Made by a program: the position numbers and the translations under genes. Positions 1 through 51,321 of a stretch of DNA of 51,321 nucleotides are shown one piece after another. The notes beneath the pieces are model-generated. The model did not search any database. It saw only the letters and a program-made list of their open reading frames with translations, and was not told the DNA's origin. The stretch's first letter is position 1. The number at the start of each line of letters is the position of its first letter. Source of the stretch: a virus; the IMG/VR virus record IMGVR_UViG_3300021517_000001, positions 1 to 51,321 of that record, one strand, 5' to 3'.

Positions 1-27
1 AGGCTCGATAAGATAAAGAAAAACGCT

Positions 28-465
28 TCATGGCAGGAACGCTTTCACAGCTTTGTCAAGCTCAGCATCTAAAGCAGCTTCCATGTCTGACACTGACTTC
101 TGAATAGAAACGCTCATCGGCTCCCACACGCCTCGATGCATGTACGCTTGACGCTCGCCGACAGGCAATGATTGATCGTCGTCTCCGATCACGTATGGTG
201 CGTAAGACAAGTACGCCCCAATGCGGGTCCGGATAAACGGGCTTTGCCTGTAAACGTTGCTTGTGATTTTGCGCCCGAGAGTCCCTGTCCGGATGTATTC
301 ACTTTTAGGACGCGCTGGCGGGTAGATGGCGACTTTGCTTTCGCCAATGACTCCGACAAGCTTAGCAATCCTTTCGATGACCGCTAAGAACTCCCGCTGG
401 GTCAATTTTCGGACAAGCCTGCGAAGCTTGCTCTCACTCGTCGGAGTTGTCAGAAATACCTTCAT
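28..465 (-). CDS. HK97 gp10-like head-tail connector protein
   Basis: A 145-residue protein without signal peptide or membrane segment. Position (after portal, before the capsid gene), size and the central GTLGRKI and APYVIG segments fit the HK97 gp10-like/minor head-tail joining family, whose members sit at the head-tail interface. The N-terminal half is basic and helical, and the C-terminus is a helix (EAALDAELDKAVKAF). The start ATG follows AGGA by eight bases. The last codons overlap the ATG of the protease-capsid gene as ATGA, across the circle junction, so the two are probably translationally coupled. The family assignment rests on remembered motifs and context, not a search; a tail-completion role is the alternative. 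Confidence 0.6.
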   Translation of the reverse strand: MKVFLTTPTSESKLRRLVRKLTQREFLAVIERIAKLVGVIGESKVAIYPPARPKSEYIRTGTLGRKITSNVYRQSPFIRTRIGAYLSYAPYVIGDDDQSLPVGERQAYMHRGVWEPMSVSIQKSVSDMEAALDAELDKAVKAFLP

Positions 466-712
466 TGACTGGTTCCTGTATATGTAGCCGCAAGCCCTCG
501 GCGATCATTGTATGCATCTGCTCGGGCGACAAAGTCTCAAGCTGGTGCTCGCACTCGGCGATCCAGTCCTGAACCTTCTCGGGGAAGTCTTCAATTCTAG
601 CACTGTCCACAAGCGCCGACCAATATGCCTGGATCTCGTGGTCGGGGGCTAAGACGTATTTAGGCGTCGCCGTGATAGCTGCGAGTCGGCGGCTATCTTG
701 GGGATTCAGCAT
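434..712 (-). CDS. small hypothetical head-module protein
   Basis: A 92-residue acidic, mostly helical protein with no recognised domain. It lies between the portal fusion and the gp10-like gene, overlapping the first by 20 bases and the second by 32. A G-rich ribosome site (GGGGGG, six to seven bases before the ATG) inside the end of the portal gene supports this start. In HK97-like phages this interval often holds small adaptor or assembly proteins, so a role in head-tail joining is inferred from place only. The tail ends in an acidic stretch (NEGISDNSDE). No paralogue was seen in the window. Confidence 0.65.
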   Translation of the reverse strand: MLNPQDSRRLAAITATPKYVLAPDHEIQAYWSALVDSARIEDFPEKVQDWIAECEHQLETLSPEQMHTMIAEGLRLHIQEPVNEGISDNSDE

Positions 713-3700
713 TGTCGACCCCCCTCAGATAGTTTCCTGAATCGACCGCGACGGCTGTGCGATTCAAGATGATATACTCGTTGGTATAGTCGACTTTAAT
801 AGCGTCATAGCCCTCAGCCAGAGCTAAACGACCTAAATCTGAAATCACCTGAATTTCATTGGCCGCCCGCCGCTGCAATCCAGGATCGGCGCCCTGAGCG
901 CGGTATTGGATTTCAAGCACGCGCTGCCGATACAGGACCCGCAACTCGTTCAAGCTAATGACCCGTGCATTCGGATTAACGGCCATGCGGATAATAGCCC
1001 CTCCCGAGCCTGCGTAAGGAGTAACAGATCGAATCACATCATCTACGGTGCGCCCCCCTGAAACAGCTGCGACGTAAGTTCCGTTTCCGAAAGCCCCACG
1101 GCTGCCATAAACATCACCGGTCCGGTACTGCTCTGCGTGGTCTTCCGACGTGACGCCTCTGTAGACTTCCGTCCAACCCCGACCAGAAATCAAGGCGTCT
1201 AACTGTCCCCGGGTTACAACGGCTGGGGTTGAGCTGGCCTCAGGGTTCTCGTCGAACATTTGCCTCAGGATTGTATCTTCTCCCGTTACTGAAGGCAGGA
1301 CTACAGGTTGACGAGAAACCGAGTACTCCGACACTCCTCGGAGACTTGAGGGCCGATACGTTGCAGCAATCTGAGCGGCTAACTCTTCTACGTTGATTTC
1401 TTCAACCTCGGGCCGTTCAATCTCGATCGAGGTCTCGTCGTACCCTTGCTCTAGAGGTGTTTGGCCCTCTCCGGGTTTAACCTCTTCCCCGACCGAACTG
1501 ATGTCGGGGCGGCTAAAGCATCGGCATCGTGGGTGGGCTGGCTGATCCCGTCCATTCCATCCCTCGCCAATAATTCCCACAGAACCATCGCGAGGTTCGC
1601 AAACTGGGCATACCCGTTCATCGCGGACGGTAATCCAAATGGCGCGCTTCACGCCGACATCTAACCACCGCTGCTGGGCACCTTTGTTATACACTCTGGC
1701 GGATTCTGTCTGCGCGATTACCCGAGCGCGTTCAGGATTGTTGAAGATCGCGTTCAGGGATCTCTGCAGCTCTGTCAAGGGCTGGTCAGACTCAACCCAG
1801 GCCGAGACCGCCCGTTGAACTTGCTGCCGCGTGGTTGCATTTAATCCCCTGATCAGTTGGTAGGAATACTGCTGAGCAAAATCAAATGCTTCCTGCGACA
1901 TTTCGTCCCAGCCAGACTCCACTACCGTAGCTCGAATGATGCTTCGGTAGTCGGCGGGAATATTGTTAATCAACGCCTGATTTCCCGCAGCCATGCCTGC
2001 CAGCGTAAGCTGCAGTAGAGGCCCCGGAGCGTCCATGGTTCCGACCCACTCGGAGGCCAGCGCGTCTTCAGCCTGTTCTAAAATGTCTTCAATCTGGTCA
2101 GCGCTAAACCCGCCAGAAACTCGTCCTTCGGTCTTAGACCAGATGTACTGCATGTACCCGAACCAGTCGGTTCCTAGCTCGGCGCTGATTTGATCGTACC
2201 GGTCCCAGTACTGTGCGTACTCATCCGGCGTTGCGGCTTCTTCAGGGTTACTGAAATCGACGCCCCGAAGATACTTAAATGCGTTGTCGAACAATGCAGC
2301 CGAGGGAAGGTTGCTTCTCAGCCCCCAATCAAGAGCTCGTGCAACAGGAGTGTCCTGCAGAGTCACCGGAGAGAAAACGGCTTTGGGGCCCTTCCGGTCC
2401 ACCTTGGTTTTCCAATTACGTAGCTCTCGAACTTGAGCCCCCGATGCAGCTCGAGCAGTCCACGTATGAATCTCAACTCCGTCGTAGGCCAGAGTGTAAT
2501 CGTTCAGGGTGACCGGCCAGTCGAGTTCGATGAAGGGAGGCAGAGACAGCGTGTCTTCTAACGTAGTAAAGCCGAGAACCAGATACGCGTCTTCGTCTTG
2601 CTCAGAGATTCCGAAGTCTGCCATGCTCACGAAAATCGAGGCTCGCAAGACCCTGAAGAACTGGCTTGGGTGGAACCGGATAATCAGGGTCCCGTCAACT
2701 ATCTCGGCGTGCTTCATTCGCAGAGACACCCGGAAAGCCTCGTCTAGAGACAGCTCTCGAATTATTGAGCCGGCGTCAGCAGCAGAGATGCTGCCAGTGC
2801 TCGTAATGATTGGGACGTGCCAGTAAATGTCTTCAAGCCAATCGATGTCGACTATGTCTTGCTGCGCGAGCTCGGTGGCGATTGATCTTTTAGCATACTT
2901 AATGACCTGAGCACCCGGCAAGGGAGAGTAAATGGACAAAGCGCCGGAGGTGCGGGCTGATCTCAAAGGAGTGCCTGCTCCCAGTTGTGGGATCACGGGA
3001 AAGTGGGTTGTGCTGACATTGGCAGGGACTTCAGTCTCATCCTTGCCAGGATGCTCAGGCTTTGTAATAAGAGAGCGCGCAAGCTGGAAGGCCGGGAATC
3101 CTGGAGGTTGTGGGGACGGCATTGACCCGTGCTCGGCCAGCAGCGAAGCGAACTCGTTAATTTTGTCTACAGGCACTGGCGTGTTTGAAATGATAACGAC
3201 GTCTCCGTTTGCTCCGAAGAAAGGCTCCCATCCCTGAGCCTCACGTAATTCGTTGATTGTCATCGCTCCCCGGTCAAACATGGCCAGCAGAGGATCCGGA
3301 GGAGTCTGTAAATAAAAGCGCTCGCGAGGTTCTAAGCCAATCAGCTCGCGCGCTTCGTTGTAATCAGCCAGTCCCGGTGAAGCAAGCATCTGACTGGCGG
3401 ACGTGATTCTGTCAGCGGTCAGATTGCTCAGCGCCGGAACCTTCTTCAGGTCAGGGACAAGAGTATAAAGTTTTTTCTCAGTGAAGTCCCTCCACGCCCA
3501 CTGGGTGTTTAACTTGTCTAGGATGTAGTTAAGTCGCGGCAGCGTCACATCCTGAATGTGCGACCGCTTGATGCTTTCCCGGGTGCTATTCGCAGAGAGA
3601 GGATCGCTGACGTCTCCGGCGCCGATTAAAGCAGGGTTCACTTCAAACGTGACGCAAATATCTCGACGCACTTCGGCCTTTAGGTCGACCATCGCAAGGC

Positions 3701-4457
3701 CTTCAGGTACGTTTGTAATCGGCTGCCACACCCAGTCACCGGACGACACAAAAGTCTTGTGAGCGTTCGTCGCGCCCTTAAAGGCTTTCCAGTCTGCTCG
3801 AGCCTTGTCCAACGTAGCGTCATCAACCACGGTCTTGGCGATCAACATGCCGTCCGGGCGGGCACCGTTGAAAAAGAACGAAGACGCGAACCGGATAATG
3901 TTGGCCTCAGTCGCGACTGGAGAGATCGCAACTTCGAAAGGCGACTTGCCTGAGGCTTGTCGGTTAGGGTTCCATGCAGGAATGTGCACGAGCTGTTCAG
4001 GCTGGAGAATACTATACTGATATCGGTAGAATAAAATCTTCCCGGTATTGTAGTCATACTCGGGATCTACATCTTCGGGGTGCAGCCACTGCAGGCCGGT
4101 TAAGAACCCGTGATCGTTCGGAACCTTTTTAAAATACGCTGCGCCCCAAATGTTCATCGCAACTTCGGCGTGCCAGAGCAGCTCAGGAGAGTTTGAAATA
4201 AAGAAGTCCAGCGGATGCCAATCACCCGGCAAATCGCGATGCCGTGAGTTCTTCACAGAGATCGGAATCTGCGACAATGTGTTCGCCCGAAAGTTAATGC
4301 AAGCAAACGCAGTTGCCGACACGGAGTACAGCCGCGTAGCCTCATGATCGGAAATCTCCCCCGCGCCGTTAATTGCCTGGCGCCAAGAGGATTCAAGAGA
4401 CCGTTTATATTCTGAGGGGCTGTAGATCTCCTCACCGACGGTGTAAAAGATCGTCAT
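693..4457 (-). CDS. portal protein fused to MuF-like and ADP-ribosyltransferase-like domains
   Basis: A 1,254-residue virion protein with at least three parts. Residues about 1-400 resemble the HK97-type portal, the dodecameric ring through which DNA is packaged (LQWLHPEDVDPEYD, VHIPAWNPNRQASGKSPFE, ITNVPEGLAMVDLK). About 910-980 is a Mu gpF-like minor head region with the metal-site pattern CPVC...HPRCRC. About 1082-1254 looks like an ADP-ribosyltransferase fold: arginine in VYRGV, a GNGTYVA segment, and a late glutamate in NEYIILNR. Residues about 450-900 are unassigned. The chosen ATG follows GGAGG by seven bases and overlaps the TerL stop (TGATG); an upstream in-frame ATG would add 16 residues. 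Portal and MuF are strongly supported; the toxin-like domain is inferred from motifs. Confidence 0.8.
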   Translation of the reverse strand: MTIFYTVGEEIYSPSEYKRSLESSWRQAINGAGEISDHEATRLYSVSATAFACINFRANTLSQIPISVKNSRHRDLPGDWHPLDFFISNSPELLWHAEVAMNIWGAAYFKKVPNDHGFLTGLQWLHPEDVDPEYDYNTGKILFYRYQYSILQPEQLVHIPAWNPNRQASGKSPFEVAISPVATEANIIRFASSFFFNGARPDGMLIAKTVVDDATLDKARADWKAFKGATNAHKTFVSSGDWVWQPITNVPEGLAMVDLKAEVRRDICVTFEVNPALIGAGDVSDPLSANSTRESIKRSHIQDVTLPRLNYILDKLNTQWAWRDFTEKKLYTLVPDLKKVPALSNLTADRITSASQMLASPGLADYNEARELIGLEPRERFYLQTPPDPLLAMFDRGAMTINELREAQGWEPFFGANGDVVIISNTPVPVDKINEFASLLAEHGSMPSPQPPGFPAFQLARSLITKPEHPGKDETEVPANVSTTHFPVIPQLGAGTPLRSARTSGALSIYSPLPGAQVIKYAKRSIATELAQQDIVDIDWLEDIYWHVPIITSTGSISAADAGSIIRELSLDEAFRVSLRMKHAEIVDGTLIIRFHPSQFFRVLRASIFVSMADFGISEQDEDAYLVLGFTTLEDTLSLPPFIELDWPVTLNDYTLAYDGVEIHTWTARAASGAQVRELRNWKTKVDRKGPKAVFSPVTLQDTPVARALDWGLRSNLPSAALFDNAFKYLRGVDFSNPEEAATPDEYAQYWDRYDQISAELGTDWFGYMQYIWSKTEGRVSGGFSADQIEDILEQAEDALASEWVGTMDAPGPLLQLTLAGMAAGNQALINNIPADYRSIIRATVVESGWDEMSQEAFDFAQQYSYQLIRGLNATTRQQVQRAVSAWVESDQPLTELQRSLNAIFNNPERARVIAQTESARVYNKGAQQRWLDVGVKRAIWITVRDERVCPVCEPRDGSVGIIGEGWNGRDQPAHPRCRCFSRPDISSVGEEVKPGEGQTPLEQGYDETSIEIERPEVEEINVEELAAQIAATYRPSSLRGVSEYSVSRQPVVLPSVTGEDTILRQMFDENPEASSTPAVVTRGQLDALISGRGWTEVYRGVTSEDHAEQYRTGDVYGSRGAFGNGTYVAAVSGGRTVDDVIRSVTPYAGSGGAIIRMAVNPNARVISLNELRVLYRQRVLEIQYRAQGADPGLQRRAANEIQVISDLGRLALAEGYDAIKVDYTNEYIILNRTAVAVDSGNYLRGVDNAESPR

Positions 4458-6016
4458 CACCACACCTCCGTAGAGGGGGTTGCTCCGAGTACCAGCGTGT
4501 GACACAAAGCAAGCACAAAGCTGTACGCAAGATCGTCATGATCTCCCGAGGGAGCCGAGAGCGAGCTGCCTTCAATTGCTGCGATCTGAGACATCGTTGC
4601 CTGCGTGTGAATTTTACACATACGGTCCCTGAAGACATCGGCTGCGAGTGACCATGCGAGGGGTTTGGTGGCTGAATTCGTTAGCCACCCCGGTTTGCCG
4701 TCCCTGCCGGGCAAAAGACGTGCAAAGATAGATTGCTCCAAGACCAGGATTACCGCATGGCCATGATTGTTCCTTTCCACCATGACCTGAGCGTTATTGA
4801 AATAGTCGCTGAGGGTCGCGAGATATTGTGCAAAAGCTGAAGGTTGAAACTTCCCTCTGAGAGATGCCACTTCCTCGAGGGTATCTTTTCGAAGCACGGT
4901 CGCCGCGCTGTCATCGCTGGTAGGATTGCCTTCGGCGGGGTCGGCTCCGATGATGTACTTCACTCCCGGCTCGGGCAGGAAGTACACTCTTAGGCTTGGA
5001 ATAGTCGGCAGCATGTAATCAGCTCCCGGCTCTTGCACAATCTTGCCCAAGCGCTCGTAACAAGCATCGATCCACTCGGCCGGAATGCGCTTATCCGCTG
5101 ACTTAGCAGACAAGGCCTGCTCCGGGGTTTCTGGATACATCTCGTGCAGCTCGTCGAGCGCCCCTGTGCGCGCTTTAATCGATTCGGCCAACTCACGGTA
5201 CCAGGCTTCAGTCCTTAAGGGGTGTGCGTGCCAGGGAATGAACACGGTCGCAAATTTGTGCTTGCCTTCTTTGGCGGCCTCGGCCTCGGCCTTGTAAAGC
5301 ATCTTGAACCCGCTGTTCGGCTTGCGCTTGTCCGGTCGGCCGAGAATTACTAGTCGACCTCCCATTTCAATTGTGGGGCGGACCGACACCAATAGCTTAT
5401 CAAAGTCGGCAATAAAATCTGCCTCATCGATGATTGCGTATGTCGCTGTGTAAGTATCACCGCCCGTGGTCGGAAACGCCCGCACAGTCGATTCATTAGA
5501 CAACGTGAACTGATGCGTGTTGCTCTCGATGATTTTCTTGGCTTGCAGCCATCGGGGCAGACGCCAATACATTCCCTTCAACCGGTCATCCAGCAAGTGT
5601 ACTGCTTCGTCGTCACGTCGACTAAAGATAAGTACCTGAGCGATCGGGCGGAAAAGAATCTCGTGAATCGCGTCTGCGATTACTAGCCAGGAGAACCCGA
5701 CCTGCCTTGCTTTCAGTCCGAGGCACAGCTGATTGCGGTCGAGAACGTCAAGCACCTCGGCTTGTGTGGGCCAAAGACGGAAAGGAATCCAATCACGTCG
5801 AACGGAATCTTGAATCTTGCAGTAGGTCTGAACGAAGTAGTTTTTGCTAAGGCCGCAAACAAAGACCTCCTGAGAATAAGCATCCCAGGAGTCGAATTGT
5901 TCGAATAGAGTGTCCTGATCGAACCCGTACCGGTATGTCGCTTCTAGCAACACCTGGTCATGCGTCGGGATCGGGGAGAGCTCCGTCTTCGTTTGCGCGC
6001 TTACCACGTTCAACAT
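4457..6016 (-). CDS. terL: terminase large subunit
   Basis: The packaging motor ATPase and nuclease, about 519 residues, which cuts concatemeric DNA and pumps it through the portal. The ATPase part shows a Walker A-like LKARQVGFSW segment, the variant common in this family, and Walker B YAIIDEADF. The C-terminal RNase H-like nuclease shows IIGADPAEG and the late acidic motif SGDHDDLAYS. The start is uncertain: ATG 6016 has GGGAG directly against it, a GTG nine to twelve bases downstream is better spaced, and upstream ATGs are possible. It overlaps TerS by up to about 60 bases and touches the portal start. It is the second gene of the late operon. Confidence 0.88.
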   Translation of the reverse strand: MLNVVSAQTKTELSPIPTHDQVLLEATYRYGFDQDTLFEQFDSWDAYSQEVFVCGLSKNYFVQTYCKIQDSVRRDWIPFRLWPTQAEVLDVLDRNQLCLGLKARQVGFSWLVIADAIHEILFRPIAQVLIFSRRDDEAVHLLDDRLKGMYWRLPRWLQAKKIIESNTHQFTLSNESTVRAFPTTGGDTYTATYAIIDEADFIADFDKLLVSVRPTIEMGGRLVILGRPDKRKPNSGFKMLYKAEAEAAKEGKHKFATVFIPWHAHPLRTEAWYRELAESIKARTGALDELHEMYPETPEQALSAKSADKRIPAEWIDACYERLGKIVQEPGADYMLPTIPSLRVYFLPEPGVKYIIGADPAEGNPTSDDSAATVLRKDTLEEVASLRGKFQPSAFAQYLATLSDYFNNAQVMVERNNHGHAVILVLEQSIFARLLPGRDGKPGWLTNSATKPLAWSLAADVFRDRMCKIHTQATMSQIAAIEGSSLSAPSGDHDDLAYSFVLALCHTLVLGATPSTEVW

Positions 6017-6431
6017 CTCCCAGCTTGCGGAACAGTCCCGCAAATGCATCCACGGCGCTTTCGATCTGCCCCTGATCGCCTTCCTTAACCACCTCCACCG
6101 CGGAGCGGCCGTATTCCCTCGGGTGGCGTCTTTCAAGCAGCCATGCGGCTGCTCGCCAGTCTTCAGGAGCAGACGCAGAGATCATATCAAGCCACTCAGA
6201 TGCAGCGTGCCACTCAGCCTCCCGATAGTTCAGGACGAACTGCGCGAGCTGCGAATCGGTTTCGCCGTTCTCAAGTTCTTCCTCCCCCCACGCCAGCCAA
6301 TTGAAAAGGGTCTGTCTTGAAACCCTCCCGGCGTAGGCTGCGATGTTTGGGGTAGCACCTCTGCGAACGGCTTCGAGGATGGCTTCAACGTTTGATGTGT
6401 TGAACGTCCCTAGCCTCGGAGTTCTAGCCAT
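5958..6431 (-). CDS. terS: terminase small subunit
   Basis: A 157-residue protein that should bind the packaging site and recruit the large subunit. The N-terminus is a helix-turn-helix typical of phage TerS: an alpha-helical stretch followed by NIAAYAGRVSRQTLFNWLAWG at about residues 27-47. A helical oligomerisation region and an acidic tail follow (EWHAASEWLD, DWRAAAWLLERRHPREYG). The start at 6431 is chosen because GGAGG lies five bases upstream and because a sigma-70-like promoter at 6457-6485 would put the transcript start just upstream; an ATG four codons earlier is possible. First gene of the late operon. Confidence 0.85.
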   Translation of the reverse strand: MARTPRLGTFNTSNVEAILEAVRRGATPNIAAYAGRVSRQTLFNWLAWGEEELENGETDSQLAQFVLNYREAEWHAASEWLDMISASAPEDWRAAAWLLERRHPREYGRSAVEVVKEGDQGQIESAVDAFAGLFRKLGDVERGKRANEDGALPDPDA

Positions 6432-6456
6432 AACAGCCTCCATTACTTTCCTTACA

Positions 6457-6485
6457 AGTATACGCTTGAGTTCGAAATAAATCAA
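6457..6485 (-). promoter_or_regulatory. late operon promoter (sigma-70-like)
   Basis: On the minus strand TTGATT (6480-6485) is followed after 17 bases by TATACT (6457-6462). Transcription would begin about 15-20 bases before the TerS start codon and enter the packaging, head and tail genes across the circle junction. The CTCAYCAA boxes seen at other promoters are absent here. Confidence 0.65.
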
Positions 6486-6530
6486 CACGTCCCAGTTACT
6501 CCTCGAAATTTTCTCTAGAGGGGCTCTTAA

Positions 6531-6659
6531 AATTGTGTGTATTTGTGGGTATTTGTGAAAGCATATGTTTTGATATTTTTTATAAATAAAAGAAGGCAAG
6601 TATTTATAAAATTATACAAAACCCCGCGATCCACAATTCCCCACAATTCCCCAGTGTTT
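6531..6659. repeat. AT-rich intergenic region with tandem 10-11 bp repeats (copy 1)
   Basis: The space between TerS and the plus-strand GIY-YIG gene. Its left edge has tandem GTATTTGTGG-type units (6531-6557), its right edge tandem CCACAATTCC units (6631-6656), and between them lies AT-rich DNA with TTTTTTATAAAT and ATTATA. The same order of elements recurs at 12604-12721. On the minus strand a TATAAT lies at 6611-6616. A replication origin, partition site or shared operator is possible; the sequence does not decide. Confidence 0.55.
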
Positions 6660-6681
6660 CATGCGCTGAAACCCTGAGAGA

Positions 6682-6710
6682 TTGAATTCCAGGATTTCCT
6701 GGATTAAAAT
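6682..6710 (+). promoter_or_regulatory. promoter of the GIY-YIG gene with palindromic operator in the spacer
   Basis: TTGAAT (6682-6687) and TAAAAT (6705-6710) are separated by exactly 17 bases. The spacer holds the perfect palindrome TCCAGG-ATTT-CCTGGA (6688-6703). A dimeric protein bound there would block RNA polymerase, so repression is inferred. Confidence 0.55.
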
Positions 6711-6746
6711 AATTGTATGGATTGGCCAGATCGAAGGAGGTATTCT

Positions 6747-7202
6747 ATGAACTCTGGCGTGTATGTATGGGCCCTGAAAGATCCGAGGCTCCCGGCTGGA
6801 GCTAACATCGTTTACGTCGGTTCAGGGCAAAAACCTTGGGAATCGGTCAAGAGGCATCTAGAGCGGTCGTCTAACCCGCTGCTGCTCAAGTGGGTCGAAG
6901 ACCTGCACACCGACTTTCCCGAGGGGATCGAGATCCTCGGCCAGGTGGTGGCAGATCGCTGGCACGGCGATCCCGTGGAAATTCCTCCCGCGCGTGAAGG
7001 CATCACCCGCGTCGAGTGGGCGATTCTTGACTACGAGGACCCTGTCGAATCCAGTGATCCAAACGCCATCCCGGTGCCTCTCGGCTCTCGCAAGGCCTAC
7101 TGGATTAAACGATTTCGCGATGAGGGCCACCCGCTGCTGAACCGTGACGTTGGACGCCCTCGTGTTCAAGCTCGCCGCCCGGTCAGTATCTTCTCGCTGT
7201 GA
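6747..7202 (+). CDS. GIY-YIG-like nuclease
   Basis: A 151-residue protein and one of only two plus-strand genes. The N-terminus has the two family strands, GVYVW (about residues 4-8) and IVYVGSG (about 21-27), then SVKRHLER with the helix Arg/His positions, an acidic RVEWAILDYE segment that could hold the catalytic Glu, and a late PLLNR that fits the conserved Asn. A GRPR motif near the C-terminus may touch the DNA minor groove. GIY-YIG proteins cleave DNA as homing endonucleases, repair or restriction enzymes; which applies is unknown. GGAGG lies six bases before the chosen ATG. The gene has its own promoter with a palindromic operator and ends at a terminator shared with the converging gene. 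Confidence 0.7.
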   Translation: MNSGVYVWALKDPRLPAGANIVYVGSGQKPWESVKRHLERSSNPLLLKWVEDLHTDFPEGIEILGQVVADRWHGDPVEIPPAREGITRVEWAILDYEDPVESSDPNAIPVPLGSRKAYWIKRFRDEGHPLLNRDVGRPRVQARRPVSIFSL

Positions 7203-7214
7203 GAAGAACACAAA

Positions 7215-7241
7215 AAGAGCCGAGGACATTCCCCGGCTCTT
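7215..7241. terminator. bidirectional rho-independent terminator
   Basis: AAGAGCCG (7215-7222) pairs with CGGCTCTT (7234-7241), with further pairing inside. It lies between the converging plus-strand GIY-YIG gene and the minus-strand gene at 7255, with an A-run on the left that is a T-run for minus-strand transcripts. Confidence 0.7.
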
Positions 7242-7254
7242 GCCCTTCCCTCGA

Positions 7255-7476
7255 TTAGCGCTGCGCGCGCCTCGGCGCCGCCCACACGTGCAGCTCGTAA
7301 TGCACAACCAACCCGACGATCAGCTCCCGGTCTTTGCCCAGCAACAGCTCGACCTCCTCGTGCGTGTAGTCATCTGCGCACAGTGCGAACAGCCTCGTCA
7401 CAAGCGACCCGTTATCCAGTTTGCGCACTTCGGCCAGCAGCGAGTCCATCCGGCGAATCCCTTCGATCTCAGACAT
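7255..7476 (-). CDS. small hypothetical protein
   Basis: A 73-residue soluble protein, not recognised. The first 60 residues look helical (SLLAEVRKLDNGSLVTRLFAL, then THEEVELLLGKDRELIVGL) and the end is basic (APRRAQR). The start at 7476 has AAGGAG nine bases upstream; an upstream TTG in frame would add seven residues but overlaps that ribosome site. It is a single-gene transcription unit with its own promoter (TATAAT at 7514-7519) and a shared terminator on its 3' side. Small, separately transcribed phage genes like this often act on the host, but there is no direct sign of that here. Confidence 0.6.
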   Translation of the reverse strand: MSEIEGIRRMDSLLAEVRKLDNGSLVTRLFALCADDYTHEEVELLLGKDRELIVGLVVHYELHVWAAPRRAQR

Positions 7477-7513
7477 GATGTTATGCTCCTTATGCAACCC
7501 TTACTCTATCTTT

Positions 7514-7578
7514 ATTATATATCGAAGGGTTGCCATAAGAGGCGTAAGGTTTTTGTTTCTCACCAAAGGCTCACCAAA
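7514..7578 (-). promoter_or_regulatory. promoter with tandem CTCACCAAA boxes (site A)
   Basis: On the minus strand TATAAT lies at 7514-7519 with no good -35 element. About 40 bp upstream are two identical CTCACCAAA boxes, read on the plus strand, at 7559-7567 and 7570-7578, 11 bp apart. The position suggests an activator near -60 that replaces the -35 element. It drives the gene starting at 7476. Confidence 0.55.
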
Positions 7579-7580
7579 CA

Positions 7581-7606
7581 AAAAGACCCACCCGCGTGGG
7601 TCTTTT
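7581..7606 (-). terminator. rho-independent terminator
   Basis: A perfect 11-bp stem, AAAAGACCCAC (7581-7591) with GTGGGTCTTTT (7596-7606), loop of four. On the minus strand it follows the stop of the gene at 7620 and runs into TTTTTGTTT. Confidence 0.85.
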
Positions 7607-7619
7607 CTCGGCTCTGGAA

Positions 7620-8378
7620 CTATCTTGTTAAATCGTCCCGGAGTAGCAGCAGCTCGTTGATCATGTCGTCAAGTCTGCTTCGCCAATTGTCCAGGAGGAT
7701 GTTTATCTCAACAGGCCAATCATGGAGCTTGACTCCCTTGTACCACACCTGGATGTGAAGGCCTTCCCCAGGAACCGGCTCTGGTTGCGGCTCAGGTACA
7801 GGATCCGGGCTTGGCATCGGTGATTCTGCAAGCGTCAGAAGCGGCGTCCCGAAATCGCTAGCCACTGGCACAATGTCAATCAGCAAGACATCAACCCTTC
7901 CCTCGATCTGAGCGTTCGCAGTTTCGAAGTAGAAGCCCAATTCGATTGTGACTGGCGTGTTCACTTGGATCACCGCGATGTGTTCTGTCCCTGGCGCGTT
8001 GCTTTCCGACCACTTCGGAAACGTCCCGCTTGCTGCGTTGTATCGAGATCCCCGATGCACGACCTCGAAGCTCCCGTAGAACTGGTTGCGCACTCCGACG
8101 TTTGGATTTGTTTGGCGGTTGAACGACGCCTTCAAAACATACCTCCCCGGAGAGGGGATCTTGACGTCAGTCTGCTTGTACCCGTATCTCCCTGCGCGCC
8201 AGCTTACTTCCACCCGACTGCCCGACGGATTTAAGTTGAACACCTCCGGCTGCGGGCCTGTAGTCATCGTCTCGACAAAATCCCAGTGAGGCGGTATGGC
8301 CTGAGGCCTGGGAGGGTCAAGATCGTACCCCTGGTGATAAGCAACGCCTGCGAGGATCGGGTTTGAAACGAAAGGCAT
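7620..8378 (-). CDS. beta-sandwich protein with proline-rich linker, possible virion or receptor-binding protein
   Basis: A 252-residue protein not matched to a named family. Residues about 30-175 look like one beta-sandwich (RYVLKASFNRQ, YGSFEVVHRGS, VTIELGFYFETANAQ, VDVLLIDIVPVA), similar in style to the fibre-like proteins at 33.6-35.6 kb. A proline and acid-rich linker follows (about 187-206, PSPDPVPEPQPEPVPGEG), then a C-terminal helix (LDNWRSRLDDMINELLLL) that could form a coiled coil. GGGAGG lies five bases before the ATG. A terminator lies just upstream, so expression would need read-through or an unseen promoter. No signal peptide. A surface attachment role is inferred from fold style only. 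Confidence 0.6.
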   Translation of the reverse strand: MPFVSNPILAGVAYHQGYDLDPPRPQAIPPHWDFVETMTTGPQPEVFNLNPSGSRVEVSWRAGRYGYKQTDVKIPSPGRYVLKASFNRQTNPNVGVRNQFYGSFEVVHRGSRYNAASGTFPKWSESNAPGTEHIAVIQVNTPVTIELGFYFETANAQIEGRVDVLLIDIVPVASDFGTPLLTLAESPMPSPDPVPEPQPEPVPGEGLHIQVWYKGVKLHDWPVEINILLDNWRSRLDDMINELLLLRDDLTR

Positions 8379-8391
8379 AGATTCCTCCCAA

Positions 8392-8425
8392 ATAAAAAAA
8401 AAAAGGGGGGGTCATACCGACCCCC
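8392..8425 (-). terminator. rho-independent terminator
   Basis: On the minus strand, after the stop of the gene at 8447, GGGGGTC (8419-8425) pairs with GACCCCC (8407-8413) and is followed by a run of T (8392-8404). It lies between that gene and the one starting at 8378. Confidence 0.85.
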
Positions 8426-8446
8426 TTATCAACCGCACGATGATTG

Positions 8447-9283
8447 TCAGCCAGCGACCAGATGATCGGACAGCAGCTTCCCGAGCGTCACTGGGGTGCT
8501 CTGAGCGTCCTGCAGAGCTTCGCGCGCTTCCGTCAGAGCAGTCCCGTACTCGCCCGCAACCGCCGATTCCTGCCCGCTCTCGACAGGCTGTTCAGCATCA
8601 GCCTCCCCGAGCTCGACCAGACGTCCCAGAGCTGCGTGCAAACGATCCAGGCGAGCGGTCAGCGTGTTGAGTGTCGGCGCGGTTTCGCTAGCCTGCCTGG
8701 TTGAGGCTAGGGCCTCCGCGGCGCTTTCGGCCGAGCGGCTGAAACGCAGCCCCTGGCGAGGCTTGCTGGGGTCAGCTTCGTTGAGCGATTTCTCCAGAGT
8801 GGTCAGGCGCTTGAAGACGTTACGGTAGATCTGAGCCGAGGCCAGGGCCTGACGAAGCTCTTCGACTTCTGGCGACAGCGGTTCCCCGTTGTACACCCGG
8901 CGCGTCAGCCAGTGCAGGCAGTCGCTCGGAGACTCGAAGGTGTACTGCCTCCCCGCGACGCTGAGCAGGCTCACATTGAACCCTTCCGGGCTGAGAATGC
9001 TCGAGGTCGTCGAGAACCCCACCATGCGCACAAGGCGTACCTTCGGCACGATCGAGTCAGCTGACTGCGCACCCTGCGCTTCGGCCGCATCGGCCGCATC
9101 GACCTGCTTGACCTGCTTGACCTTGCGGCCCTTCTTGGCCTTCGGCTTCGCTTCGGCCGTATCTTCTTCGATGACGACGGCGGCATGTTCCCCGCCCGTG
9201 TCGGCCTCGCGGATAGCCTGCTCAGCCATTTCCTCAGACAGATCCAGGTCTTCGTCTCTACTGAAATCCAGAATGTCAGACAT
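8447..9283 (-). CDS. hypothetical protein with acidic and lysine-rich N-terminus
   Basis: A 278-residue protein, not recognised. Residues 1-45 are strongly acidic (DEDLDLSEEMAE), about 46-62 are lysine-rich (KPKAKKGRKVKQVK), about 78-130 look like a compact alpha/beta fold (VRLVRMVGFSTTSS, YTFESPSDCLHWL), and about 140-270 are helical with heptad-like spacing (LTARLDRLHAALGRLVELG). No signal peptide or membrane segment. GGAGG is about ten bases before the ATG. It has its own promoter (site B) and a strong terminator, so it forms a single-gene unit that could be made at a high level. A DNA- or RNA-binding role is possible from the charged N-terminus but not shown. Confidence 0.65.
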   Translation of the reverse strand: MSDILDFSRDEDLDLSEEMAEQAIREADTGGEHAAVVIEEDTAEAKPKAKKGRKVKQVKQVDAADAAEAQGAQSADSIVPKVRLVRMVGFSTTSSILSPEGFNVSLLSVAGRQYTFESPSDCLHWLTRRVYNGEPLSPEVEELRQALASAQIYRNVFKRLTTLEKSLNEADPSKPRQGLRFSRSAESAAEALASTRQASETAPTLNTLTARLDRLHAALGRLVELGEADAEQPVESGQESAVAGEYGTALTEAREALQDAQSTPVTLGKLLSDHLVAG

Positions 9284-9324
9284 GTGATTGAACCTCCCGG
9301 TTCGTGCGTGTATGCGATGCTTGA

Positions 9325-9391
9325 ATTATCTCCCAGCTTTTGGTAGAAAGCCCTCCGGCAAATGCCAAGTTCACCAAATGCTCATATTTGC
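9325..9391 (-). promoter_or_regulatory. promoter with tandem CTCAYCAA-like boxes (site B)
   Basis: On the minus strand GATAAT lies at 9325-9330. About 40 bp upstream, on the plus strand, are TTCACCAAA (9370-9378) and the weaker CTCATATTT (9381-9389), again 11 bp apart. It would drive the gene starting at 9283. It is the most degenerate of the five sites. Confidence 0.4.
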
Positions 9392-9405
9392 CAAAGGGCC
9401 CCGTG

Positions 9406-9678
9406 TTACTTCCGAACCGCCAGATACGTGTTCAGGTCCATCAAGAGTTCTTCCAGCTCACCGAACATGTTCGGAAAGCAGGTCTCCTCATCGTTGTCGC
9501 GGTTCTCCCAATACCAGCCTCCCGGATCCCCTTCCGAGATGTAAGGAAAGTTTACCAGGTTCCACGTCGTCCCAGTTGTCCAGTCGTAGTGGAGATAGTC
9601 CGTGCCCCCGCTCTCGGGGCCCTGCATAAGCGGCATGTCTTCTTGCACTGGGCGGTTGCGATTCAGAAAAGTGTCCAC
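9406..9678 (-). CDS. small acidic, aromatic-rich hypothetical protein
   Basis: A 90-residue protein rich in Asp, Glu, Trp and Tyr (TDYLHYDWTTGTTWN, ENRDNDEETCFPN, LEELLMDLNTYL). It has very few Lys or Arg residues, so the net charge is strongly negative. No family recognised. The start is GTG with AAGGA seven bases upstream. It lies between two other small, independently expressed genes. Small acidic proteins in such phage regions include DNA mimics that block host nucleases or restriction enzymes; that is a possibility from composition only. A GC-rich hairpin separates it from the gene upstream. Confidence 0.6.
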   Translation of the reverse strand: MDTFLNRNRPVQEDMPLMQGPESGGTDYLHYDWTTGTTWNLVNFPYISEGDPGGWYWENRDNDEETCFPNMFGELEELLMDLNTYLAVRK

Positions 9679-9696
9679 AGTCTTGTCCTTTGGTTA

Positions 9697-9716
9697 AAGG
9701 GGGAGGAAAGCCCCCC
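9697..9716 (-). terminator. GC-rich hairpin, probable terminator
   Basis: GGGGG (9699-9703) pairs with CCCCC (9711-9715), followed on the minus strand by TTTAA. It follows the stop of the small basic gene at 9725. The T-run is short, so termination may be partial. Confidence 0.5.
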
Positions 9717-9724
9717 TGCGATCA

Positions 9725-9892
9725 CTACTTGCGAAAGTACTCGAGGAGCTTTTTGTCCTCGTCAGTCAGCCGCGGCGAATTGCCCTTGCTTGGTGCTTTC
9801 TTCGGCGCCGAGGAGTTTTGAGCCTCCTTCTTTTCGGCTCGACGCTTCGCTGCTGCTTTAGCCTTCTTGCTCGGCGCCTGCAGTGTCTTCAT
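9725..9892 (-). CDS. small lysine-rich basic protein, probably the 3' part of a frame-disrupted gene
   Basis: A 55-residue ORF from ATG 9892, very basic and low in complexity (KKAKAAAKRRAEKKEA, then APKKAPSKGNSP), ending in an amphipathic helix (LTDEDKKLLEYFRK). No good ribosome site precedes this ATG. The same frame stays open upstream past 9930 with protein-like sequence (RGWVYAPANQPLSE), overlapping the short ORF that has the good ribosome site. Skipping one G in the four-G run at 9930-9933 would join both into one protein of about 90 residues. It is therefore either a separate basic peptide or the C-terminal part of one gene. Nucleic-acid binding is likely from charge alone. Confidence 0.5.
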   Translation of the reverse strand: MKTLQAPSKKAKAAAKRRAEKKEAQNSSAPKKAPSKGNSPRLTDEDKKLLEYFRK

Positions 9893-9893
9893 C

Positions 9894-10001
9894 TCAGACA
9901 GCGGCTGGTTTGCCGGCGCGTAGACCCAGCCCCGGTGCGATAAGCCGCTTAGAGAGGTTGCCGCGAGCCGGGCGATTGGTGGGTATTGATTGATTAGACA
10001 T
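9894..10001 (-). CDS. short ORF, probable 5' part of the frame-disrupted basic-protein gene
   Basis: A 35-residue ORF starting at ATG 10001 with AGGAG seven bases upstream and a promoter-like TATAATAAAAG before that. Its first 20 residues (SNQSIPTNRPARGNLSKRLI) read like a real N-terminus, but it stops just before the basic ORF at 9892. The run of four C on the plus strand (9930-9933) is where a one-base change or a +1 shift would continue into that frame. Either an assembly or sequencing error, a mutation, or a regulated frameshift would explain it. Confidence 0.45.
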   Translation of the reverse strand: MSNQSIPTNRPARGNLSKRLIAPGLGLRAGKPAAV

Positions 10002-10035
10002 TTCGATGCTCCTGATTGAACCTTACTATGCTTTT

Positions 10036-10071
10036 ATTATAGTTGAGGATGGGGAGTTTTGGTAACTCCCC
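10036..10071 (-). promoter_or_regulatory. promoter and upstream hairpin before the small basic gene
   Basis: On the minus strand TATAAT is at 10036-10041 within TATAATAAAAGCATAGTAAGG, a sequence closely shared with the promoter at 10472-10488 and, less fully, with that at 7514. Just upstream is a perfect hairpin, GGGGAGTT (10051-10058) with AACTCCCC (10064-10071), which may end transcription from the gene at 10090. It has no CTCAYCAA boxes. Confidence 0.5.
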
Positions 10072-10089
10072 AATTCCTGTGGGCCGTGC

Positions 10090-10446
10090 TTAGCGCACGT
10101 CCTTGTAAAGCCTGCCCTCGCACACGTTGCGCACGAACATGTAGCTGCTTCCGTACACTTTCGCGATCGCTGTGTACCCGTAGCCCTCCGCGCGCATGTA
10201 GCGCATCGAGCGAATGTCGTTGTCGCTGAACCGACGCGCGTTAGCCTTCTTGGCCGCCGCGATCGCGTTGAAGAAGTTCCGCACGAAGTCCGGCATCTCG
10301 AGCTCTTCGACCTTGCCGTAGATCGTGGTGATCATGACCTGGCGATCTAGGCTGCTGTGCGGCTGGTAGCCCAGCGTCCGCACGAACATGGCGCGCAGCT
10401 CGGTGGTGTTCATCTTCTTCAGTGTGTTGATCAGCTCGACGTTCAT
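10090..10446 (-). CDS. helix-turn-helix protein, paralogue of the protein at 25177
   Basis: A 118-residue protein with a C-terminal helix-turn-helix of the resolvase/sigma-4 style (about residues 72-118): RRFSDNDIRSMRYMRAEG, YTAIAKVYGSS, then FVRNVCEGRLYKDVR. The protein at 25177-25674 has the same ending (DDIRAMRQMREDG, FVRNVCRNKVYKDIR), so the two are paralogues within this phage. The N-terminal 70 residues are helical and differ between them. AAGGAG lies nine bases before the ATG. The gene has its own promoter with CTCAYCAA boxes. DNA binding is likely; whether it is a transcription regulator of this phage is inference. Confidence 0.65.
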   Translation of the reverse strand: MNVELINTLKKMNTTELRAMFVRTLGYQPHSSLDRQVMITTIYGKVEELEMPDFVRNFFNAIAAAKKANARRFSDNDIRSMRYMRAEGYGYTAIAKVYGSSYMFVRNVCEGRLYKDVR

Positions 10447-10471
10447 TGCCCTGCTCCTTATGCACTACCTT

Positions 10472-10554
10472 ACTATACTTTTATTATCCCCCCAAACGCC
10501 CTTTCGGGCAAGCAAGCAAAAGCAAGATTGACGCCCTTCTCACCAATTGCTCAC
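10472..10554 (-). promoter_or_regulatory. promoter with tandem CTCACCAA boxes (site C)
   Basis: On the minus strand GATAAT (10483-10488) and TATAGT (10472-10477) are candidate -10 elements. The boxes, read on the plus strand, are CTCACCAA (10539-10546) and CTCAC (10550-10554), 11 bp apart and about 50 bp upstream of GATAAT, one helical turn further than at sites A and B. The rest of the gap to 10669 holds a T-run for minus-strand transcripts (10580-10586) after a GC-rich stretch, possibly a weak terminator for the gene at 10670. Confidence 0.45.
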
Positions 10555-10669
10555 TTTTGGGCATTGCCGGGGATGAAGCAAAAAAAGACCCGCGCCGGTT
10601 AGGGCGAGGGCCAAAAGATAGGGTACTAATGTGAACCCGGGCCTGCCTTTCCATGAAGACAGGGAGGCG

Positions 10670-11230
10670 TCAGCCGTTGTAAATTCTCTTGAGAGCAGTT
10701 ACAGCCCAGCGCTTGTTCCGGATGTCCGGATGATCGATGTTAGCCCGGATCACCTCCATGTAGTACGGGGAGACCGGCCAGACGTATTCTGCGGCCTCAG
10801 CATCCTCGGTTGTGATGTCGGGCCAGCGCAGCCGGTAGTCGTACTGCTCCGGGAGGGGGGTACCGGCATGGAAGGCCAGCCAGGCCTTTTTGACCAGCAC
10901 CTCTTTCTGCGCGCGGTGAAAAAGCTCATCCCCCAACCAATTTGGCACGTCGGTCACAGTTGCGATGGACTCGAGCTTGATGTTGTTTTGAAAGCCCCGG
11001 GCAACCCACTCCCCGATGATGATCTTCAAATAGATCTGGAGGGACGCCTCGTACCCATACCACTGCCGGACTATGAGCTGCCCCTTATGCCTGGAGCCCA
11101 CCGGATCAGTGCGAGTACTGCGAAGCATCGTAAGAACTCCCAGAGCCTCCCTGCGCTGACTTCCCAGCCGCATGTCGTCGAGGCATCGAGCCGTTTGTAC
11201 GAAGCTAGGATAGGGCAGGAAGGTCATCAT
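10670..11230 (-). CDS. pyrimidine-dimer DNA glycosylase-like protein
   Basis: A 186-residue protein resembling the MSMEG_6728-like group related to T4 endonuclease V, which removes UV-made pyrimidine dimers. The N-terminus has the family pattern TFLPYPSFVQTARCLDDMRL followed by QRREALGVL, then a WYGYEASLQIYL segment and EWVARGF. The C-terminus is not typical (VSPYYMEVIRANID). GGGAGG is seven bases before the ATG. It follows the MazG-like gene by four bases in one operon of nucleotide and repair genes. The assignment is from remembered family motifs. In a phage with modified guanines a different substrate cannot be ruled out. Confidence 0.6.
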   Translation of the reverse strand: MMTFLPYPSFVQTARCLDDMRLGSQRREALGVLTMLRSTRTDPVGSRHKGQLIVRQWYGYEASLQIYLKIIIGEWVARGFQNNIKLESIATVTDVPNWLGDELFHRAQKEVLVKKAWLAFHAGTPLPEQYDYRLRWPDITTEDAEAAEYVWPVSPYYMEVIRANIDHPDIRNKRWAVTALKRIYNG

Positions 11231-11233
11231 GGC

Positions 11234-11581
11234 TTATCCTCCCGTCTTCCGGGGTCTCCTCATGATGCGATCGTTGTCCGGGTTAAGCTCATGCGTCGCC
11301 CAGGTCTTGGCATCGTTCTTTCGGCAGACCGCTTCCATCATAGACTCCACGTCTTCGAGCATCGCTCCGTGGGCGAGCATTACTCCCAGCACTGTAACAA
11401 TGACATCCACCCCCTCCTCTATCACCACAAAGAGGTGTTTCTGAGTAGCAGCTTCCCGCAGTTCCTCGACCTCAGAATCAAAAGCGTTGATTGCTCCTGC
11501 GCTTGTCGGGCGGAAATCCGGTCCCCTGAATCTTCTGTGCAGGTCGACGGTCGATCTCCATAGCGCTGCGAACTTTGACAT
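11234..11581 (-). CDS. MazG-like nucleotide pyrophosphohydrolase
   Basis: A 115-residue all-helical protein. It shows the metal-binding pattern of the all-alpha NTP pyrophosphatases: SEVEELREA (Glu pair, about residues 36-44) and EEGVDVIVTV (about 55-64, Glu and Asp), with a later KNDAKTW. Such enzymes hydrolyse NTPs or dNTPs to monophosphates, or degrade ppGpp, and phages use them to shape nucleotide pools. AGGAGG lies five bases before the ATG, partly within the stop of the upstream gene. It shares an operon with the repair-like gene downstream. The substrate cannot be told from sequence. Confidence 0.65.
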   Translation of the reverse strand: MSKFAALWRSTVDLHRRFRGPDFRPTSAGAINAFDSEVEELREAATQKHLFVVIEEGVDVIVTVLGVMLAHGAMLEDVESMMEAVCRKNDAKTWATHELNPDNDRIMRRPRKTGG

Positions 11582-11590
11582 GCAAACCTC

Positions 11591-12361
11591 CTAGGGAATG
11601 ATCCCTTCTTCGACCCGTTTGACATCGATGTCCTCATCGCTGTAGCCCATGGTCAGCAGCTGCTCTCGTTGCAGGGCTACCTCGGCCTCTACTTCCTCTC
11701 GAGGCTCTGTAGCATACAGAAGCTGCTCATTATCTGCACGGATTGAGGTGATTACAAACCTCCCATCTGCTCGCATTGATACATAGATGGTAACTCGCCG
11801 TTCAACCCCTGGCGCTAGTTTGAACTTGTACTCGTCCGTACTGAGCCAGGCTACCAGCTCGGCCAGTGCTTGATCATAGTCCTCGATGCCTTGTGCGAGA
11901 GTAAGCCCGTGAAGCTCCCACACATACCAGGACTTGCTCTTCTTGCCTATATAGAACTCCCGGCCTAAAGGATCCGTGAACTTGTATTTGTTCGTCGAGA
12001 CCAGCGTGCGCCGCAGCTTGACAGGCGGTCCCGGAGTCTTCTCGAGTATCAGCTCTGGCGTCCTCGGGGCGGGTCCACCTTTTGGCTTGCGAACTTGTAC
12101 CCTTTCCTCAGCCTTCTGCTGATCTCTGATCCACCGGTCAAGCAGCACATAGAGCCGCTTCTTCGAGTTCCAATCGACGACAGGCGTGGGCACCATTTTC
12201 GTCTTGCCATTGGTGGATATGATCTCATCAGCCCACCACTTGTGGATGTTCGGATGGCCTTGGATGTGAAAGCGTCTCCCCGACGGCTTGTGAGTCACCT
12301 CGAACACCCGGTTTCTAATTTTAGTCTCCCTGTAGAGATCCATGTCCTTCTCGCGCGCCAT
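11591..12361 (-). CDS. hypothetical protein, basic with an alpha/beta C-terminal half
   Basis: A 256-residue protein, not recognised. The N-terminal half is basic and rich in aromatic residues (RFHIQGHPNIHKWWADEI, WNSKKRLYVLLDRWIRDQ) with a proline-rich linker at about 90-112 (RKPKGGPAPRTPE). The middle repeats a similar strand pattern (KYKFTDPLGREFYIGKKSKSW). The C-terminal part is acidic. It may contain two copies of a small domain, since RVFEVTHKPSGRRFHIQG resembles KYKFTDPLGREFYIGK. AGGAG is six bases upstream of the ATG. It is the first gene of a short operon with the MazG-like and glycosylase-like genes, behind a long AT-rich regulatory gap. Confidence 0.6.
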   Translation of the reverse strand: MAREKDMDLYRETKIRNRVFEVTHKPSGRRFHIQGHPNIHKWWADEIISTNGKTKMVPTPVVDWNSKKRLYVLLDRWIRDQQKAEERVQVRKPKGGPAPRTPELILEKTPGPPVKLRRTLVSTNKYKFTDPLGREFYIGKKSKSWYVWELHGLTLAQGIEDYDQALAELVAWLSTDEYKFKLAPGVERRVTIYVSMRADGRFVITSIRADNEQLLYATEPREEVEAEVALQREQLLTMGYSDEDIDVKRVEEGIIP

Positions 12362-12418
12362 GATATACTCCTGTGATTTGCGTTAGCGAGCTTTTAGAAA
12401 ATGCTGGTAAAATTCGTA

Positions 12419-12479
12419 AAAATACTGGTTTTGCGATTTATATCGCTCTCACGTATAAACACCCATATCCAGTATTTTT
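12419..12479. promoter_or_regulatory. nested inverted repeats upstream of the gene at 12361
   Basis: AAAATACTGG (12419-12428) and CCAGTATTTT (12470-12479) form a perfect 10-bp inverted repeat. Inside lies a second palindrome, GCGAT-TTAT-ATCGC region (about 12433-12447). It lies 60-120 bp before the start codon, so an operator or a structured leader is likely. No clear promoter was picked out within it. Confidence 0.5.
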
Positions 12480-12603
12480 TGAGCAAATAAGCGCGTTTTT
12501 GAAAGTCTCCGCACAGATAGCCCCTATCAAAATTATCCCACAGGCCGGCGCAAAACGCCCGTGAATATCTGATGAAAAGGACGTGACGCAGTTAATGCTG
12601 TGT

Positions 12604-12721
12604 AATTGTGCGTATTTGTCAAACCGCGGTGTTTGCTGTTTTTTATAAATCTTTGATAGCAAAAATTATATAAAAATTTAAACAGCTATAGGGACATAAA
12701 TACCCACAAATACCCAGTGTT
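12604..12721. repeat. AT-rich intergenic region with tandem repeats (copy 2)
   Basis: This repeats the layout of 6531-6659: AATTGTGCGTATTTGT on the left (12604-12619), TTTTTTATAAAT, ATTATA (12665-12670), then AATACCCACAAATACCC on the right (12699-12715) and CAGTGTT. The gap between genes here (12362-12771) is 410 bp, the longest non-coding stretch in the window. It could be an origin of replication or a shared control region. Confidence 0.55.
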
Positions 12722-12731
12722 GTTTAGTCAC

Positions 12732-12761
12732 AAAAAAGGTCATAGCTTGGCCATGACCTTT
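12732..12761 (-). terminator. rho-independent terminator
   Basis: AAAGGTCAT (12735-12743) pairs with ATGACCTTT (12753-12761); on the minus strand it is followed by a T-run (12732-12737). It ends the transcript of the membrane-protein gene at 12772. Confidence 0.85.
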
Positions 12762-12771
12762 CACTCTGTCG

Positions 12772-13980
12772 TTAAGCCTTGGAAGAGGCCTTTATCCGTT
12801 CGTTGCGGGCTCGTCTGTAGTGGTAGTCCCGTAAACGTCGAGTAGCCTCTTCGCTGCTTTGAAAGTCGGTTCCGAGCACGTACCCCGAGGCCGCGCTGCG
12901 AGCTGTCCAGGTGCCAGCTGTTTCATCATTCAGCCAGACCTCTTCATTCGGGTTGTCCGGCTCAACCCTTTTCGGAGTGACGACCTTCACATGCCCATTG
13001 CTCTGGGAAGCTGAGATCACTTCAGCTTTCACCACTTCGGTGAGCTCTGACGGCGGCACTACTTTGGCCATTTCACGGATCTCAGCCTGGCGGCGTTCCG
13101 CGGCCTGACGCTTCTTTTCGGCCTCAACCTCGACGCTTGTCAGCTCTGCCGGGTTGACAATGTAATCGGCCGCGTTCATCTCTTGCTTAATAAGGAAGCG
13201 CCACTCGTCCGGGGTCAACTCAGCCATAGCGTCTTTGTGCCGTGCATTGGCCTTGCGCAGCGCGTCTCTCAGAGCCAGCGAGAAGGCCTTCAGCCACTCA
13301 TCTCCAGTAGCCTCCGGGTTGTTGTACCGAACTAGCCGCTCTTCCTCAGCTTTCTGAAACGCTGTCCGAAACGCGTGCCTCTGCTCAATCGAGTACAGCA
13401 ACAGTTCCTTCAGAGCGTAGCCAATGCCCATGACAAGTAAGGGCGGACCAAACGTTTCTAAGTAAGCGAACAGGTGACCTCCGTGATCCCACGGCTTAGC
13501 CACGTGAGCATTGCCGACCAGCGCGATAGTCGTAGCCAGCCACACACCGGCCCAAAACACCCGATTGGTAAGTGACGGAACCTCCCGGCTCTCCCCAGTC
13601 TCAGCATTGACTCGAGTATACGTCTTGCCGAGCACGGCTAGCGCCAGGAAGAAAACGATCTGCCCAGTCTCAGCCATGATGATGGTTGCGGCCCCAACCA
13701 CTCCGCACCGAGGGTCGGTGCCGGTGGTTGCATTGACGGCCTCGCAGAACGTGTCTTGCCCAGCTTGATGCAGTCGATACGCTGACGGAAAGAAGCCCGC
13801 GATCAGAAGCACGAAGCACAGCCCCACGACCAGCGAGATGATCCAAACCGGGTACTTCGACGGAGATGCTGACTTCAGCATGTCAGCGTTGACCTCTTTG
13901 CCCGTCACCCGATCCCGAGCCTTTTCCCAGGCAGCGTCGCGTTCGGCGTCGTAGAGACTCCGGATCTTTGGTGAGATCAT
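12772..13980 (-). CDS. membrane protein with four predicted transmembrane segments
   Basis: A 402-residue protein. Hydrophobic segments at about 43-68 (IISLVVGLCFVLLIAGFF), 95-118 (IVFFLALAVLG), 136-158 (VFWAGVWLATTIALVG) and 168-197 (PPLLVMGIGYALKELLL) suggest four membrane passes. The C-terminal half is cytoplasmic-looking and charged, with a coiled-coil stretch (VEVEAEKKRQAAERRQAEIREMAK) and a DNA-binding-like basic end (RRLRDYHYRRARNERIKA). No family recognised. Its ATG overlaps the stop of the gene upstream (ATGA), and both are driven by the palindrome-flanked promoter at 14492. Possible roles are membrane anchoring of replication or superinfection exclusion; neither is shown by the sequence. 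Confidence 0.65.
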   Translation of the reverse strand: MISPKIRSLYDAERDAAWEKARDRVTGKEVNADMLKSASPSKYPVWIISLVVGLCFVLLIAGFFPSAYRLHQAGQDTFCEAVNATTGTDPRCGVVGAATIIMAETGQIVFFLALAVLGKTYTRVNAETGESREVPSLTNRVFWAGVWLATTIALVGNAHVAKPWDHGGHLFAYLETFGPPLLVMGIGYALKELLLYSIEQRHAFRTAFQKAEEERLVRYNNPEATGDEWLKAFSLALRDALRKANARHKDAMAELTPDEWRFLIKQEMNAADYIVNPAELTSVEVEAEKKRQAAERRQAEIREMAKVVPPSELTEVVKAEVISASQSNGHVKVVTPKRVEPDNPNEEVWLNDETAGTWTARSAASGYVLGTDFQSSEEATRRLRDYHYRRARNERIKASSKA

Positions 13981-14459
13981 TGCGCTGCCTCCCCTGAGCT
14001 GATCAGCCGCAAGTAGTGCGACAGATCATCCCGATGCGAGCTGTGCTCATGCAGCTTTCGCCGCTTCGACAGATTGCTCAGAATGAGCGCCTGCGTGCTT
14101 GCATCCAACTCACGCCACTCGCGCAGCGTCTCTTCGTCCGAGACTGCCTGCAGCTTTTTCCCCGCTGCCAGCAGCTTACCGTACTGCAGCTGCACACCTA
14201 TCCGAAACTCGATCACGAGCTCGTCCATCTTGCTGCCGATCAGCCGCTGACCGTTGAAGCCCATGCGCACCGCGTTCAGCAGATTAAGAACGCGCCACAC
14301 CCGATTCAAATCTTGCCCGTCGCCGATGTACTGCTTGAGCACTTCGATATTCTCGCGTGCGCCTTCTTCACTGCCCCACTTGCCGAGCAGCCCCACGCGT
14401 ACAGCCTGCCACGCAGAGCTATACATGACCTGAAGCTTGATGTCTTGTATCCTGTGCAT
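13977..14459 (-). CDS. hypothetical helical protein
   Basis: A 160-residue soluble, mostly alpha-helical protein without a recognised domain. Segments such as DLNRVWRVLNLLNAVRMGFNG and EFRIGVQLQYGKLLAAGKKLQ look like packed helices; the C-terminus is basic and histidine-rich (KRRKLHEHSSHRDDLSHYLR). AGGAGG is six bases before the ATG. It is the first gene behind the strong promoter at 14492-14521 and is coupled by ATGA to the membrane protein that follows, suggesting the two proteins act together. It may be the partner or cytoplasmic part of that membrane system. Confidence 0.6.
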   Translation of the reverse strand: MHRIQDIKLQVMYSSAWQAVRVGLLGKWGSEEGARENIEVLKQYIGDGQDLNRVWRVLNLLNAVRMGFNGQRLIGSKMDELVIEFRIGVQLQYGKLLAAGKKLQAVSDEETLREWRELDASTQALILSNLSKRRKLHEHSSHRDDLSHYLRLISSGEAAQ

Positions 14460-14491
14460 AACGCACCTCCTAGCTCTTTGACCCTAACCAA

Positions 14492-14557
14492 ATTATACCC
14501 ACAATACCTAGCCAAGGTCAACCGGGTATTGTGGGTATTTGATGAGACGTTGGTGAG
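14492..14557 (-). promoter_or_regulatory. strong promoter within a 14-bp inverted repeat, plus tandem CTCAYCAA boxes (site E)
   Basis: On the minus strand TTGACC (14516-14521) and a perfect TATAAT (14492-14497) are 18 bases apart. ATACCCACAATACC (14495-14508) and GGTATTGTGGGTAT (14525-14538) form a perfect inverted repeat that overlaps the -10 box and flanks the -35 box, as expected for an operator. Two CTCAYCAA boxes on the minus strand lie just upstream (14539-14546, 14550-14557), 11 bp apart. It drives the genes at 14459 and 13980. Confidence 0.7.
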
Positions 14558-14562
14558 AGGGC

Positions 14563-16989
14563 TTACTGCTTTTGAGAGCTTCTGATCTGTGTTCTCTTTG
14601 ACATCTCATCGTAAGAGCAGGGGCCAGTAAGCTCGATGTGCGCGTGCTGGTCGTTTACATCCCAAGCAGGAACCCAGCTATCGCTTTCCGAGTGCCAGTA
14701 CCATTGGGTCTCTTGCACGGGGCTCACGTCGGCCCAATTGGGTCCGATCTCTATCTCGGCCTTGATCGGGACGTTGATGTCTAAGGGGAGCCGATTCTCC
14801 ATGCAGTTATAGACCAGGTCAACGACTTCCGGGAGCTCTTCGATCTTTACCACCAGGTCGATTTCATCATGCACTGTGATGACGATGCGTGTTAAAAGTT
14901 CCCGCGCGAGGAGTTCGCTGTGCAGGTGGATCAGAGCATTTAGCGTGATGTCCGAGGCCGTTGACTGAATCGGGAAGTTCAAAGCCTGTCGCTGTGCTTC
15001 ACCTCGGGTCGATTGGTGAATGAAGGGCCACCGGCGGATCCTGCCTAGGGGAGTAGACAGCTCTTGCTTTGACAGTACGTCACGCCTCTGACCTGCCATC
15101 CAGTCTCGAAGGCGGCTGAACTCGTTCAGGTAGTTGTCAATGAACTCCTGAGCCATCTGTTCAGTCCAATGGTACTGCCGAAGCTCTCGACCGTATGCGA
15201 TCGAAAACGCTCCGCGACCGTAAAGCACCCCGAAGTCCACGAACTTGGCCGCGTAGCGTTGCTTCTTAGAAACATCGTTGGGGTCAATTTGGAACATCGC
15301 CGCTGCCACTTCGCTGTGAATATCCCGCTCATCGATGAAGGCCTGGATCATGTTCGAGTCTTGACTCAGGTAAGCCGCCACGCGCAGCTCGAGCTGAGAG
15401 TAATCTGCCTTCATCCAAACATATCCCGGGGGCGGCACGAAGGCTCTTCGGATAGCCGGACCTGCCATTTGAGGGATGGTTTGAAGCGCGGGGTCATTGC
15501 AGCTCAGTCTGCCTGTAGATGTGCCGGCCAGGTTGAAAGACGCGTGCACGCTGTTCGTCAGGTCGGTCAGAGCGAGCAGTCCGTCGACGTAAGTACCGAG
15601 GATCTTTTTGCGGCCCCGGAAGTCCTCAACCAGGCCCGCGAGGTCAGCAGCCGGCGTGTTGGGCATCTCTGTCTGCACCCAGGCGAGCATGTCCTTGTCC
15701 GTGGTGCGGGACGGATACGGGATACCGAGCTTGTCATAGAACACCTCGGCCAGCTGCTTGGGGGAGCCTGGATTGAAAGAAGCTAGCTCAACCAGGTTTC
15801 GAATGTCCTCCAGAACGTCTTCGATCTCATCCCGGATCTGCATACCGTAGTCAGTGAGGTACCCTACGTCGATCAGCGTTCCGTTGCGTTCAATGTCGGC
15901 CAGAGCGATCGTCGCCGGGAAGAGCAGTGTGTCCAGCACCTGACGCAGCGAAGCCGGCTCTTCTTCAAGCTCTTGCCTCAGATCATAATACAGCCGCGCG
16001 GTGCACCACAGATCGACCCCAAGGTAAGTATAGAGCGGCCCCCAGTCCCTCTGATCAGCAGGCTTGCTCCAAAACGCTTCGAAGTCGAATTTGTAATCTG
16101 TGAGGTCATACCTCACCCGGGCGATCGTCTTCAGACCGTGAGGAGACAGCCTGTCCGCAATCGGCCTCTCATCGAGGACGTAGTTCATCAGCAGTGTGTC
16201 GGCCACGTTCCGCACAGGGGTCCGCATCTTCAACCACTCGGCCAGGAACTGCAGATCGAACTTGGCGTTGTGAAAGACTACCGGCCCGAAGTAATCGCGG
16301 AAGAAATCTTTCACGCAGTATCGCACGACCTCGTTCTTCACCAGGTGCCAGGGGATGATCACAACCTCTCCCCCGTCAAGCTCTGGATATAAAGCCCCGA
16401 ACCCGATCGCTTCAATCTCATGCTCTTTGACCCTAAGACCCGAGGTCTCCAAGTCGCATGAGATAAATGAGGCTTTGCTCAGCCGGCACAGAGCGCTGCG
16501 CAGTTCTTCGGGGTCATCGCAGATAGTGTACCAGACCGTTGGGGGTTCCATCGGAGCGTCAATCCGGGCCAGCTTAGAAATGTCAGCCACGAGGTCCCTA
16601 AAGCTGTCGGGCTCTTTCATCACTTGGTATGCCGAAAACGTGGGGATGGCTACTCCGAAGAGGTCGTCAGCTAGCTTTAGCTTGATTGCTCGGCCGCGCT
16701 CTTTGAAGATGTTCCCGAGTTTGTTTTGCTTGTACACCGCGGCCAGGGATGCAGGCCCCATTAACAGCACTTTTTGCGGCTTGTGCTGGGCCAGGATTCG
16801 AGCAACGTTTCGACCCGCTACTGCCATGTCCGCATCAGACGGCTTGCCGCTAGTTACTGTGTGAGGCACAGCATACTCGAAGATAACCTCGTCTAGGTTG
16901 AACCCGCACGCTTTCAAGCACCGCTGTACTAAAGTGCTCTGATCAGTCTGCCTCTTAATCGGCCATTCCTGGATCACTAGGGTAGTCAT
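14563..16989 (-). CDS. family A DNA polymerase with 3'-5' exonuclease and UDG-like N-terminal region
   Basis: The phage replicative polymerase, 808 residues. Residues about 1-145 resemble the uracil-DNA glycosylase fold (VLLMGPASLAAVYKQNK, ERGRAIKL) but lack the GEAPG-type catalytic motif, so they are probably not active as a glycosylase. About 150-335 is the DnaQ-like proofreading exonuclease: DLE at 179-181, NAKFD at 241-245, and YLGVD at 322-326. About 355-770 is the polymerase: motif A ADYSQLELR (Asp529), motif B AKFVDFGVLYGRG (about 581-593), and motif C VHDE (706-709). The ATG overlaps the DpdA stop (ATGA). Catalytic residues are all present. The N-terminal assignment is weaker than the rest. 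Confidence 0.9.
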   Translation of the reverse strand: MTTLVIQEWPIKRQTDQSTLVQRCLKACGFNLDEVIFEYAVPHTVTSGKPSDADMAVAGRNVARILAQHKPQKVLLMGPASLAAVYKQNKLGNIFKERGRAIKLKLADDLFGVAIPTFSAYQVMKEPDSFRDLVADISKLARIDAPMEPPTVWYTICDDPEELRSALCRLSKASFISCDLETSGLRVKEHEIEAIGFGALYPELDGGEVVIIPWHLVKNEVVRYCVKDFFRDYFGPVVFHNAKFDLQFLAEWLKMRTPVRNVADTLLMNYVLDERPIADRLSPHGLKTIARVRYDLTDYKFDFEAFWSKPADQRDWGPLYTYLGVDLWCTARLYYDLRQELEEEPASLRQVLDTLLFPATIALADIERNGTLIDVGYLTDYGMQIRDEIEDVLEDIRNLVELASFNPGSPKQLAEVFYDKLGIPYPSRTTDKDMLAWVQTEMPNTPAADLAGLVEDFRGRKKILGTYVDGLLALTDLTNSVHASFNLAGTSTGRLSCNDPALQTIPQMAGPAIRRAFVPPPGYVWMKADYSQLELRVAAYLSQDSNMIQAFIDERDIHSEVAAAMFQIDPNDVSKKQRYAAKFVDFGVLYGRGAFSIAYGRELRQYHWTEQMAQEFIDNYLNEFSRLRDWMAGQRRDVLSKQELSTPLGRIRRWPFIHQSTRGEAQRQALNFPIQSTASDITLNALIHLHSELLARELLTRIVITVHDEIDLVVKIEELPEVVDLVYNCMENRLPLDINVPIKAEIEIGPNWADVSPVQETQWYWHSESDSWVPAWDVNDQHAHIELTGPCSYDEMSKRTQIRSSQKQ

Positions 16990-17801
16990 AGATCCATCCA
17001 GTTGGGCTGAATTCGGTGCATCACTGAACCGATATTGTACTGAGCGAGGTGCTTTTCATCCGCGGTCATTGTGCGGGTAAAGTAATCTTCAGGCCTTCCC
17101 GGGTTCTCGGGAGAAGCCCCGTAGCGCCTTGGAATCTTAACCCCGGCCATTGCATAGGTGAACGGCTTGACTGAGTCGACGGAGCGAATCCAAGGAAAGC
17201 GAAGAGCCGCCTGGCTGAGAGACACCCAATCAGAACTCATGCCCAGCAAGTGAACGTCCATGCGAGGCAGTAGCGCTTTCATCGGAGCTACGAACCTCTC
17301 AATGAGGTTGACCCGACCGCCTGGCCAGCTGTCGTAGACCTTTGATACCCCCACTGTGAAGGGGCGGTTTTCAAACATCTGATGATGCGCCTGCACGAGG
17401 ATGTTAAGAGCCTTGCCCCACCCGTAGATGGTCTCTGCTTGAGGTACAAGCATCAGGCGAATATCGTTGGCCCACGGAGAGCTCATTGCTCGAGACAGGG
17501 CTAGCTCTTCCATGCAGCTCAAGCTAAGGTCTATCGACTCGTCCATCTTCTGCATGACATCTGGGATGACCATTTCAGAGGCGTTGATGCTTACGGCCGC
17601 ATCGAGCAAAGCCCGGACATCGTTTGCTCCCTCGCCTAACTCGAAAGCCGAATTGTCCAGAGTGATGTAAGCAAATAACCCTGTGCGCGCGTAATGGTCT
17701 CGGTACTCATCGTTGCTCAGCAGGTGGTAAAGCGCCAAGTGGTACTCTCCACCGGCGTAGTCACGGAGATGCGGGACGGGGCAGATCAATCCTAATTTCA
17801 T
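16986..17801 (-). CDS. dpdA: DpdA-like DNA-guanine transglycosylase
   Basis: A 271-residue TIM-barrel protein resembling phage DpdA, the relative of tRNA-guanine transglycosylase that swaps guanine in DNA for a 7-deazaguanine. Key segments are LDNSAFELGE (about 49-58), MVIPDVM (about 97-103), FTVGVSKVYDSW, HLLGMSSDW and the late SVDSVKPF; the Asp residues in the first, second and last fit the conserved acidic positions of the family. It lacks the zinc site of the tRNA enzyme's C-terminus. GAGGGAG lies seven bases before the ATG. It sits downstream of QueD-QueE-FolE-QueC and next to the DNA polymerase, which makes the DNA-modification role much more likely than tRNA modification. Confidence 0.8.
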   Translation of the reverse strand: MKLGLICPVPHLRDYAGGEYHLALYHLLSNDEYRDHYARTGLFAYITLDNSAFELGEGANDVRALLDAAVSINASEMVIPDVMQKMDESIDLSLSCMEELALSRAMSSPWANDIRLMLVPQAETIYGWGKALNILVQAHHQMFENRPFTVGVSKVYDSWPGGRVNLIERFVAPMKALLPRMDVHLLGMSSDWVSLSQAALRFPWIRSVDSVKPFTYAMAGVKIPRRYGASPENPGRPEDYFTRTMTADEKHLAQYNIGSVMHRIQPNWMDL

Positions 17802-18159
17802 TGGGTTGCTCCCTCGTGAACCTCTTGTAAGCCATTAGCAGGGTGATGTACCCAAGAAGGTCCTGCCATGAGTCATCCAGCGACTCAAAGTTAGCAGACT
17901 CTCCCCGACGAAGAAGGTTCTGAATGCGTCCGAGTTTGATCCCGATGAGCACCATGATGACTGTGTCGATGCTCGCGCCCGCAACAGAAGCTGCCGTTTC
18001 GAAGTTATTCCAGGCATGCCCAAAAGCTGAGTAGTCCCCGCCCTTCAGCACCAGCAGCTGCTCCATGTGAGCAATAGTCTGCACAATGTGCTCCGGGTTG
18101 AGCATCAGGTTTGCGAGCTCGTCTAGAACCTTTAAGATGTAGTCTGATCCCTGAACCAT
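17761..18159 (-). CDS. nucleotide-modification-associated protein (DUF1599/DUF6378-like)
   Basis: A 132-residue helical protein with the pattern KGGDYSAFGHAWNNFE (about 39-54) and IGIKLGRIQNLL followed by ANFESLDDSWQDLLGY (about 72-104). This matches the small phage family called nucleotide modification associated domain 1, a MazG-related fold found beside hypermodification genes. It overlaps the DpdA start by 41 bases and follows QueC, so it is embedded in the modification cassette. The family's biochemistry is not settled; hydrolysis of an unmodified or modified nucleotide is a reasonable inference. AGGAGA precedes the ATG, with a perfect hairpin just upstream. Confidence 0.7.
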   Translation of the reverse strand: MVQGSDYILKVLDELANLMLNPEHIVQTIAHMEQLLVLKGGDYSAFGHAWNNFETAASVAGASIDTVIMVLIGIKLGRIQNLLRRGESANFESLDDSWQDLLGYITLLMAYKRFTREQPNEIRIDLPRPASP

Positions 18160-18172
18160 GATCGTTCTCCTG

Positions 18173-18196
18173 AGGGGAGGTTTTTACTCCTCCCCT
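18173..18196. promoter_or_regulatory. perfect intergenic hairpin upstream of a ribosome site
   Basis: AGGGGAGG (18173-18180) and CCTCCCCT (18189-18196) form an 8-bp stem between QueC and the next gene, with no T-run after it on the minus strand. It lies directly against the ribosome site of the gene starting at 18159. It could protect the mRNA or tune translation. Confidence 0.45.
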
Positions 18197-18209
18197 GGTG
18201 TTTACGAGA

Positions 18210-18983
18210 CTAGCGGTAAGCGGCCCCGTTTCGAGGGCTTGATTTCAGAAACCCCGGATTCGCACCGGTCGGCCAGGGAATCTCCTCAGCGTAAGGGATA
18301 GGGTCGATGTACCCCGCCGTCCGGAATGCTTCGATCCGCTCAACGCACGTCGCGCATTTGCCGCACGCGGGCTGCTCACCCTTGTAGCAAGAGTGGGTTA
18401 AAGCCAGCGGCGCGTTTACGACCGCAGCGCGCATGACGATGTCTGCCTTGCTGATGTGCACGTACGGTGCTTCTAAGAACACTTTCCCCGAAGTCGCGAC
18501 ATGGATTGCTTCCGTCATCGCATCGATGAATTCCGGCCGGCAGTCCGGGTAGTGATAGTTGTGAGCGTCATCCCCGTGCACAGCGACGTAGACCTTGCCT
18601 GCGTCGACAGTCAGGGCGTAAGTCACGGCCATCGCGATGAAGTTCATGTTGCGGTTCGGAACGACCGTGGGCTGAGCACCGTGACGAGCTGCCAGCTCTT
18701 GATACGATCCCAGCCCGATGTCTTCGATCGGAGCATCTGCATCGACCAGTGTGCTGCCCGCACCTGCAAAGATTCGAGGCAAGTCAATTCGGGTGTACAA
18801 CACACCAAAGTGCTCAGCGACGTCTTCAGCCGCCTTCAGCTCGACAGCATGCTTCTGCCCGTAGTTGAACCCAACTGCAAACACATTGCTTCGGCCGAAC
18901 AGAGACACTGCTTCAGTCAGCAGCGTGCAACTATCCATGCCCCCGGAAAAAGAGACGACTGCTCGGCGAAATGAAGGTACCAT
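18210..18983 (-). CDS. queC: QueC, 7-cyano-7-deazaguanine (preQ0) synthase
   Basis: A 257-residue enzyme that converts 7-carboxy-7-deazaguanine to preQ0 using ATP and ammonia. It shows the PP-loop SFSGGMDSCTLL (about residues 11-22), VGFNYGQKHAVEL, VVPNRNMNF, and the zinc cysteines CxxCxxC as CGKCATC near residue 220, preceded by THSCYKGEQPA. The length is normal and no glutamine amidotransferase domain is fused, unlike the Gat-QueC of phages that make archaeosine-like DNA. The start lies two bases after FolE with a weak ribosome site, so translational coupling is likely. It is the last of four preQ0 genes. Confidence 0.93.
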   Translation of the reverse strand: MVPSFRRAVVSFSGGMDSCTLLTEAVSLFGRSNVFAVGFNYGQKHAVELKAAEDVAEHFGVLYTRIDLPRIFAGAGSTLVDADAPIEDIGLGSYQELAARHGAQPTVVPNRNMNFIAMAVTYALTVDAGKVYVAVHGDDAHNYHYPDCRPEFIDAMTEAIHVATSGKVFLEAPYVHISKADIVMRAAVVNAPLALTHSCYKGEQPACGKCATCVERIEAFRTAGYIDPIPYAEEIPWPTGANPGFLKSSPRNGAAYR

Positions 18984-18984
18984 G

Positions 18985-19596
18985 TTACTTGCCAGACCTC
19001 ATGTGAGTAATGGCCTCCGCACGGAGGGCCGCATCGGTTAAAAAGATCCCCCGCGAAGCAGAGGTGGTGGTGGAGGACTCATGCGCGTGCACCCCCCGGC
19101 TAGTCATGCACGTATGCATGACATCGTACAGCGTCACGATGACTCCCTGAGGCTCAAGCACTGACATGAGGCAATCAGCTACCTGCCAGGTGATTTGCTC
19201 CTGCAGCTGCAGTCGACGGGCGAAGATATCCACCACTCGGGCCAGCTTGCTCAAGCCGATGACGTACGTGCCCGGCAGGTATGCAATCGCAGCTTTACCT
19301 ATGAACGGGCTCATGTGGTGTGCGCAGGTTGAGTACAGTGGGATGTCTTTCACGACGACTAGGTCTCGCTCGTGCCCGTTGTTCGGAAACACCGTGAGCA
19401 CGTCTTTGGGATTCATTTGATATCCCTTGAACCACTCTTCGAGCATAGCTTTGGCTACCCGTCCGGGTGTATCCGTGAAGTTTGGATCGCTCAGGTCGAT
19501 TTCGAGAGCCATCAGGACGTCTTTGATCGCCAGCTCGATGCGAAGCCCTTTGCGTATCTCGTTATCGACGACAAGGATGTTTCTGTCGAATTTCAC
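18985..19596 (-). CDS. folE: GTP cyclohydrolase I (FolE)
   Basis: A 203-residue enzyme for the first step from GTP, giving dihydroneopterin triphosphate for preQ0 synthesis. Diagnostic segments are DTPGRVAKAMLEEW, STCAHHMSPFIGKAAIAYLP (zinc Cys and His, about 100-120 from this start), GLSKLARVVDIFARRLQLQEQIT, and a late Cys in MHTCMTSRGV. The GTG start at 19596 is chosen because it comes one base after the QueE stop with GGGGG six bases upstream; ATG 19614 is an alternative that overlaps QueE. In an operon with queD, queE and queC its role is preQ0 supply rather than folate. Confidence 0.92.
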   Translation of the reverse strand: MKFDRNILVVDNEIRKGLRIELAIKDVLMALEIDLSDPNFTDTPGRVAKAMLEEWFKGYQMNPKDVLTVFPNNGHERDLVVVKDIPLYSTCAHHMSPFIGKAAIAYLPGTYVIGLSKLARVVDIFARRLQLQEQITWQVADCLMSVLEPQGVIVTLYDVMHTCMTSRGVHAHESSTTTSASRGIFLTDAALRAEAITHMRSGK

Positions 19597-19597
19597 G

Positions 19598-20353
19598 TCA
19601 CACCCCCAACGCATGGCCCCAAAGCAGCACATGCTGCTGAGCGCCTACATTGATTTCCCACAGGGTCTGCTGGCCGAAAAAGCTCAGCGCAGTTTCAGTC
19701 AGCCACTTGTATCGACGCAGCACGTCCGTGGAGGTGTCCGTAGCTAGTGTCCCAGTCGACAGGTAGATCGGAGTGTTGCCGACCCAATACGCCCCCTTGG
19801 TGAGGATGTGATTGACGTAGTTTAAGTCCTCCTGATCGAACACAACAAACTTGAAGAATGTCCGCCCGATCAATTGCTCCCTCTGGATATTGATCATGAA
19901 CATTTTGACGGCTTCTAGCGGGGTCGATCGTCCCGCTGAAGGGGGCTTTGGAGAGACCACGATCAGATCGGCTTTGCCCATCCAGGCATTCCAAAACGTT
20001 CCCTGAGTTTCGACCGCTACACGGTTCCCGGTAACGTGGAACAGTCGCACCAGCTCAGACAGGTCCCACAAAGCTGGATTGCCTCCGCTAAAGACGACCC
20101 ACGGGTACCGACCGGGCAGAGCAAGTACCTTCTCGTGAATCTCCTCAGCAGTCATGTTGGGCAGCTTTCGCACAAGAGCCGGGTCGACCGCATGCATCGA
20201 ATCGCACCACAAGCACCTGTAGTCGCAGCCGCCGAAGCGAACGAAGTAACAGGGGCTTCCAGTGTTCGGTCCTTCTCCTTGAATCGTGGGGCCGAATATC
20301 TCTGCGACTTTAAAAGTCCCCGACTTCATAATGACGTCTTGCTGGGAAATCAT
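19598..20353 (-). CDS. queE: QueE, 7-carboxy-7-deazaguanine synthase
   Basis: A radical SAM enzyme of about 251 residues that makes 7-carboxy-7-deazaguanine from carboxytetrahydropterin. It has the QueE N-terminus EIFGPTIQGEG, the cluster motif CDYRCLWCDS (CX3CX2C), FSGGNPALWDL in place of the usual GGEP region, and VVSPKPPSAG. The start is uncertain: ATG 20353 overlaps the QueD stop (ATGA), ATG 20362 lies within QueD, and ATG 20329 (MKSGTFKV) gives the usual short N-terminus. All have weak ribosome sites, which supports coupling to queD. Confidence 0.92.
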   Translation of the reverse strand: MISQQDVIMKSGTFKVAEIFGPTIQGEGPNTGSPCYFVRFGGCDYRCLWCDSMHAVDPALVRKLPNMTAEEIHEKVLALPGRYPWVVFSGGNPALWDLSELVRLFHVTGNRVAVETQGTFWNAWMGKADLIVVSPKPPSAGRSTPLEAVKMFMINIQREQLIGRTFFKFVVFDQEDLNYVNHILTKGAYWVGNTPIYLSTGTLATDTSTDVLRRYKWLTETALSFFGQQTLWEINVGAQQHVLLWGHALGV

Positions 20354-21003
20354 TTCAGCCATGTGACTGTCGCGACCCCCGTTTCGGTCTCCCACACGCG
20401 GACGCTTTGCACCCACACGTGCTCATATGCCGGTTGTGCGCCCGCAAGAGCGTTCAGCCCCGTCACCATCTCGTCGAAGATCCATTGGGCAAGGTACTCG
20501 GCAGTCGTGACCGGGATGTCTAGTAGTGCGACCTTGCCAAAGCCCTTGTTTCGAAAGAAGCTTTCAACCCTGTCCTTCTTTTGCCATCGACCATCGACGA
20601 CTGCACTTCCGTGATCTTGATCGCCGTAAAAGTCGAAGCCGAAGAATCGATAATCGAAAGGATCAAAAGCGCCGAACCATTTGAGTGGAACGGTCCCCAG
20701 CAGCAGCGCATGGTCAAGCTTATTGTGAATCGCCATGTTGTAGATCTGCTTGAGGTCGGCAAAGTCCATGACCATGCCAGCAGCCGGATCGATCAAGTTC
20801 GGATCATCCGCAGCACCGCCGATGACGTTTCCTCCGACTTCAACTTCGACCTTGTAATTATGCCCGTGAAGGTTAGCACAAGGCCCCTCATGATGCGGCA
20901 GTTGGTGAGCAGCTGAGATTGCGCCGCAAACCTTGCTGATGGTTGTCGTTGTGTACGGCTCGAGCAGCCTTTGCTTGCGAGCCTCAAAGGTGTCTTCAAT
21001 CAT
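20350..21003 (-). CDS. queD: QueD, 6-carboxy-5,6,7,8-tetrahydropterin synthase
   Basis: A 217-residue enzyme that turns dihydroneopterin triphosphate into carboxytetrahydropterin. The zinc-binding region reads ISAAHQLPHHEGPCANLHGHNYKVEV split over residues about 28-53: His33, His46 and His48, with the catalytic Cys in GPCANLHGH. Other family marks are MVMDFADLK, LDHALLLG, VTTAEYLAQW and the final VWETETGVATV. A roughly 35-residue insertion after LDHALL (FGAFDPFDYRFFGF and DGRWQKKDRVESF) makes it longer than bacterial QueD. AAAGG lies six bases before the ATG. It is the first gene of the preQ0 cassette. Confidence 0.92.
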   Translation of the reverse strand: MIEDTFEARKQRLLEPYTTTTISKVCGAISAAHQLPHHEGPCANLHGHNYKVEVEVGGNVIGGAADDPNLIDPAAGMVMDFADLKQIYNMAIHNKLDHALLLGTVPLKWFGAFDPFDYRFFGFDFYGDQDHGSAVVDGRWQKKDRVESFFRNKGFGKVALLDIPVTTAEYLAQWIFDEMVTGLNALAGAQPAYEHVWVQSVRVWETETGVATVTWLK

Positions 21004-21016
21004 GATACGCCTTTCA

Positions 21017-21038
21017 GAGGCAGGCTTTGACCTGCCTC
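21017..21038. promoter_or_regulatory. perfect intergenic hairpin before queD
   Basis: GAGGCAGG (21017-21024) pairs with CCTGCCTC (21031-21038) around a six-base loop, between the DUF669-like gene and queD. No T-run follows on the minus strand, so this is not a classical terminator. It may be a processing site or partial stop. No promoter was recognised in the 56-bp gap. Confidence 0.45.
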
Positions 21039-21059
21039 GAATGTTACATCAGTGGCAAG

Positions 21060-21581
21060 CTAGAGCAGTGTCCGGCGCGCTTCGCCGTCCTCGGTCAAGA
21101 CTTCTTCCGGCTCGCCCGACGCGGTTTCGGTGTCTGACCAGGGGGGCGCGAACGTGTTAGCTTCGCTGTACTGCCCACTGCCCACCTCTGCATGAGCTTC
21201 GACGATGCGCTGTACCCGCGCGCGATCCTGACCCTGGTATTTTTCCAAGGTGGTTTGAATGCGCACAGGCAGGCCGATGACGCTGGGTTCCACCAGAGTG
21301 TTCTCTTCGTCCACGTCGAGCTCGATCACAGCATCCGAGCTGAAGCCGAGGGCGACGAACGTGTCTCTCAAGCGGAACAATGCATTGGGAGCCAGGCTGG
21401 TCATCATCCAGACCTTGCGGCCTTCGTGCTCGCCTTCGACGATCTGGAACTCCCAGTTCAAATACGGGTGGGTGCCAGTCTGCGACTGCCGCATTGTGAC
21501 GCCGGTGATGACCGCTTCATGCTCCCCTTCGGGAACGGTGTCTGATGGAATCTCCCCAAAGTTAACGGTGATACGAGCCAT
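21060..21581 (-). CDS. DUF669-like phage recombination/replication accessory protein
   Basis: A 173-residue protein resembling the DUF669 family, often found next to Sak4- or Erf-type recombination genes. The N-terminal half is a beta-rich domain (PEGEHEAVITGVTMRQ, HPYLNWEFQIVEGEHEGRKVW, MTSLAPNALFRLRDTFVALG); the C-terminal 50 residues are acidic and low in complexity (TASGEPEEVLTEDGEARRTLL), as in single-strand-binding proteins. ATG 21581 is chosen over the upstream start because AAGGAT precedes it and because the upstream region overlaps the preceding gene. A single-strand DNA-binding role is inferred from place and tail charge. Confidence 0.6.
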   Translation of the reverse strand: MARITVNFGEIPSDTVPEGEHEAVITGVTMRQSQTGTHPYLNWEFQIVEGEHEGRKVWMMTSLAPNALFRLRDTFVALGFSSDAVIELDVDEENTLVEPSVIGLPVRIQTTLEKYQGQDRARVQRIVEAHAEVGSGQYSEANTFAPPWSDTETASGEPEEVLTEDGEARRTLL

Positions 21582-21594
21582 GGTCGTGTGATCC

Positions 21595-22407
21595 TTACAC
21601 TTGTAGAAGGTCGAACAATTTAGTGACGGTGGGGTCTTCAAGATAGTCGGGTAAGCGCACGCCCCATGGAGTTCGAACCCCCGCGCGAACTCCGGGTGTG
21701 TTTTGCAGGAGCAGTTTGCGAACTACTTTGGCCGCCGGGAGTGCTGAGCCGGCGCCTGCGTTTTGCTGTGCCTTGGGTGAAATCCTTTCCTGCACCAAAA
21801 ATGTAGACACGTCAAACATCCCGACCACTTCCTCAGCCATCTGGCCGAACAGAGCTGGCTTGCGCACGGCTCCCTCTCGGGGCTCGTTCTCTGTCTTCGG
21901 CAGGGCTGTGAAGAAGCAATGCATGTCGAGCTTTACAATCGCTCGAAGGAATCGGCGCATCTGAACCATGGACTTACCATAGTCTGCCTGATACACCGTG
22001 AAGGGATCTTCCCGCTTCTGGCCTGCGTTGAGCTCAGCGTCGACGATCCAGAGCAGCGAGTTAACATGAGTCTCAGACAAGGAGTCAATTGCGATCGACC
22101 TGTAGTTGTGTTTCTCGTTAGCGAGATAGTCGTACACTAGATTAAAGTCCTCCCAGGTTTTCACCCGGTAGACCGTGCACTGATCCGCAGGCAAGCCATA
22201 CAGAGAAGTGCTTCCGCCTTCGAAGTCTACGACAACGATCGGGCAGGTGCGCTCATCTAGCGCAGCGCTCCCAACCAGCGTCGTCTTCCCGCTACGAGAC
22301 GCCCCAGTGATTAACACTTTGCGCCACTGTGATTGCTGAGCGGCTTGCACTCTATCTAGGAACGCGTGCTTGCCGTTGCTCATGTAAGGTGATTTCGTTG
22401 CCGCCAT
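21595..22407 (-). CDS. Sak4-like RecA-fold ATPase
   Basis: A 270-residue RecA-fold ATPase. Walker A is GASRSGKTT (about 33-41 from this start), followed by VVDFEGGSTSLYGLP; Walker B-like SIAIDSLSETH is about residue 105. This layout fits the phage Sak4/AAA_24 family, single-strand-annealing recombinases or their loaders. The region after residue 180 (EEVVGMFDVSTFLVQE) is typical. ATG 22407 follows AAGGAG by seven bases; an upstream start would add 19 residues. It is next to a RuvC-like resolvase and the SNF2 helicase upstream and a DUF669-like gene downstream, forming a recombination module. Confidence 0.75.
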   Translation of the reverse strand: MAATKSPYMSNGKHAFLDRVQAAQQSQWRKVLITGASRSGKTTLVGSAALDERTCPIVVVDFEGGSTSLYGLPADQCTVYRVKTWEDFNLVYDYLANEKHNYRSIAIDSLSETHVNSLLWIVDAELNAGQKREDPFTVYQADYGKSMVQMRRFLRAIVKLDMHCFFTALPKTENEPREGAVRKPALFGQMAEEVVGMFDVSTFLVQERISPKAQQNAGAGSALPAAKVVRKLLLQNTPGVRAGVRTPWGVRLPDYLEDPTVTKLFDLLQV

Positions 22408-22468
22408 CTGATTGCTCCTTGCGTCGAATGATTCCATTATAAACGGGATATCACAGCGAATCAACGCA

Positions 22469-22933
22469 TTATGGTTTCAGCGCCGAAAGATTACTCAAGT
22501 AATGAATAATCGCAGCGGCATCCCTTTCATGTTGAGACGGTCGGGCCTTCCACCACATTTCATTGCACCGGGCCTTAAAGACGTTAATGCGTCCTGACAA
22601 CGAAGTCTTCCACTCTGAGGGGCGAACCTCGGTGACTTCAACCTGGACGACTTTGCCAAGGTCTTCGACCGCAAGTCTCCACCTGTCCCGGGCCCTGATA
22701 GTTTCTTTTCGAAACGTGGAGTACTGAGCATCTGCCGGGTACTCAACCACAAGACGCTCGACCTCGTGGGCTGAAACCCATTCAACGAAGGCCGCCACGT
22801 CAGGTCTGTATTCCGGCACCGCGAAGGTTCTCGCAGCGAGTATCACAGGCATTTGGCCTCGTTGCACTTTTGCAATCACGACACCGGTCGTAATCCCCAC
22901 ATCGATTCCGATCACACTGACTTCTTGGCTCAT
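22469..22933 (-). CDS. RuvC-like Holliday junction resolvase
   Basis: A 154-residue RNase H-fold nuclease. The N-terminal GIDVGITTGVV gives the first catalytic Asp (about residue 10), RLVVEYPA the Glu (about 64), and HERDAAAIIHYL near the end the last acidic residue (about Asp 138). This pattern matches phage RuvC-like resolvases, which cut four-way junctions made during recombination-dependent replication before packaging. Its ATG overlaps the stop of the SNF2 helicase gene. Length is typical. Confidence 0.78.
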   Translation of the reverse strand: MSQEVSVIGIDVGITTGVVIAKVQRGQMPVILAARTFAVPEYRPDVAAFVEWVSAHEVERLVVEYPADAQYSTFRKETIRARDRWRLAVEDLGKVVQVEVTEVRPSEWKTSLSGRINVFKARCNEMWWKARPSQHERDAAAIIHYLSNLSALKP

Positions 22934-24591
22934 TGAAGGCTCCTTAGAATGTGAGCTAAGTCTGCGTTACTGGTGTGCCCTATTGAGAAGCTTTTGTCCC
23001 TCAGGTTTTGTTCGACCAGCTCGTCTACAGTACCCTGCGCATGCAGTGTTAGCACTAGAGGCTTGGTCTTCTGTCCCGGCAAGTAAATCCGGGCCATTGA
23101 TTGGATGTAAGCATCAGCATCCCAAGACTTGTCGTAGTAAACGGCTGCCTGCGCATTGGCGAGTGTTAAGCCGTATTTGCCTACGCCTAAAGACAGGACG
23201 AGGATGTCCAGCTGGTTCTGTTTGAATTGGTCGATAGGGTCTCGTTTGTTTTTCACCTTCCCGTTTGAAATGCCGACCCTCAAAGAAGTCTCTCGGGCAA
23301 TGCATTTGTATACCTGGTCAGCGCCTTCAGTCCACTGAGTCCAGATTACTGCCGGTAATGGAATCTCATCATGCTCAAACAACGCCATCAGAACATCAAG
23401 CTTCCCCGAGGCAGACACTCCGCCGAAGTTTGCAGGGTTCGACACGCACTGCTGCAGCCGCACAAGCTGGGCTACTTTGTTAACTACCGGCATCTCTTCT
23501 CCGGATTCGAGCTCAAGTAGGAACTCATCCAGAATCTTTTGATATGCTTGCTGCTGCGTCGGGGCCAAAGCAACATGAACCGTTTGATAAACGATCTCTG
23601 GCAGCTCTGCCTCGATGTCGCTGTAATGCCGGGTAAAGATTAAGTCCCGAAACTCCCGTGCAATGTTGATGTCGAGACGCGTTCCCGTAACTTTAGTACC
23701 CCAAGGCGTCTCTTGCGTGTGGCAGTAGGTTCGAGCAAACCTCCAGTACGAGGTGAATGATTTGGGCGAGATGATTCTCAGCTGTGCGTACAAGCCGTCA
23801 GCATGCTTCGAAACAGGAGAGCCTGAAAGTAGCCAGATTCGAGTCGCCCGGTCTCTTAGGGCTTGAATTGCTTCTGTTCGCTCTGCATCTCGGTTCTGCA
23901 GCAAGATTGATTCATCGCACACAACAAGGTCCCACCTCCCGGCCAAGAACTCTGGCAGGCAGTCCCGCACCGTCTCATAATTGGTTACGATCCATCCTCT
24001 CGCAGACACGTCTCCAGACCGATATGCGACCGCAGCGTCTTGGCCTGTCCACTGCTTAATCTCATGCTTCCAATCAGGCACCAATGACAGAAGGGTCACG
24101 ACTAACACTCTCTGAGCTTTCACTGCCCGCGCAGCTGCGCACGTGGTGATAGTCTTTCCCAGGCGAGGAGCGAGCTGCAACATTGCTCCCGAATGCGGTG
24201 ATGAATACAGATATGTAACCGCCTCCTGCTGATACGAATACAGCTTGTCCCAAATATCTGGCAACTTCTTTTGAACGACTTCAGAGCTGTACAGGAAGAA
24301 TCCGTTCTTGGCGCTCCACATCCTATAAAGGTACGTGGTGAGACGAACCTTTCCCGGATGCAGTCGCAGAACGATTTCAATGCTGGCCATAATTGGGGGC
24401 AAAATCCACGCGCGCCGTTTAGCATCCCACCTTCCCCCAGCTTGCTGGATCTCTTTACCGGGAAGAATATCTGGCGTGTAAACAAAGCAATCCCGGTCTT
24501 TGATGACTTCAGATTTAAAGTTTGCGTTGTCGTCTGTAGGAATTGGCTTGTGCAACTCCGTCTTAGACCACGGCCTGTTAATCAGAACCAT
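22930..24591 (-). CDS. SNF2-type DNA helicase/translocase
   Basis: A superfamily 2 ATPase of about 553 residues. Residues about 20-90 resemble a small HARP-like substrate domain (GGRWDAKRRAWILPP). The helicase core has LQLAPRLGKT (motif I), VVTLLSLVPDW (Ia), WDLVVCDES (II, DES instead of DEAH), LLSGSPVSK (III), then VIWTQWTEGA, LVLSLGVGKYGLTL (V) and YIQSMARIYLPGQ (VI, with Arg as expected). It most resembles SMARCAL1-like annealing helicases that act at forks. ATG 24591 is chosen because GGAGG lies seven bases upstream; a longer start would add nine residues. It overlaps its neighbours on both sides. Confidence 0.85.
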   Translation of the reverse strand: MVLINRPWSKTELHKPIPTDDNANFKSEVIKDRDCFVYTPDILPGKEIQQAGGRWDAKRRAWILPPIMASIEIVLRLHPGKVRLTTYLYRMWSAKNGFFLYSSEVVQKKLPDIWDKLYSYQQEAVTYLYSSPHSGAMLQLAPRLGKTITTCAAARAVKAQRVLVVTLLSLVPDWKHEIKQWTGQDAAVAYRSGDVSARGWIVTNYETVRDCLPEFLAGRWDLVVCDESILLQNRDAERTEAIQALRDRATRIWLLSGSPVSKHADGLYAQLRIISPKSFTSYWRFARTYCHTQETPWGTKVTGTRLDINIAREFRDLIFTRHYSDIEAELPEIVYQTVHVALAPTQQQAYQKILDEFLLELESGEEMPVVNKVAQLVRLQQCVSNPANFGGVSASGKLDVLMALFEHDEIPLPAVIWTQWTEGADQVYKCIARETSLRVGISNGKVKNKRDPIDQFKQNQLDILVLSLGVGKYGLTLANAQAAVYYDKSWDADAYIQSMARIYLPGQKTKPLVLTLHAQGTVDELVEQNLRDKSFSIGHTSNADLAHILRSLQ

Positions 24592-25180
24592 CGGATTGCC
24601 TCCGGATGTCGAAGTCATTTTCAGTCGCCAGGATAGTCATGATCTTACTGAACATGTCCGGGCTAATCCTTGTGACATATTCTTCCAGCTCGAGCGGCGA
24701 GTCTTCAAAGACTTTTTGCCCGTCATCGCCGACCATCGTTGCTAACTTTTCAGCCTCTCTCAGATCGACGTCTAGCATGTTAGAGTGCTGCAGCCGCAGA
24801 ACATCCAAAAGCATTTTCATCTTCTCTTTGTCCTTGGGCAGTCCAAAGGTTTGCGGGTACTGTCTCGCCCACGAAACAAGAACTTCCGGATCATACTCTA
24901 TCGGCCGCTTGCGGACCTGCACTTTTAAAAGGCCTCCCATAATTGCACGACGGTCTTCTTGCCAGACAATGGCCTCAGCCGTGTCTTGGAGCTTTGCGTG
25001 CAGCTGCTCGAAGAACGCTTTTAGCTCAGCCTCCCGGGAGATCAAAGCCTCATGAGCTTTCAGGAATTGCTGCTCCCACGCTTTCCGGGCCTCTTCAAGT
25101 GCCTTGGTGATTGACTGGAGCTCTTCCCAGTCAGAGCTCCAAGCCTTCAACGATTCCCGCAGACCCTGATCTTCACTCAT
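24578..25180 (-). CDS. coiled-coil protein, Gp157/Gam-like
   Basis: A 200-residue protein. About residues 15-80 form a long coiled coil (ALEEARKAWEQQFLKAHEALI, REAELKAFFEQLHAKLQD), followed by a short beta part (GLLKVQVRKRPIEYDPEVLVSW) like siphovirus Gp157 and Gam proteins that bind DNA ends or block host exonucleases. The C-terminal 90 residues are helical and acidic (PLELEEYVTRISPDMFSKIM). ATG 25180 overlaps the stop of the preceding gene (ATGA) and has AAGGA upstream. It is in the recombination operon. Protection of ends is inferred from resemblance and place. Confidence 0.55.
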   Translation of the reverse strand: MSEDQGLRESLKAWSSDWEELQSITKALEEARKAWEQQFLKAHEALISREAELKAFFEQLHAKLQDTAEAIVWQEDRRAIMGGLLKVQVRKRPIEYDPEVLVSWARQYPQTFGLPKDKEKMKMLLDVLRLQHSNMLDVDLREAEKLATMVGDDGQKVFEDSPLELEEYVTRISPDMFSKIMTILATENDFDIRRQSDGSD

Positions 25181-25674
25181 CGGATGTCCTTGTACACCTT
25201 GTTTCGACACACGTTTCGAACAAACACCCCGCTGCATCCGAACCGCTCGCCTATCTTAGCAAACGATTCCCCGTCTTCCCGCATCTGCCTCATTGCCCGA
25301 ATATCGTCTTCATCGTAACGCCTGGGTCTTCGAGCCGCCTTGAATTGTTTCAAATAAGCCCGGAGGTCAGTCGCTGAAAATTTTGTCCCGGCTTTCAGGT
25401 CCTCTAACAGCATTTGAGCCTCTTCACTTGGCTCGGCGAGATGAGTCAGTACCTCCAACAATTCAATCTCTAAGAGGTCCCGTGTTGCAGCTCTCCGAGA
25501 AAGTTTCCCCCCGTCTGAGGTGTCAAGAAGCTGCTCGGTCTGTTGCGCAACCAAGATGGTTGAAATGATGTCGGCTTTGGAGGCCTTGTGGGCCTTCCCG
25601 AGAATGTCTAGGTACCGCTCTGCCAGCTCTTCAGCAGAGAGCTGCTCCAGAGCTTCTATGGTTACACGTTCCAT
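25177..25674 (-). CDS. helix-turn-helix protein, paralogue of the protein at 10090
   Basis: A 165-residue protein whose C-terminal 50 residues are a helix-turn-helix (RRYDEDDIRAMRQMREDG, FAKIGERFGCSG, FVRNVCRNKVYKDIR) closely related to the end of the 10090-10446 protein. The first 110 residues are helical and acidic (LSAEELAERYLDILGKAHKAS, IELLEVLTHLAEPSEEAQMLL) and may act as an oligomerisation or partner domain. The ATG lies three bases after the upstream stop with a weak ribosome site. Located at the head of the recombination genes, it might regulate them. The two paralogues could bind related sites such as the tandem 11-bp boxes; this is untested. Confidence 0.65.
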   Translation of the reverse strand: MERVTIEALEQLSAEELAERYLDILGKAHKASKADIISTILVAQQTEQLLDTSDGGKLSRRAATRDLLEIELLEVLTHLAEPSEEAQMLLEDLKAGTKFSATDLRAYLKQFKAARRPRRYDEDDIRAMRQMREDGESFAKIGERFGCSGVFVRNVCRNKVYKDIR

Positions 25675-25677
25675 GAC

Positions 25678-26049
25678 CTAGTCCAACAGATGAGAATCAA
25701 TTTCGTCCGATGACAGCATGACTGGCTTGTCTAAGAAGAACAAGGTGTTCATGCCAATGTGATAGGCACAGATCATGCCGATCCCGATGATATCGTCTTT
25801 GTCAGTGTCCTGGTCTCTTATCACCACAGCACAGACCGCGCGGCGGAAATCCAGCTTCTTGACTACGTCGTCGTAGTGTCCCGGCTGCCACTCGGCCCGC
25901 TGTGAGTTAAGCACCACGACAATCGTATCGGCTGCAACAAGCGGAAACGCCATAGTTGAAAGTCCCGAAACGAAGTCCCGTGTGAGATCGTCACGATGCC
26001 CGAAGAACTCTTTGAAGAGGTTGTGTACAGCTTTGTTCCACATGATCAT
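25678..26049 (-). CDS. hypothetical protein
   Basis: A 123-residue protein, not recognised. Short hydrophobic strands (FPLVAADTIVVVLNS, AVCAVVIRDQD, IIGIGMICAYHI) point to an alpha/beta fold; no signal peptide or convincing membrane segment. Charge is near neutral. The start could be ATG 26049 or the second ATG at 26043; both have a weak ribosome site. A strong terminator lies just upstream, so its transcript must come by read-through from the DUF932-like gene or from an unseen promoter. Confidence 0.55.
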   Translation of the reverse strand: MIMWNKAVHNLFKEFFGHRDDLTRDFVSGLSTMAFPLVAADTIVVVLNSQRAEWQPGHYDDVVKKLDFRRAVCAVVIRDQDTDKDDIIGIGMICAYHIGMNTLFFLDKPVMLSSDEIDSHLLD

Positions 26050-26066
26050 CTGCCCTGGTACGTAGG

Positions 26067-26099
26067 AAAATAAAAAGATGGGGGGCTTGCTTGCCCCCC
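26067..26099 (-). terminator. rho-independent terminator
   Basis: On the minus strand, after the DUF932-like gene, GGGGGGC (26093-26099) pairs with GCCCCCC (26080-26086), followed by ATCTTTTTATTTTC. It is a strong candidate that would separate that gene from the recombination operon, perhaps with partial read-through. Confidence 0.85.
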
Positions 26100-26103
26100 G
26101 AGC

Positions 26104-27108
26104 TTAGTTGGCCGAAAAGAGTGTCGACAGTTCCATCAGCGTTTGAACTGAGTGCAGCACTCCGTCCATTCCGTCCATCGCACGCCACACGCCGGCATCA
26201 TTCGCACGATTCAAGCGATGAGCGTTGACTGCGTTGGTGTAAGCGTTCAGAATATCGATTGAGTAAATCGTGTCCGGATTGCTGTCAGCCAGCATGCTTA
26301 GCTGTCCAGAGAAGCCTTCGAGCGTCCAGCCCTTCAGCACGTTCGCTGACATGCCCAGCTGCTTTTGCATTGTGCGAACCCACGGCGCCGAGGCTGCATC
26401 CGCAGCCGAAGAAGCGTCGATGTACGTAGTGAGTAGTTTGTGCACTGCGCGCAGAGAGTGACCTGAGCCGAGCACGCTGCCCTTGTAGTTGGATTTATTC
26501 AGCAGAGCCTGCGTCCACTGAAAGTCTTCGATTGTCTTATGAAGGTCCGCTTCTTCCCACGTGCGGTGGCTGAAGCTCGCCGATCCCATGTTCAGCACGC
26601 TGCTGATCAGCCCGTTAGTGCAGACCACGCGGTACACTCCGGCAGTGTAGCGAGCCGCTACTCGACCGATGACCAGATTTGTGTCCAGACGAACCGCTGG
26701 AAACATCCCACCGCGCTTGCGGCCGCGAGCTTCCCAAAACGCGAGGTCATGTTCGATGGTGTCATCGACAGCCGCTCCCGGGTTGTTGAAGATTGTGGTG
26801 ACCTGCAGGCCGCCTTTCCAAGCCCACTGATCGACGATCTTCCAGCCCTCTTCGAGCAGCTGTTCTTGAGCGTCCGCAGGATTGATAAAGGACATCTGCT
26901 TGCTGCCGGCTCCGAGAGCGTAGCCCTTTTCTATCTTGCGCTCCGGGCTCCACGGATTCGCACCCGAAGGCATGAACGAGAAGCGACGAACTTCGTCATC
27001 TCCGTAATGCTCCGCGACGACAGTGCCGAGCTTGATCTGCTCGCCCTTCTTATTGTAGATCGAGACTGCCCGGTTGTTTGACGTGACTGTTACTTTGCGG
27101 CTAGCCAT
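26104..27108 (-). CDS. DUF932-like phage/plasmid protein
   Basis: A 334-residue protein resembling the DUF932 family, common in phages and plasmids and of unknown function. Family-like segments are VYRVVCTNGLI (about 179-189), ATGTLN-like spacing in VRLDTNLVIGRVAARYTAG, LHKTIEDFQWTQAL and the C-terminal DILNAYTNAVNAHR. The C-terminal half is helical. The ATG is preceded by AGGAG ten bases upstream. It has its own activated-type promoter (site D) and a strong terminator, so it can be expressed apart from its neighbours, as expected for an abundant early protein. The family match is by memory of motifs. Confidence 0.55.
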   Translation of the reverse strand: MASRKVTVTSNNRAVSIYNKKGEQIKLGTVVAEHYGDDEVRRFSFMPSGANPWSPERKIEKGYALGAGSKQMSFINPADAQEQLLEEGWKIVDQWAWKGGLQVTTIFNNPGAAVDDTIEHDLAFWEARGRKRGGMFPAVRLDTNLVIGRVAARYTAGVYRVVCTNGLISSVLNMGSASFSHRTWEEADLHKTIEDFQWTQALLNKSNYKGSVLGSGHSLRAVHKLLTTYIDASSAADAASAPWVRTMQKQLGMSANVLKGWTLEGFSGQLSMLADSNPDTIYSIDILNAYTNAVNAHRLNRANDAGVWRAMDGMDGVLHSVQTLMELSTLFSAN

Positions 27109-27150
27109 GATACACTTGCTCCTGTAGTAACGCTCTGTGCGCCTTCCTTA

Positions 27151-27212
27151 TATTTAGTGTAACCCTTTGTTTGGTACAATGGCACGTGAATGTTTGATGA
27201 GAACTTGATGAG
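27151..27212 (-). promoter_or_regulatory. promoter with tandem CTCATCAA boxes (site D)
   Basis: On the minus strand TTGTAC (27174-27179) and TAAATA (27151-27156) are 17 bases apart. Upstream, on the minus strand, two identical CTCATCAA boxes lie at 27194-27201 and 27205-27212, 11 bp apart. It drives the DUF932-like gene. The upstream box overlaps a hairpin (27207-27225) at the end of the integrase gene. Confidence 0.6.
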
Positions 27213-27224
27213 AAGGGCTCTCAT

Positions 27225-28184
27225 CTAGAACATGTTCGCAAGCGTGTGGGCAGCCTTCTCGAGTTCCTCTTTTCCGCGCAAATCATATCGCCGCGTCGTC
27301 TCAGACAAAGCATGGCCAGCCAGTTGCTGCACCAAGAAAATATCCACGCCGTTGAGCAGAAGGCTCGTAATGAACGTTTTGCGCAGGTCGTGGGGCTTTA
27401 CATAATGAATGCCGGCAGCCAGACATCTGCGCTTGAGAACGTCCATGATTGTTTGTCCGGAGATCGGCTCTAGCTGGGGAAGCCAGTCAACGCGGACAAA
27501 TAACGGACCGGGAGCGACGCCTCGAACAGCAATCCACTGATCAACAATCTCTCGAGCCCGGGAGTTGATAAACAGCCACCTGTCCTTGTTGCCTTTGCCT
27601 TTAGCCAGGATCAACTCGTAGCCGTCGTTGTGGGGGACTAGGTCTTCTAAAAAGACACTGACCGTCTCTTCCCGACGAGCCCCCGTTGCAACCATAAATG
27701 AGATAAGCGCCTTGTCTCGGACGCCTCCAGCGCCTCCAGCGGCCTCGCAGGCATCTAACAGCTTCGTCAGTTCTGCGGCTTCCAGCGACCGGCCTTTAGG
27801 AAGGGTGACCCCAACCACCCACTCGAAATCCAGCCGACGATTCATCTCTTCGACTGAAATGAGCTCGAGGCGCCAGCATGCCTTAATGACGCCGCGCAGA
27901 CCTGCTAGGTACAGGTTCGCGGTTGAGTGAGCGTAGTCCTGCATGAGGACCGATCGAATCTTCAGAATGACAGGCAGCTTGAGCATGTGCCAGGGGAACG
28001 AGTAGATCTCAGCCAGGCGGACATCCTTAGTCTGCATGATGATCTTGAGCACCGCCAGCAACGCAAAGCGCATGGTCGATTGCGCCGTGGGGCTGAGAGT
28101 ATTCAAGTACATTGTGACGGGGTCAAATCCGTCAGGGAATTGGACGGGAGCGATGTCCACGTCTTGCGGGATGATAGTAGTCAC
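27225..28184 (-). CDS. tyrosine recombinase (integrase)
   Basis: A 319-residue site-specific recombinase. The N-terminal part (about 20-110) is a SAM-like core-binding domain (STANLYLAGLRGVIKACW). The catalytic domain shows all active residues: Arg170 in ATGARREE, Lys in KGKGNKDR (about 197-200), His265 and Arg268 in HDLRKTF, His291 in GHALSET and Tyr300 in RRYD. The start is GTG with AAGGAG nine bases upstream, overlapping the primase stop region. It is in one operon with the primase. It could integrate the phage, resolve dimers of the circular genome, or both; no repressor or attachment site was recognised, so a temperate life cycle is not certain. Confidence 0.9.
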   Translation of the reverse strand: MTTIIPQDVDIAPVQFPDGFDPVTMYLNTLSPTAQSTMRFALLAVLKIIMQTKDVRLAEIYSFPWHMLKLPVILKIRSVLMQDYAHSTANLYLAGLRGVIKACWRLELISVEEMNRRLDFEWVVGVTLPKGRSLEAAELTKLLDACEAAGGAGGVRDKALISFMVATGARREETVSVFLEDLVPHNDGYELILAKGKGNKDRWLFINSRAREIVDQWIAVRGVAPGPLFVRVDWLPQLEPISGQTIMDVLKRRCLAAGIHYVKPHDLRKTFITSLLLNGVDIFLVQQLAGHALSETTRRYDLRGKEELEKAAHTLANMF

Positions 28185-28197
28185 TGCTCAGAACTCC

Positions 28198-30468
28198 TTA
28201 GCTTGCACTGTGCCCATTAGAACGGTTAGCGCGGTGATTGATATTGATTTGCATGACCTGCTCAGGCTGGACAAGCTTTAAGCCGTCAGCGGCTAAGCCA
28301 ATGCTGATAAACGTGGCTTTGCGAGCACTCCGGTCTTCCGGGAACTCTCTCTTCAACCTCTCGCTGAATTTTCGTAGGGGAAGGATTTCGTAGGGCTTCA
28401 GGAGACGGTTCTTGCAATCCGTGGTATAAGCTCTGTACAAGGTGTCCAGCTCAACAGAATCGTTCTCGCCGAAAGTGCAATACGCATCGAAGAACGCTTT
28501 GAGGGGATCAGAATCGTCGCGGTAATTTCGGGTGCTGGCTTGCACCGCCGACGGGGTCTGTAACCCGTCACGATACCACGCAATTGCGCCGCGAACCATC
28601 CAAGCGAGAATGCCGGGAAATTCTGAGCGCAGTTTAAATCCCAGGTCGGGATCCTTCGGCTTTTGCTTTAGAGCCCCCTCGCTGGCTTCTTCGGGAGAGA
28701 CGAACCTCACGTTGAAATCGATGCGACGTACGCGGCGCCAGAAACCGTCCGAGTCATCCACCACTCGAGGGAGATGGTTGACACCAAGCCAGATCTTGCA
28801 GACCGGGTGAAACGTGAAGAACTCGCGATGAAGGAAGCGCGCTGAGACAGGCTCGCCTCCGGTCAGAGACTTAATGCGAGACTCACTCAGGGTCACGCCT
28901 TCGTTCGGCTCAGATGAGATGACAAGACGTCGGCCGTCAAGTGCCGCGATATCATTCGACTGGGAGTTGGCTACGGGCTGGCGTTCGAAGGTTGAGAACG
29001 GGGCAGGAAAGGCGTTGCTTCCGAAGATCGACTGCAAGACGTTCATGAGCGTCGACTTGCCATTTGAGCCTTTTCCGACAAGCATGAACAGGCACTGCTC
29101 TGTCGTGTGGCCTGTCAGGGTGTATCCGATAGCTCTCTGCAGGTAGTTAATCACATCTCGACCGCCCTCAAACACGTCGTCGAGGAACTTGAGCCATTGA
29201 GGGCACAAAGCATTTGGGTCGTAGTTGACGGGAAAGTGGTTGGAAAGGAGGTCTGACGGGCGACCTGCTCGCAGCTCTCCGGTGCGGAGATTAATGACCC
29301 CATTCGAGCATGCAGCCAGGTCGGCGTTGTTATTCCAGGCAGAGTGCTTAGTTGCAATGTTTGGCTGCGCTTTGCTGATTGAAGCGCCGGCATCTATGCG
29401 CGACTTGCCCTGCATGATCATTGAGTACCGAAAGGCGGCGGCGCGGTCATCATCGTCTGTAATCAAATCTACCGCCCGTCGAAACGCTGATATCGTGTCG
29501 ATGACCTTCAATGTGATCTCGTCGACTTCATCCATCTTCCAGAAGTGCTGATCCCAAATCAGCCACTTTCCGGCGGTGTGATTGTACTTGACCTGCTCTG
29601 CTAGATAGAATGCAATCATCTGGCCGAAACCGACGTCAGTCATTGGAAACTGAAGCAGCGCTTCGAGCACCGGGTGTCCGCCAGCAACGGTCCCGTTTGT
29701 ACGAGCCGGTGGATACTTAGCGATGTTCGAGGCAATCACCAGGAGCTCTTCTTCAGATAGCGGAGGGTTGCATCGCGTTGCATTCTGTGACCGCAGAACA
29801 GTCAGGATCTCTTCCTCACCAAGCCCAAGAGTTCTCACCAGGCCCGCTACTCGGGTGAGTGTTGCGTTCCGCTCGCCCTCCGGGATAGTTCCATCCATTT
29901 GCAAACGAACCGCTGCTGAGCCTCTTCCACGCTGAGAGTGCAGATATTCTGGGCACTCTCCCGGAGCGTTGTCGAACGGTGACTGCCCGGCGACCCATGC
30001 ATACTCTGAGCCGCTAGCATGCTGCGACGGTGGCAATACGACGTATCCGCCGTCACCCCGAACATCTATTCCGACAAAGCCGAATAGCGCTTGAGCATTC
30101 GGGACCTTTCGTCCTCCGTTTGGGTGCTTGAAGAACACATGGTATCCTCCACCGCCCGTGCGGGAGACTACTGCCTGATTGAATGATCCTTTTTCGGCTA
30201 TGATTTGTTGCAGCCGATCTTCAGCGCCTTCTTTTGCGGCGTCGACATCCAGCACCACAATGCCTGACTTAGCTCCAGTCGCGACCCCGATGTTGGCATC
30301 CGGGAACTGATTCCACCACCTGCGGATGGTAGCTTCGTCTTTAGTCGCGTCTTTGAATCCGTTGGTTGTCAGAGGCTTCTTGCTTTGGTTAACTGGAAAC
30401 ACATGCCATCCGAGGCGCGTATATTGAATGGCATGATCGACCATTGGGGTGAGAGCAATTCGAACCAT
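28198..30468 (-). CDS. primase-polymerase/SF3 helicase fusion
   Basis: A 756-residue replication protein. Residues about 10-190 are an archaeo-eukaryotic-type prim-pol: GWHVFPVNQSKKPL, GIVVLDVDAA (catalytic Asp pair), GGGYHVFFKH and DGGYVVLPPSQH. A linker helical region (about 200-270, primase C-terminal-like, GERNATLTRVAGL) follows. The rest is a D5/P4-type superfamily 3 helicase with Walker A GKGSNGKSTLMN (about 475-486), Walker B region RRLVISSEPNEG and motif C WLGVNHLPRV. It would melt and prime the origin. ATG 30468 follows AAGGA by seven bases; a longer start adds 15 residues. Its promoter is at 30527-30555. Confidence 0.9.
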   Translation of the reverse strand: MVRIALTPMVDHAIQYTRLGWHVFPVNQSKKPLTTNGFKDATKDEATIRRWWNQFPDANIGVATGAKSGIVVLDVDAAKEGAEDRLQQIIAEKGSFNQAVVSRTGGGGYHVFFKHPNGGRKVPNAQALFGFVGIDVRGDGGYVVLPPSQHASGSEYAWVAGQSPFDNAPGECPEYLHSQRGRGSAAVRLQMDGTIPEGERNATLTRVAGLVRTLGLGEEEILTVLRSQNATRCNPPLSEEELLVIASNIAKYPPARTNGTVAGGHPVLEALLQFPMTDVGFGQMIAFYLAEQVKYNHTAGKWLIWDQHFWKMDEVDEITLKVIDTISAFRRAVDLITDDDDRAAAFRYSMIMQGKSRIDAGASISKAQPNIATKHSAWNNNADLAACSNGVINLRTGELRAGRPSDLLSNHFPVNYDPNALCPQWLKFLDDVFEGGRDVINYLQRAIGYTLTGHTTEQCLFMLVGKGSNGKSTLMNVLQSIFGSNAFPAPFSTFERQPVANSQSNDIAALDGRRLVISSEPNEGVTLSESRIKSLTGGEPVSARFLHREFFTFHPVCKIWLGVNHLPRVVDDSDGFWRRVRRIDFNVRFVSPEEASEGALKQKPKDPDLGFKLRSEFPGILAWMVRGAIAWYRDGLQTPSAVQASTRNYRDDSDPLKAFFDAYCTFGENDSVELDTLYRAYTTDCKNRLLKPYEILPLRKFSERLKREFPEDRSARKATFISIGLAADGLKLVQPEQVMQININHRANRSNGHSAS

Positions 30469-30526
30469 TGCGCAGTCCTTAGTCGGGCAAAAATGCGGTA
30501 GATATTTAAACAATCACTATTTTACT

Positions 30527-30555
30527 ATTATATGCCAGCCAAACAGGGAGATCAA
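30527..30555 (-). promoter_or_regulatory. promoter of the primase-integrase operon
   Basis: On the minus strand TTGATC (30550-30555) and a perfect TATAAT (30527-30532) are separated by 17 bases, about 60 bp before the primase start codon. No CTCAYCAA boxes are present. Confidence 0.7.
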
Positions 30556-30606
30556 CCTTTTGAGGTTCATATTTGATTTTTCTAATCTTTCATCGAACCG
30601 TCAACG

Positions 30607-30636
30607 TTGATTTTCACTCTCAAGGTGTATTACAAT
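30607..30636 (+). promoter_or_regulatory. promoter of the holin-like gene
   Basis: TTGATT (30607-30612) and TACAAT (30631-30636) are 18 bases apart on the plus strand. It is divergent from the primase promoter; the two -35 boxes are about 50 bp apart, so they could share a control site. Confidence 0.5.
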
Positions 30637-30703
30637 ATAAAAGATCAGACTGTCGCACTATGCTCCTGGTGATCGCATCGGTCCGACGCATTCCTTACTG
30701 CAG

Positions 30704-30730
30704 AGGCCCTACGGGGCCTTTGTTATTTTA
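30704..30730 (+). terminator. attenuator-like terminator in the leader of the holin-like gene
   Basis: AGGCCC (30704-30709) pairs with GGGCCT (30714-30719), followed by TTGTTATTTTA. It lies on the plus strand between the promoter at 30607-30636 and the ribosome site of the gene at 30742. Transcripts would stop after about 85 bases unless the terminator is overcome, making either an attenuator or a short leader RNA. Confidence 0.6.
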
Positions 30731-30741
30731 TCGAGGTGCCT

Positions 30742-31134
30742 ATGACCCTTCCTCCGTCTGAACGACCTCCCGTACTTGGCCCGCTCAAGCTCCTGCTCAA
30801 ATCCACCAGGTTTCTTACAGCTGTGGTCGCTCTGCTCGTCGGCATGTTAGTGACGCAAATCCCATCGCTGGCCCCATACAGTGATGAACTCTTGGTGCTC
30901 ATTGGAGCTCTCGCGTTCGTTGTTATTGGGGGCTATAGCTACGATGACGCGTCTCGCATGGCCCACGAGCTCGGCGCGCAGCCTCTGAAACCGATTAATG
31001 AGCAGCTGCGCGATGTGTCAGATGCCGCCATAGATGCTGTGATTCCTCCTGGTGGATCTGCAGAAGTTCGAATCAACACGTCAACCGAGTCGCCCCGTCT
31101 ATACCCTCCCGGAAGCGATACAGCCAGCAGTTAA
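30742..31134 (+). CDS. holin-like small membrane protein
   Basis: A 130-residue protein with two membrane segments: about 25-43 (FLTAVVALLVGMLVTQIP) and 50-68 (ELLVLIGALAFVVIGGY), a short turn between them, and a polar C-terminal half (LKPINEQLRDVSDAAIDAVIPPGG). Two-pass small membrane proteins of this kind include class II holins that trigger lysis. ATG 30742 is chosen because GAGG lies six bases upstream; a GTG two codons earlier overlaps that site. It is isolated on the plus strand with its own promoter, an attenuator-like leader and a strong terminator. No endolysin gene is next to it, which weakens the call. Confidence 0.6.
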   Translation: MTLPPSERPPVLGPLKLLLKSTRFLTAVVALLVGMLVTQIPSLAPYSDELLVLIGALAFVVIGGYSYDDASRMAHELGAQPLKPINEQLRDVSDAAIDAVIPPGGSAEVRINTSTESPRLYPPGSDTASS

Positions 31135-31149
31135 CAGCAGGCAAGAAGC

Positions 31150-31182
31150 AAATAAAAACCCGCAAGCTGTGGGTTTTTATTT
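31150..31182. terminator. bidirectional rho-independent terminator
   Basis: A perfect 12-bp inverted repeat: AAATAAAAACCC (31150-31161) and GGGTTTTTATTT (31171-31182). It lies between the converging holin-like gene and the gene ending at 31191 and has the T-run built into both strands. Confidence 0.9.
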
Positions 31183-31190
31183 GCCTGGAA

Positions 31191-31559
31191 TCAGCTCGCG
31201 CTGATGTATATTTTGCTGACCCTGTCAAGAGCTTTTCTTTCCAACGCCGGCTGCGTCGAAAGAATTACATCCGACAAAAACAACAAGGCTTCAGCTTTCA
31301 CGGCTTCCCGGCGGAATCGAATCGTCACCATGCAATCTTTCGTCGGGTCGATAGCCCTTACCTGATATCCTTGGCGGTGTAAGAACTTAGCCATCCGATG
31401 CAGCCGCTGATGCACTTCGGCCTGTTCTGTAGCGTTTAGGTCCGTCCACATTGTCGGCCGCGTCTGGATCGACGGAGCTTCTGTACCGGACCCACTCCCA
31501 GTCTCCCTCTCGAGACTGTTGCCAGTACCCTTCCATTTCTTCGGTAGCACAATCTTCAT
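31191..31559 (-). CDS. hypothetical protein overlapping a second ORF
   Basis: An ORF of up to 122 residues from ATG 31559 (GAGGA eight bases upstream). The C-terminal 85 residues look like a folded alpha/beta domain (EVHQRLHRMAKFLHRQGYQ, CMVTIRFRREAVKAEALLFL, ALERKALDRVSKIYIS); the first 35 are low in complexity (ERETGSGSGTEAPS), as expected where another gene is read in a different frame. An ATG at 31451 would give just the folded part, 86 residues. The overlapping ORF at 31387-31596 has the better ribosome site. Family unknown. It ends at the bidirectional terminator. Confidence 0.5.
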   Translation of the reverse strand: MKIVLPKKWKGTGNSLERETGSGSGTEAPSIQTRPTMWTDLNATEQAEVHQRLHRMAKFLHRQGYQVRAIDPTKDCMVTIRFRREAVKAEALLFLSDVILSTQPALERKALDRVSKIYISAS

Positions 31560-31596
31560 TGTAGTTGTCCTCATACCACTCGCCAAGAATCCACAT
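31387..31596 (-). CDS. small acidic Trp/Tyr-rich ORF overlapping the next gene
   Basis: A 69-residue ORF whose ATG follows AAAGG by eight to nine bases. The first 40 residues are rich in Trp, Tyr, Glu and Asp (WILGEWYEDNYNEDCATEE, YWQQSREGDWEWVRY), which is protein-like; the last 25 are simple (GRSASAAASDG). It overlaps the ORF at 31191-31559 in another frame. If both are made, this is a true overlapping gene pair; otherwise this one may be the first gene and the other starts at 31451. Unknown function. Confidence 0.45.
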   Translation of the reverse strand: MWILGEWYEDNYNEDCATEEMEGYWQQSREGDWEWVRYRSSVDPDAADNVDGPKRYRTGRSASAAASDG

Positions 31597-31639
31597 ACAA
31601 ACAACCTTTCATATCGATACTTAGAGGGCAAATGCAATT

Positions 31640-31681
31640 AAAAAGATCCCCTCAACGTGCTAAGTGCTCGAGAGGGGATCT
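31640..31681 (-). terminator. rho-independent terminator
   Basis: GATCCCCTC (31645-31653) pairs with GAGGGGATC (31672-31680) around an 18-base loop; on the minus strand it is followed by TTTTT (31640-31644). It ends the gene at 31686. Confidence 0.8.
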
Positions 31682-31685
31682 CTAA

Positions 31686-32201
31686 TTACCGCGCGGAACG
31701 GACTTGTGTCATCAAAGTAATCAGAGCAGCTTTCGCTTGATATACGGTGTCCCCGAGATACAAGGCCTCAGCCGACGCCGGATACACAGCTTCAGTCTGA
31801 GATGTGAAGGCAAGTTCTCGTTTGCCTCCCGGACCCCACGGATTGAACGCCGCAGTCGTTGCGTAGTACTTGCGCGTCCACGGATCGCACCGCACGGCAG
31901 AGAATCGGAAGTCGATGCCCTTTGCCTGAGCTTCGTGATAAATGCGCGCCAGCATCGTGGTCATTTTGCGCGCGCGCTCCCGGCTTACCTCATGAATCTG
32001 CTCGAGAACTTCGCACCCGAGATCAGTCACCGGGAAATGTTCCCGCTCGAGAGGATTCTCGATGGCCAGGCCTTTAGACTGCAGCCAGCGAAGGGTGCGA
32101 ACCGGCACTGCTGCTTGAGCTAGCCCGTAGTTGTACAAACGCATGAGAGCTACATACTGCTTGTCGTTTAGTTTGACATCGGTCGTGAATTCAGTTTGCA
32201 T
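31686..32201 (-). CDS. hypothetical protein, possible winged-helix
   Basis: A 171-residue soluble protein. The first 75 residues resemble a small winged helix (LNDKQYVALMRLYNYGLA, PVRTLRWLQSKGLAIENP, FPVTDLGCEVLEQIHEVS), a shape common in DNA-binding proteins and in phage proteins that read like MarR ends. The C-terminal part (DFRFSAVRCDPWTRKYYATTAAFNP) is unassigned and ends in a helix. ATG 32201 is chosen because GGAGG is six bases upstream; an upstream start would add 42 residues with a hydrophobic stretch and no ribosome site. It forms a single-gene unit with its own terminator. A regulatory role is possible. Confidence 0.55.
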   Translation of the reverse strand: MQTEFTTDVKLNDKQYVALMRLYNYGLAQAAVPVRTLRWLQSKGLAIENPLEREHFPVTDLGCEVLEQIHEVSRERARKMTTMLARIYHEAQAKGIDFRFSAVRCDPWTRKYYATTAAFNPWGPGGKRELAFTSQTEAVYPASAEALYLGDTVYQAKAALITLMTQVRSAR

Positions 32202-32226
32202 TTTTGCCTCCGGGCATTGCCTTACT

Positions 32227-32254
32227 ATAATAAAATTGTAGACTCCAAACCCAA
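32227..32254 (-). promoter_or_regulatory. candidate promoter of the gene at 32201
   Basis: On the minus strand TTGGGT (32249-32254) and TATTAT (32227-32232) are 16 bases apart, followed by AGTAAGG as at 10036 and 10472. The rest of the gap to 32393 shows only an AT-rich 6-bp hairpin (about 32366-32381). Confidence 0.4.
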
Positions 32255-32393
32255 GAAAAAGCACGAGGGGGAGGTCCGTCAGTTTCTTTCGAATCGCCCT
32301 TGATCTGCGAAATTTCTGTACGAGCACGATCGATAAGCAACCGAACAGAACGCGACTGCGCTTGCTAAATGTTTATTTAGAATACGCTGGCGG

Positions 32394-33008
32394 TTATTCG
32401 GGGAGCTTTTGAGTCTTGTCGGGATTGAACGAAGGGTCTCGGAAAGGCTTTGTTTGGGGCCGAGGCCCGGGGGTTAGAGCGTCTATACCTTCCACAGCCG
32501 TAACCTCTACAGCGGTAGCCGCGACCGTGGTTGTAACACGCCGAGTGTTCGGTTCGGGGACTGGATCGATCTCGGTTGAATCTTCTTCATCGTCGTAGCC
32601 AGCTCGAGCGAGCAGAGATTCTTGAACCCGTTGAATCTCTTCCGCTGGGCGGTTCCAGCCTTCAAACGCTTCTGGATTAGAGCGCATTGAAATGTACAGT
32701 TCGGTAACAATCGCTGTCAGCCGGTCTAAGGCTTTGAACCTCTTGTTCATTGTTGAAGAGGCTGTGATTAATCGGTTGACAGCCGAAACGAGCTGGCTGC
32801 GTTCATCTACTTCTGTGTCAGCCAGGTTCTGAATGACTGCAATGGCCTGTTCAATCTTCTGCAGGGTCTGTTGTGACTGCTCGGCCATTTTCTGTCGGTG
32901 CGGCCAATACTCTTTCGAGAACCACGGCCAGATTCGGCGATCTATAAACCAAGCCAGGGCGAACAGAATAGCTCCAGCAATCCCGGCATCAACCACTGAG
33001 TCTGGCAT
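32394..33008 (-). CDS. membrane-anchored coiled-coil protein
   Basis: A 204-residue protein with one membrane segment at about residues 8-23 (DAGIAGAILFALAWFI) followed by basic residues (DRRIWPWFSKEY), then a helical coiled-coil (QQTLQKIEQAIAVIQNLADTE) and a disordered, proline-rich C-terminus (PVPEPNTRRVTTT, PGPRPQTKPFRDPS). Last gene of the late operon, so a lysis role (spanin or holin accessory) is likely from place, though a lipobox or signal cleavage site is not seen. ATG 33008 is chosen because AAAGG is ten bases upstream; a TTG three codons earlier touches it. It overlaps the gene before it by 20 bases. Confidence 0.6.
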   Translation of the reverse strand: MPDSVVDAGIAGAILFALAWFIDRRIWPWFSKEYWPHRQKMAEQSQQTLQKIEQAIAVIQNLADTEVDERSQLVSAVNRLITASSTMNKRFKALDRLTAIVTELYISMRSNPEAFEGWNRPAEEIQRVQESLLARAGYDDEEDSTEIDPVPEPNTRRVTTTVAATAVEVTAVEGIDALTPGPRPQTKPFRDPSFNPDKTQKLPE

Positions 33009-33207
33009 CTTGTTCAAGCCTTTCGACCCTAGAGGTCAGCTTTCGAATGAGGTAGTGATTTGCTGTCGCGGCTGATTCCAAATCGACCAACTTGTATTTG
33101 AGGGCCCGCAAATCAGCTTCAGGCCCCTGACGCTCTCTTCTAGCCACTAGAGCCGCTACGTACCAGTAGGGGAGAAGGATCATTATGTGTCTCAGAATTG
33201 ATTTCAA
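32989..33207 (-). CDS. small membrane-anchored coiled-coil protein
   Basis: A 72-residue protein with a short hydrophobic N-terminus (HIMILLPYWYVAALVA) and a charged coiled-coil remainder (ADLRALKYKLVDLE, LIRKLTSRVERLEQD). The start is TTG with GGAGA six bases upstream, one base after the preceding stop; ATG at the ninth codon is an alternative. Together with the next gene it makes a pair of overlapping, membrane-anchored coiled-coil proteins, a layout seen in spanin pairs and other lysis accessories. This is inference from layout. Confidence 0.55.
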   Translation of the reverse strand: MKSILRHIMILLPYWYVAALVARRERQGPEADLRALKYKLVDLESAATANHYLIRKLTSRVERLEQDARLSG

Positions 33208-33208
33208 G

Positions 33209-33616
33209 TCAGTCTCCGGGTCTACGATATTCGATCACGGGCCGGGGGAACGGCGCGGGCTTGGCTTCAATCCGCGGGTCGATAATCCTAGAGACCGCTT
33301 GCAGCAATGTGATCGCGCTCGTCAAGATAGTTACGATGTAAGGCAGATCTTTATCGCCGGGAGAAGACATCTCGCGCAAGGCGCTTAGAACTGCTTCAAA
33401 ATCAAATTCTTGAAGCGCCTCGCGAGCAGCTCCAAGCTCTAAAAAGTATTGACGGTCTTCGGGGGAGAGGCCTTGCAGAAACGCAGAGAATCGTTCTTCC
33501 TCGGTTTCTAACACCCCCACGACTTCGACCGTACGCCCTAAATATGAAAGAATGGTCGTTGTTTGAGGGTTGCCGTTAGCATCTGTCCAGCCGGTGCCAT
33601 TGTAAAAGTAATTCAT
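33209..33616 (-). CDS. hypothetical late protein
   Basis: A 135-residue protein. It begins with a short tail-fibre-like text (NYFYNGTGWTDANGNPQTT), then a helical acidic region (EEERFSAFLQGLSPEDRQYFLEL), one hydrophobic stretch near 100 (YIVTILTSAITLLQAVSRI), and a proline-rich end (KPAPFPRPVIEYRRPG). AGGAGG lies four bases before ATG 33616. Located between fibre-like genes and the lysis-like pair, it may be a small virion or lysis accessory protein. No family recognised. Confidence 0.6.
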   Translation of the reverse strand: MNYFYNGTGWTDANGNPQTTTILSYLGRTVEVVGVLETEEERFSAFLQGLSPEDRQYFLELGAAREALQEFDFEAVLSALREMSSPGDKDLPYIVTILTSAITLLQAVSRIIDPRIEAKPAPFPRPVIEYRRPGD

Positions 33617-33624
33617 GTCGCCTC

Positions 33625-34194
33625 CTATAGCGCCCACATCTTCGAGAAGATAAAGTAATATCCGGACGAGGCCCCTTGCTTGCTGGTCGCTTCCATATCG
33701 ATCTGCTGCCAGCCGCTGGTAGCAATCACAACGCTGGCGATTGAAAGAATAGTGTTGTAGGTAAGCGCCGCACTGTAGCCGTCAACAGTACCAACGGACG
33801 AATTGTTGACCTTCACTGTAAAGATGCCCTGAGAGTTTGACGTAGCTCCTAACCAGCTTAATGTGTACGTACCCGCACGCAGCCACAGGCCGGTTCTAAA
33901 TGAATACCCTAAGGCAGGTGCAGATGATGCGTATCCGTATATCCCGTATCTTTGATTTGCCTGGGTGGTCGTCCCGGAATCAATTAAAAAAGTGGGTCCG
34001 GACGTGACCACGGTTTCGTCACACCAACGCTCATCAAATTTGGGGTACAGCTGTGTAAGCGGCGTCCTCTCCCCTAAAGCGTTTAAATCGAAGACTCCTG
34101 CAGAGGTCGCAATTAGCCGTCTCTTTTCGCTTGGGGGCGCTTCGACCGCAGCTCCTTCTTGCAATTCAAGAAGCGCCGGAGTTATAAGTGTCAT
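33625..34194 (-). CDS. fibre-like beta-sandwich protein 1
   Basis: A 189-residue protein with a beta-sandwich built around residues 90-189 (LWLRAGTYTLSWLGATSN, FTVKVNNSSVGTVDG, SGYYFIFSKMW). The next two proteins upstream have a comparable closing layout (FVIFSKASF, MFISGVSIR), so three related modules sit in a row. Such domains in phage tails bind receptors or sugars. The gene overlaps the one before it by four bases (ATGA), so the group is translated as a coupled set. No catalytic motif is seen. Role as tail fibre or receptor-binding protein is inferred from place and fold style. Confidence 0.6.
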   Translation of the reverse strand: MTLITPALLELQEGAAVEAPPSEKRRLIATSAGVFDLNALGERTPLTQLYPKFDERWCDETVVTSGPTFLIDSGTTTQANQRYGIYGYASSAPALGYSFRTGLWLRAGTYTLSWLGATSNSQGIFTVKVNNSSVGTVDGYSAALTYNTILSIASVVIATSGWQQIDMEATSKQGASSGYYFIFSKMWAL

Positions 34195-34766
34195 AGAGCC
34201 CCCACGAAAGATGCCTTAGAAAAAATGACAAAAGCTGACGATTGGCTTGTACTGTTGTCCGCAGGGCCTCCGACCTCAGATCGAATCACGTGTCGGCCAT
34301 CTGTGGGAATGACTACCCCGGAGGCCGTTCGAACGTCGTTTGCAATCACACTGTTGGCCGACCATCTTAGGGCCGCTTTTAAGACCCCGTCAACATACCA
34401 ATGTTGTGTCCCAGCGTAGGGGCCGCTTTCGCCAGAAACGATTATTTGATATATCCCTGCAGCCAGCAGAACGTCCCATTCGACAGCTGCTCCGACTTGA
34501 GCGTCTGTTTGATATGTGCGTACGGCAAAGCGAGCCGTGTCCGAGAGCTCTCTGATTAACGCGCCGCCAATAACCACGCGGGCGGAATGATGCCAGAGGG
34601 TTGCTACTTTCGGATACGTGCCCCCAAGAGCGACGGGAGAAAAAGTCCCGCGCGCTTTCCAACCGGTTGCAACAGGATAAATCCGAGCTATGCCTGCTGT
34701 GGGGGCCGCGACGTCTGACCCGTTCTCTTCCAGTATGATAGCGTCGTCGCGAATGTCATAGGTCAT
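34191..34766 (-). CDS. fibre-like beta-sandwich protein 2
   Basis: A 191-residue protein related in layout to its neighbour at 33625: an N-terminal segment of about 50 residues (DDAIILEENGSDVAAPTAG), then a beta-sandwich (LLAAGIYQIIVSGESGPY, HWYVDGVLKAALRW, HVIRSEVGGPADNS) ending FVIFSKASFVGAL. It overlaps neighbours by four bases on both sides. It probably belongs to the receptor-binding apparatus with the proteins at 33625 and 34763; which of them contacts the host cannot be told. No signal peptide or membrane segment. Confidence 0.6.
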   Translation of the reverse strand: MTYDIRDDAIILEENGSDVAAPTAGIARIYPVATGWKARGTFSPVALGGTYPKVATLWHHSARVVIGGALIRELSDTARFAVRTYQTDAQVGAAVEWDVLLAAGIYQIIVSGESGPYAGTQHWYVDGVLKAALRWSANSVIANDVRTASGVVIPTDGRHVIRSEVGGPADNSTSQSSAFVIFSKASFVGAL

Positions 34767-35620
34767 GATATCTTCCTTATGGACACGCCCGAGATGAACA
34801 TTCCCTCGTCGCCTCCAGGGCCTGTAGTGGTGGCTTGAAATGTAAAAGTATATTCGCCGTCAGAGCTCACCACGAACGTCGGCAGCGCCGTAAGACCCGT
34901 GTAAGCCGACACCGCCGAATAAAAGGACATTGTGCCTATAGAAGTCATTCCAATCGACACCGTGGCGACCGATGCCCCGACCGCGAAGACCGCGTGATAG
35001 ACTTCCATTAGATAAGTGCCTTGAGGCAGCCAGGACTTGAAGACAAGCTGATCCGCCAGAGCTGCTGGCGAAATCCAGATAAACTGGTTCCATCGAGCTG
35101 CCGTCACAAACACAGTTGTAAGCGCGCCAGCCCCAAAGCCCTTTGAAATTCGTTCAATGAAGACGTCGTCAATGATCTCTCCGGGAGCGCTAAGAAGTTT
35201 AGACACGCCCCCATCATCGACATCATACCAGCCATCCGACCGAGCCTCGAGCCTCCGGGTGTTAGAGGCACTAACCGCCCCTGCAACAGTTCGAATAACC
35301 GTCTCGAAGTAAGCGGGGTTGATTTTCGTGCCCGGCAGAACAACCAGGGTTCCGGCAAGGTTAATGTCATCCGCACCAGCGATTGAGTCAGCGAAGACAG
35401 CGGACTCTCCTGCAGGGACGACAATGACGTCGGGCCGGGATTGACCGTGAATGTACGGATCAGTTTCTGTCACCTGATTGATCAGAACCCAGTCTCGATT
35501 ATTGTCAGACAGGTACAACTGATTTGTATCCCACGAATAGTATGCATCGTCTTTGTACGCTGCCTTGGAAGGGCGGTTGGATTCTTTATCCCAGTAGATG
35601 AACAGAATTCGACGCATCAT
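34763..35620 (-). CDS. fibre-like beta-sandwich protein 3
   Basis: A 285-residue protein. The N-terminus resembles tail-fibre start regions (ILFIYWDKESNRPSKAAYKDD, YYSWDTNQLYLSDNNRDWVLI). About 70-130 reads like a repeat-rich shaft (AVFADSIAGADDINLAGTLVVLPG). The C-terminal 120 residues form a beta-sandwich (LPQGTYLMEVYHAVFAVGAS, EYTFTFQATTTGPG, MFISGVSIRKI) related to those of the next two genes. Its ATG overlaps the stop of the gene before. A structural tail protein; the precise role is unknown. Confidence 0.62.
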   Translation of the reverse strand: MMRRILFIYWDKESNRPSKAAYKDDAYYSWDTNQLYLSDNNRDWVLINQVTETDPYIHGQSRPDVIVVPAGESAVFADSIAGADDINLAGTLVVLPGTKINPAYFETVIRTVAGAVSASNTRRLEARSDGWYDVDDGGVSKLLSAPGEIIDDVFIERISKGFGAGALTTVFVTAARWNQFIWISPAALADQLVFKSWLPQGTYLMEVYHAVFAVGASVATVSIGMTSIGTMSFYSAVSAYTGLTALPTFVVSSDGEYTFTFQATTTGPGGDEGMFISGVSIRKIS

Positions 35621-36345
35621 CAGGTTCCCAGCTTGATTACGCTTAGAGTGATTGGTTGCGTCATCGAGGCTGTCCCCGTGCCGACAATTCGAGACAGGAC
35701 GATTTCGATATAGTCTGTCGCGCTTAAATAAAGGACATCCGAGAAGCTACACGTCTGTCGGGCGTCGATTGAAAAGTCTTTGCCCTCCCACGTAGTCAAG
35801 ATAGTCGACCCGTTTTTTCGAACCTCGATGCGCATTGCGTTATTGCTCGTCGCGTTGGCGATGTATAGGGCGTTAAGCTCTACCCGATAGTAGCCGCTCT
35901 GCCCGGACGGAATCGTTACGCGAGATGGGTTAGGCGATACTGCCCAAAACCCCCCAACGTCGAAATCTTCTGAGCCCCATGAAATGACCGCCGTGGTCGT
36001 AGTCCCGTCCCGAACCTGCGTAACCGTCGACCGGACTTTGCACCCAGTCAGCGCTGTTGATAGAGATGCCCAAGCCGGAGCACCTGAGACAATCTTTAAG
36101 ACATCACCCTCAGATCCCGGAGCAAGCTGAGAATATTTTGTCGCCGTCGAAACAAGCAGTCTGTTGGCTGTTGTTGATACTGGCACGGTAATATGCTTCC
36201 AGTCCGCGTTGGATGCCGTGCCGGTGGCCAAAAGCAATTCCAGAGTGTCCGAGCACCAGTAGGTCTGCCCGATAAATTCTGGAGTGCCGCGGTCTGCATA
36301 CAACCCTATCGTAGTATACGACGGGACCGAAAATATGTCAGCCAT
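35620..36345 (-). CDS. tail fibre-like protein
   Basis: A 241-residue protein. The N-terminal 50 residues (YTTIGLYADRGTPEFIGQTYWCS, ELLLATGTASNADWKHI) match a common start region in phage tail fibres. About 60-90 is a short glycine-rich linker (KYSQLAPGSEGDVLKIVSGAPAW), and the C-terminal 150 residues form a beta-sandwich (SGYYRVELNALYIANATSNN, DYIEIVLSRIVGTGTAS). GGGGAGG lies nine bases before the ATG, which also overlaps the preceding stop. It is the first of four fibre-like genes in a row. Confidence 0.65.
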   Translation of the reverse strand: MADIFSVPSYTTIGLYADRGTPEFIGQTYWCSDTLELLLATGTASNADWKHITVPVSTTANRLLVSTATKYSQLAPGSEGDVLKIVSGAPAWASLSTALTGCKVRSTVTQVRDGTTTTAVISWGSEDFDVGGFWAVSPNPSRVTIPSGQSGYYRVELNALYIANATSNNAMRIEVRKNGSTILTTWEGKDFSIDARQTCSFSDVLYLSATDYIEIVLSRIVGTGTASMTQPITLSVIKLGT

Positions 36346-37234
36346 ACGTCAAAGCCTCCCCGTCGTAGGTAATGATCTCGTTCTTGTAAGTCACAAACTG
36401 CTCTCCGAGACCCCCGCCGCGTCCGATAACTTCCTGGGCAGCGTACAGGTCGAAAACTGTGATGCTAGCAATGCCCTGATAGAGGCGGACGTATCCTAGC
36501 AGGACGGAATCTGAAGCCACGGTCTTTGGGTAGTACAGGTCGAATGCCTGCTCGTGGGTTGGGAATCCGATATCCGGGTCGAAATCAAACTCGGGCCCTG
36601 CAGTAATTGTCAGCAGAGCCGTCACGGGATCAACTTCGACCATCAGCCCTAAAGCCTTCCCAGAAGTGTCGGGGACATAACTGCCTAGCTCGTCCGTCAC
36701 CAAGTTGGGAACCCTATAAACTGTATTTTCCGCGACGGTCGTAAACCCAGATATGAACACGGTCATGTCTGGTGGCGTGGCGGGTTGAAGTAGACCGATA
36801 TCAAGCTGAGCCAGGTTGATACTTCGTTGGGGCCGAACAACAACCCGATGGGTATATTCAGCGGCCAAGTACCCGGCTAGGCCGTGAATGTGCAGCTCGT
36901 TGTTGACCGAGATGACATAGACGGGGGTTCCGTAAATTAGGTCTTCATCCCGAAGCTTGCCGATTCCTGAGTTCAAAGCCAAAGACACAGAGGCAACTTC
37001 TTCATCTGCCTGGCTGATTGTCGTCCCCTGAGACGTCAAAGCCGTAGTGGATTCTCCGATGCCGTACTCATGGACCCACACCATCGAAGGTGTGTCAGTA
37101 TCGGACCCTACCGCGGCCTTAACCGGGTTGTCAGTGTCCCGACGCAGCGGATGCCCTAAAGCCTTAATGACTGGCTCTTGCAGTGCGGGGCGAAGTCGAC
37201 GAGCAATCTCTTCTCGCAGGCCGTCGAAAGTCAT
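36338..37234 (-). CDS. tail tip or baseplate-like protein
   Basis: A 298-residue protein. Residues 1-25 are helical and basic (LREEIARRLRPALQEPVIKAL), and the rest is beta-rich (GTPVYVISVNNELHIHGLAGYL, NTVYRVPNLVTDELGSYVPD, LLTITAGPEFDFDPDIGFP). No named family recognised; the place directly after the large tail-tip protein suggests a baseplate or tail-tip component. The ATG overlaps the upstream stop (ATGA) and its stop overlaps the next start, as in most of this operon. No enzymatic motif seen. Confidence 0.6.
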   Translation of the reverse strand: MTFDGLREEIARRLRPALQEPVIKALGHPLRRDTDNPVKAAVGSDTDTPSMVWVHEYGIGESTTALTSQGTTISQADEEVASVSLALNSGIGKLRDEDLIYGTPVYVISVNNELHIHGLAGYLAAEYTHRVVVRPQRSINLAQLDIGLLQPATPPDMTVFISGFTTVAENTVYRVPNLVTDELGSYVPDTSGKALGLMVEVDPVTALLTITAGPEFDFDPDIGFPTHEQAFDLYYPKTVASDSVLLGYVRLYQGIASITVFDLYAAQEVIGRGGGLGEQFVTYKNEIITYDGEALTYG

Positions 37235-40200
37235 CCCAGTCCCTGCACTTTCCGGATAAATCCGACCGGGCCAATGCTCGAAGCCCAGTCCCCAATTCGC
37301 GGATACCGTTTGCGCGGGTTCGAGACGGCCAGATCGATGGCGTTGAATCCAAAGAAAACAGTTACAGGAGTGCTAGCCCGGACTCCGTCGTACGCGGATT
37401 TAGTGTCAAGAACAGTCCACGCATCCCCGACATTTAAGCTACGCAAGTTTTGCCTTTCGCCTTTGTTATTGATTGCAACCTGGATGATGGTATTGTCCCC
37501 GCTGCTATTCAAGTCGTTAGCAAACGCGTAAGCCGTCCGGGCCGCAAAAGACGCGCCGGGGCTTATTTCTGTCCACGCGGGGCTTCCACCAGACGGGCTA
37601 GAGATGCGGTACTCTTTGAACCCGTCGAACTTGTTTCGAGTTGTGTCGAGCTCGAAGAAGGCATCGTTCAAGTGGATTTCAACGAGGTTGATGTTAGAGA
37701 GGCTGGAGTCATTCCACTGGCCGGTTCCGAAATTGAGCTGGTCGTCTGATCGCAAATATACGACTACGCCAGCGACGTTTTCGATCTCAGAAGCAAAAGT
37801 TTTGTCGATGTCCAGAAACCACCGGTACCGGATTCTTGTGAACCCCATAGACGCGGGAAGGTATTCGGGCTGCAGAACAATTCCAGTGTCAGAATTTCCT
37901 ACAGGGGGGTTATCGATCAGCGTGAACGAAAGCGGCTCGGCGGTGTACAAGAAATCACCTTCGTCATCTATCAAAGCCCAATAGAAGGTCCAAGAGCCGG
38001 ACACATCCCCGGGATGGACGTTGTCCCAGTTGTTCGGGGGGTAGTAGTTAGGCGGCCCTGGAGGATCTCCTGCACACAGCACCCCATTACATTTATAGTA
38101 TAACCGTACCTCTGTTCTGAAAGCAAGTCTCTCAACGGTATGAACATACCCGTCCTCCTGCAGCGGCGTTTTGATAACACTGTGCAGGCCATAATACACA
38201 CTTTGATTGATCGCGGCCGGAGCACTGGAGAGACGTTGCCATGTGCTAGACCCCTCCCCAAAAGGATATTCTTCGAACGAGGTCTGTGTTGTGCTCGTGA
38301 CTTGGTCGTCTAGCAAATTGGCGGAAGCAAACAATGCAGCCGTGTCATGGTTCAGGACTGGGGCAGCCTCAGCAAACTTTGCGCTGGTCCCCGGGTGGTT
38401 ATTGAGGGCCGTAAACGATCCCGCATTTTGCGCTCGAAAGATTTGCCAGCCCCCTAAGAGCAATGCGCCGCAGCAATAGACATCGTCACCAATAATTGTC
38501 GCGGCTAAAGGCTTGTCGAGGCCTCCTCCGTCAGCAGATGCTCCCACAGTGCCGTTGTCATCTGACCCGGAATAAAGTCGCCAGAACTTGGTTCCGTTCA
38601 CGGTAGACCAGGCGGCAAAAATAATGTCAGAACTGTCATGGGGTGTTACGATACACGCTGACCCAAAAAAATCTTCTTGCGGCAAAGACGCGGAATATTC
38701 TTCGGCCCACACAACATCTTCAGCGAAAGCTCTGCCGTCGGCCGTTGAGTATATTCGAATCTCTTCAGCTTCGTCATCATACGCAACGGCAAACAGCTCA
38801 AGATCTCCTGCGGTGTAATTCGAGGTGATGTAATCAGAATCGGGCAAGATTACAAAATCCAAAACTCTCCCGATGAGATTCCCTCGGAAAGATTCCCAGT
38901 GCACAGTCTTCTCGAGCAGAGTGGAAGTTCTTCCGATCTCGCCTAAGCTATTGACCGCAAACATGACGCCGAACTGCGCCTCGCTAAGGTCAGGGAATTC
39001 GGGAATCTTCGGGTCTAAGGGAAGATTTAATTCCGGGAGCCAGCCGTCATAGATCCAATTCCAAGCAGCCGAGCGGGGAATGTTGATCACTTCTCCCGGC
39101 TGACCAAACGCCTCGAGATCAAAATCAACGACAATCCGTTTCTCCCACCCCCGACCCCGTTGAGTCCAAGTCCTTGTGATGTTGGTTGGAACTGCTCGGA
39201 CCGCCTCACCGCCGATGTAAAGAGCTTCGATGTCCAGAAGATACATTTCAGACACATTAGCGCACGTGAAGACGTCGAGGTTTCTATCGACCGTCAGTCG
39301 AACAGTGGGCCTCTCCCGGTTCTCTAAAGCAAACACATTTCCAACGACCTGGCTAGTTCTGCCCTGGTTCTCTGACACGGGCACAATGAATGTCGGAAAC
39401 GTGGGCTTAGACGAGCCTTGAGATGCGTTACGTCCCGGGGCTATCGCGCCGAAAGGGACGGCTTCCGCGCCGCCGTCAAAAGCAAAAGAATACCCAGTAA
39501 CGGACGACACCTTACCTTTCCAGTTAAATCCGGCTTCCAGAGACTCATCAACAGCGTGTCTCTGCTGAAGGGACATACGAGTAGTAAGGCTTGCCCGTTC
39601 TGTGTTACTGAGCCACTTAAACGGATGCTGCTCTAAAACCAGTGCGCCGTCGGACCTGCATCCGACGTTGCCGACAGAGAGGTCCTCGATCGCCTTTATC
39701 TGTCCCCCAAAATTGTCTGCAGGCAGGACGAATGATTGCTTACGAAGCTTTAAGTAGTCGTCAGGCACGATGTAATCATGATTACTTAAGAAGTTCGGAC
39801 AGTGCCAATGAAGGACGTACCAAAGCGCGCCGTAGGGGTTGCTCAACGTGACAGGGATCTCCGCCCAGTTTGTAGGAGTACTCGTCTCGGACATGCTCTG
39901 AGTTGCGATCCCCATATCGAGAATGTACTGCAAGGGGGATTTTATTTCGATCGTAGAATCCGTGATTCCGCGCTGGACTGAATGCGACTTAGCTTCCAGG
40001 TACCCGACGCACTTATCAACAATTACGCCCTCTGACACTTCCTCGCCGCCGAATCTTGGGGTCTCCGCATATAACCACCCTTGCGTGGGGAACGTGAGGT
40101 CTTGTTCGTTAATTGCAGGGGTATTGTCACTGAACCGAATTCGAAGGTCTCGGCCTTTGGGAGTTTCTCGGTCTGAAGCCATGTTGACAGCATACCGGTA

Positions 40201-40962
40201 TGAGAATGGGGCGTCAGCACCGGACCGGGTGCAGATCCAGCGATATGTTCTCGCAGTATGGCTTTTGCCCCCACTGTCAGTGATCGTACATGATATTATA
40301 TAAAAGCCAGGGTCGAATTCGACCTCTATTTCTTCGTCGCTGAGAGAAGACCCCCCTGCAAGTGTTCCTCCGTCGATGTCCCAAACCTGAGCGACTTTGA
40401 TCTTGTTGCCCCACACAAAACTAGACGCGCAAGAGAAGGTCGTTGTGGCGGTATTTGACGGGCCTACAAAAGCCCAGTCCCAGGGACCGACGTTGCAGAC
40501 AGGGTCCGGGTTGATAAGCTGATCTGAGTACGGCACATCAAACAGCTTATAAAAGACCTGGTTGTAGATCCGACTGTAAATGCTGAATAGCGGATAGTGC
40601 TTGATGATCGTAATGTGCTGCCCGGGTTGCAAAGGCAGGCAATAGTTTTCTCCTCTGCCGGGATCTCCTAAACTCTTTGCGTCTATGTACAACGTTGACG
40701 CCCCTGGAGCTTTTCGAACTACCGCGATTCCTACGTCATAAAGCCCCGCAGCCGTCCCAATAAATACCAGCATTCCGGTCTTGATGTTTGCCCAGCCGGA
40801 AGTACTAGCAACTGTCAAAGCTGCCACAGGATAAGTAAAAGTCGTTTGGTTAATTGTCGCTGTCGCGACAACTGTCTTCGGGACAGGTAGAAACACTCTC
40901 TCCGGGATGGTGTGAAGCTCGTCATTCAGTTTGAGTAGGTCGGGGGATCCGATAACAGTCAT
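37231..40962 (-). CDS. large tail tip/host-contact protein
   Basis: A 1,243-residue structural protein following the tape measure, where siphoviruses encode tail hub and host-contact proteins. Residues about 165-250 resemble a PKD/Ig-like fold (FEVEFDPGFYI-type strand, CTITDSGGKSHTARTYRW). About 255-560 carries hub-like text (GWLYAETPRFGGEEVSEGVI, LSNPYGALWYVLHWHCPN). About 660-860 reads like a propeller or sensor-like beta repeat (DLELFAVAYDDEAEEIRIYS, HDSSDIIFAAWSTV), and about 930-1,100 is another beta-rich part. There are no transmembrane segments. Its ATG overlaps the preceding stop. Function in attachment or DNA delivery is inferred from place; I did not recognise an enzymatic domain. 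Confidence 0.7.
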   Translation of the reverse strand: MTVIGSPDLLKLNDELHTIPERVFLPVPKTVVATATINQTTFTYPVAALTVASTSGWANIKTGMLVFIGTAAGLYDVGIAVVRKAPGASTLYIDAKSLGDPGRGENYCLPLQPGQHITIIKHYPLFSIYSRIYNQVFYKLFDVPYSDQLINPDPVCNVGPWDWAFVGPSNTATTTFSCASSFVWGNKIKVAQVWDIDGGTLAGGSSLSDEEIEVEFDPGFYIISCTITDSGGKSHTARTYRWICTRSGADAPFSYRYAVNMASDRETPKGRDLRIRFSDNTPAINEQDLTFPTQGWLYAETPRFGGEEVSEGVIVDKCVGYLEAKSHSVQRGITDSTIEIKSPLQYILDMGIATQSMSETSTPTNWAEIPVTLSNPYGALWYVLHWHCPNFLSNHDYIVPDDYLKLRKQSFVLPADNFGGQIKAIEDLSVGNVGCRSDGALVLEQHPFKWLSNTERASLTTRMSLQQRHAVDESLEAGFNWKGKVSSVTGYSFAFDGGAEAVPFGAIAPGRNASQGSSKPTFPTFIVPVSENQGRTSQVVGNVFALENRERPTVRLTVDRNLDVFTCANVSEMYLLDIEALYIGGEAVRAVPTNITRTWTQRGRGWEKRIVVDFDLEAFGQPGEVINIPRSAAWNWIYDGWLPELNLPLDPKIPEFPDLSEAQFGVMFAVNSLGEIGRTSTLLEKTVHWESFRGNLIGRVLDFVILPDSDYITSNYTAGDLELFAVAYDDEAEEIRIYSTADGRAFAEDVVWAEEYSASLPQEDFFGSACIVTPHDSSDIIFAAWSTVNGTKFWRLYSGSDDNGTVGASADGGGLDKPLAATIIGDDVYCCGALLLGGWQIFRAQNAGSFTALNNHPGTSAKFAEAAPVLNHDTAALFASANLLDDQVTSTTQTSFEEYPFGEGSSTWQRLSSAPAAINQSVYYGLHSVIKTPLQEDGYVHTVERLAFRTEVRLYYKCNGVLCAGDPPGPPNYYPPNNWDNVHPGDVSGSWTFYWALIDDEGDFLYTAEPLSFTLIDNPPVGNSDTGIVLQPEYLPASMGFTRIRYRWFLDIDKTFASEIENVAGVVVYLRSDDQLNFGTGQWNDSSLSNINLVEIHLNDAFFELDTTRNKFDGFKEYRISSPSGGSPAWTEISPGASFAARTAYAFANDLNSSGDNTIIQVAINNKGERQNLRSLNVGDAWTVLDTKSAYDGVRASTPVTVFFGFNAIDLAVSNPRKRYPRIGDWASSIGPVGFIRKVQGLG

Positions 40963-41432
40963 GGGGTCTCCGGGGCGGATACAGCGTTGAAGAAATCAAA
41001 AGGCAGAAACCACAGTTCACCAGCGCGGCGATACTTAGATACTTCAGGCCAGAACACGCGGGCTTGAACTACAATAAAGCCCCCGCCACTAGTAGAATCT
41101 TCGGTCCGAACAGTCACCTGAGCATGCATGGCATCATTGAAAATGTCGGCCTTAAACTGTGCGATCATTCCGGTGGTCCAAGGCCCGAGCACCCAGGTGA
41201 ATTCTCCCCCGCCGAACATGTGTCGTGCGTACCAGGAATCGACCACCGAGGTGTATGGCTGGTATTTGTCTCTGTCTTCTAGCGGCTCAACCCAATCAAG
41301 ATAGTCGCCCATATCCGTCGGGCGGCTGCCGTTGTTGATCGACGAAGCGGCCGTATTTATCTTTGTAATGTCATAGGTGTCGTCTAGCTCTGAAACCGCT
41401 AAAAGACCTGGGGCAATCCTAAACTCACTCAT
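40959..41432 (-). CDS. small tail protein after the tape measure
   Basis: A 157-residue protein, beta-rich with many aromatic residues (DYLDWVEPLEDRDKYQPYTS, WYARHMFGGGEFTWVLGPW, FIVVQARVFWPEVSKYRRAG). Siphoviruses usually encode a distal tail or hub protein here; the size is smaller than a typical Dit protein, so this may be a tail-completion protein. ATGA overlaps couple it to the tape measure before and the large tip protein after. No family name is offered. Confidence 0.6.
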   Translation of the reverse strand: MSEFRIAPGLLAVSELDDTYDITKINTAASSINNGSRPTDMGDYLDWVEPLEDRDKYQPYTSVVDSWYARHMFGGGEFTWVLGPWTTGMIAQFKADIFNDAMHAQVTVRTEDSTSGGGFIVVQARVFWPEVSKYRRAGELWFLPFDFFNAVSAPETP

Positions 41433-44400
41433 GACCTCTTTGCATCCTCCATGCCGGCTATCGCTTGCATCCAGCTTTCCCGGATGGCGTTAATAACGTC
41501 GTCTCGTGACATGCCGTTTCCGATAACAATGTCTCCAGTTGAAATATTGTACATTGGCCCTCCACTGCCTAGTGATGCAGGCAGCCCCTTGGAGGGTTCA
41601 AACTTGACAACTGCTTCGACTTCTCCAGGCCGCAACCTTTCCCCCAGCAAAGCTACAGTCGGGCCGTCAGCCATGGTGATCACACCCTCGTTAGCAAAAG
41701 CGACCCCTCGGAGGGTCTTCTTCGCAGGGCCGGATGTGTTGCCAAAAGCGATGCCCTTCTGTAGAGACTGAGAAGCCAGCCCGGAGATCAGAGATTGCAG
41801 TTGAGTCCGAAGCACCGAGATCGTCGACGTGAACCCTGCTTGCAGGTCGGCATTGATTCTTTGAAATGCCGCTGCCTCTGCCGAGACTCTCGCCTCAGCA
41901 ATTCTCTTCGCGGTGTCGGCTTCTTTCCTGGCGCGTTCGTCGATTTGCTTGGACAGCATTTCGTCTCGAGTGGCCATCTGCTTGGACAGCATTTCGTCCT
42001 GCTTCTTGAGTTGGTCTGTCCGGGCTTTTGCAATGTCTTCGATCTGCTTCTTTTCCGCAGAGTAGCCTGCCATGATTGCAGTCACTCGGTCGCGGAGCTG
42101 TGCCTTCTCAGCCTCAACACGAGTGCGGGCCTGTTCTTCAATCTGCTGCTTCTCAGTTTCAAAAGCTTCTTGTGCCTGTGCCTGTGCCTGCCTGAAAGCT
42201 TCTCCCTGACTGTCGCGAGCTTCTCGGGCTTGCTGTGCAATCTGGTCTAAACGATCGTCGTGCGCTTTTTGAGCCTCTTCGCGCTCAGCAAAGTATTGCT
42301 CCCGCCTCCGAACAACCTCTTCGCTCGCTTCCTGGTCTTCGCTCTTGAGCTTCTCTTCAGCCCGTCTCTTGGCCGCAATAAAGGCGACGACGTCGTTGCG
42401 CTCTTCCGCTTCAGTCAGCGCGAGGCCCAGTTCTTCCAGGATCTTTAGTCTTTCGGCGTTTTGATCGCGGAGCCGTTCCTTCTCCTCTTTATAATAATCG
42501 TCTACAGCCTTACGCTCGTCAGCAAAGAACTTTGCCGTGGCCTCTGCCCGAGCTTTACCTTCTTTATCGTTAATTTGCCTCAGTTTTGCGGCATTGTCAG
42601 ACAAAATCTTGGCCAGGTTGTCCTGGTGCTTTTGCTCTGCCTTCTGCAGTGATTCTAAGGCCTGGGACCGAATTTCAACGATCCGGGCACTAGCTTCCTT
42701 CTCGGCCTCTGTCACTTCTGTAAGAGCCTCTGCAAGCTCTCGGGCGTGCGCGGCATCTATTGCGTCTGACGACAGGAATTGAAACTCGTCATTCAATTCG
42801 GCCAGCCGTTGTTCATATTGTTGAACCTGAGCAGCCGCTTCAGCGCTAGTTTCAGCCAGGGTCCGTACCTCGGGGAGGATTCGATTGATCGCTTCCCGCT
42901 CAGACTCAATTGCATCAAGCCGAGACGTGATCTGTTCAGTCGACCCGCTCCTCATGATTTCGGCGAGTTGCACTTCCTGGCTGACCCGCCGTTCAATAGC
43001 TGTCAACTGTTCTTGAACGGCCTGCAGCTCTGATTGACGAGCTCTTGCAAGTTCGACAGCTGAATCTGTCAGGAGAGATTGCTCATAGGTCAGAGCTTCT
43101 ACCCGGCTTGTATACTCGTCAATGTAATTAGCGGCCGCCTCGCTTTCATCCGCGAGGGGTTCAAGCTCGGCAGTCAATGCCTGAAGAGAGGCGATTTCAG
43201 ATTCGATAGCCTGTCTCCGGACAATAATTTGCTGGTCGTTGCCCTGACGAATTAAATCCTCTACTTGGCGTTGAATCTGTGCTTGCCGAACAAGAGCGTC
43301 TGCCTGCGCGTCAAGAGCAGCTAACCGATCCGCCTCAGCTGTCGCATTAGTTTCGAGAGCCTCGGCGTATAAGGCCAGAAGTTGATTATTACTTTGAAGC
43401 TGGGTGTCAAGTTCCCGCCCAGCGGCAGTCAGAGTTGACAGGCTAATACCCTGATCGCCGTACAGAGCTCTCAGCTCCTCGTTAGCCTGTACCACTCTCA
43501 GCACTTGCTGCTGCCCGAGCTCATCAACCTGTTCGAGAATTAAGGCAATCTGTTGCTGAGCCTCTGCCTGAGTAATAGCGCCAGATTCTAAAGCAGCGTC
43601 AATCTCAGCCAGGTTTTGGGTGATGAGATTGGCCGCTGCAACAGCGAATTGTGTCCCAGCACTCTCAGTCTCCGCGATCAGATCGTACTGTTCTTGAATG
43701 GCTCTGCGACGTGCTTCAATGATAGCATTCTCGGCTTCCAAGGATGCAATGGCGTTTTGAACCTCTTCGGTCGTCCCAGTCGCCAACACTTGAAAGTACC
43801 GTTCCTGCACGTTGAGCGATCGCTCGGTATTTTCTCGAGCGCGGGCCGCTTCTTTAGCCTGGTTAGAATATGAGATTGTGAGTGCCCCGATGACGCCGAC
43901 AATAGGAAGCATTGCAGCGCCCAGTGCAACAAACCCAGCAGCTCCCGCAGACAGGCCGGGAAGGACTTTAGTTAAACCTCCGGCAAATGAATTGACGGCT
44001 GGAGACGCTTCTCGAATTTTTATGCCGACCTGACTGACGCCTTCAGCTAAACGAGGCAGCGCTTCGGCAACAGCGAACCCCTCGGCGCCGAGGTTAATCG
44101 TCCGTTCGAGTTGAGCGCCTCCAGCGCCTCCAGCAAACCCAATCGCCCCCGTGACAGTACGCAGCTGAGACTCAGTGTCTCCGTAAATTCCGACCTCTCG
44201 GGACAGCGAATCGAAGCGTTCCTCAAGGTTTCCCAAAGAGCGGGGCACTCTCTCGATTTGCCTTTCGAGGTCTACGAACTCTTTCGTAAGCTTCGCGACC
44301 TTGGCGGCTTGCTTTTCGTACTCCGGGTCGGTTTGCTCTAGATTGGCTAGCTCGATCCTAGCGTCTGCAATGTCCTTGGACAACAAACGCATTCTTGAGG

Positions 44401-44599
44401 CCATTGCCTCGACTGCTTTAGAAGCGGCATCTAGCTCCCGAGAATCGACCGCAAAGCCCCTGAACGACCCTGACTCACGGGCCTCAGCAAGAACTTTTTG
44501 AACGTCAATGACGTCCTTTTCGAAATTATCTAAAGCCGTAATGCCCGAGACATCTCCGGCTTTAAACCCTACTTCGAATTCAACTTTGCGGTCGACCAT
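41429..44599 (-). CDS. tape measure protein
   Basis: A 1,056-residue, very helical protein that sets tail length and is ejected ahead of DNA. It has a central hydrophobic stretch at about 220-245 (GAAGFVALGAAMLPIVGVIG) and long coiled coils rich in Gln, Glu, Ala and Arg. Residues about 250-660 contain three imperfect repeats of roughly 100 residues, each with a QI...R..AIESE...L-like core (DQQIIVRRQAIESEIASL, TEQITSRLDAIESEREAI). A short direct repeat DEMLSKQ occurs twice near 895-915. The C-terminal 90 residues are less helical (ANEGVITMADGPTVALLGE). AGGGA lies six bases before the ATG. It overlaps the frameshifted chaperone. Confidence 0.88.
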   Translation of the reverse strand: MVDRKVEFEVGFKAGDVSGITALDNFEKDVIDVQKVLAEARESGSFRGFAVDSRELDAASKAVEAMASRMRLLSKDIADARIELANLEQTDPEYEKQAAKVAKLTKEFVDLERQIERVPRSLGNLEERFDSLSREVGIYGDTESQLRTVTGAIGFAGGAGGAQLERTINLGAEGFAVAEALPRLAEGVSQVGIKIREASPAVNSFAGGLTKVLPGLSAGAAGFVALGAAMLPIVGVIGALTISYSNQAKEAARARENTERSLNVQERYFQVLATGTTEEVQNAIASLEAENAIIEARRRAIQEQYDLIAETESAGTQFAVAAANLITQNLAEIDAALESGAITQAEAQQQIALILEQVDELGQQQVLRVVQANEELRALYGDQGISLSTLTAAGRELDTQLQSNNQLLALYAEALETNATAEADRLAALDAQADALVRQAQIQRQVEDLIRQGNDQQIIVRRQAIESEIASLQALTAELEPLADESEAAANYIDEYTSRVEALTYEQSLLTDSAVELARARQSELQAVQEQLTAIERRVSQEVQLAEIMRSGSTEQITSRLDAIESEREAINRILPEVRTLAETSAEAAAQVQQYEQRLAELNDEFQFLSSDAIDAAHARELAEALTEVTEAEKEASARIVEIRSQALESLQKAEQKHQDNLAKILSDNAAKLRQINDKEGKARAEATAKFFADERKAVDDYYKEEKERLRDQNAERLKILEELGLALTEAEERNDVVAFIAAKRRAEEKLKSEDQEASEEVVRRREQYFAEREEAQKAHDDRLDQIAQQAREARDSQGEAFRQAQAQAQEAFETEKQQIEEQARTRVEAEKAQLRDRVTAIMAGYSAEKKQIEDIAKARTDQLKKQDEMLSKQMATRDEMLSKQIDERARKEADTAKRIAEARVSAEAAAFQRINADLQAGFTSTISVLRTQLQSLISGLASQSLQKGIAFGNTSGPAKKTLRGVAFANEGVITMADGPTVALLGERLRPGEVEAVVKFEPSKGLPASLGSGGPMYNISTGDIVIGNGMSRDDVINAIRESWMQAIAGMEDAKRS

Positions 44600-44897
44600 C
44601 CTGCTTCCCTATTTTGATATGTGCTCGTTGTCGTTCAACTTCGTCGTCAAGCCGCAGAATGTCCTTCTGATATGTCAACGGGCCTGAATTAGCTACGTCG
44701 TCCAGCGGAGGCATTACCGTTCGGCCACTCGCGACCCACCGGCGCCATCCGACTTTGACGAGCTCTAAATCATGGAAGAACGTCAACTCTTCTTTTTCGT
44801 AGAGAACCAGCTCCTGCTCGTCCTGTTCTAAGAGACTTGCCTGTTTCGACGCCCAGGCCCGAACGTCTTTCCGGGCTTCGCGTCTGAGGCTAAAAAA
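44580..44897 (-). CDS. GT extension of the tail chaperone, made by -1 frameshift
   Basis: The -1 frame overlapping and following the chaperone ORF at 44828 is open from just after 44897 to a stop at 44580, about 103 codons, with protein-like text (REARKDVRAWASKQASLLEQ, LVLYEKEELTFFHDLELVKV, LTYQKDILRLDDEVERQRA). Heptamer T-TTT-TTA (44891-44897 on the minus strand) is in frame with the chaperone codons GAT TTT TTA, exactly the kind of site used by lambda G/GT and its relatives. The longer product would be about 264 residues and help load the tape measure. There is no independent start with a good ribosome site. Confidence 0.75.
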   Translation of the reverse strand, partial: FFSLRREARKDVRAWASKQASLLEQDEQELVLYEKEELTFFHDLELVKVGWRRWVASGRTVMPPLDDVANSGPLTYQKDILRLDDEVERQRAHIKIGKQDGRPQS

Positions 44898-45373
44898 TCA
44901 GGATCTCCTGCCAGGTTGTCCGGAATCATCTCGGTTTTAGCATGCAGCGGGTCTGCCGGGTAACGGGTCTGAGACTCTACGTAAACTCGGCGCCAGTCAT
45001 TCTGGATGATGACACTGACGCCGTCCATGAACATGTCCCACACAGTACTGAGAATTGCCGGGTCCGGGTTGAGTTCCCCGGTCGTAGGGTTCAGGATAGC
45101 TGTAGACATATACCAACGCCAAAACCGGATAAAGTCTGAAGTGTCCGGATGATCTTCAGCCCGGTCATCGTTGACCGTTACGTCGTACGTTACGGACAAA
45201 ATAAAGGCCAACAATTCAACCACCTGCAGGTCGGTGGGCGTCAATGAGTGGTGTTGCTTAACCGCTTCAATAAGGCGCAACGCACGAGAGTTCGTCCCGT
45301 GCGTCGCAAACCGCATGTGAAAGGACAGCAACCCGTCAGCTACGAGGAACGGACGTGTTGTTGGTGCCAGCAT
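44828..45373 (-). CDS. tail assembly chaperone (G-like)
   Basis: A 181-residue protein directly before the tape measure, in the position of the lambda G/GT chaperones. It is helical and acidic (DGLLSFHMRFATHGTNSRALRLI, DLQVVELLAFILSVTYDVTV, DFIRFWRWYMSTAIL). Near its end, codons GAT TTT TTA make a slippery site at which some ribosomes move back one base into the extension ending at 44580. ATG 45373 is chosen because AAGGGA precedes it and it agrees with the overlap; a start 25 codons upstream is possible. Identity rests on place, size and the frameshift rather than on sequence family. Confidence 0.72.
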   Translation of the reverse strand: MLAPTTRPFLVADGLLSFHMRFATHGTNSRALRLIEAVKQHHSLTPTDLQVVELLAFILSVTYDVTVNDDRAEDHPDTSDFIRFWRWYMSTAILNPTTGELNPDPAILSTVWDMFMDGVSVIIQNDWRRVYVESQTRYPADPLHAKTEMIPDNLAGDPDFLASDAKPGKTFGPGRRNRQVS

Positions 45374-45614
45374 CGGGCTCAGATCCCTTCCGTGCTTCTT
45401 TGGGCCGAAGAGGATCGAACAGTTCCCACTTAATCTTTGTCGGAGCATCGATGACGACGAACCGTCCGGGCAAGCCGGGAACAGGGATCCGATCTATGTT
45501 AGAGCGGGTGTACTTTAACCCGTTGAAAGTGACTTCCGGCCAGGCCTCGATCTTGCCCTTAGATGTCATCGTACCTAACCGCCGCTCAAGTTCCTTGCGT
45601 TCGTCAGAGTTCAT
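45336..45614 (-). CDS. small tail module protein
   Basis: A 92-residue protein between the tail tube protein and the chaperone, which it overlaps by 38 bases. The N-terminal part is charged and helical (DERKELERRLGTMTSKGK), the remainder beta-rich (AWPEVTFNGLKYTRSNIDRIP, GRFVVIDAPTKIKWELFD). GGAGG is four bases before the ATG. No family recognised. Its place suggests tail assembly, perhaps a second small chaperone or a tube-associated protein. Confidence 0.6.
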   Translation of the reverse strand: MNSDERKELERRLGTMTSKGKIEAWPEVTFNGLKYTRSNIDRIPVPGLPGRFVVIDAPTKIKWELFDPLRPKEARKGSEPDAGTNNTSVPRS

Positions 45615-45646
45615 ATAACCTCCAGGTTGCGCCGGATTATACCGAA

Positions 45647-46525
45647 CTACGCCGGGATCGGCTCGAAGTCGGTTTCGTAAAGAATGCCGACTTTAGCTGC
45701 TGCCGCTGGGGCTGCTGACAAAACCACGACGCCGGTCGATGTTGAGACTGATGTAGCCGCAGTAGGCGTCCCGGCGATAACCACCTCGTTGGGTGTATTA
45801 TTGACGGTGACCACATTCGAAGTGGGCAGGAATCCCAGCGTGATTTCGTCCGCGGTAGCGTCACCCAAAAACGTGGTCAGTGCGAGAGGCTTTGGCGTGA
45901 CCAGAGCGTACATCAGCGCACGGTTTTGTTTCAGAGACATCGCCCCATCTTCAAAAGCCAACCCATGAGGCTCGAACTCAGACATGGTTGGCGACACCGT
46001 ATAGGTGACATCCCCAGCAGCCTGGTAAGACATCTGAGGAAATGTCGGCGACACCTGGCAGCGCGGAATGATGTAATGAATGTACAGGTTTTCCCCATCA
46101 CTACCGTCCTCGCGCGACTGGAAGATTGTCGTCAGCATCAAACCCAGCTGAGGGGGAGCCCCCAGGTTTTCGTTGGCCGAAAAGCGACGCCAGCGCTGGT
46201 TCGTCGTTCCGTCGGCGGCTGAGTTCGTCGCAAGAGCGTGAAAGTCGCCGTCGAGATTAGACAGGATTAGGGGGAAGCTTCCGATTTCATTGATGCCGAA
46301 CATGACCTGACCCAGCCAGCGATTGCCCCCAGTCAGGGCCACCACTGTTCGAGTGATTGCTGGAAGAGCCGCCGACCTCGGAAAGGCCAAAAGCTTAGCG
46401 TGCATGGTAGAGCCGTTAGACGCCACTGCCCCGGTAACGCCGTATGAAAACGACCCTGGGCCGGCAAGCCAGACCTGCGCGTGTTCAAGACCTACGACAT
46501 TGCCGGATTTAGATGTTGTAGCCAC
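45647..46525 (-). CDS. major tail tube protein
   Basis: A 292-residue protein. Place (after the tail-terminator-like gene, before chaperones and tape measure) and size fit the tail tube subunit. The first 210 residues look like the tube beta-fold (HAQVWLAGPGSFSYGVTG, WLGQVMFGINEIGSFPLIL, GENLYIHYIIPRCQVSP); the last 60 are a small Ig-like or repeat region (NVVTVNNTPNEVVIAGTPTA, TGVVVLSAAPAAAAKVG), as often appended to tube proteins. The start is GTG with GGAGG four to five bases upstream. It would be one of the most abundant virion proteins. Confidence 0.68.
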   Translation of the reverse strand: MATTSKSGNVVGLEHAQVWLAGPGSFSYGVTGAVASNGSTMHAKLLAFPRSAALPAITRTVVALTGGNRWLGQVMFGINEIGSFPLILSNLDGDFHALATNSAADGTTNQRWRRFSANENLGAPPQLGLMLTTIFQSREDGSDGENLYIHYIIPRCQVSPTFPQMSYQAAGDVTYTVSPTMSEFEPHGLAFEDGAMSLKQNRALMYALVTPKPLALTTFLGDATADEITLGFLPTSNVVTVNNTPNEVVIAGTPTAATSVSTSTGVVVLSAAPAAAAKVGILYETDFEPIPA

Positions 46526-46534
46526 TTGTCCTCC

Positions 46535-47050
46535 TCAATACGGTTTGCCCGTACGTGGAATGTTGATTCGAAGAACGATTGACAAGACGAAGTCGACTGC
46601 GGCGAATGTTTTCCCTCCGGGAGCTGGCACCACAATTGACCCTGAATCTTCTGTGCGGGTAAGCCCGTCGCAGTACCTTAAAGGACCGTGAATTGTCGTC
46701 TCAAGCCGGGGCCTCGAGTGATAATACATGTGCACCCGATCGATGACGGGGTCGGTCTTACGAGCAATCTCTGCGCCGTCCTCCATGTCATTAGAACCTC
46801 CGGCAAAAGGCAGAACCAAAAACCGCTGGACGAAGTTTCGATGAATCGTCAAGACCCCTCGAGAAGCTGAAACGGGTTCAAGAGTCTCCCCCGTAAACCC
46901 ATAAGCGCAAACGCAGTCTTCCCGGACAACGGCTTTGGATGGTGGAGATGACCACGCTCTTTTAATCTCGAAGATATCGACAGCGCATTCAGCCAAGCGG
47001 TCCTTAACCATTTGAGTAATGAGATCCAGCTGTTGTAGTTCTGCACCCAT
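46535..47050 (-). CDS. tail terminator-like protein
   Basis: A 171-residue protein. The N-terminus is helical (LQQLDLITQMVKDRLAECAV), then beta-strands (VLTIHRNFVQRFLVLPFA, GKTFAAVDFVLSIVLRIN). This pattern and its location between connector and tube protein fit a tail terminator, which caps the tube and joins it to the head. Its ATG overlaps the stop of the connector gene (TAATG). Assignment rests on place; the sequence family was not recognised. Confidence 0.55.
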   Translation of the reverse strand: MGAELQQLDLITQMVKDRLAECAVDIFEIKRAWSSPPSKAVVREDCVCAYGFTGETLEPVSASRGVLTIHRNFVQRFLVLPFAGGSNDMEDGAEIARKTDPVIDRVHMYYHSRPRLETTIHGPLRYCDGLTRTEDSGSIVVPAPGGKTFAAVDFVLSIVLRINIPRTGKPY

Positions 47051-47892
47051 TAGACACTCCGAATCCTTGTGGGACGACGCAGCAGCTTAATCGTCGATTG
47101 AATGTCTTTGGGGACAACAGACAGGTCGACGGTTTGTTGTTCTTCCCCGACGCTGATTACTCCGTACACGGGGGATTCGTCGTGTTCTGCCGACCACTGG
47201 GCTAACCGGGTGACGGTTCTTTTGACTAGAGGGTCAATGTCAAAGACGTAGACTGTCGCTCCGGCTGAAATGTCAACAGCCGTCGTCCCGTTGTGCCCCC
47301 GAACAACAATAGCTGTATCGTCAACCTCGCTAACATCTTCGACGAACATGAACTCTTCGCCAATACGAATTTGACGTCCCCACTCGAGAGGGCCGAGGCC
47401 TGTCAGGGGAATTTCAGTCACGTTGTCATCGACAGACGCCGTGAGGTTGACCTTGGCTGAAGTCCAGCGGCCGCCGTAGCCCCAATAGCCTGTTATAGTG
47501 ATCGACCTTCGAGGATTGTCTGTGTTCGATATCCATCGGTCGAACCTGTTAGCCCATTGCAGAGACGTGTAATATGCTGCTGCAGAATCGTCAGGCATCA
47601 GCAAAACATCGGAGAGGTCAATAGCTGTAGCGTCCCCGTTGGTCAGGGTTGACAGAGCTTGGAGGTCAGCATCTAAGTATAAGATGCCTTCGTCTATGTC
47701 TCCTCCGACGTCCCGGTAACGCGCGTTCGCGTACCTGGTTGCATAGTAACGATCATATCGGCGATTCGTCGCGAGATCGAAATACCGGGTAGATGACAGG
47801 ATCAATTCCTGCATTCGAAGAACGAACTCGAGATCGGTATTGTCGGTCCCCATCGCTCTTCGAAGAACAGACAACCAGGTGTACGCGCGCAT
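47050..47892 (-). CDS. head-tail adaptor protein with extra beta domain
   Basis: A 280-residue protein. The N-terminus is a helix bundle like adaptor/connector proteins of the gp6 type (LEFVLRMQELILSSTRYFDLAT, YARYRDVGGDIDEGILYLD). About 125-215 is a beta-domain with DNA-translocation-gate-like text found in phage adaptors (NPRRSITITGYWGYGGRW, LEWGRQIRIGEEFMFVEDV, AIVVRGHNGTTAVD). The C-terminal helix (VKRTVTRLAQWSAEH) would pack against the portal ring. Larger than the minimal family because of the inserted domain. It is four bases from the previous gene and touches the next. Confidence 0.65.
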   Translation of the reverse strand: MRAYTWLSVLRRAMGTDNTDLEFVLRMQELILSSTRYFDLATNRRYDRYYATRYANARYRDVGGDIDEGILYLDADLQALSTLTNGDATAIDLSDVLLMPDDSAAAYYTSLQWANRFDRWISNTDNPRRSITITGYWGYGGRWTSAKVNLTASVDDNVTEIPLTGLGPLEWGRQIRIGEEFMFVEDVSEVDDTAIVVRGHNGTTAVDISAGATVYVFDIDPLVKRTVTRLAQWSAEHDESPVYGVISVGEEQQTVDLSVVPKDIQSTIKLLRRPTRIRSV

Positions 47893-47895
47893 AGG

Positions 47896-48249
47896 TTATT
47901 CTTCTCTCTTGGGCGAGGGTTTGCTGATCACAGCGTCCTTGACCGGGAGCTTCTTAGCCGGAGGTTCTTGTGAGGAATCTTCGGCGACCGGGGCCTCTCC
48001 TTCGGGTTTCGCTGGGGGCACGTCGACTGGCTTCGTAATTTCATGTTCGAGCTCTGCCAGGGCATCTTCGGCATTTCTCGCGCCGACGATGATCGCGCGG
48101 CCGGATCGAACCAGGAAAGGTTCAAACCCCAACAGTCGAGGATCGCCGACCTCGTAGAGACCCTTTTCGATGAGGGTTTCGTTCGTAGGGCGGCCCTGGT
48201 AGGCCTTCGTGACCTCAATAAACTTCGTGGAGGACTTAGCCATGAGCAT
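47896..48249 (-). CDS. hypothetical head-module protein with disordered tail
   Basis: A 117-residue protein. Residues 1-70 are a small folded part (TKFIEVTKAYQGRPTNETLIE, GFEPFLVRSGRAIIVGARN), followed by a helix and a proline/lysine/glutamate-rich tail (PPAKPEGEAPVAEDSSQE, PAKKLPVKDAVISKPSPK) that is probably disordered. AAGGAT lies five bases before ATG 48249; a second ATG two codons on is possible. Between decoration-like and adaptor genes, it could be a head-completion or minor capsid protein. No family recognised. Confidence 0.6.
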   Translation of the reverse strand: MLMAKSSTKFIEVTKAYQGRPTNETLIEKGLYEVGDPRLLGFEPFLVRSGRAIIVGARNAEDALAELEHEITKPVDVPPAKPEGEAPVAEDSSQEPPAKKLPVKDAVISKPSPKREE

Positions 48250-48256
48250 TTAATCC

Positions 48257-48802
48257 TTACGGGTTAGACAGCCCAACCGATCCAATGTTAAGCAGGATGA
48301 GATAACGAGTGACTGAAACCGCTACCAGCACCAAGGCCTCCCCCGGAGCGTTGAGCGTCGCAGTATCATTCGTCCCGTCGAAAGTGACCCCGTCCGGCAG
48401 AGTCACAGTGTGTGCGATAGTGCCCGAAGCGCTGGTGTTCGCAATGATCAACAGCTGTCCTGGGGCAGGCGCGGCTGTGATGGTTGCAGCAATGATTGTT
48501 GAGGCGTGGGACAGTAACAACAGCCCGGCTGCGATAGTCACGTTCCCGGTCGCAGTCAGTGTTTGAACTGCGAGGGTCACTTCTCCGACGATATCGCCGG
48601 TGACATTTCCGGTCAAGTTGCCGATGACATCTCCGGTGACATCTCCGGTAACATTGCCAGTCAGGTTGCCAGTGACGTTTCCTGTAACGTTACCGACAAA
48701 GCTTCCGCCTTCAACAGGGTCGCCGTTAATGCTCAGGGTCGTAGTATCGACGTGTTCGAACTTAACCCTGGCGTTCTTGCGGGCAATTACTAAATCGCTC
48801 AT
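48257..48802 (-). CDS. VTG-repeat protein, possible capsid decoration or head fibre
   Basis: A 181-residue protein next to the capsid gene. About residues 37-72 carry GNVTG-type repeats (GNVTGNVTGNLTGNVTGD, then DVTGDVIGNLTGNVTGD), a short-period beta-helix-like pattern usual in trimeric fibre shafts. The C-terminal 100 residues are beta-rich and hydrophobic (TATGNVTIAAGLLLLSHA, GQLLIIANTSASGTIAHTVT, GEALVLVAVSVTRYLILL), like a trimeric head domain. AGGA precedes the ATG. Location just after the capsid gene favours a decoration protein or head fibre over a tail fibre. Confidence 0.6.
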   Translation of the reverse strand: MSDLVIARKNARVKFEHVDTTTLSINGDPVEGGSFVGNVTGNVTGNLTGNVTGDVTGDVIGNLTGNVTGDIVGEVTLAVQTLTATGNVTIAAGLLLLSHASTIIAATITAAPAPGQLLIIANTSASGTIAHTVTLPDGVTFDGTNDTATLNAPGEALVLVAVSVTRYLILLNIGSVGLSNP

Positions 48803-48843
48803 GTGCGCGTCCTCGCTTGGGTATTAAACGAATTCGCTGGGCA

Positions 48844-51225
48844 CTACACAGCGACGTTATAAGACAGAGCGGCTGCCTCATTGTCACGGTATGCGATGCC
48901 CCAGCGCATGTGCGCGACGACCTGAGTCACATCCTGATATGCGAAGTACGTGACATCGGTCTGCAGACGGCGCTTCCAGCGAGACACCCACTGATCGGGC
49001 CGGACCAGCAGAATGCGGCCCTTGGTGTTGTTTGAGCCTGTCCCGGAAATCATGCCGTTCGTGTTGGCTTTGCCGAGCTGAGCAGAGCGCAGGACTTCGA
49101 TACCCCAAATGCGGGTGAGGACGCCATTCTCGATCGTAGCGTTCGTGAACACGTCGTGCGTCTTCAGGGCCGCAATGCGCAGCGATGCAAAGTAGGTCGA
49201 GTTATCGACCACGAACATAACCCGGTCAAGATCTGTGGCGTACTTGCCTTCCGGCCCGAGCAGAGGCAGCAACAGCAGGTAGTCGTCCTCATCCAGGGTC
49301 GCACCTGCGTCTCGAGCATTGGCCGTATTCACGACCAGAGGCAGATGAGCCCACCCGTCGAGAAGGGTATACGCAGGACGCGTCGGCGCTGACGCCGGAG
49401 TACCATCGATCAGGTTGATGTTGGAGTTTGCCGTCAGCGTGACATCCCCGCGCAGCAAGATCATTTCGATCTGCTCGGCCGAGGTCACCTGAATCTTGCG
49501 CTGAGCTTCCTGAACGATCGGAACGATGCTGTCCTCAACCAGCTCTTGCTGGAAGACCATCGCAACCGAGAGCTTCGCGACGTTGACCGCCTTCTCACCG
49601 GTGCCGATCTTGCTGGTTGCAAACGTCGGAGTTGCCATGCCGGAAGACGTGTCGATGTCGGTGGTTCCGGGTGCAACATACCAGCTCGGATCTGCGCCTT
49701 CAAGCGGAATGGTCTCAGCGTTATACCCCTGAGGGATTTCCGCGTTATCCATGCCCAACGCGATCGCGCGATCCCATACCGGAGTGTTCTGCCGGATAGT
49801 TTCCCACATCGTGGTGCCCTGCAGGTCTTTTACCCACTCAAGCCCCACCCCGGCGTCGTCGGTCTGCATGACCTCGTTGGCACGAATGGCGCGACCATCC
49901 TTGCGGACGAAGTTTTTGCGAATCTCCGGGTCGTTGAGTTCTGAGTCGCCGCGCTCGATTCCCACAGCCGTCTTGTAGGTCATCTCCTTCAGGTATTCCT
50001 GACTGACCGGCGACATGCGACCGCGCAGAGCCCTGGGCTGGTTAGCTTCGAGAAGGATGTACCCGAGAGCCATCTGTTCCGGGGTCATCCCATCAAAGCG
50101 GCTCATCACCTCGATCCGAGATCCGGTGCCTCGAGGCGCGATCGGATACAGGTCGTTCGGAGCCGCGTGCTGCTGCGACCGAGATTGCGACTGTTCGCGA
50201 CGTGCTTGGCGCTCGAGGGCACGAACGCGCCGATCCAGCTCGTCGTCGTCATCATCGTCGTCATCCGGAACATGCCGCCTCTTCGAGGGCTTCTTGCTGC
50301 GGCCGGCCAGCGCCAAAAGCTTCTTGAAAGCTTCGACAAGATCCGGGGGCAAAGCTTCGCCTGAGCCTTGCAGTTCTGAAGCGTCTGCTTCAGCTGCAGG
50401 GTCTTCGACGTCCCGGGCTTCGTCTGCTTCGGGGGCGGACATTTCTTCGACCGGACCAGACATCTGCGCGATCAGGTCCATGATGGCTTCTACGCCGTAC
50501 TCCTCTACGAGAGCGGCGAGAATTTCTTCAGGAGACGCGTTGACGTTCTCCTCCTTAAGCAGCTCCTGCAACGTCGCCCGGATGGGCGAATTGCTTGCCT
50601 TGCGGCGGGACTGCTTCTGACGTGCGGCAGTCTTCTTCATGGGTGGGTCCTCTGAGATTGAATTAGATTTCTGTCTTGGCTGCCCCGGAGAAACCTTTCC
50701 CGGCTTTGGCCCGCCTTTTACTGACCGTACTAACACCACGGCTGGCATTCTGTCTTCTGCCGGAGTCTTGGTGAGAGATACCTCTGCTAGTAACCAACTG
50801 ACAAAGCGGCCGTCGTCGTCAAAGTCTGCAAGGTGTGGGGACGACCCGCTGGAGGTTTTCAAAACGCCTGAAACCACTTCTGACAGGATCCTTTTAAAGT
50901 GCCGGGATCCTCGATCTAAGATAGCGCGAAATCCGATGCCCGCGGAGTCGAAGAAGACTTTGTAAATTCGCCCGACAATGTCTTTGCGAATAACACTGTC
51001 ATCCGCGTGCTCATACATCAAAGGGATCGGAAGGAAGTCCAGTCCCATTTCGGGAGGACGTTCTTTGTCAAACCAAGTATCGTAGCTGTCTCGCTGATCG
51101 GGAGAACCCCATATAGCGATATAGCCTAGAATTTCCCCCCGAGCGTGATCTAGCACCTCTAGGGAAGGTTGTGGAAGAACTATCGCCGTCGAGGAGGCTC
51201 GATAAGATAAAGAAAAACGCTTCAT
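48844..51225 (-). CDS. prohead protease - scaffold - major capsid protein fusion
   Basis: A 793-residue fusion of the three head-shell proteins usually separate. Residues about 25-170 match the S78-type prohead protease: GYIAIWGSPDQRDSYDTWF, catalytic His73 in YEHADD, Ser150 in AEVSLTKTPAEDRM. About 196-375 is helical, charged and includes eight Asp in a row (321-328): the scaffold. About 380-793 is an HK97-fold capsid protein (MALGYILLEANQPRALRGRM, AVNVAKLSVAMVFQQELVED, VMFVVDNSTYFASLRIAAL). An internal ATG at 50640 (codon 196) has GAGGA seven bases upstream and would yield scaffold-capsid without protease. The full start overlaps the previous stop across the circle junction. Confidence 0.85.
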   Translation of the reverse strand: MKRFSLSYRASSTAIVLPQPSLEVLDHARGEILGYIAIWGSPDQRDSYDTWFDKERPPEMGLDFLPIPLMYEHADDSVIRKDIVGRIYKVFFDSAGIGFRAILDRGSRHFKRILSEVVSGVLKTSSGSSPHLADFDDDGRFVSWLLAEVSLTKTPAEDRMPAVVLVRSVKGGPKPGKVSPGQPRQKSNSISEDPPMKKTAARQKQSRRKASNSPIRATLQELLKEENVNASPEEILAALVEEYGVEAIMDLIAQMSGPVEEMSAPEADEARDVEDPAAEADASELQGSGEALPPDLVEAFKKLLALAGRSKKPSKRRHVPDDDDDDDDELDRRVRALERQARREQSQSRSQQHAAPNDLYPIAPRGTGSRIEVMSRFDGMTPEQMALGYILLEANQPRALRGRMSPVSQEYLKEMTYKTAVGIERGDSELNDPEIRKNFVRKDGRAIRANEVMQTDDAGVGLEWVKDLQGTTMWETIRQNTPVWDRAIALGMDNAEIPQGYNAETIPLEGADPSWYVAPGTTDIDTSSGMATPTFATSKIGTGEKAVNVAKLSVAMVFQQELVEDSIVPIVQEAQRKIQVTSAEQIEMILLRGDVTLTANSNINLIDGTPASAPTRPAYTLLDGWAHLPLVVNTANARDAGATLDEDDYLLLLPLLGPEGKYATDLDRVMFVVDNSTYFASLRIAALKTHDVFTNATIENGVLTRIWGIEVLRSAQLGKANTNGMISGTGSNNTKGRILLVRPDQWVSRWKRRLQTDVTYFAYQDVTQVVAHMRWGIAYRDNEAAALSYNVAV
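50628..50660 (-). promoter_or_regulatory. candidate internal translation start of the scaffold-capsid part
   Basis: In-frame ATG at 50640 with GAGGA seven bases upstream on the minus strand, exactly at the junction of the protease and scaffold parts. It would give a 598-residue protein, allowing far more capsid than protease to be made. Confidence 0.55.
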
Positions 51226-51321
51226 GGCAGGAACGCTTTCACAGCTTTGTCAAGCTCAGCATCTAAAGCAGCTTCCATGTCTGACACTGACTTCTGAATA
51301 GAAACGCTCATCGGCTCCCAC
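51195..51321. repeat. terminal duplicate of window positions 1-127
   Basis: The final 127 bases are identical to the first 127. This is the usual mark of a circular contig closed by an overlap of one long k-mer, and the portion at 51222-51321 is therefore only a second, partial copy of the gp10-like gene at 28-465. It shows that the capsid gene follows that gene directly. It is not evidence of a physical terminal repeat. Confidence 0.9.

Follow-up and report, generated by a model that had tools for sequence, protein, structure and literature searches.

The virus studied here very probably makes 7-cyano-7-deazaguanine (preQ0) and exchanges it into its own DNA through a DpdA enzyme, the resulting base, dPreQ0, blocking restriction. 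The stretch analysed (51,321 nucleotides, hereafter the window) is an apparently complete genome with a 127-bp terminal repeat. FolE, QueD, QueE and QueC would convert GTP to preQ0, a 271-residue DpdA would use it to replace guanines in the replicated phage DNA, and the dPreQ0 so placed would stop host restriction enzymes. Insertion of 7-deazaguanines into phage DNA via DpdA is a known anti-restriction strategy, as in Escherichia phage CAjan (PMC6884629). The present data would extend this modification to insertion enzymes of a widespread family that is overlooked by Pfam, NCBIfam and the function-annotated PHROGs.

The preQ0 gene cluster

Six ORFs, all on the minus strand, fill positions 16986–21003, the outer coordinates given in the original prediction, beside the gene for a family A DNA polymerase with a 3′–5′ exonuclease (polA, 14563–16989, minus strand, 808 aa; PF00476, 2.3e-95; PF01612, 1.5e-12). 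That prediction also named queD, queE, folE and queC as having intact motifs, and family searches recovered all four with their catalytic motifs kept. The putative 6-carboxytetrahydropterin synthase QueD (20350–21003, 217 aa) lies above the cut-off of the PTPS family (PF01242, 1.8e-27) and slightly below the equivalog cut-off (TIGR03367, 84 vs 89). It aligns with E. coli QueD (4ntm, 2.4e-7), keeps LDH and the CxxxHxH motif (as CANLHGH), and carries an insert of about 60 additional residues between LDH and its second half. QueE, a predicted radical SAM 7-carboxy-7-deazaguanine synthase (19598–20416, 272 aa), scores exactly at the cut-off of TIGR03365 (206.1, 5.5e-61), matches the solved QueE 5tgs over residues 35–272 (4.6e-35) and retains its CxxxCxxC motif as CDYRCLWC. 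FolE, a predicted GTP cyclohydrolase I (18985–19632, 215 aa), was identified by PF01227 (1.6e-59), TIGR00063 (189 against a cut-off of 182) and a GTP cyclohydrolase 1 chain in the PDB (3.3e-43), with CAHH and HTCMTSRGV intact. For QueD, QueE and FolE, the alignments with solved relatives span the catalytic regions. Lastly, the predicted preQ0 synthase QueC (18210–18983, 257 aa; PF06508, 2.7e-53; TIGR00364, 174 bits, cut-off 150) retains SGGMDS, YGQKHAVE, VPNRN, YPDC and CY..C..C..C, bears the canonical QueC catalytic signature (as defined in PMC13329287) and has no amidotransferase fusion. Judged by these matches, the four genes constitute a complete route to preQ0.

A 132-aa ORF (17761–18159) resembling phrog_1485 (1.5e-11) overlaps the start of dpdA. 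It had been described as a nucleotide-modification-associated protein; the ORF is present, but its match to DUF1599 ('nucleotide modification associated domain 1') reached 16 bits against a curated cut-off of 25. None of 80 dpdA loci of relatives contained a match to it, a single-sequence scan of viral contigs returned no relatives, and those relatives it has in Streptomyces phages adjoin a dCMP deaminase. Membership of the modification module was therefore rejected, and the ORF probably serves accessory nucleotide metabolism.

The 271-residue protein

The putative DNA-guanine transglycosylase gene, dpdA (16986–17801, minus strand), overlaps polA by 4 bp at its stop. Searched as a single sequence, its 271-aa product matched no family in Pfam, NCBIfam or PHROG and no PDB chain; the Pfam TGT family PF01702 gave nothing at E 10, and a single-sequence scan of viral contigs was likewise empty. 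The case for DpdA therefore rests on profiles and structure. The best PDB match of a profile of 57 relatives was 7ui4, a bacterial DpdA (DNA-guanine transglycosylase), at an E value of 0.0012. The agreement is modest and confined to the profile's later part, with HLLG and DS motifs aligned; PipY, also a barrel protein, came next (0.015). The same profile matched Zymomonas TGT weakly (E ~1), placing D209 on the TGT nucleophile. Moreover, hhalign against the DpdA of 9g, CAjan and Dp-1 (E 1.3e-5, probability 80%) paired D49 with 9g D72, H184 with H196 and D209 with D215. These three residues are invariant across the 57 sequences, and D81 and Q121 are conserved too; the two superfamily catalytic aspartates and the DpdA His196 (9g numbering) are thus kept. 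True TGTs carry a cysteine-rich zinc site after the nucleophile. No cysteine is conserved in the family, and the window protein has only C7 and C96, with none past D209, so this site is absent. A profile of the 9g, CAjan and Dp-1 enzymes found no TGT in the PDB, and hence the groups could not be linked by that route.

An AlphaFold model of the protein (pLDDT 93, pTM 0.90) predicts an eight-stranded barrel in which the conserved residues lie where strands 3, 4, 5, 7 and 8 end or shortly beyond. The top matches of this model in a PDB fold search were all tRNA-guanine transglycosylases (E ~2e-6, probability 1.00), and among viral proteins it matched phage queuine transglycosylases, with DpdA2 of Vibrio phage nt-1 at rank 19. 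The DpdA-like identity proposed at the outset was therefore borne out by both profile and structure searches. From the relatives' profile, the predicted fold and the genomic linkage described below, the protein is most likely a divergent DpdA-type DNA-guanine transglycosylase.

Relatives and known systems

A pattern-based scan of viral contigs yielded at least 196 candidate stretches encoding relatives of the protein, against two relatives in the genome collection with similar patterns, and the family appears confined almost only to viruses. Of 40 dereplicated loci with a length of at least 10 kb, 32 contain one or more preQ0 genes and 23 contain three or more. Among 53 dereplicated loci, at least 31 have polA directly downstream of the dpdA homologue. 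Some relatives have no preQ0 genes nearby; these must obtain the base elsewhere or have another role. The pathway, the superfamily catalytic residues and the linkage to preQ0 genes and polA are thus established at the level of sequence, together with a predicted TGT fold.

The same neighbourhood occurs in named phages. Homologues in Flavobacterium phage immuto 2-6A (YP_010114477), Weizmannia phage Youna2, Bacillus phage BSP7 and Brevundimonas phage StAshley share family, length and motifs with the window protein at ~18–24% identity. As in the window, their genes adjoin preQ0 genes and precede that of a family A polymerase. The immuto homologue was named DpdA by its depositors; in Youna2, the BSP7/BSTP group and StAshley the enzyme is labelled 'hypothetical' or bears unrelated names (integrase, NadR, kinase). 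These relatives are cultured and sequenced, so that the DNA chemistry is testable in laboratory phages. Immuto additionally has QueF and a formyltransferase, both missing from the window. Within the tree the pair is restricted to the immuto side and absent near the window, and the end chemistry would therefore vary by branch.

Escherichia phages CAjan and 9g (phrog_887) likewise have four preQ0 genes, a DpdA and a polymerase gene nearby, and their DpdA aligns its catalytic D, H and D with those of the window protein by profile. However, tblastn with the 9g and CAjan DpdA found none of the window-family loci, and the window protein had no PHROG match that would place it in phrog_887, leaving hhalign as the sole link. 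The CAjan polymerase is of family B whereas that of the window is of family A, both CAjan and 9g have a clamp gene unlike the window, and 9g has a Gat-QueC where the window QueC has no Gat domain. Bacterial DpdA (7ui4) is longer (436 vs 271 aa) and belongs to a multi-gene genomic island, whereas the window phage has the insertion enzyme and preQ0 genes only. The DpdA2 of nt-1 shares superfamily and fold with the window protein and has preQ0 genes nearby, but it is 464 aa long; lack of the conserved His196 marks the DpdA2 type, whereas the equivalent residue, H184, is invariant in the window family, and hhalign against the single DpdA2 sequence was not significant (probability 4%). ArcS is present in nt-1 (PMC6884629). 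By these sequence comparisons, the window branch is distant from both the 9g/CAjan DpdA and the nt-1 DpdA2 groups.

The predicted base and competing readings

We infer that the substrate is DNA rather than tRNA, that exchange follows DNA synthesis, that dPreQ0 is the end base and that it protects against restriction. Searches of the window genome recovered neither a QueF above cut-off nor an ArcS, nor any Gat domain or GATase, in agreement with the original prediction, in which QueC had no amidotransferase fusion and no QueF was recognised. A weak QueF match at 19138–19299 was the FolE gene itself, a fold relative of QueF. Since the genome is apparently complete and these enzymes were not found, dPreQ0 is the most economical prediction for the final base. 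In CAjan and Rosebush, whose gene content is as here, dPreQ0 has been measured as almost the sole modified base, with traces of dADG in Rosebush, and inactivation of the CAjan dpdA abolished both base and protection (PMC6884629). Palindromes were not depleted in the window (GATC, 300 observed vs 314 expected), which is compatible with protected DNA though not specific to it.

A less probable but still appreciable alternative is that a 7-deazaguanine is made and the main DNA base is another one (dADG, dPreQ1 or dG+), formed by the QueF of the host or by a phage enzyme that escaped recognition. Another final base is conceivable because host enzymes could alter preQ0 and because of the Rosebush traces. 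Salmonella phage 7-11, with dpdA only, has dADG and HVTV-1 has several bases (PMC6884629); QueF and the formyltransferase adjoin dpdA within the same family in the immuto branch, and several early window ORFs have no assignment. Against this stand the gene complement of the window and the nearly exclusive dPreQ0 of CAjan and Rosebush. The retention of dpdA beside polA across diverse phages would be explained if the 271-aa protein represented a polymerase-coupled DpdA branch in which exchange takes place at the replication fork, jointly with the family A polymerase. We regard such coupling as improbable; were it true, modification density or strand preference would be set by the two enzymes.

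The same adjacency is what might be expected if the polymerase incorporated a modified nucleotide and the 271-aa protein acted on free nucleosides or nucleotides instead of DNA. A phosphoribosyltransferase does lie close to some relatives' dpdA, and Campylobacter phages have dADG without DpdA (cited in PMC6884629). However, in its predicted fold and its catalytic residues the protein matches TGT/DpdA enzymes, which act on polymers, and neither a phosphoribosyltransferase nor a nucleotide kinase was recognised among the part of the window ORFs scanned, which makes this reading very unlikely. Least probable of all is that preQ0 or queuosine is raised for host tRNA by a tRNA-guanine transglycosylase, as the modelled fold and the tRNA boosting proposed for phages with the pathway and without DpdA (PMC6884629) might suggest, given the missing zinc site, the unmatched PF01702, the DNA enzyme 7ui4 as best sequence match, and a gene linked to polA in an almost exclusively viral family.

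Organisation of the preQ0 gene cluster

Six ORFs, all on the minus strand and tightly packed, span exactly 16986-21003 beside the family A DNA polymerase gene (polA, 14563-16989, minus strand), and the coordinates given for this cluster in the original prediction were exact. Overlaps were found between queD and queE, queE and folE, a 132-residue ORF (17761-18159, minus strand) and the dpdA-like gene (16986-17801, minus strand), and dpdA and polA, the last by 4 bases.

The reading of queD, queE, folE and queC as genes with intact motifs was borne out by family matches. QueC, FolE and QueE reached curated equivalog cut-offs, while QueD was above the Pfam PTPS cut-off and slightly under that of the QueD equivalog (84 vs 89 bits). 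QueD carries around 60 additional residues, which separate two halves that each match E. coli QueD in alignment. Solved enzymes could be aligned with FolE across 180 residues; QueE contains the CxxxCxxC motif, and its residues 35-272 are covered by the alignment with the solved structure 5tgs, a QueE. QueC contains SGGMDS, YGQKHAVE, VPNRN, YPDC and a Cys-Tyr zinc motif, the first spacer of which is seven residues compared with eight in the canonical signature. It thereby shares the catalytic signature defined for canonical preQ0-making QueC by Libby et al. 2026 (PMC13329287); the defence paralogue QatC is without the middle motifs (PMC13329287).

Identity of the 271-residue protein

Searched as a single sequence, the 271-residue dpdA product had no match in Pfam, PHROGs, NCBIfam or the PDB, and the Pfam TGT model did not match it at E 10. 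The profile of a 57-sequence alignment of the family had as its best PDB match the bacterial DNA-guanine transglycosylase 7ui4 (0.0012), and also matched Zymomonas TGT (E of approximately 1). In the latter alignment (3uvi), D209 falls on the catalytic nucleophile, beside its marker mutation C281S. Nine residues are invariant in the 57 sequences (L24, D49, N50, S51, E54, L55, H184, G187 and D209), with P80, D81 and R163 near-invariant and Q121 present in 49. Comparison by hhalign with the DpdA of Escherichia phages 9g and CAjan and of Dp-1 (E 1.3e-5) pairs D49, H184 and D209 with D72, H196 and D215 of 9g. DpdA2 is reported to be without His196 (Hutinet et al., PMC6884629).

The predicted model (pLDDT 93, pTM 0.90) contains eight strands (2-5, 20-24, 45-49, 76-78, 115-118, 148-153, 181-186 and 205-210) alternating with helices. 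Conserved residues lie where modelled strands 3, 4, 5, 7 and 8 end or immediately beyond, the predicted placement being that of a barrel enzyme. In the PDB, the top-ranking fold matches were all tRNA-guanine transglycosylases. Among viral proteins, the best were unnamed phage proteins of about 20% identity, including one of Cellulophaga phage phiST, followed by phage 'queuine tRNA-ribosyltransferases' and nt-1 DpdA2. Profile and structure searches, by which the proposed DpdA-like identity was to be judged, therefore both match the protein.

Relatives and genomic linkage

A tblastn search of phage genomes returned four weak relatives. In Weizmannia phage Youna2, queC, queD, queE and folE are followed by the dpdA relative and then polA; in Brevundimonas phage StAshley, the relative lies between queE and polA. 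Repeating the search from the Youna2 protein recovered Bacillus phages BSP7 and BSTP and Flavobacterium phage immuto, whose protein was named DNA guanine transglycosylase, DpdA, by its depositors. Viral contigs yielded at least 196 relatives, from which 80 loci were kept, and a genome collection yielded two; the family is nearly confined to viruses.

After dereplication at 90%, 32 of the 40 loci of at least 10 kb contained one or more preQ0 genes, and 23 had three or more. In at least 31 of the 53 dereplicated loci with room, the start of polA lies no more than 600 bases downstream of dpdA. Two unrelated window genes served as yardsticks, the 132-residue ORF and a denV-like gene (10670-11230; Pyr_excise, a pyrimidine dimer DNA glycosylase domain, 8.5e-14; T4 denV-like repair enzyme), and each was found in 0/80 dpdA loci. 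The label 'nucleotide-modification-associated' for the 132-residue ORF was not supported; it is related to phrog_1485 proteins that adjoin dCMP deaminase in Streptomyces phages.

The window groups with two viral contigs, L009 and L010 (support 100/97), the former having the same gene order. QueF occurs only on the immuto side of the tree, where a formyltransferase adjoins dpdA in most cases. Eight loci of this branch (L089, L018, L053, L072, L073, L075, L080 and L083) have both close to dpdA, pointing to a base in these phages that is aminomethylated or carries a further formyl group. A separate well-supported branch (100/100; L013, L016, L030, L038 and L040) lies beside polA; preQ0 genes are absent from its neighbourhood, and the whole records, most of them short, yielded no QueC. 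Its members may draw on preQ0 made by the host or do something else.

Predicted base and the phage genome

FolE, QueD, QueE and QueC would convert GTP to preQ0, which DpdA, judging from its fold, residues and linkage, would exchange for guanine in DNA. Since no QueF over the cut-off, ArcS or GATase was found in the window, the predicted end product is dPreQ0, in agreement with CAjan and Rosebush DNA, where it occupies ~30% of guanines (PMC6884629). By analogy with CAjan, in which loss of dpdA abolishes both base and resistance (PMC6884629), dPreQ0 may protect the phage DNA from restriction. No palindrome avoidance was seen in the window, which is compatible with protection and not specific to it. 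GA or GGC are cited as CAjan targets (PMC8306585); they should not be assumed here, because the two DpdAs are only distantly related. On sequence and modelled structure, the main interpretation, a preQ0 pathway with DpdA modifying phage DNA, is supported, the base identity being a prediction. The system is already known in kind and this member is new; its DpdA branch is large, for the most part lacks annotation, and includes cultured phages open to chemical testing.

The window is an entire virus record of 51,321 bases. An exact direct repeat of 127 bases is common to its two ends (1-127 and 51195-51321), and it therefore most likely represents the complete genome, either circular or circularly permuted, with a length of ~51,194 bases. 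A tyrosine-type integrase match (27225-28184; PF00589, 6e-27) indicates that the phage may be temperate. In a 1270-residue ORF (693-4505), the N-terminal part resembles portal proteins and residues ~830-1040 resemble head morphogenesis proteins, so that a fusion of portal and minor head protein is predicted. Major head protein matches to a 793-residue ORF (48844-51225) lie mostly in its C-terminal part, and its N-terminal half may therefore be a fused scaffold or protease.
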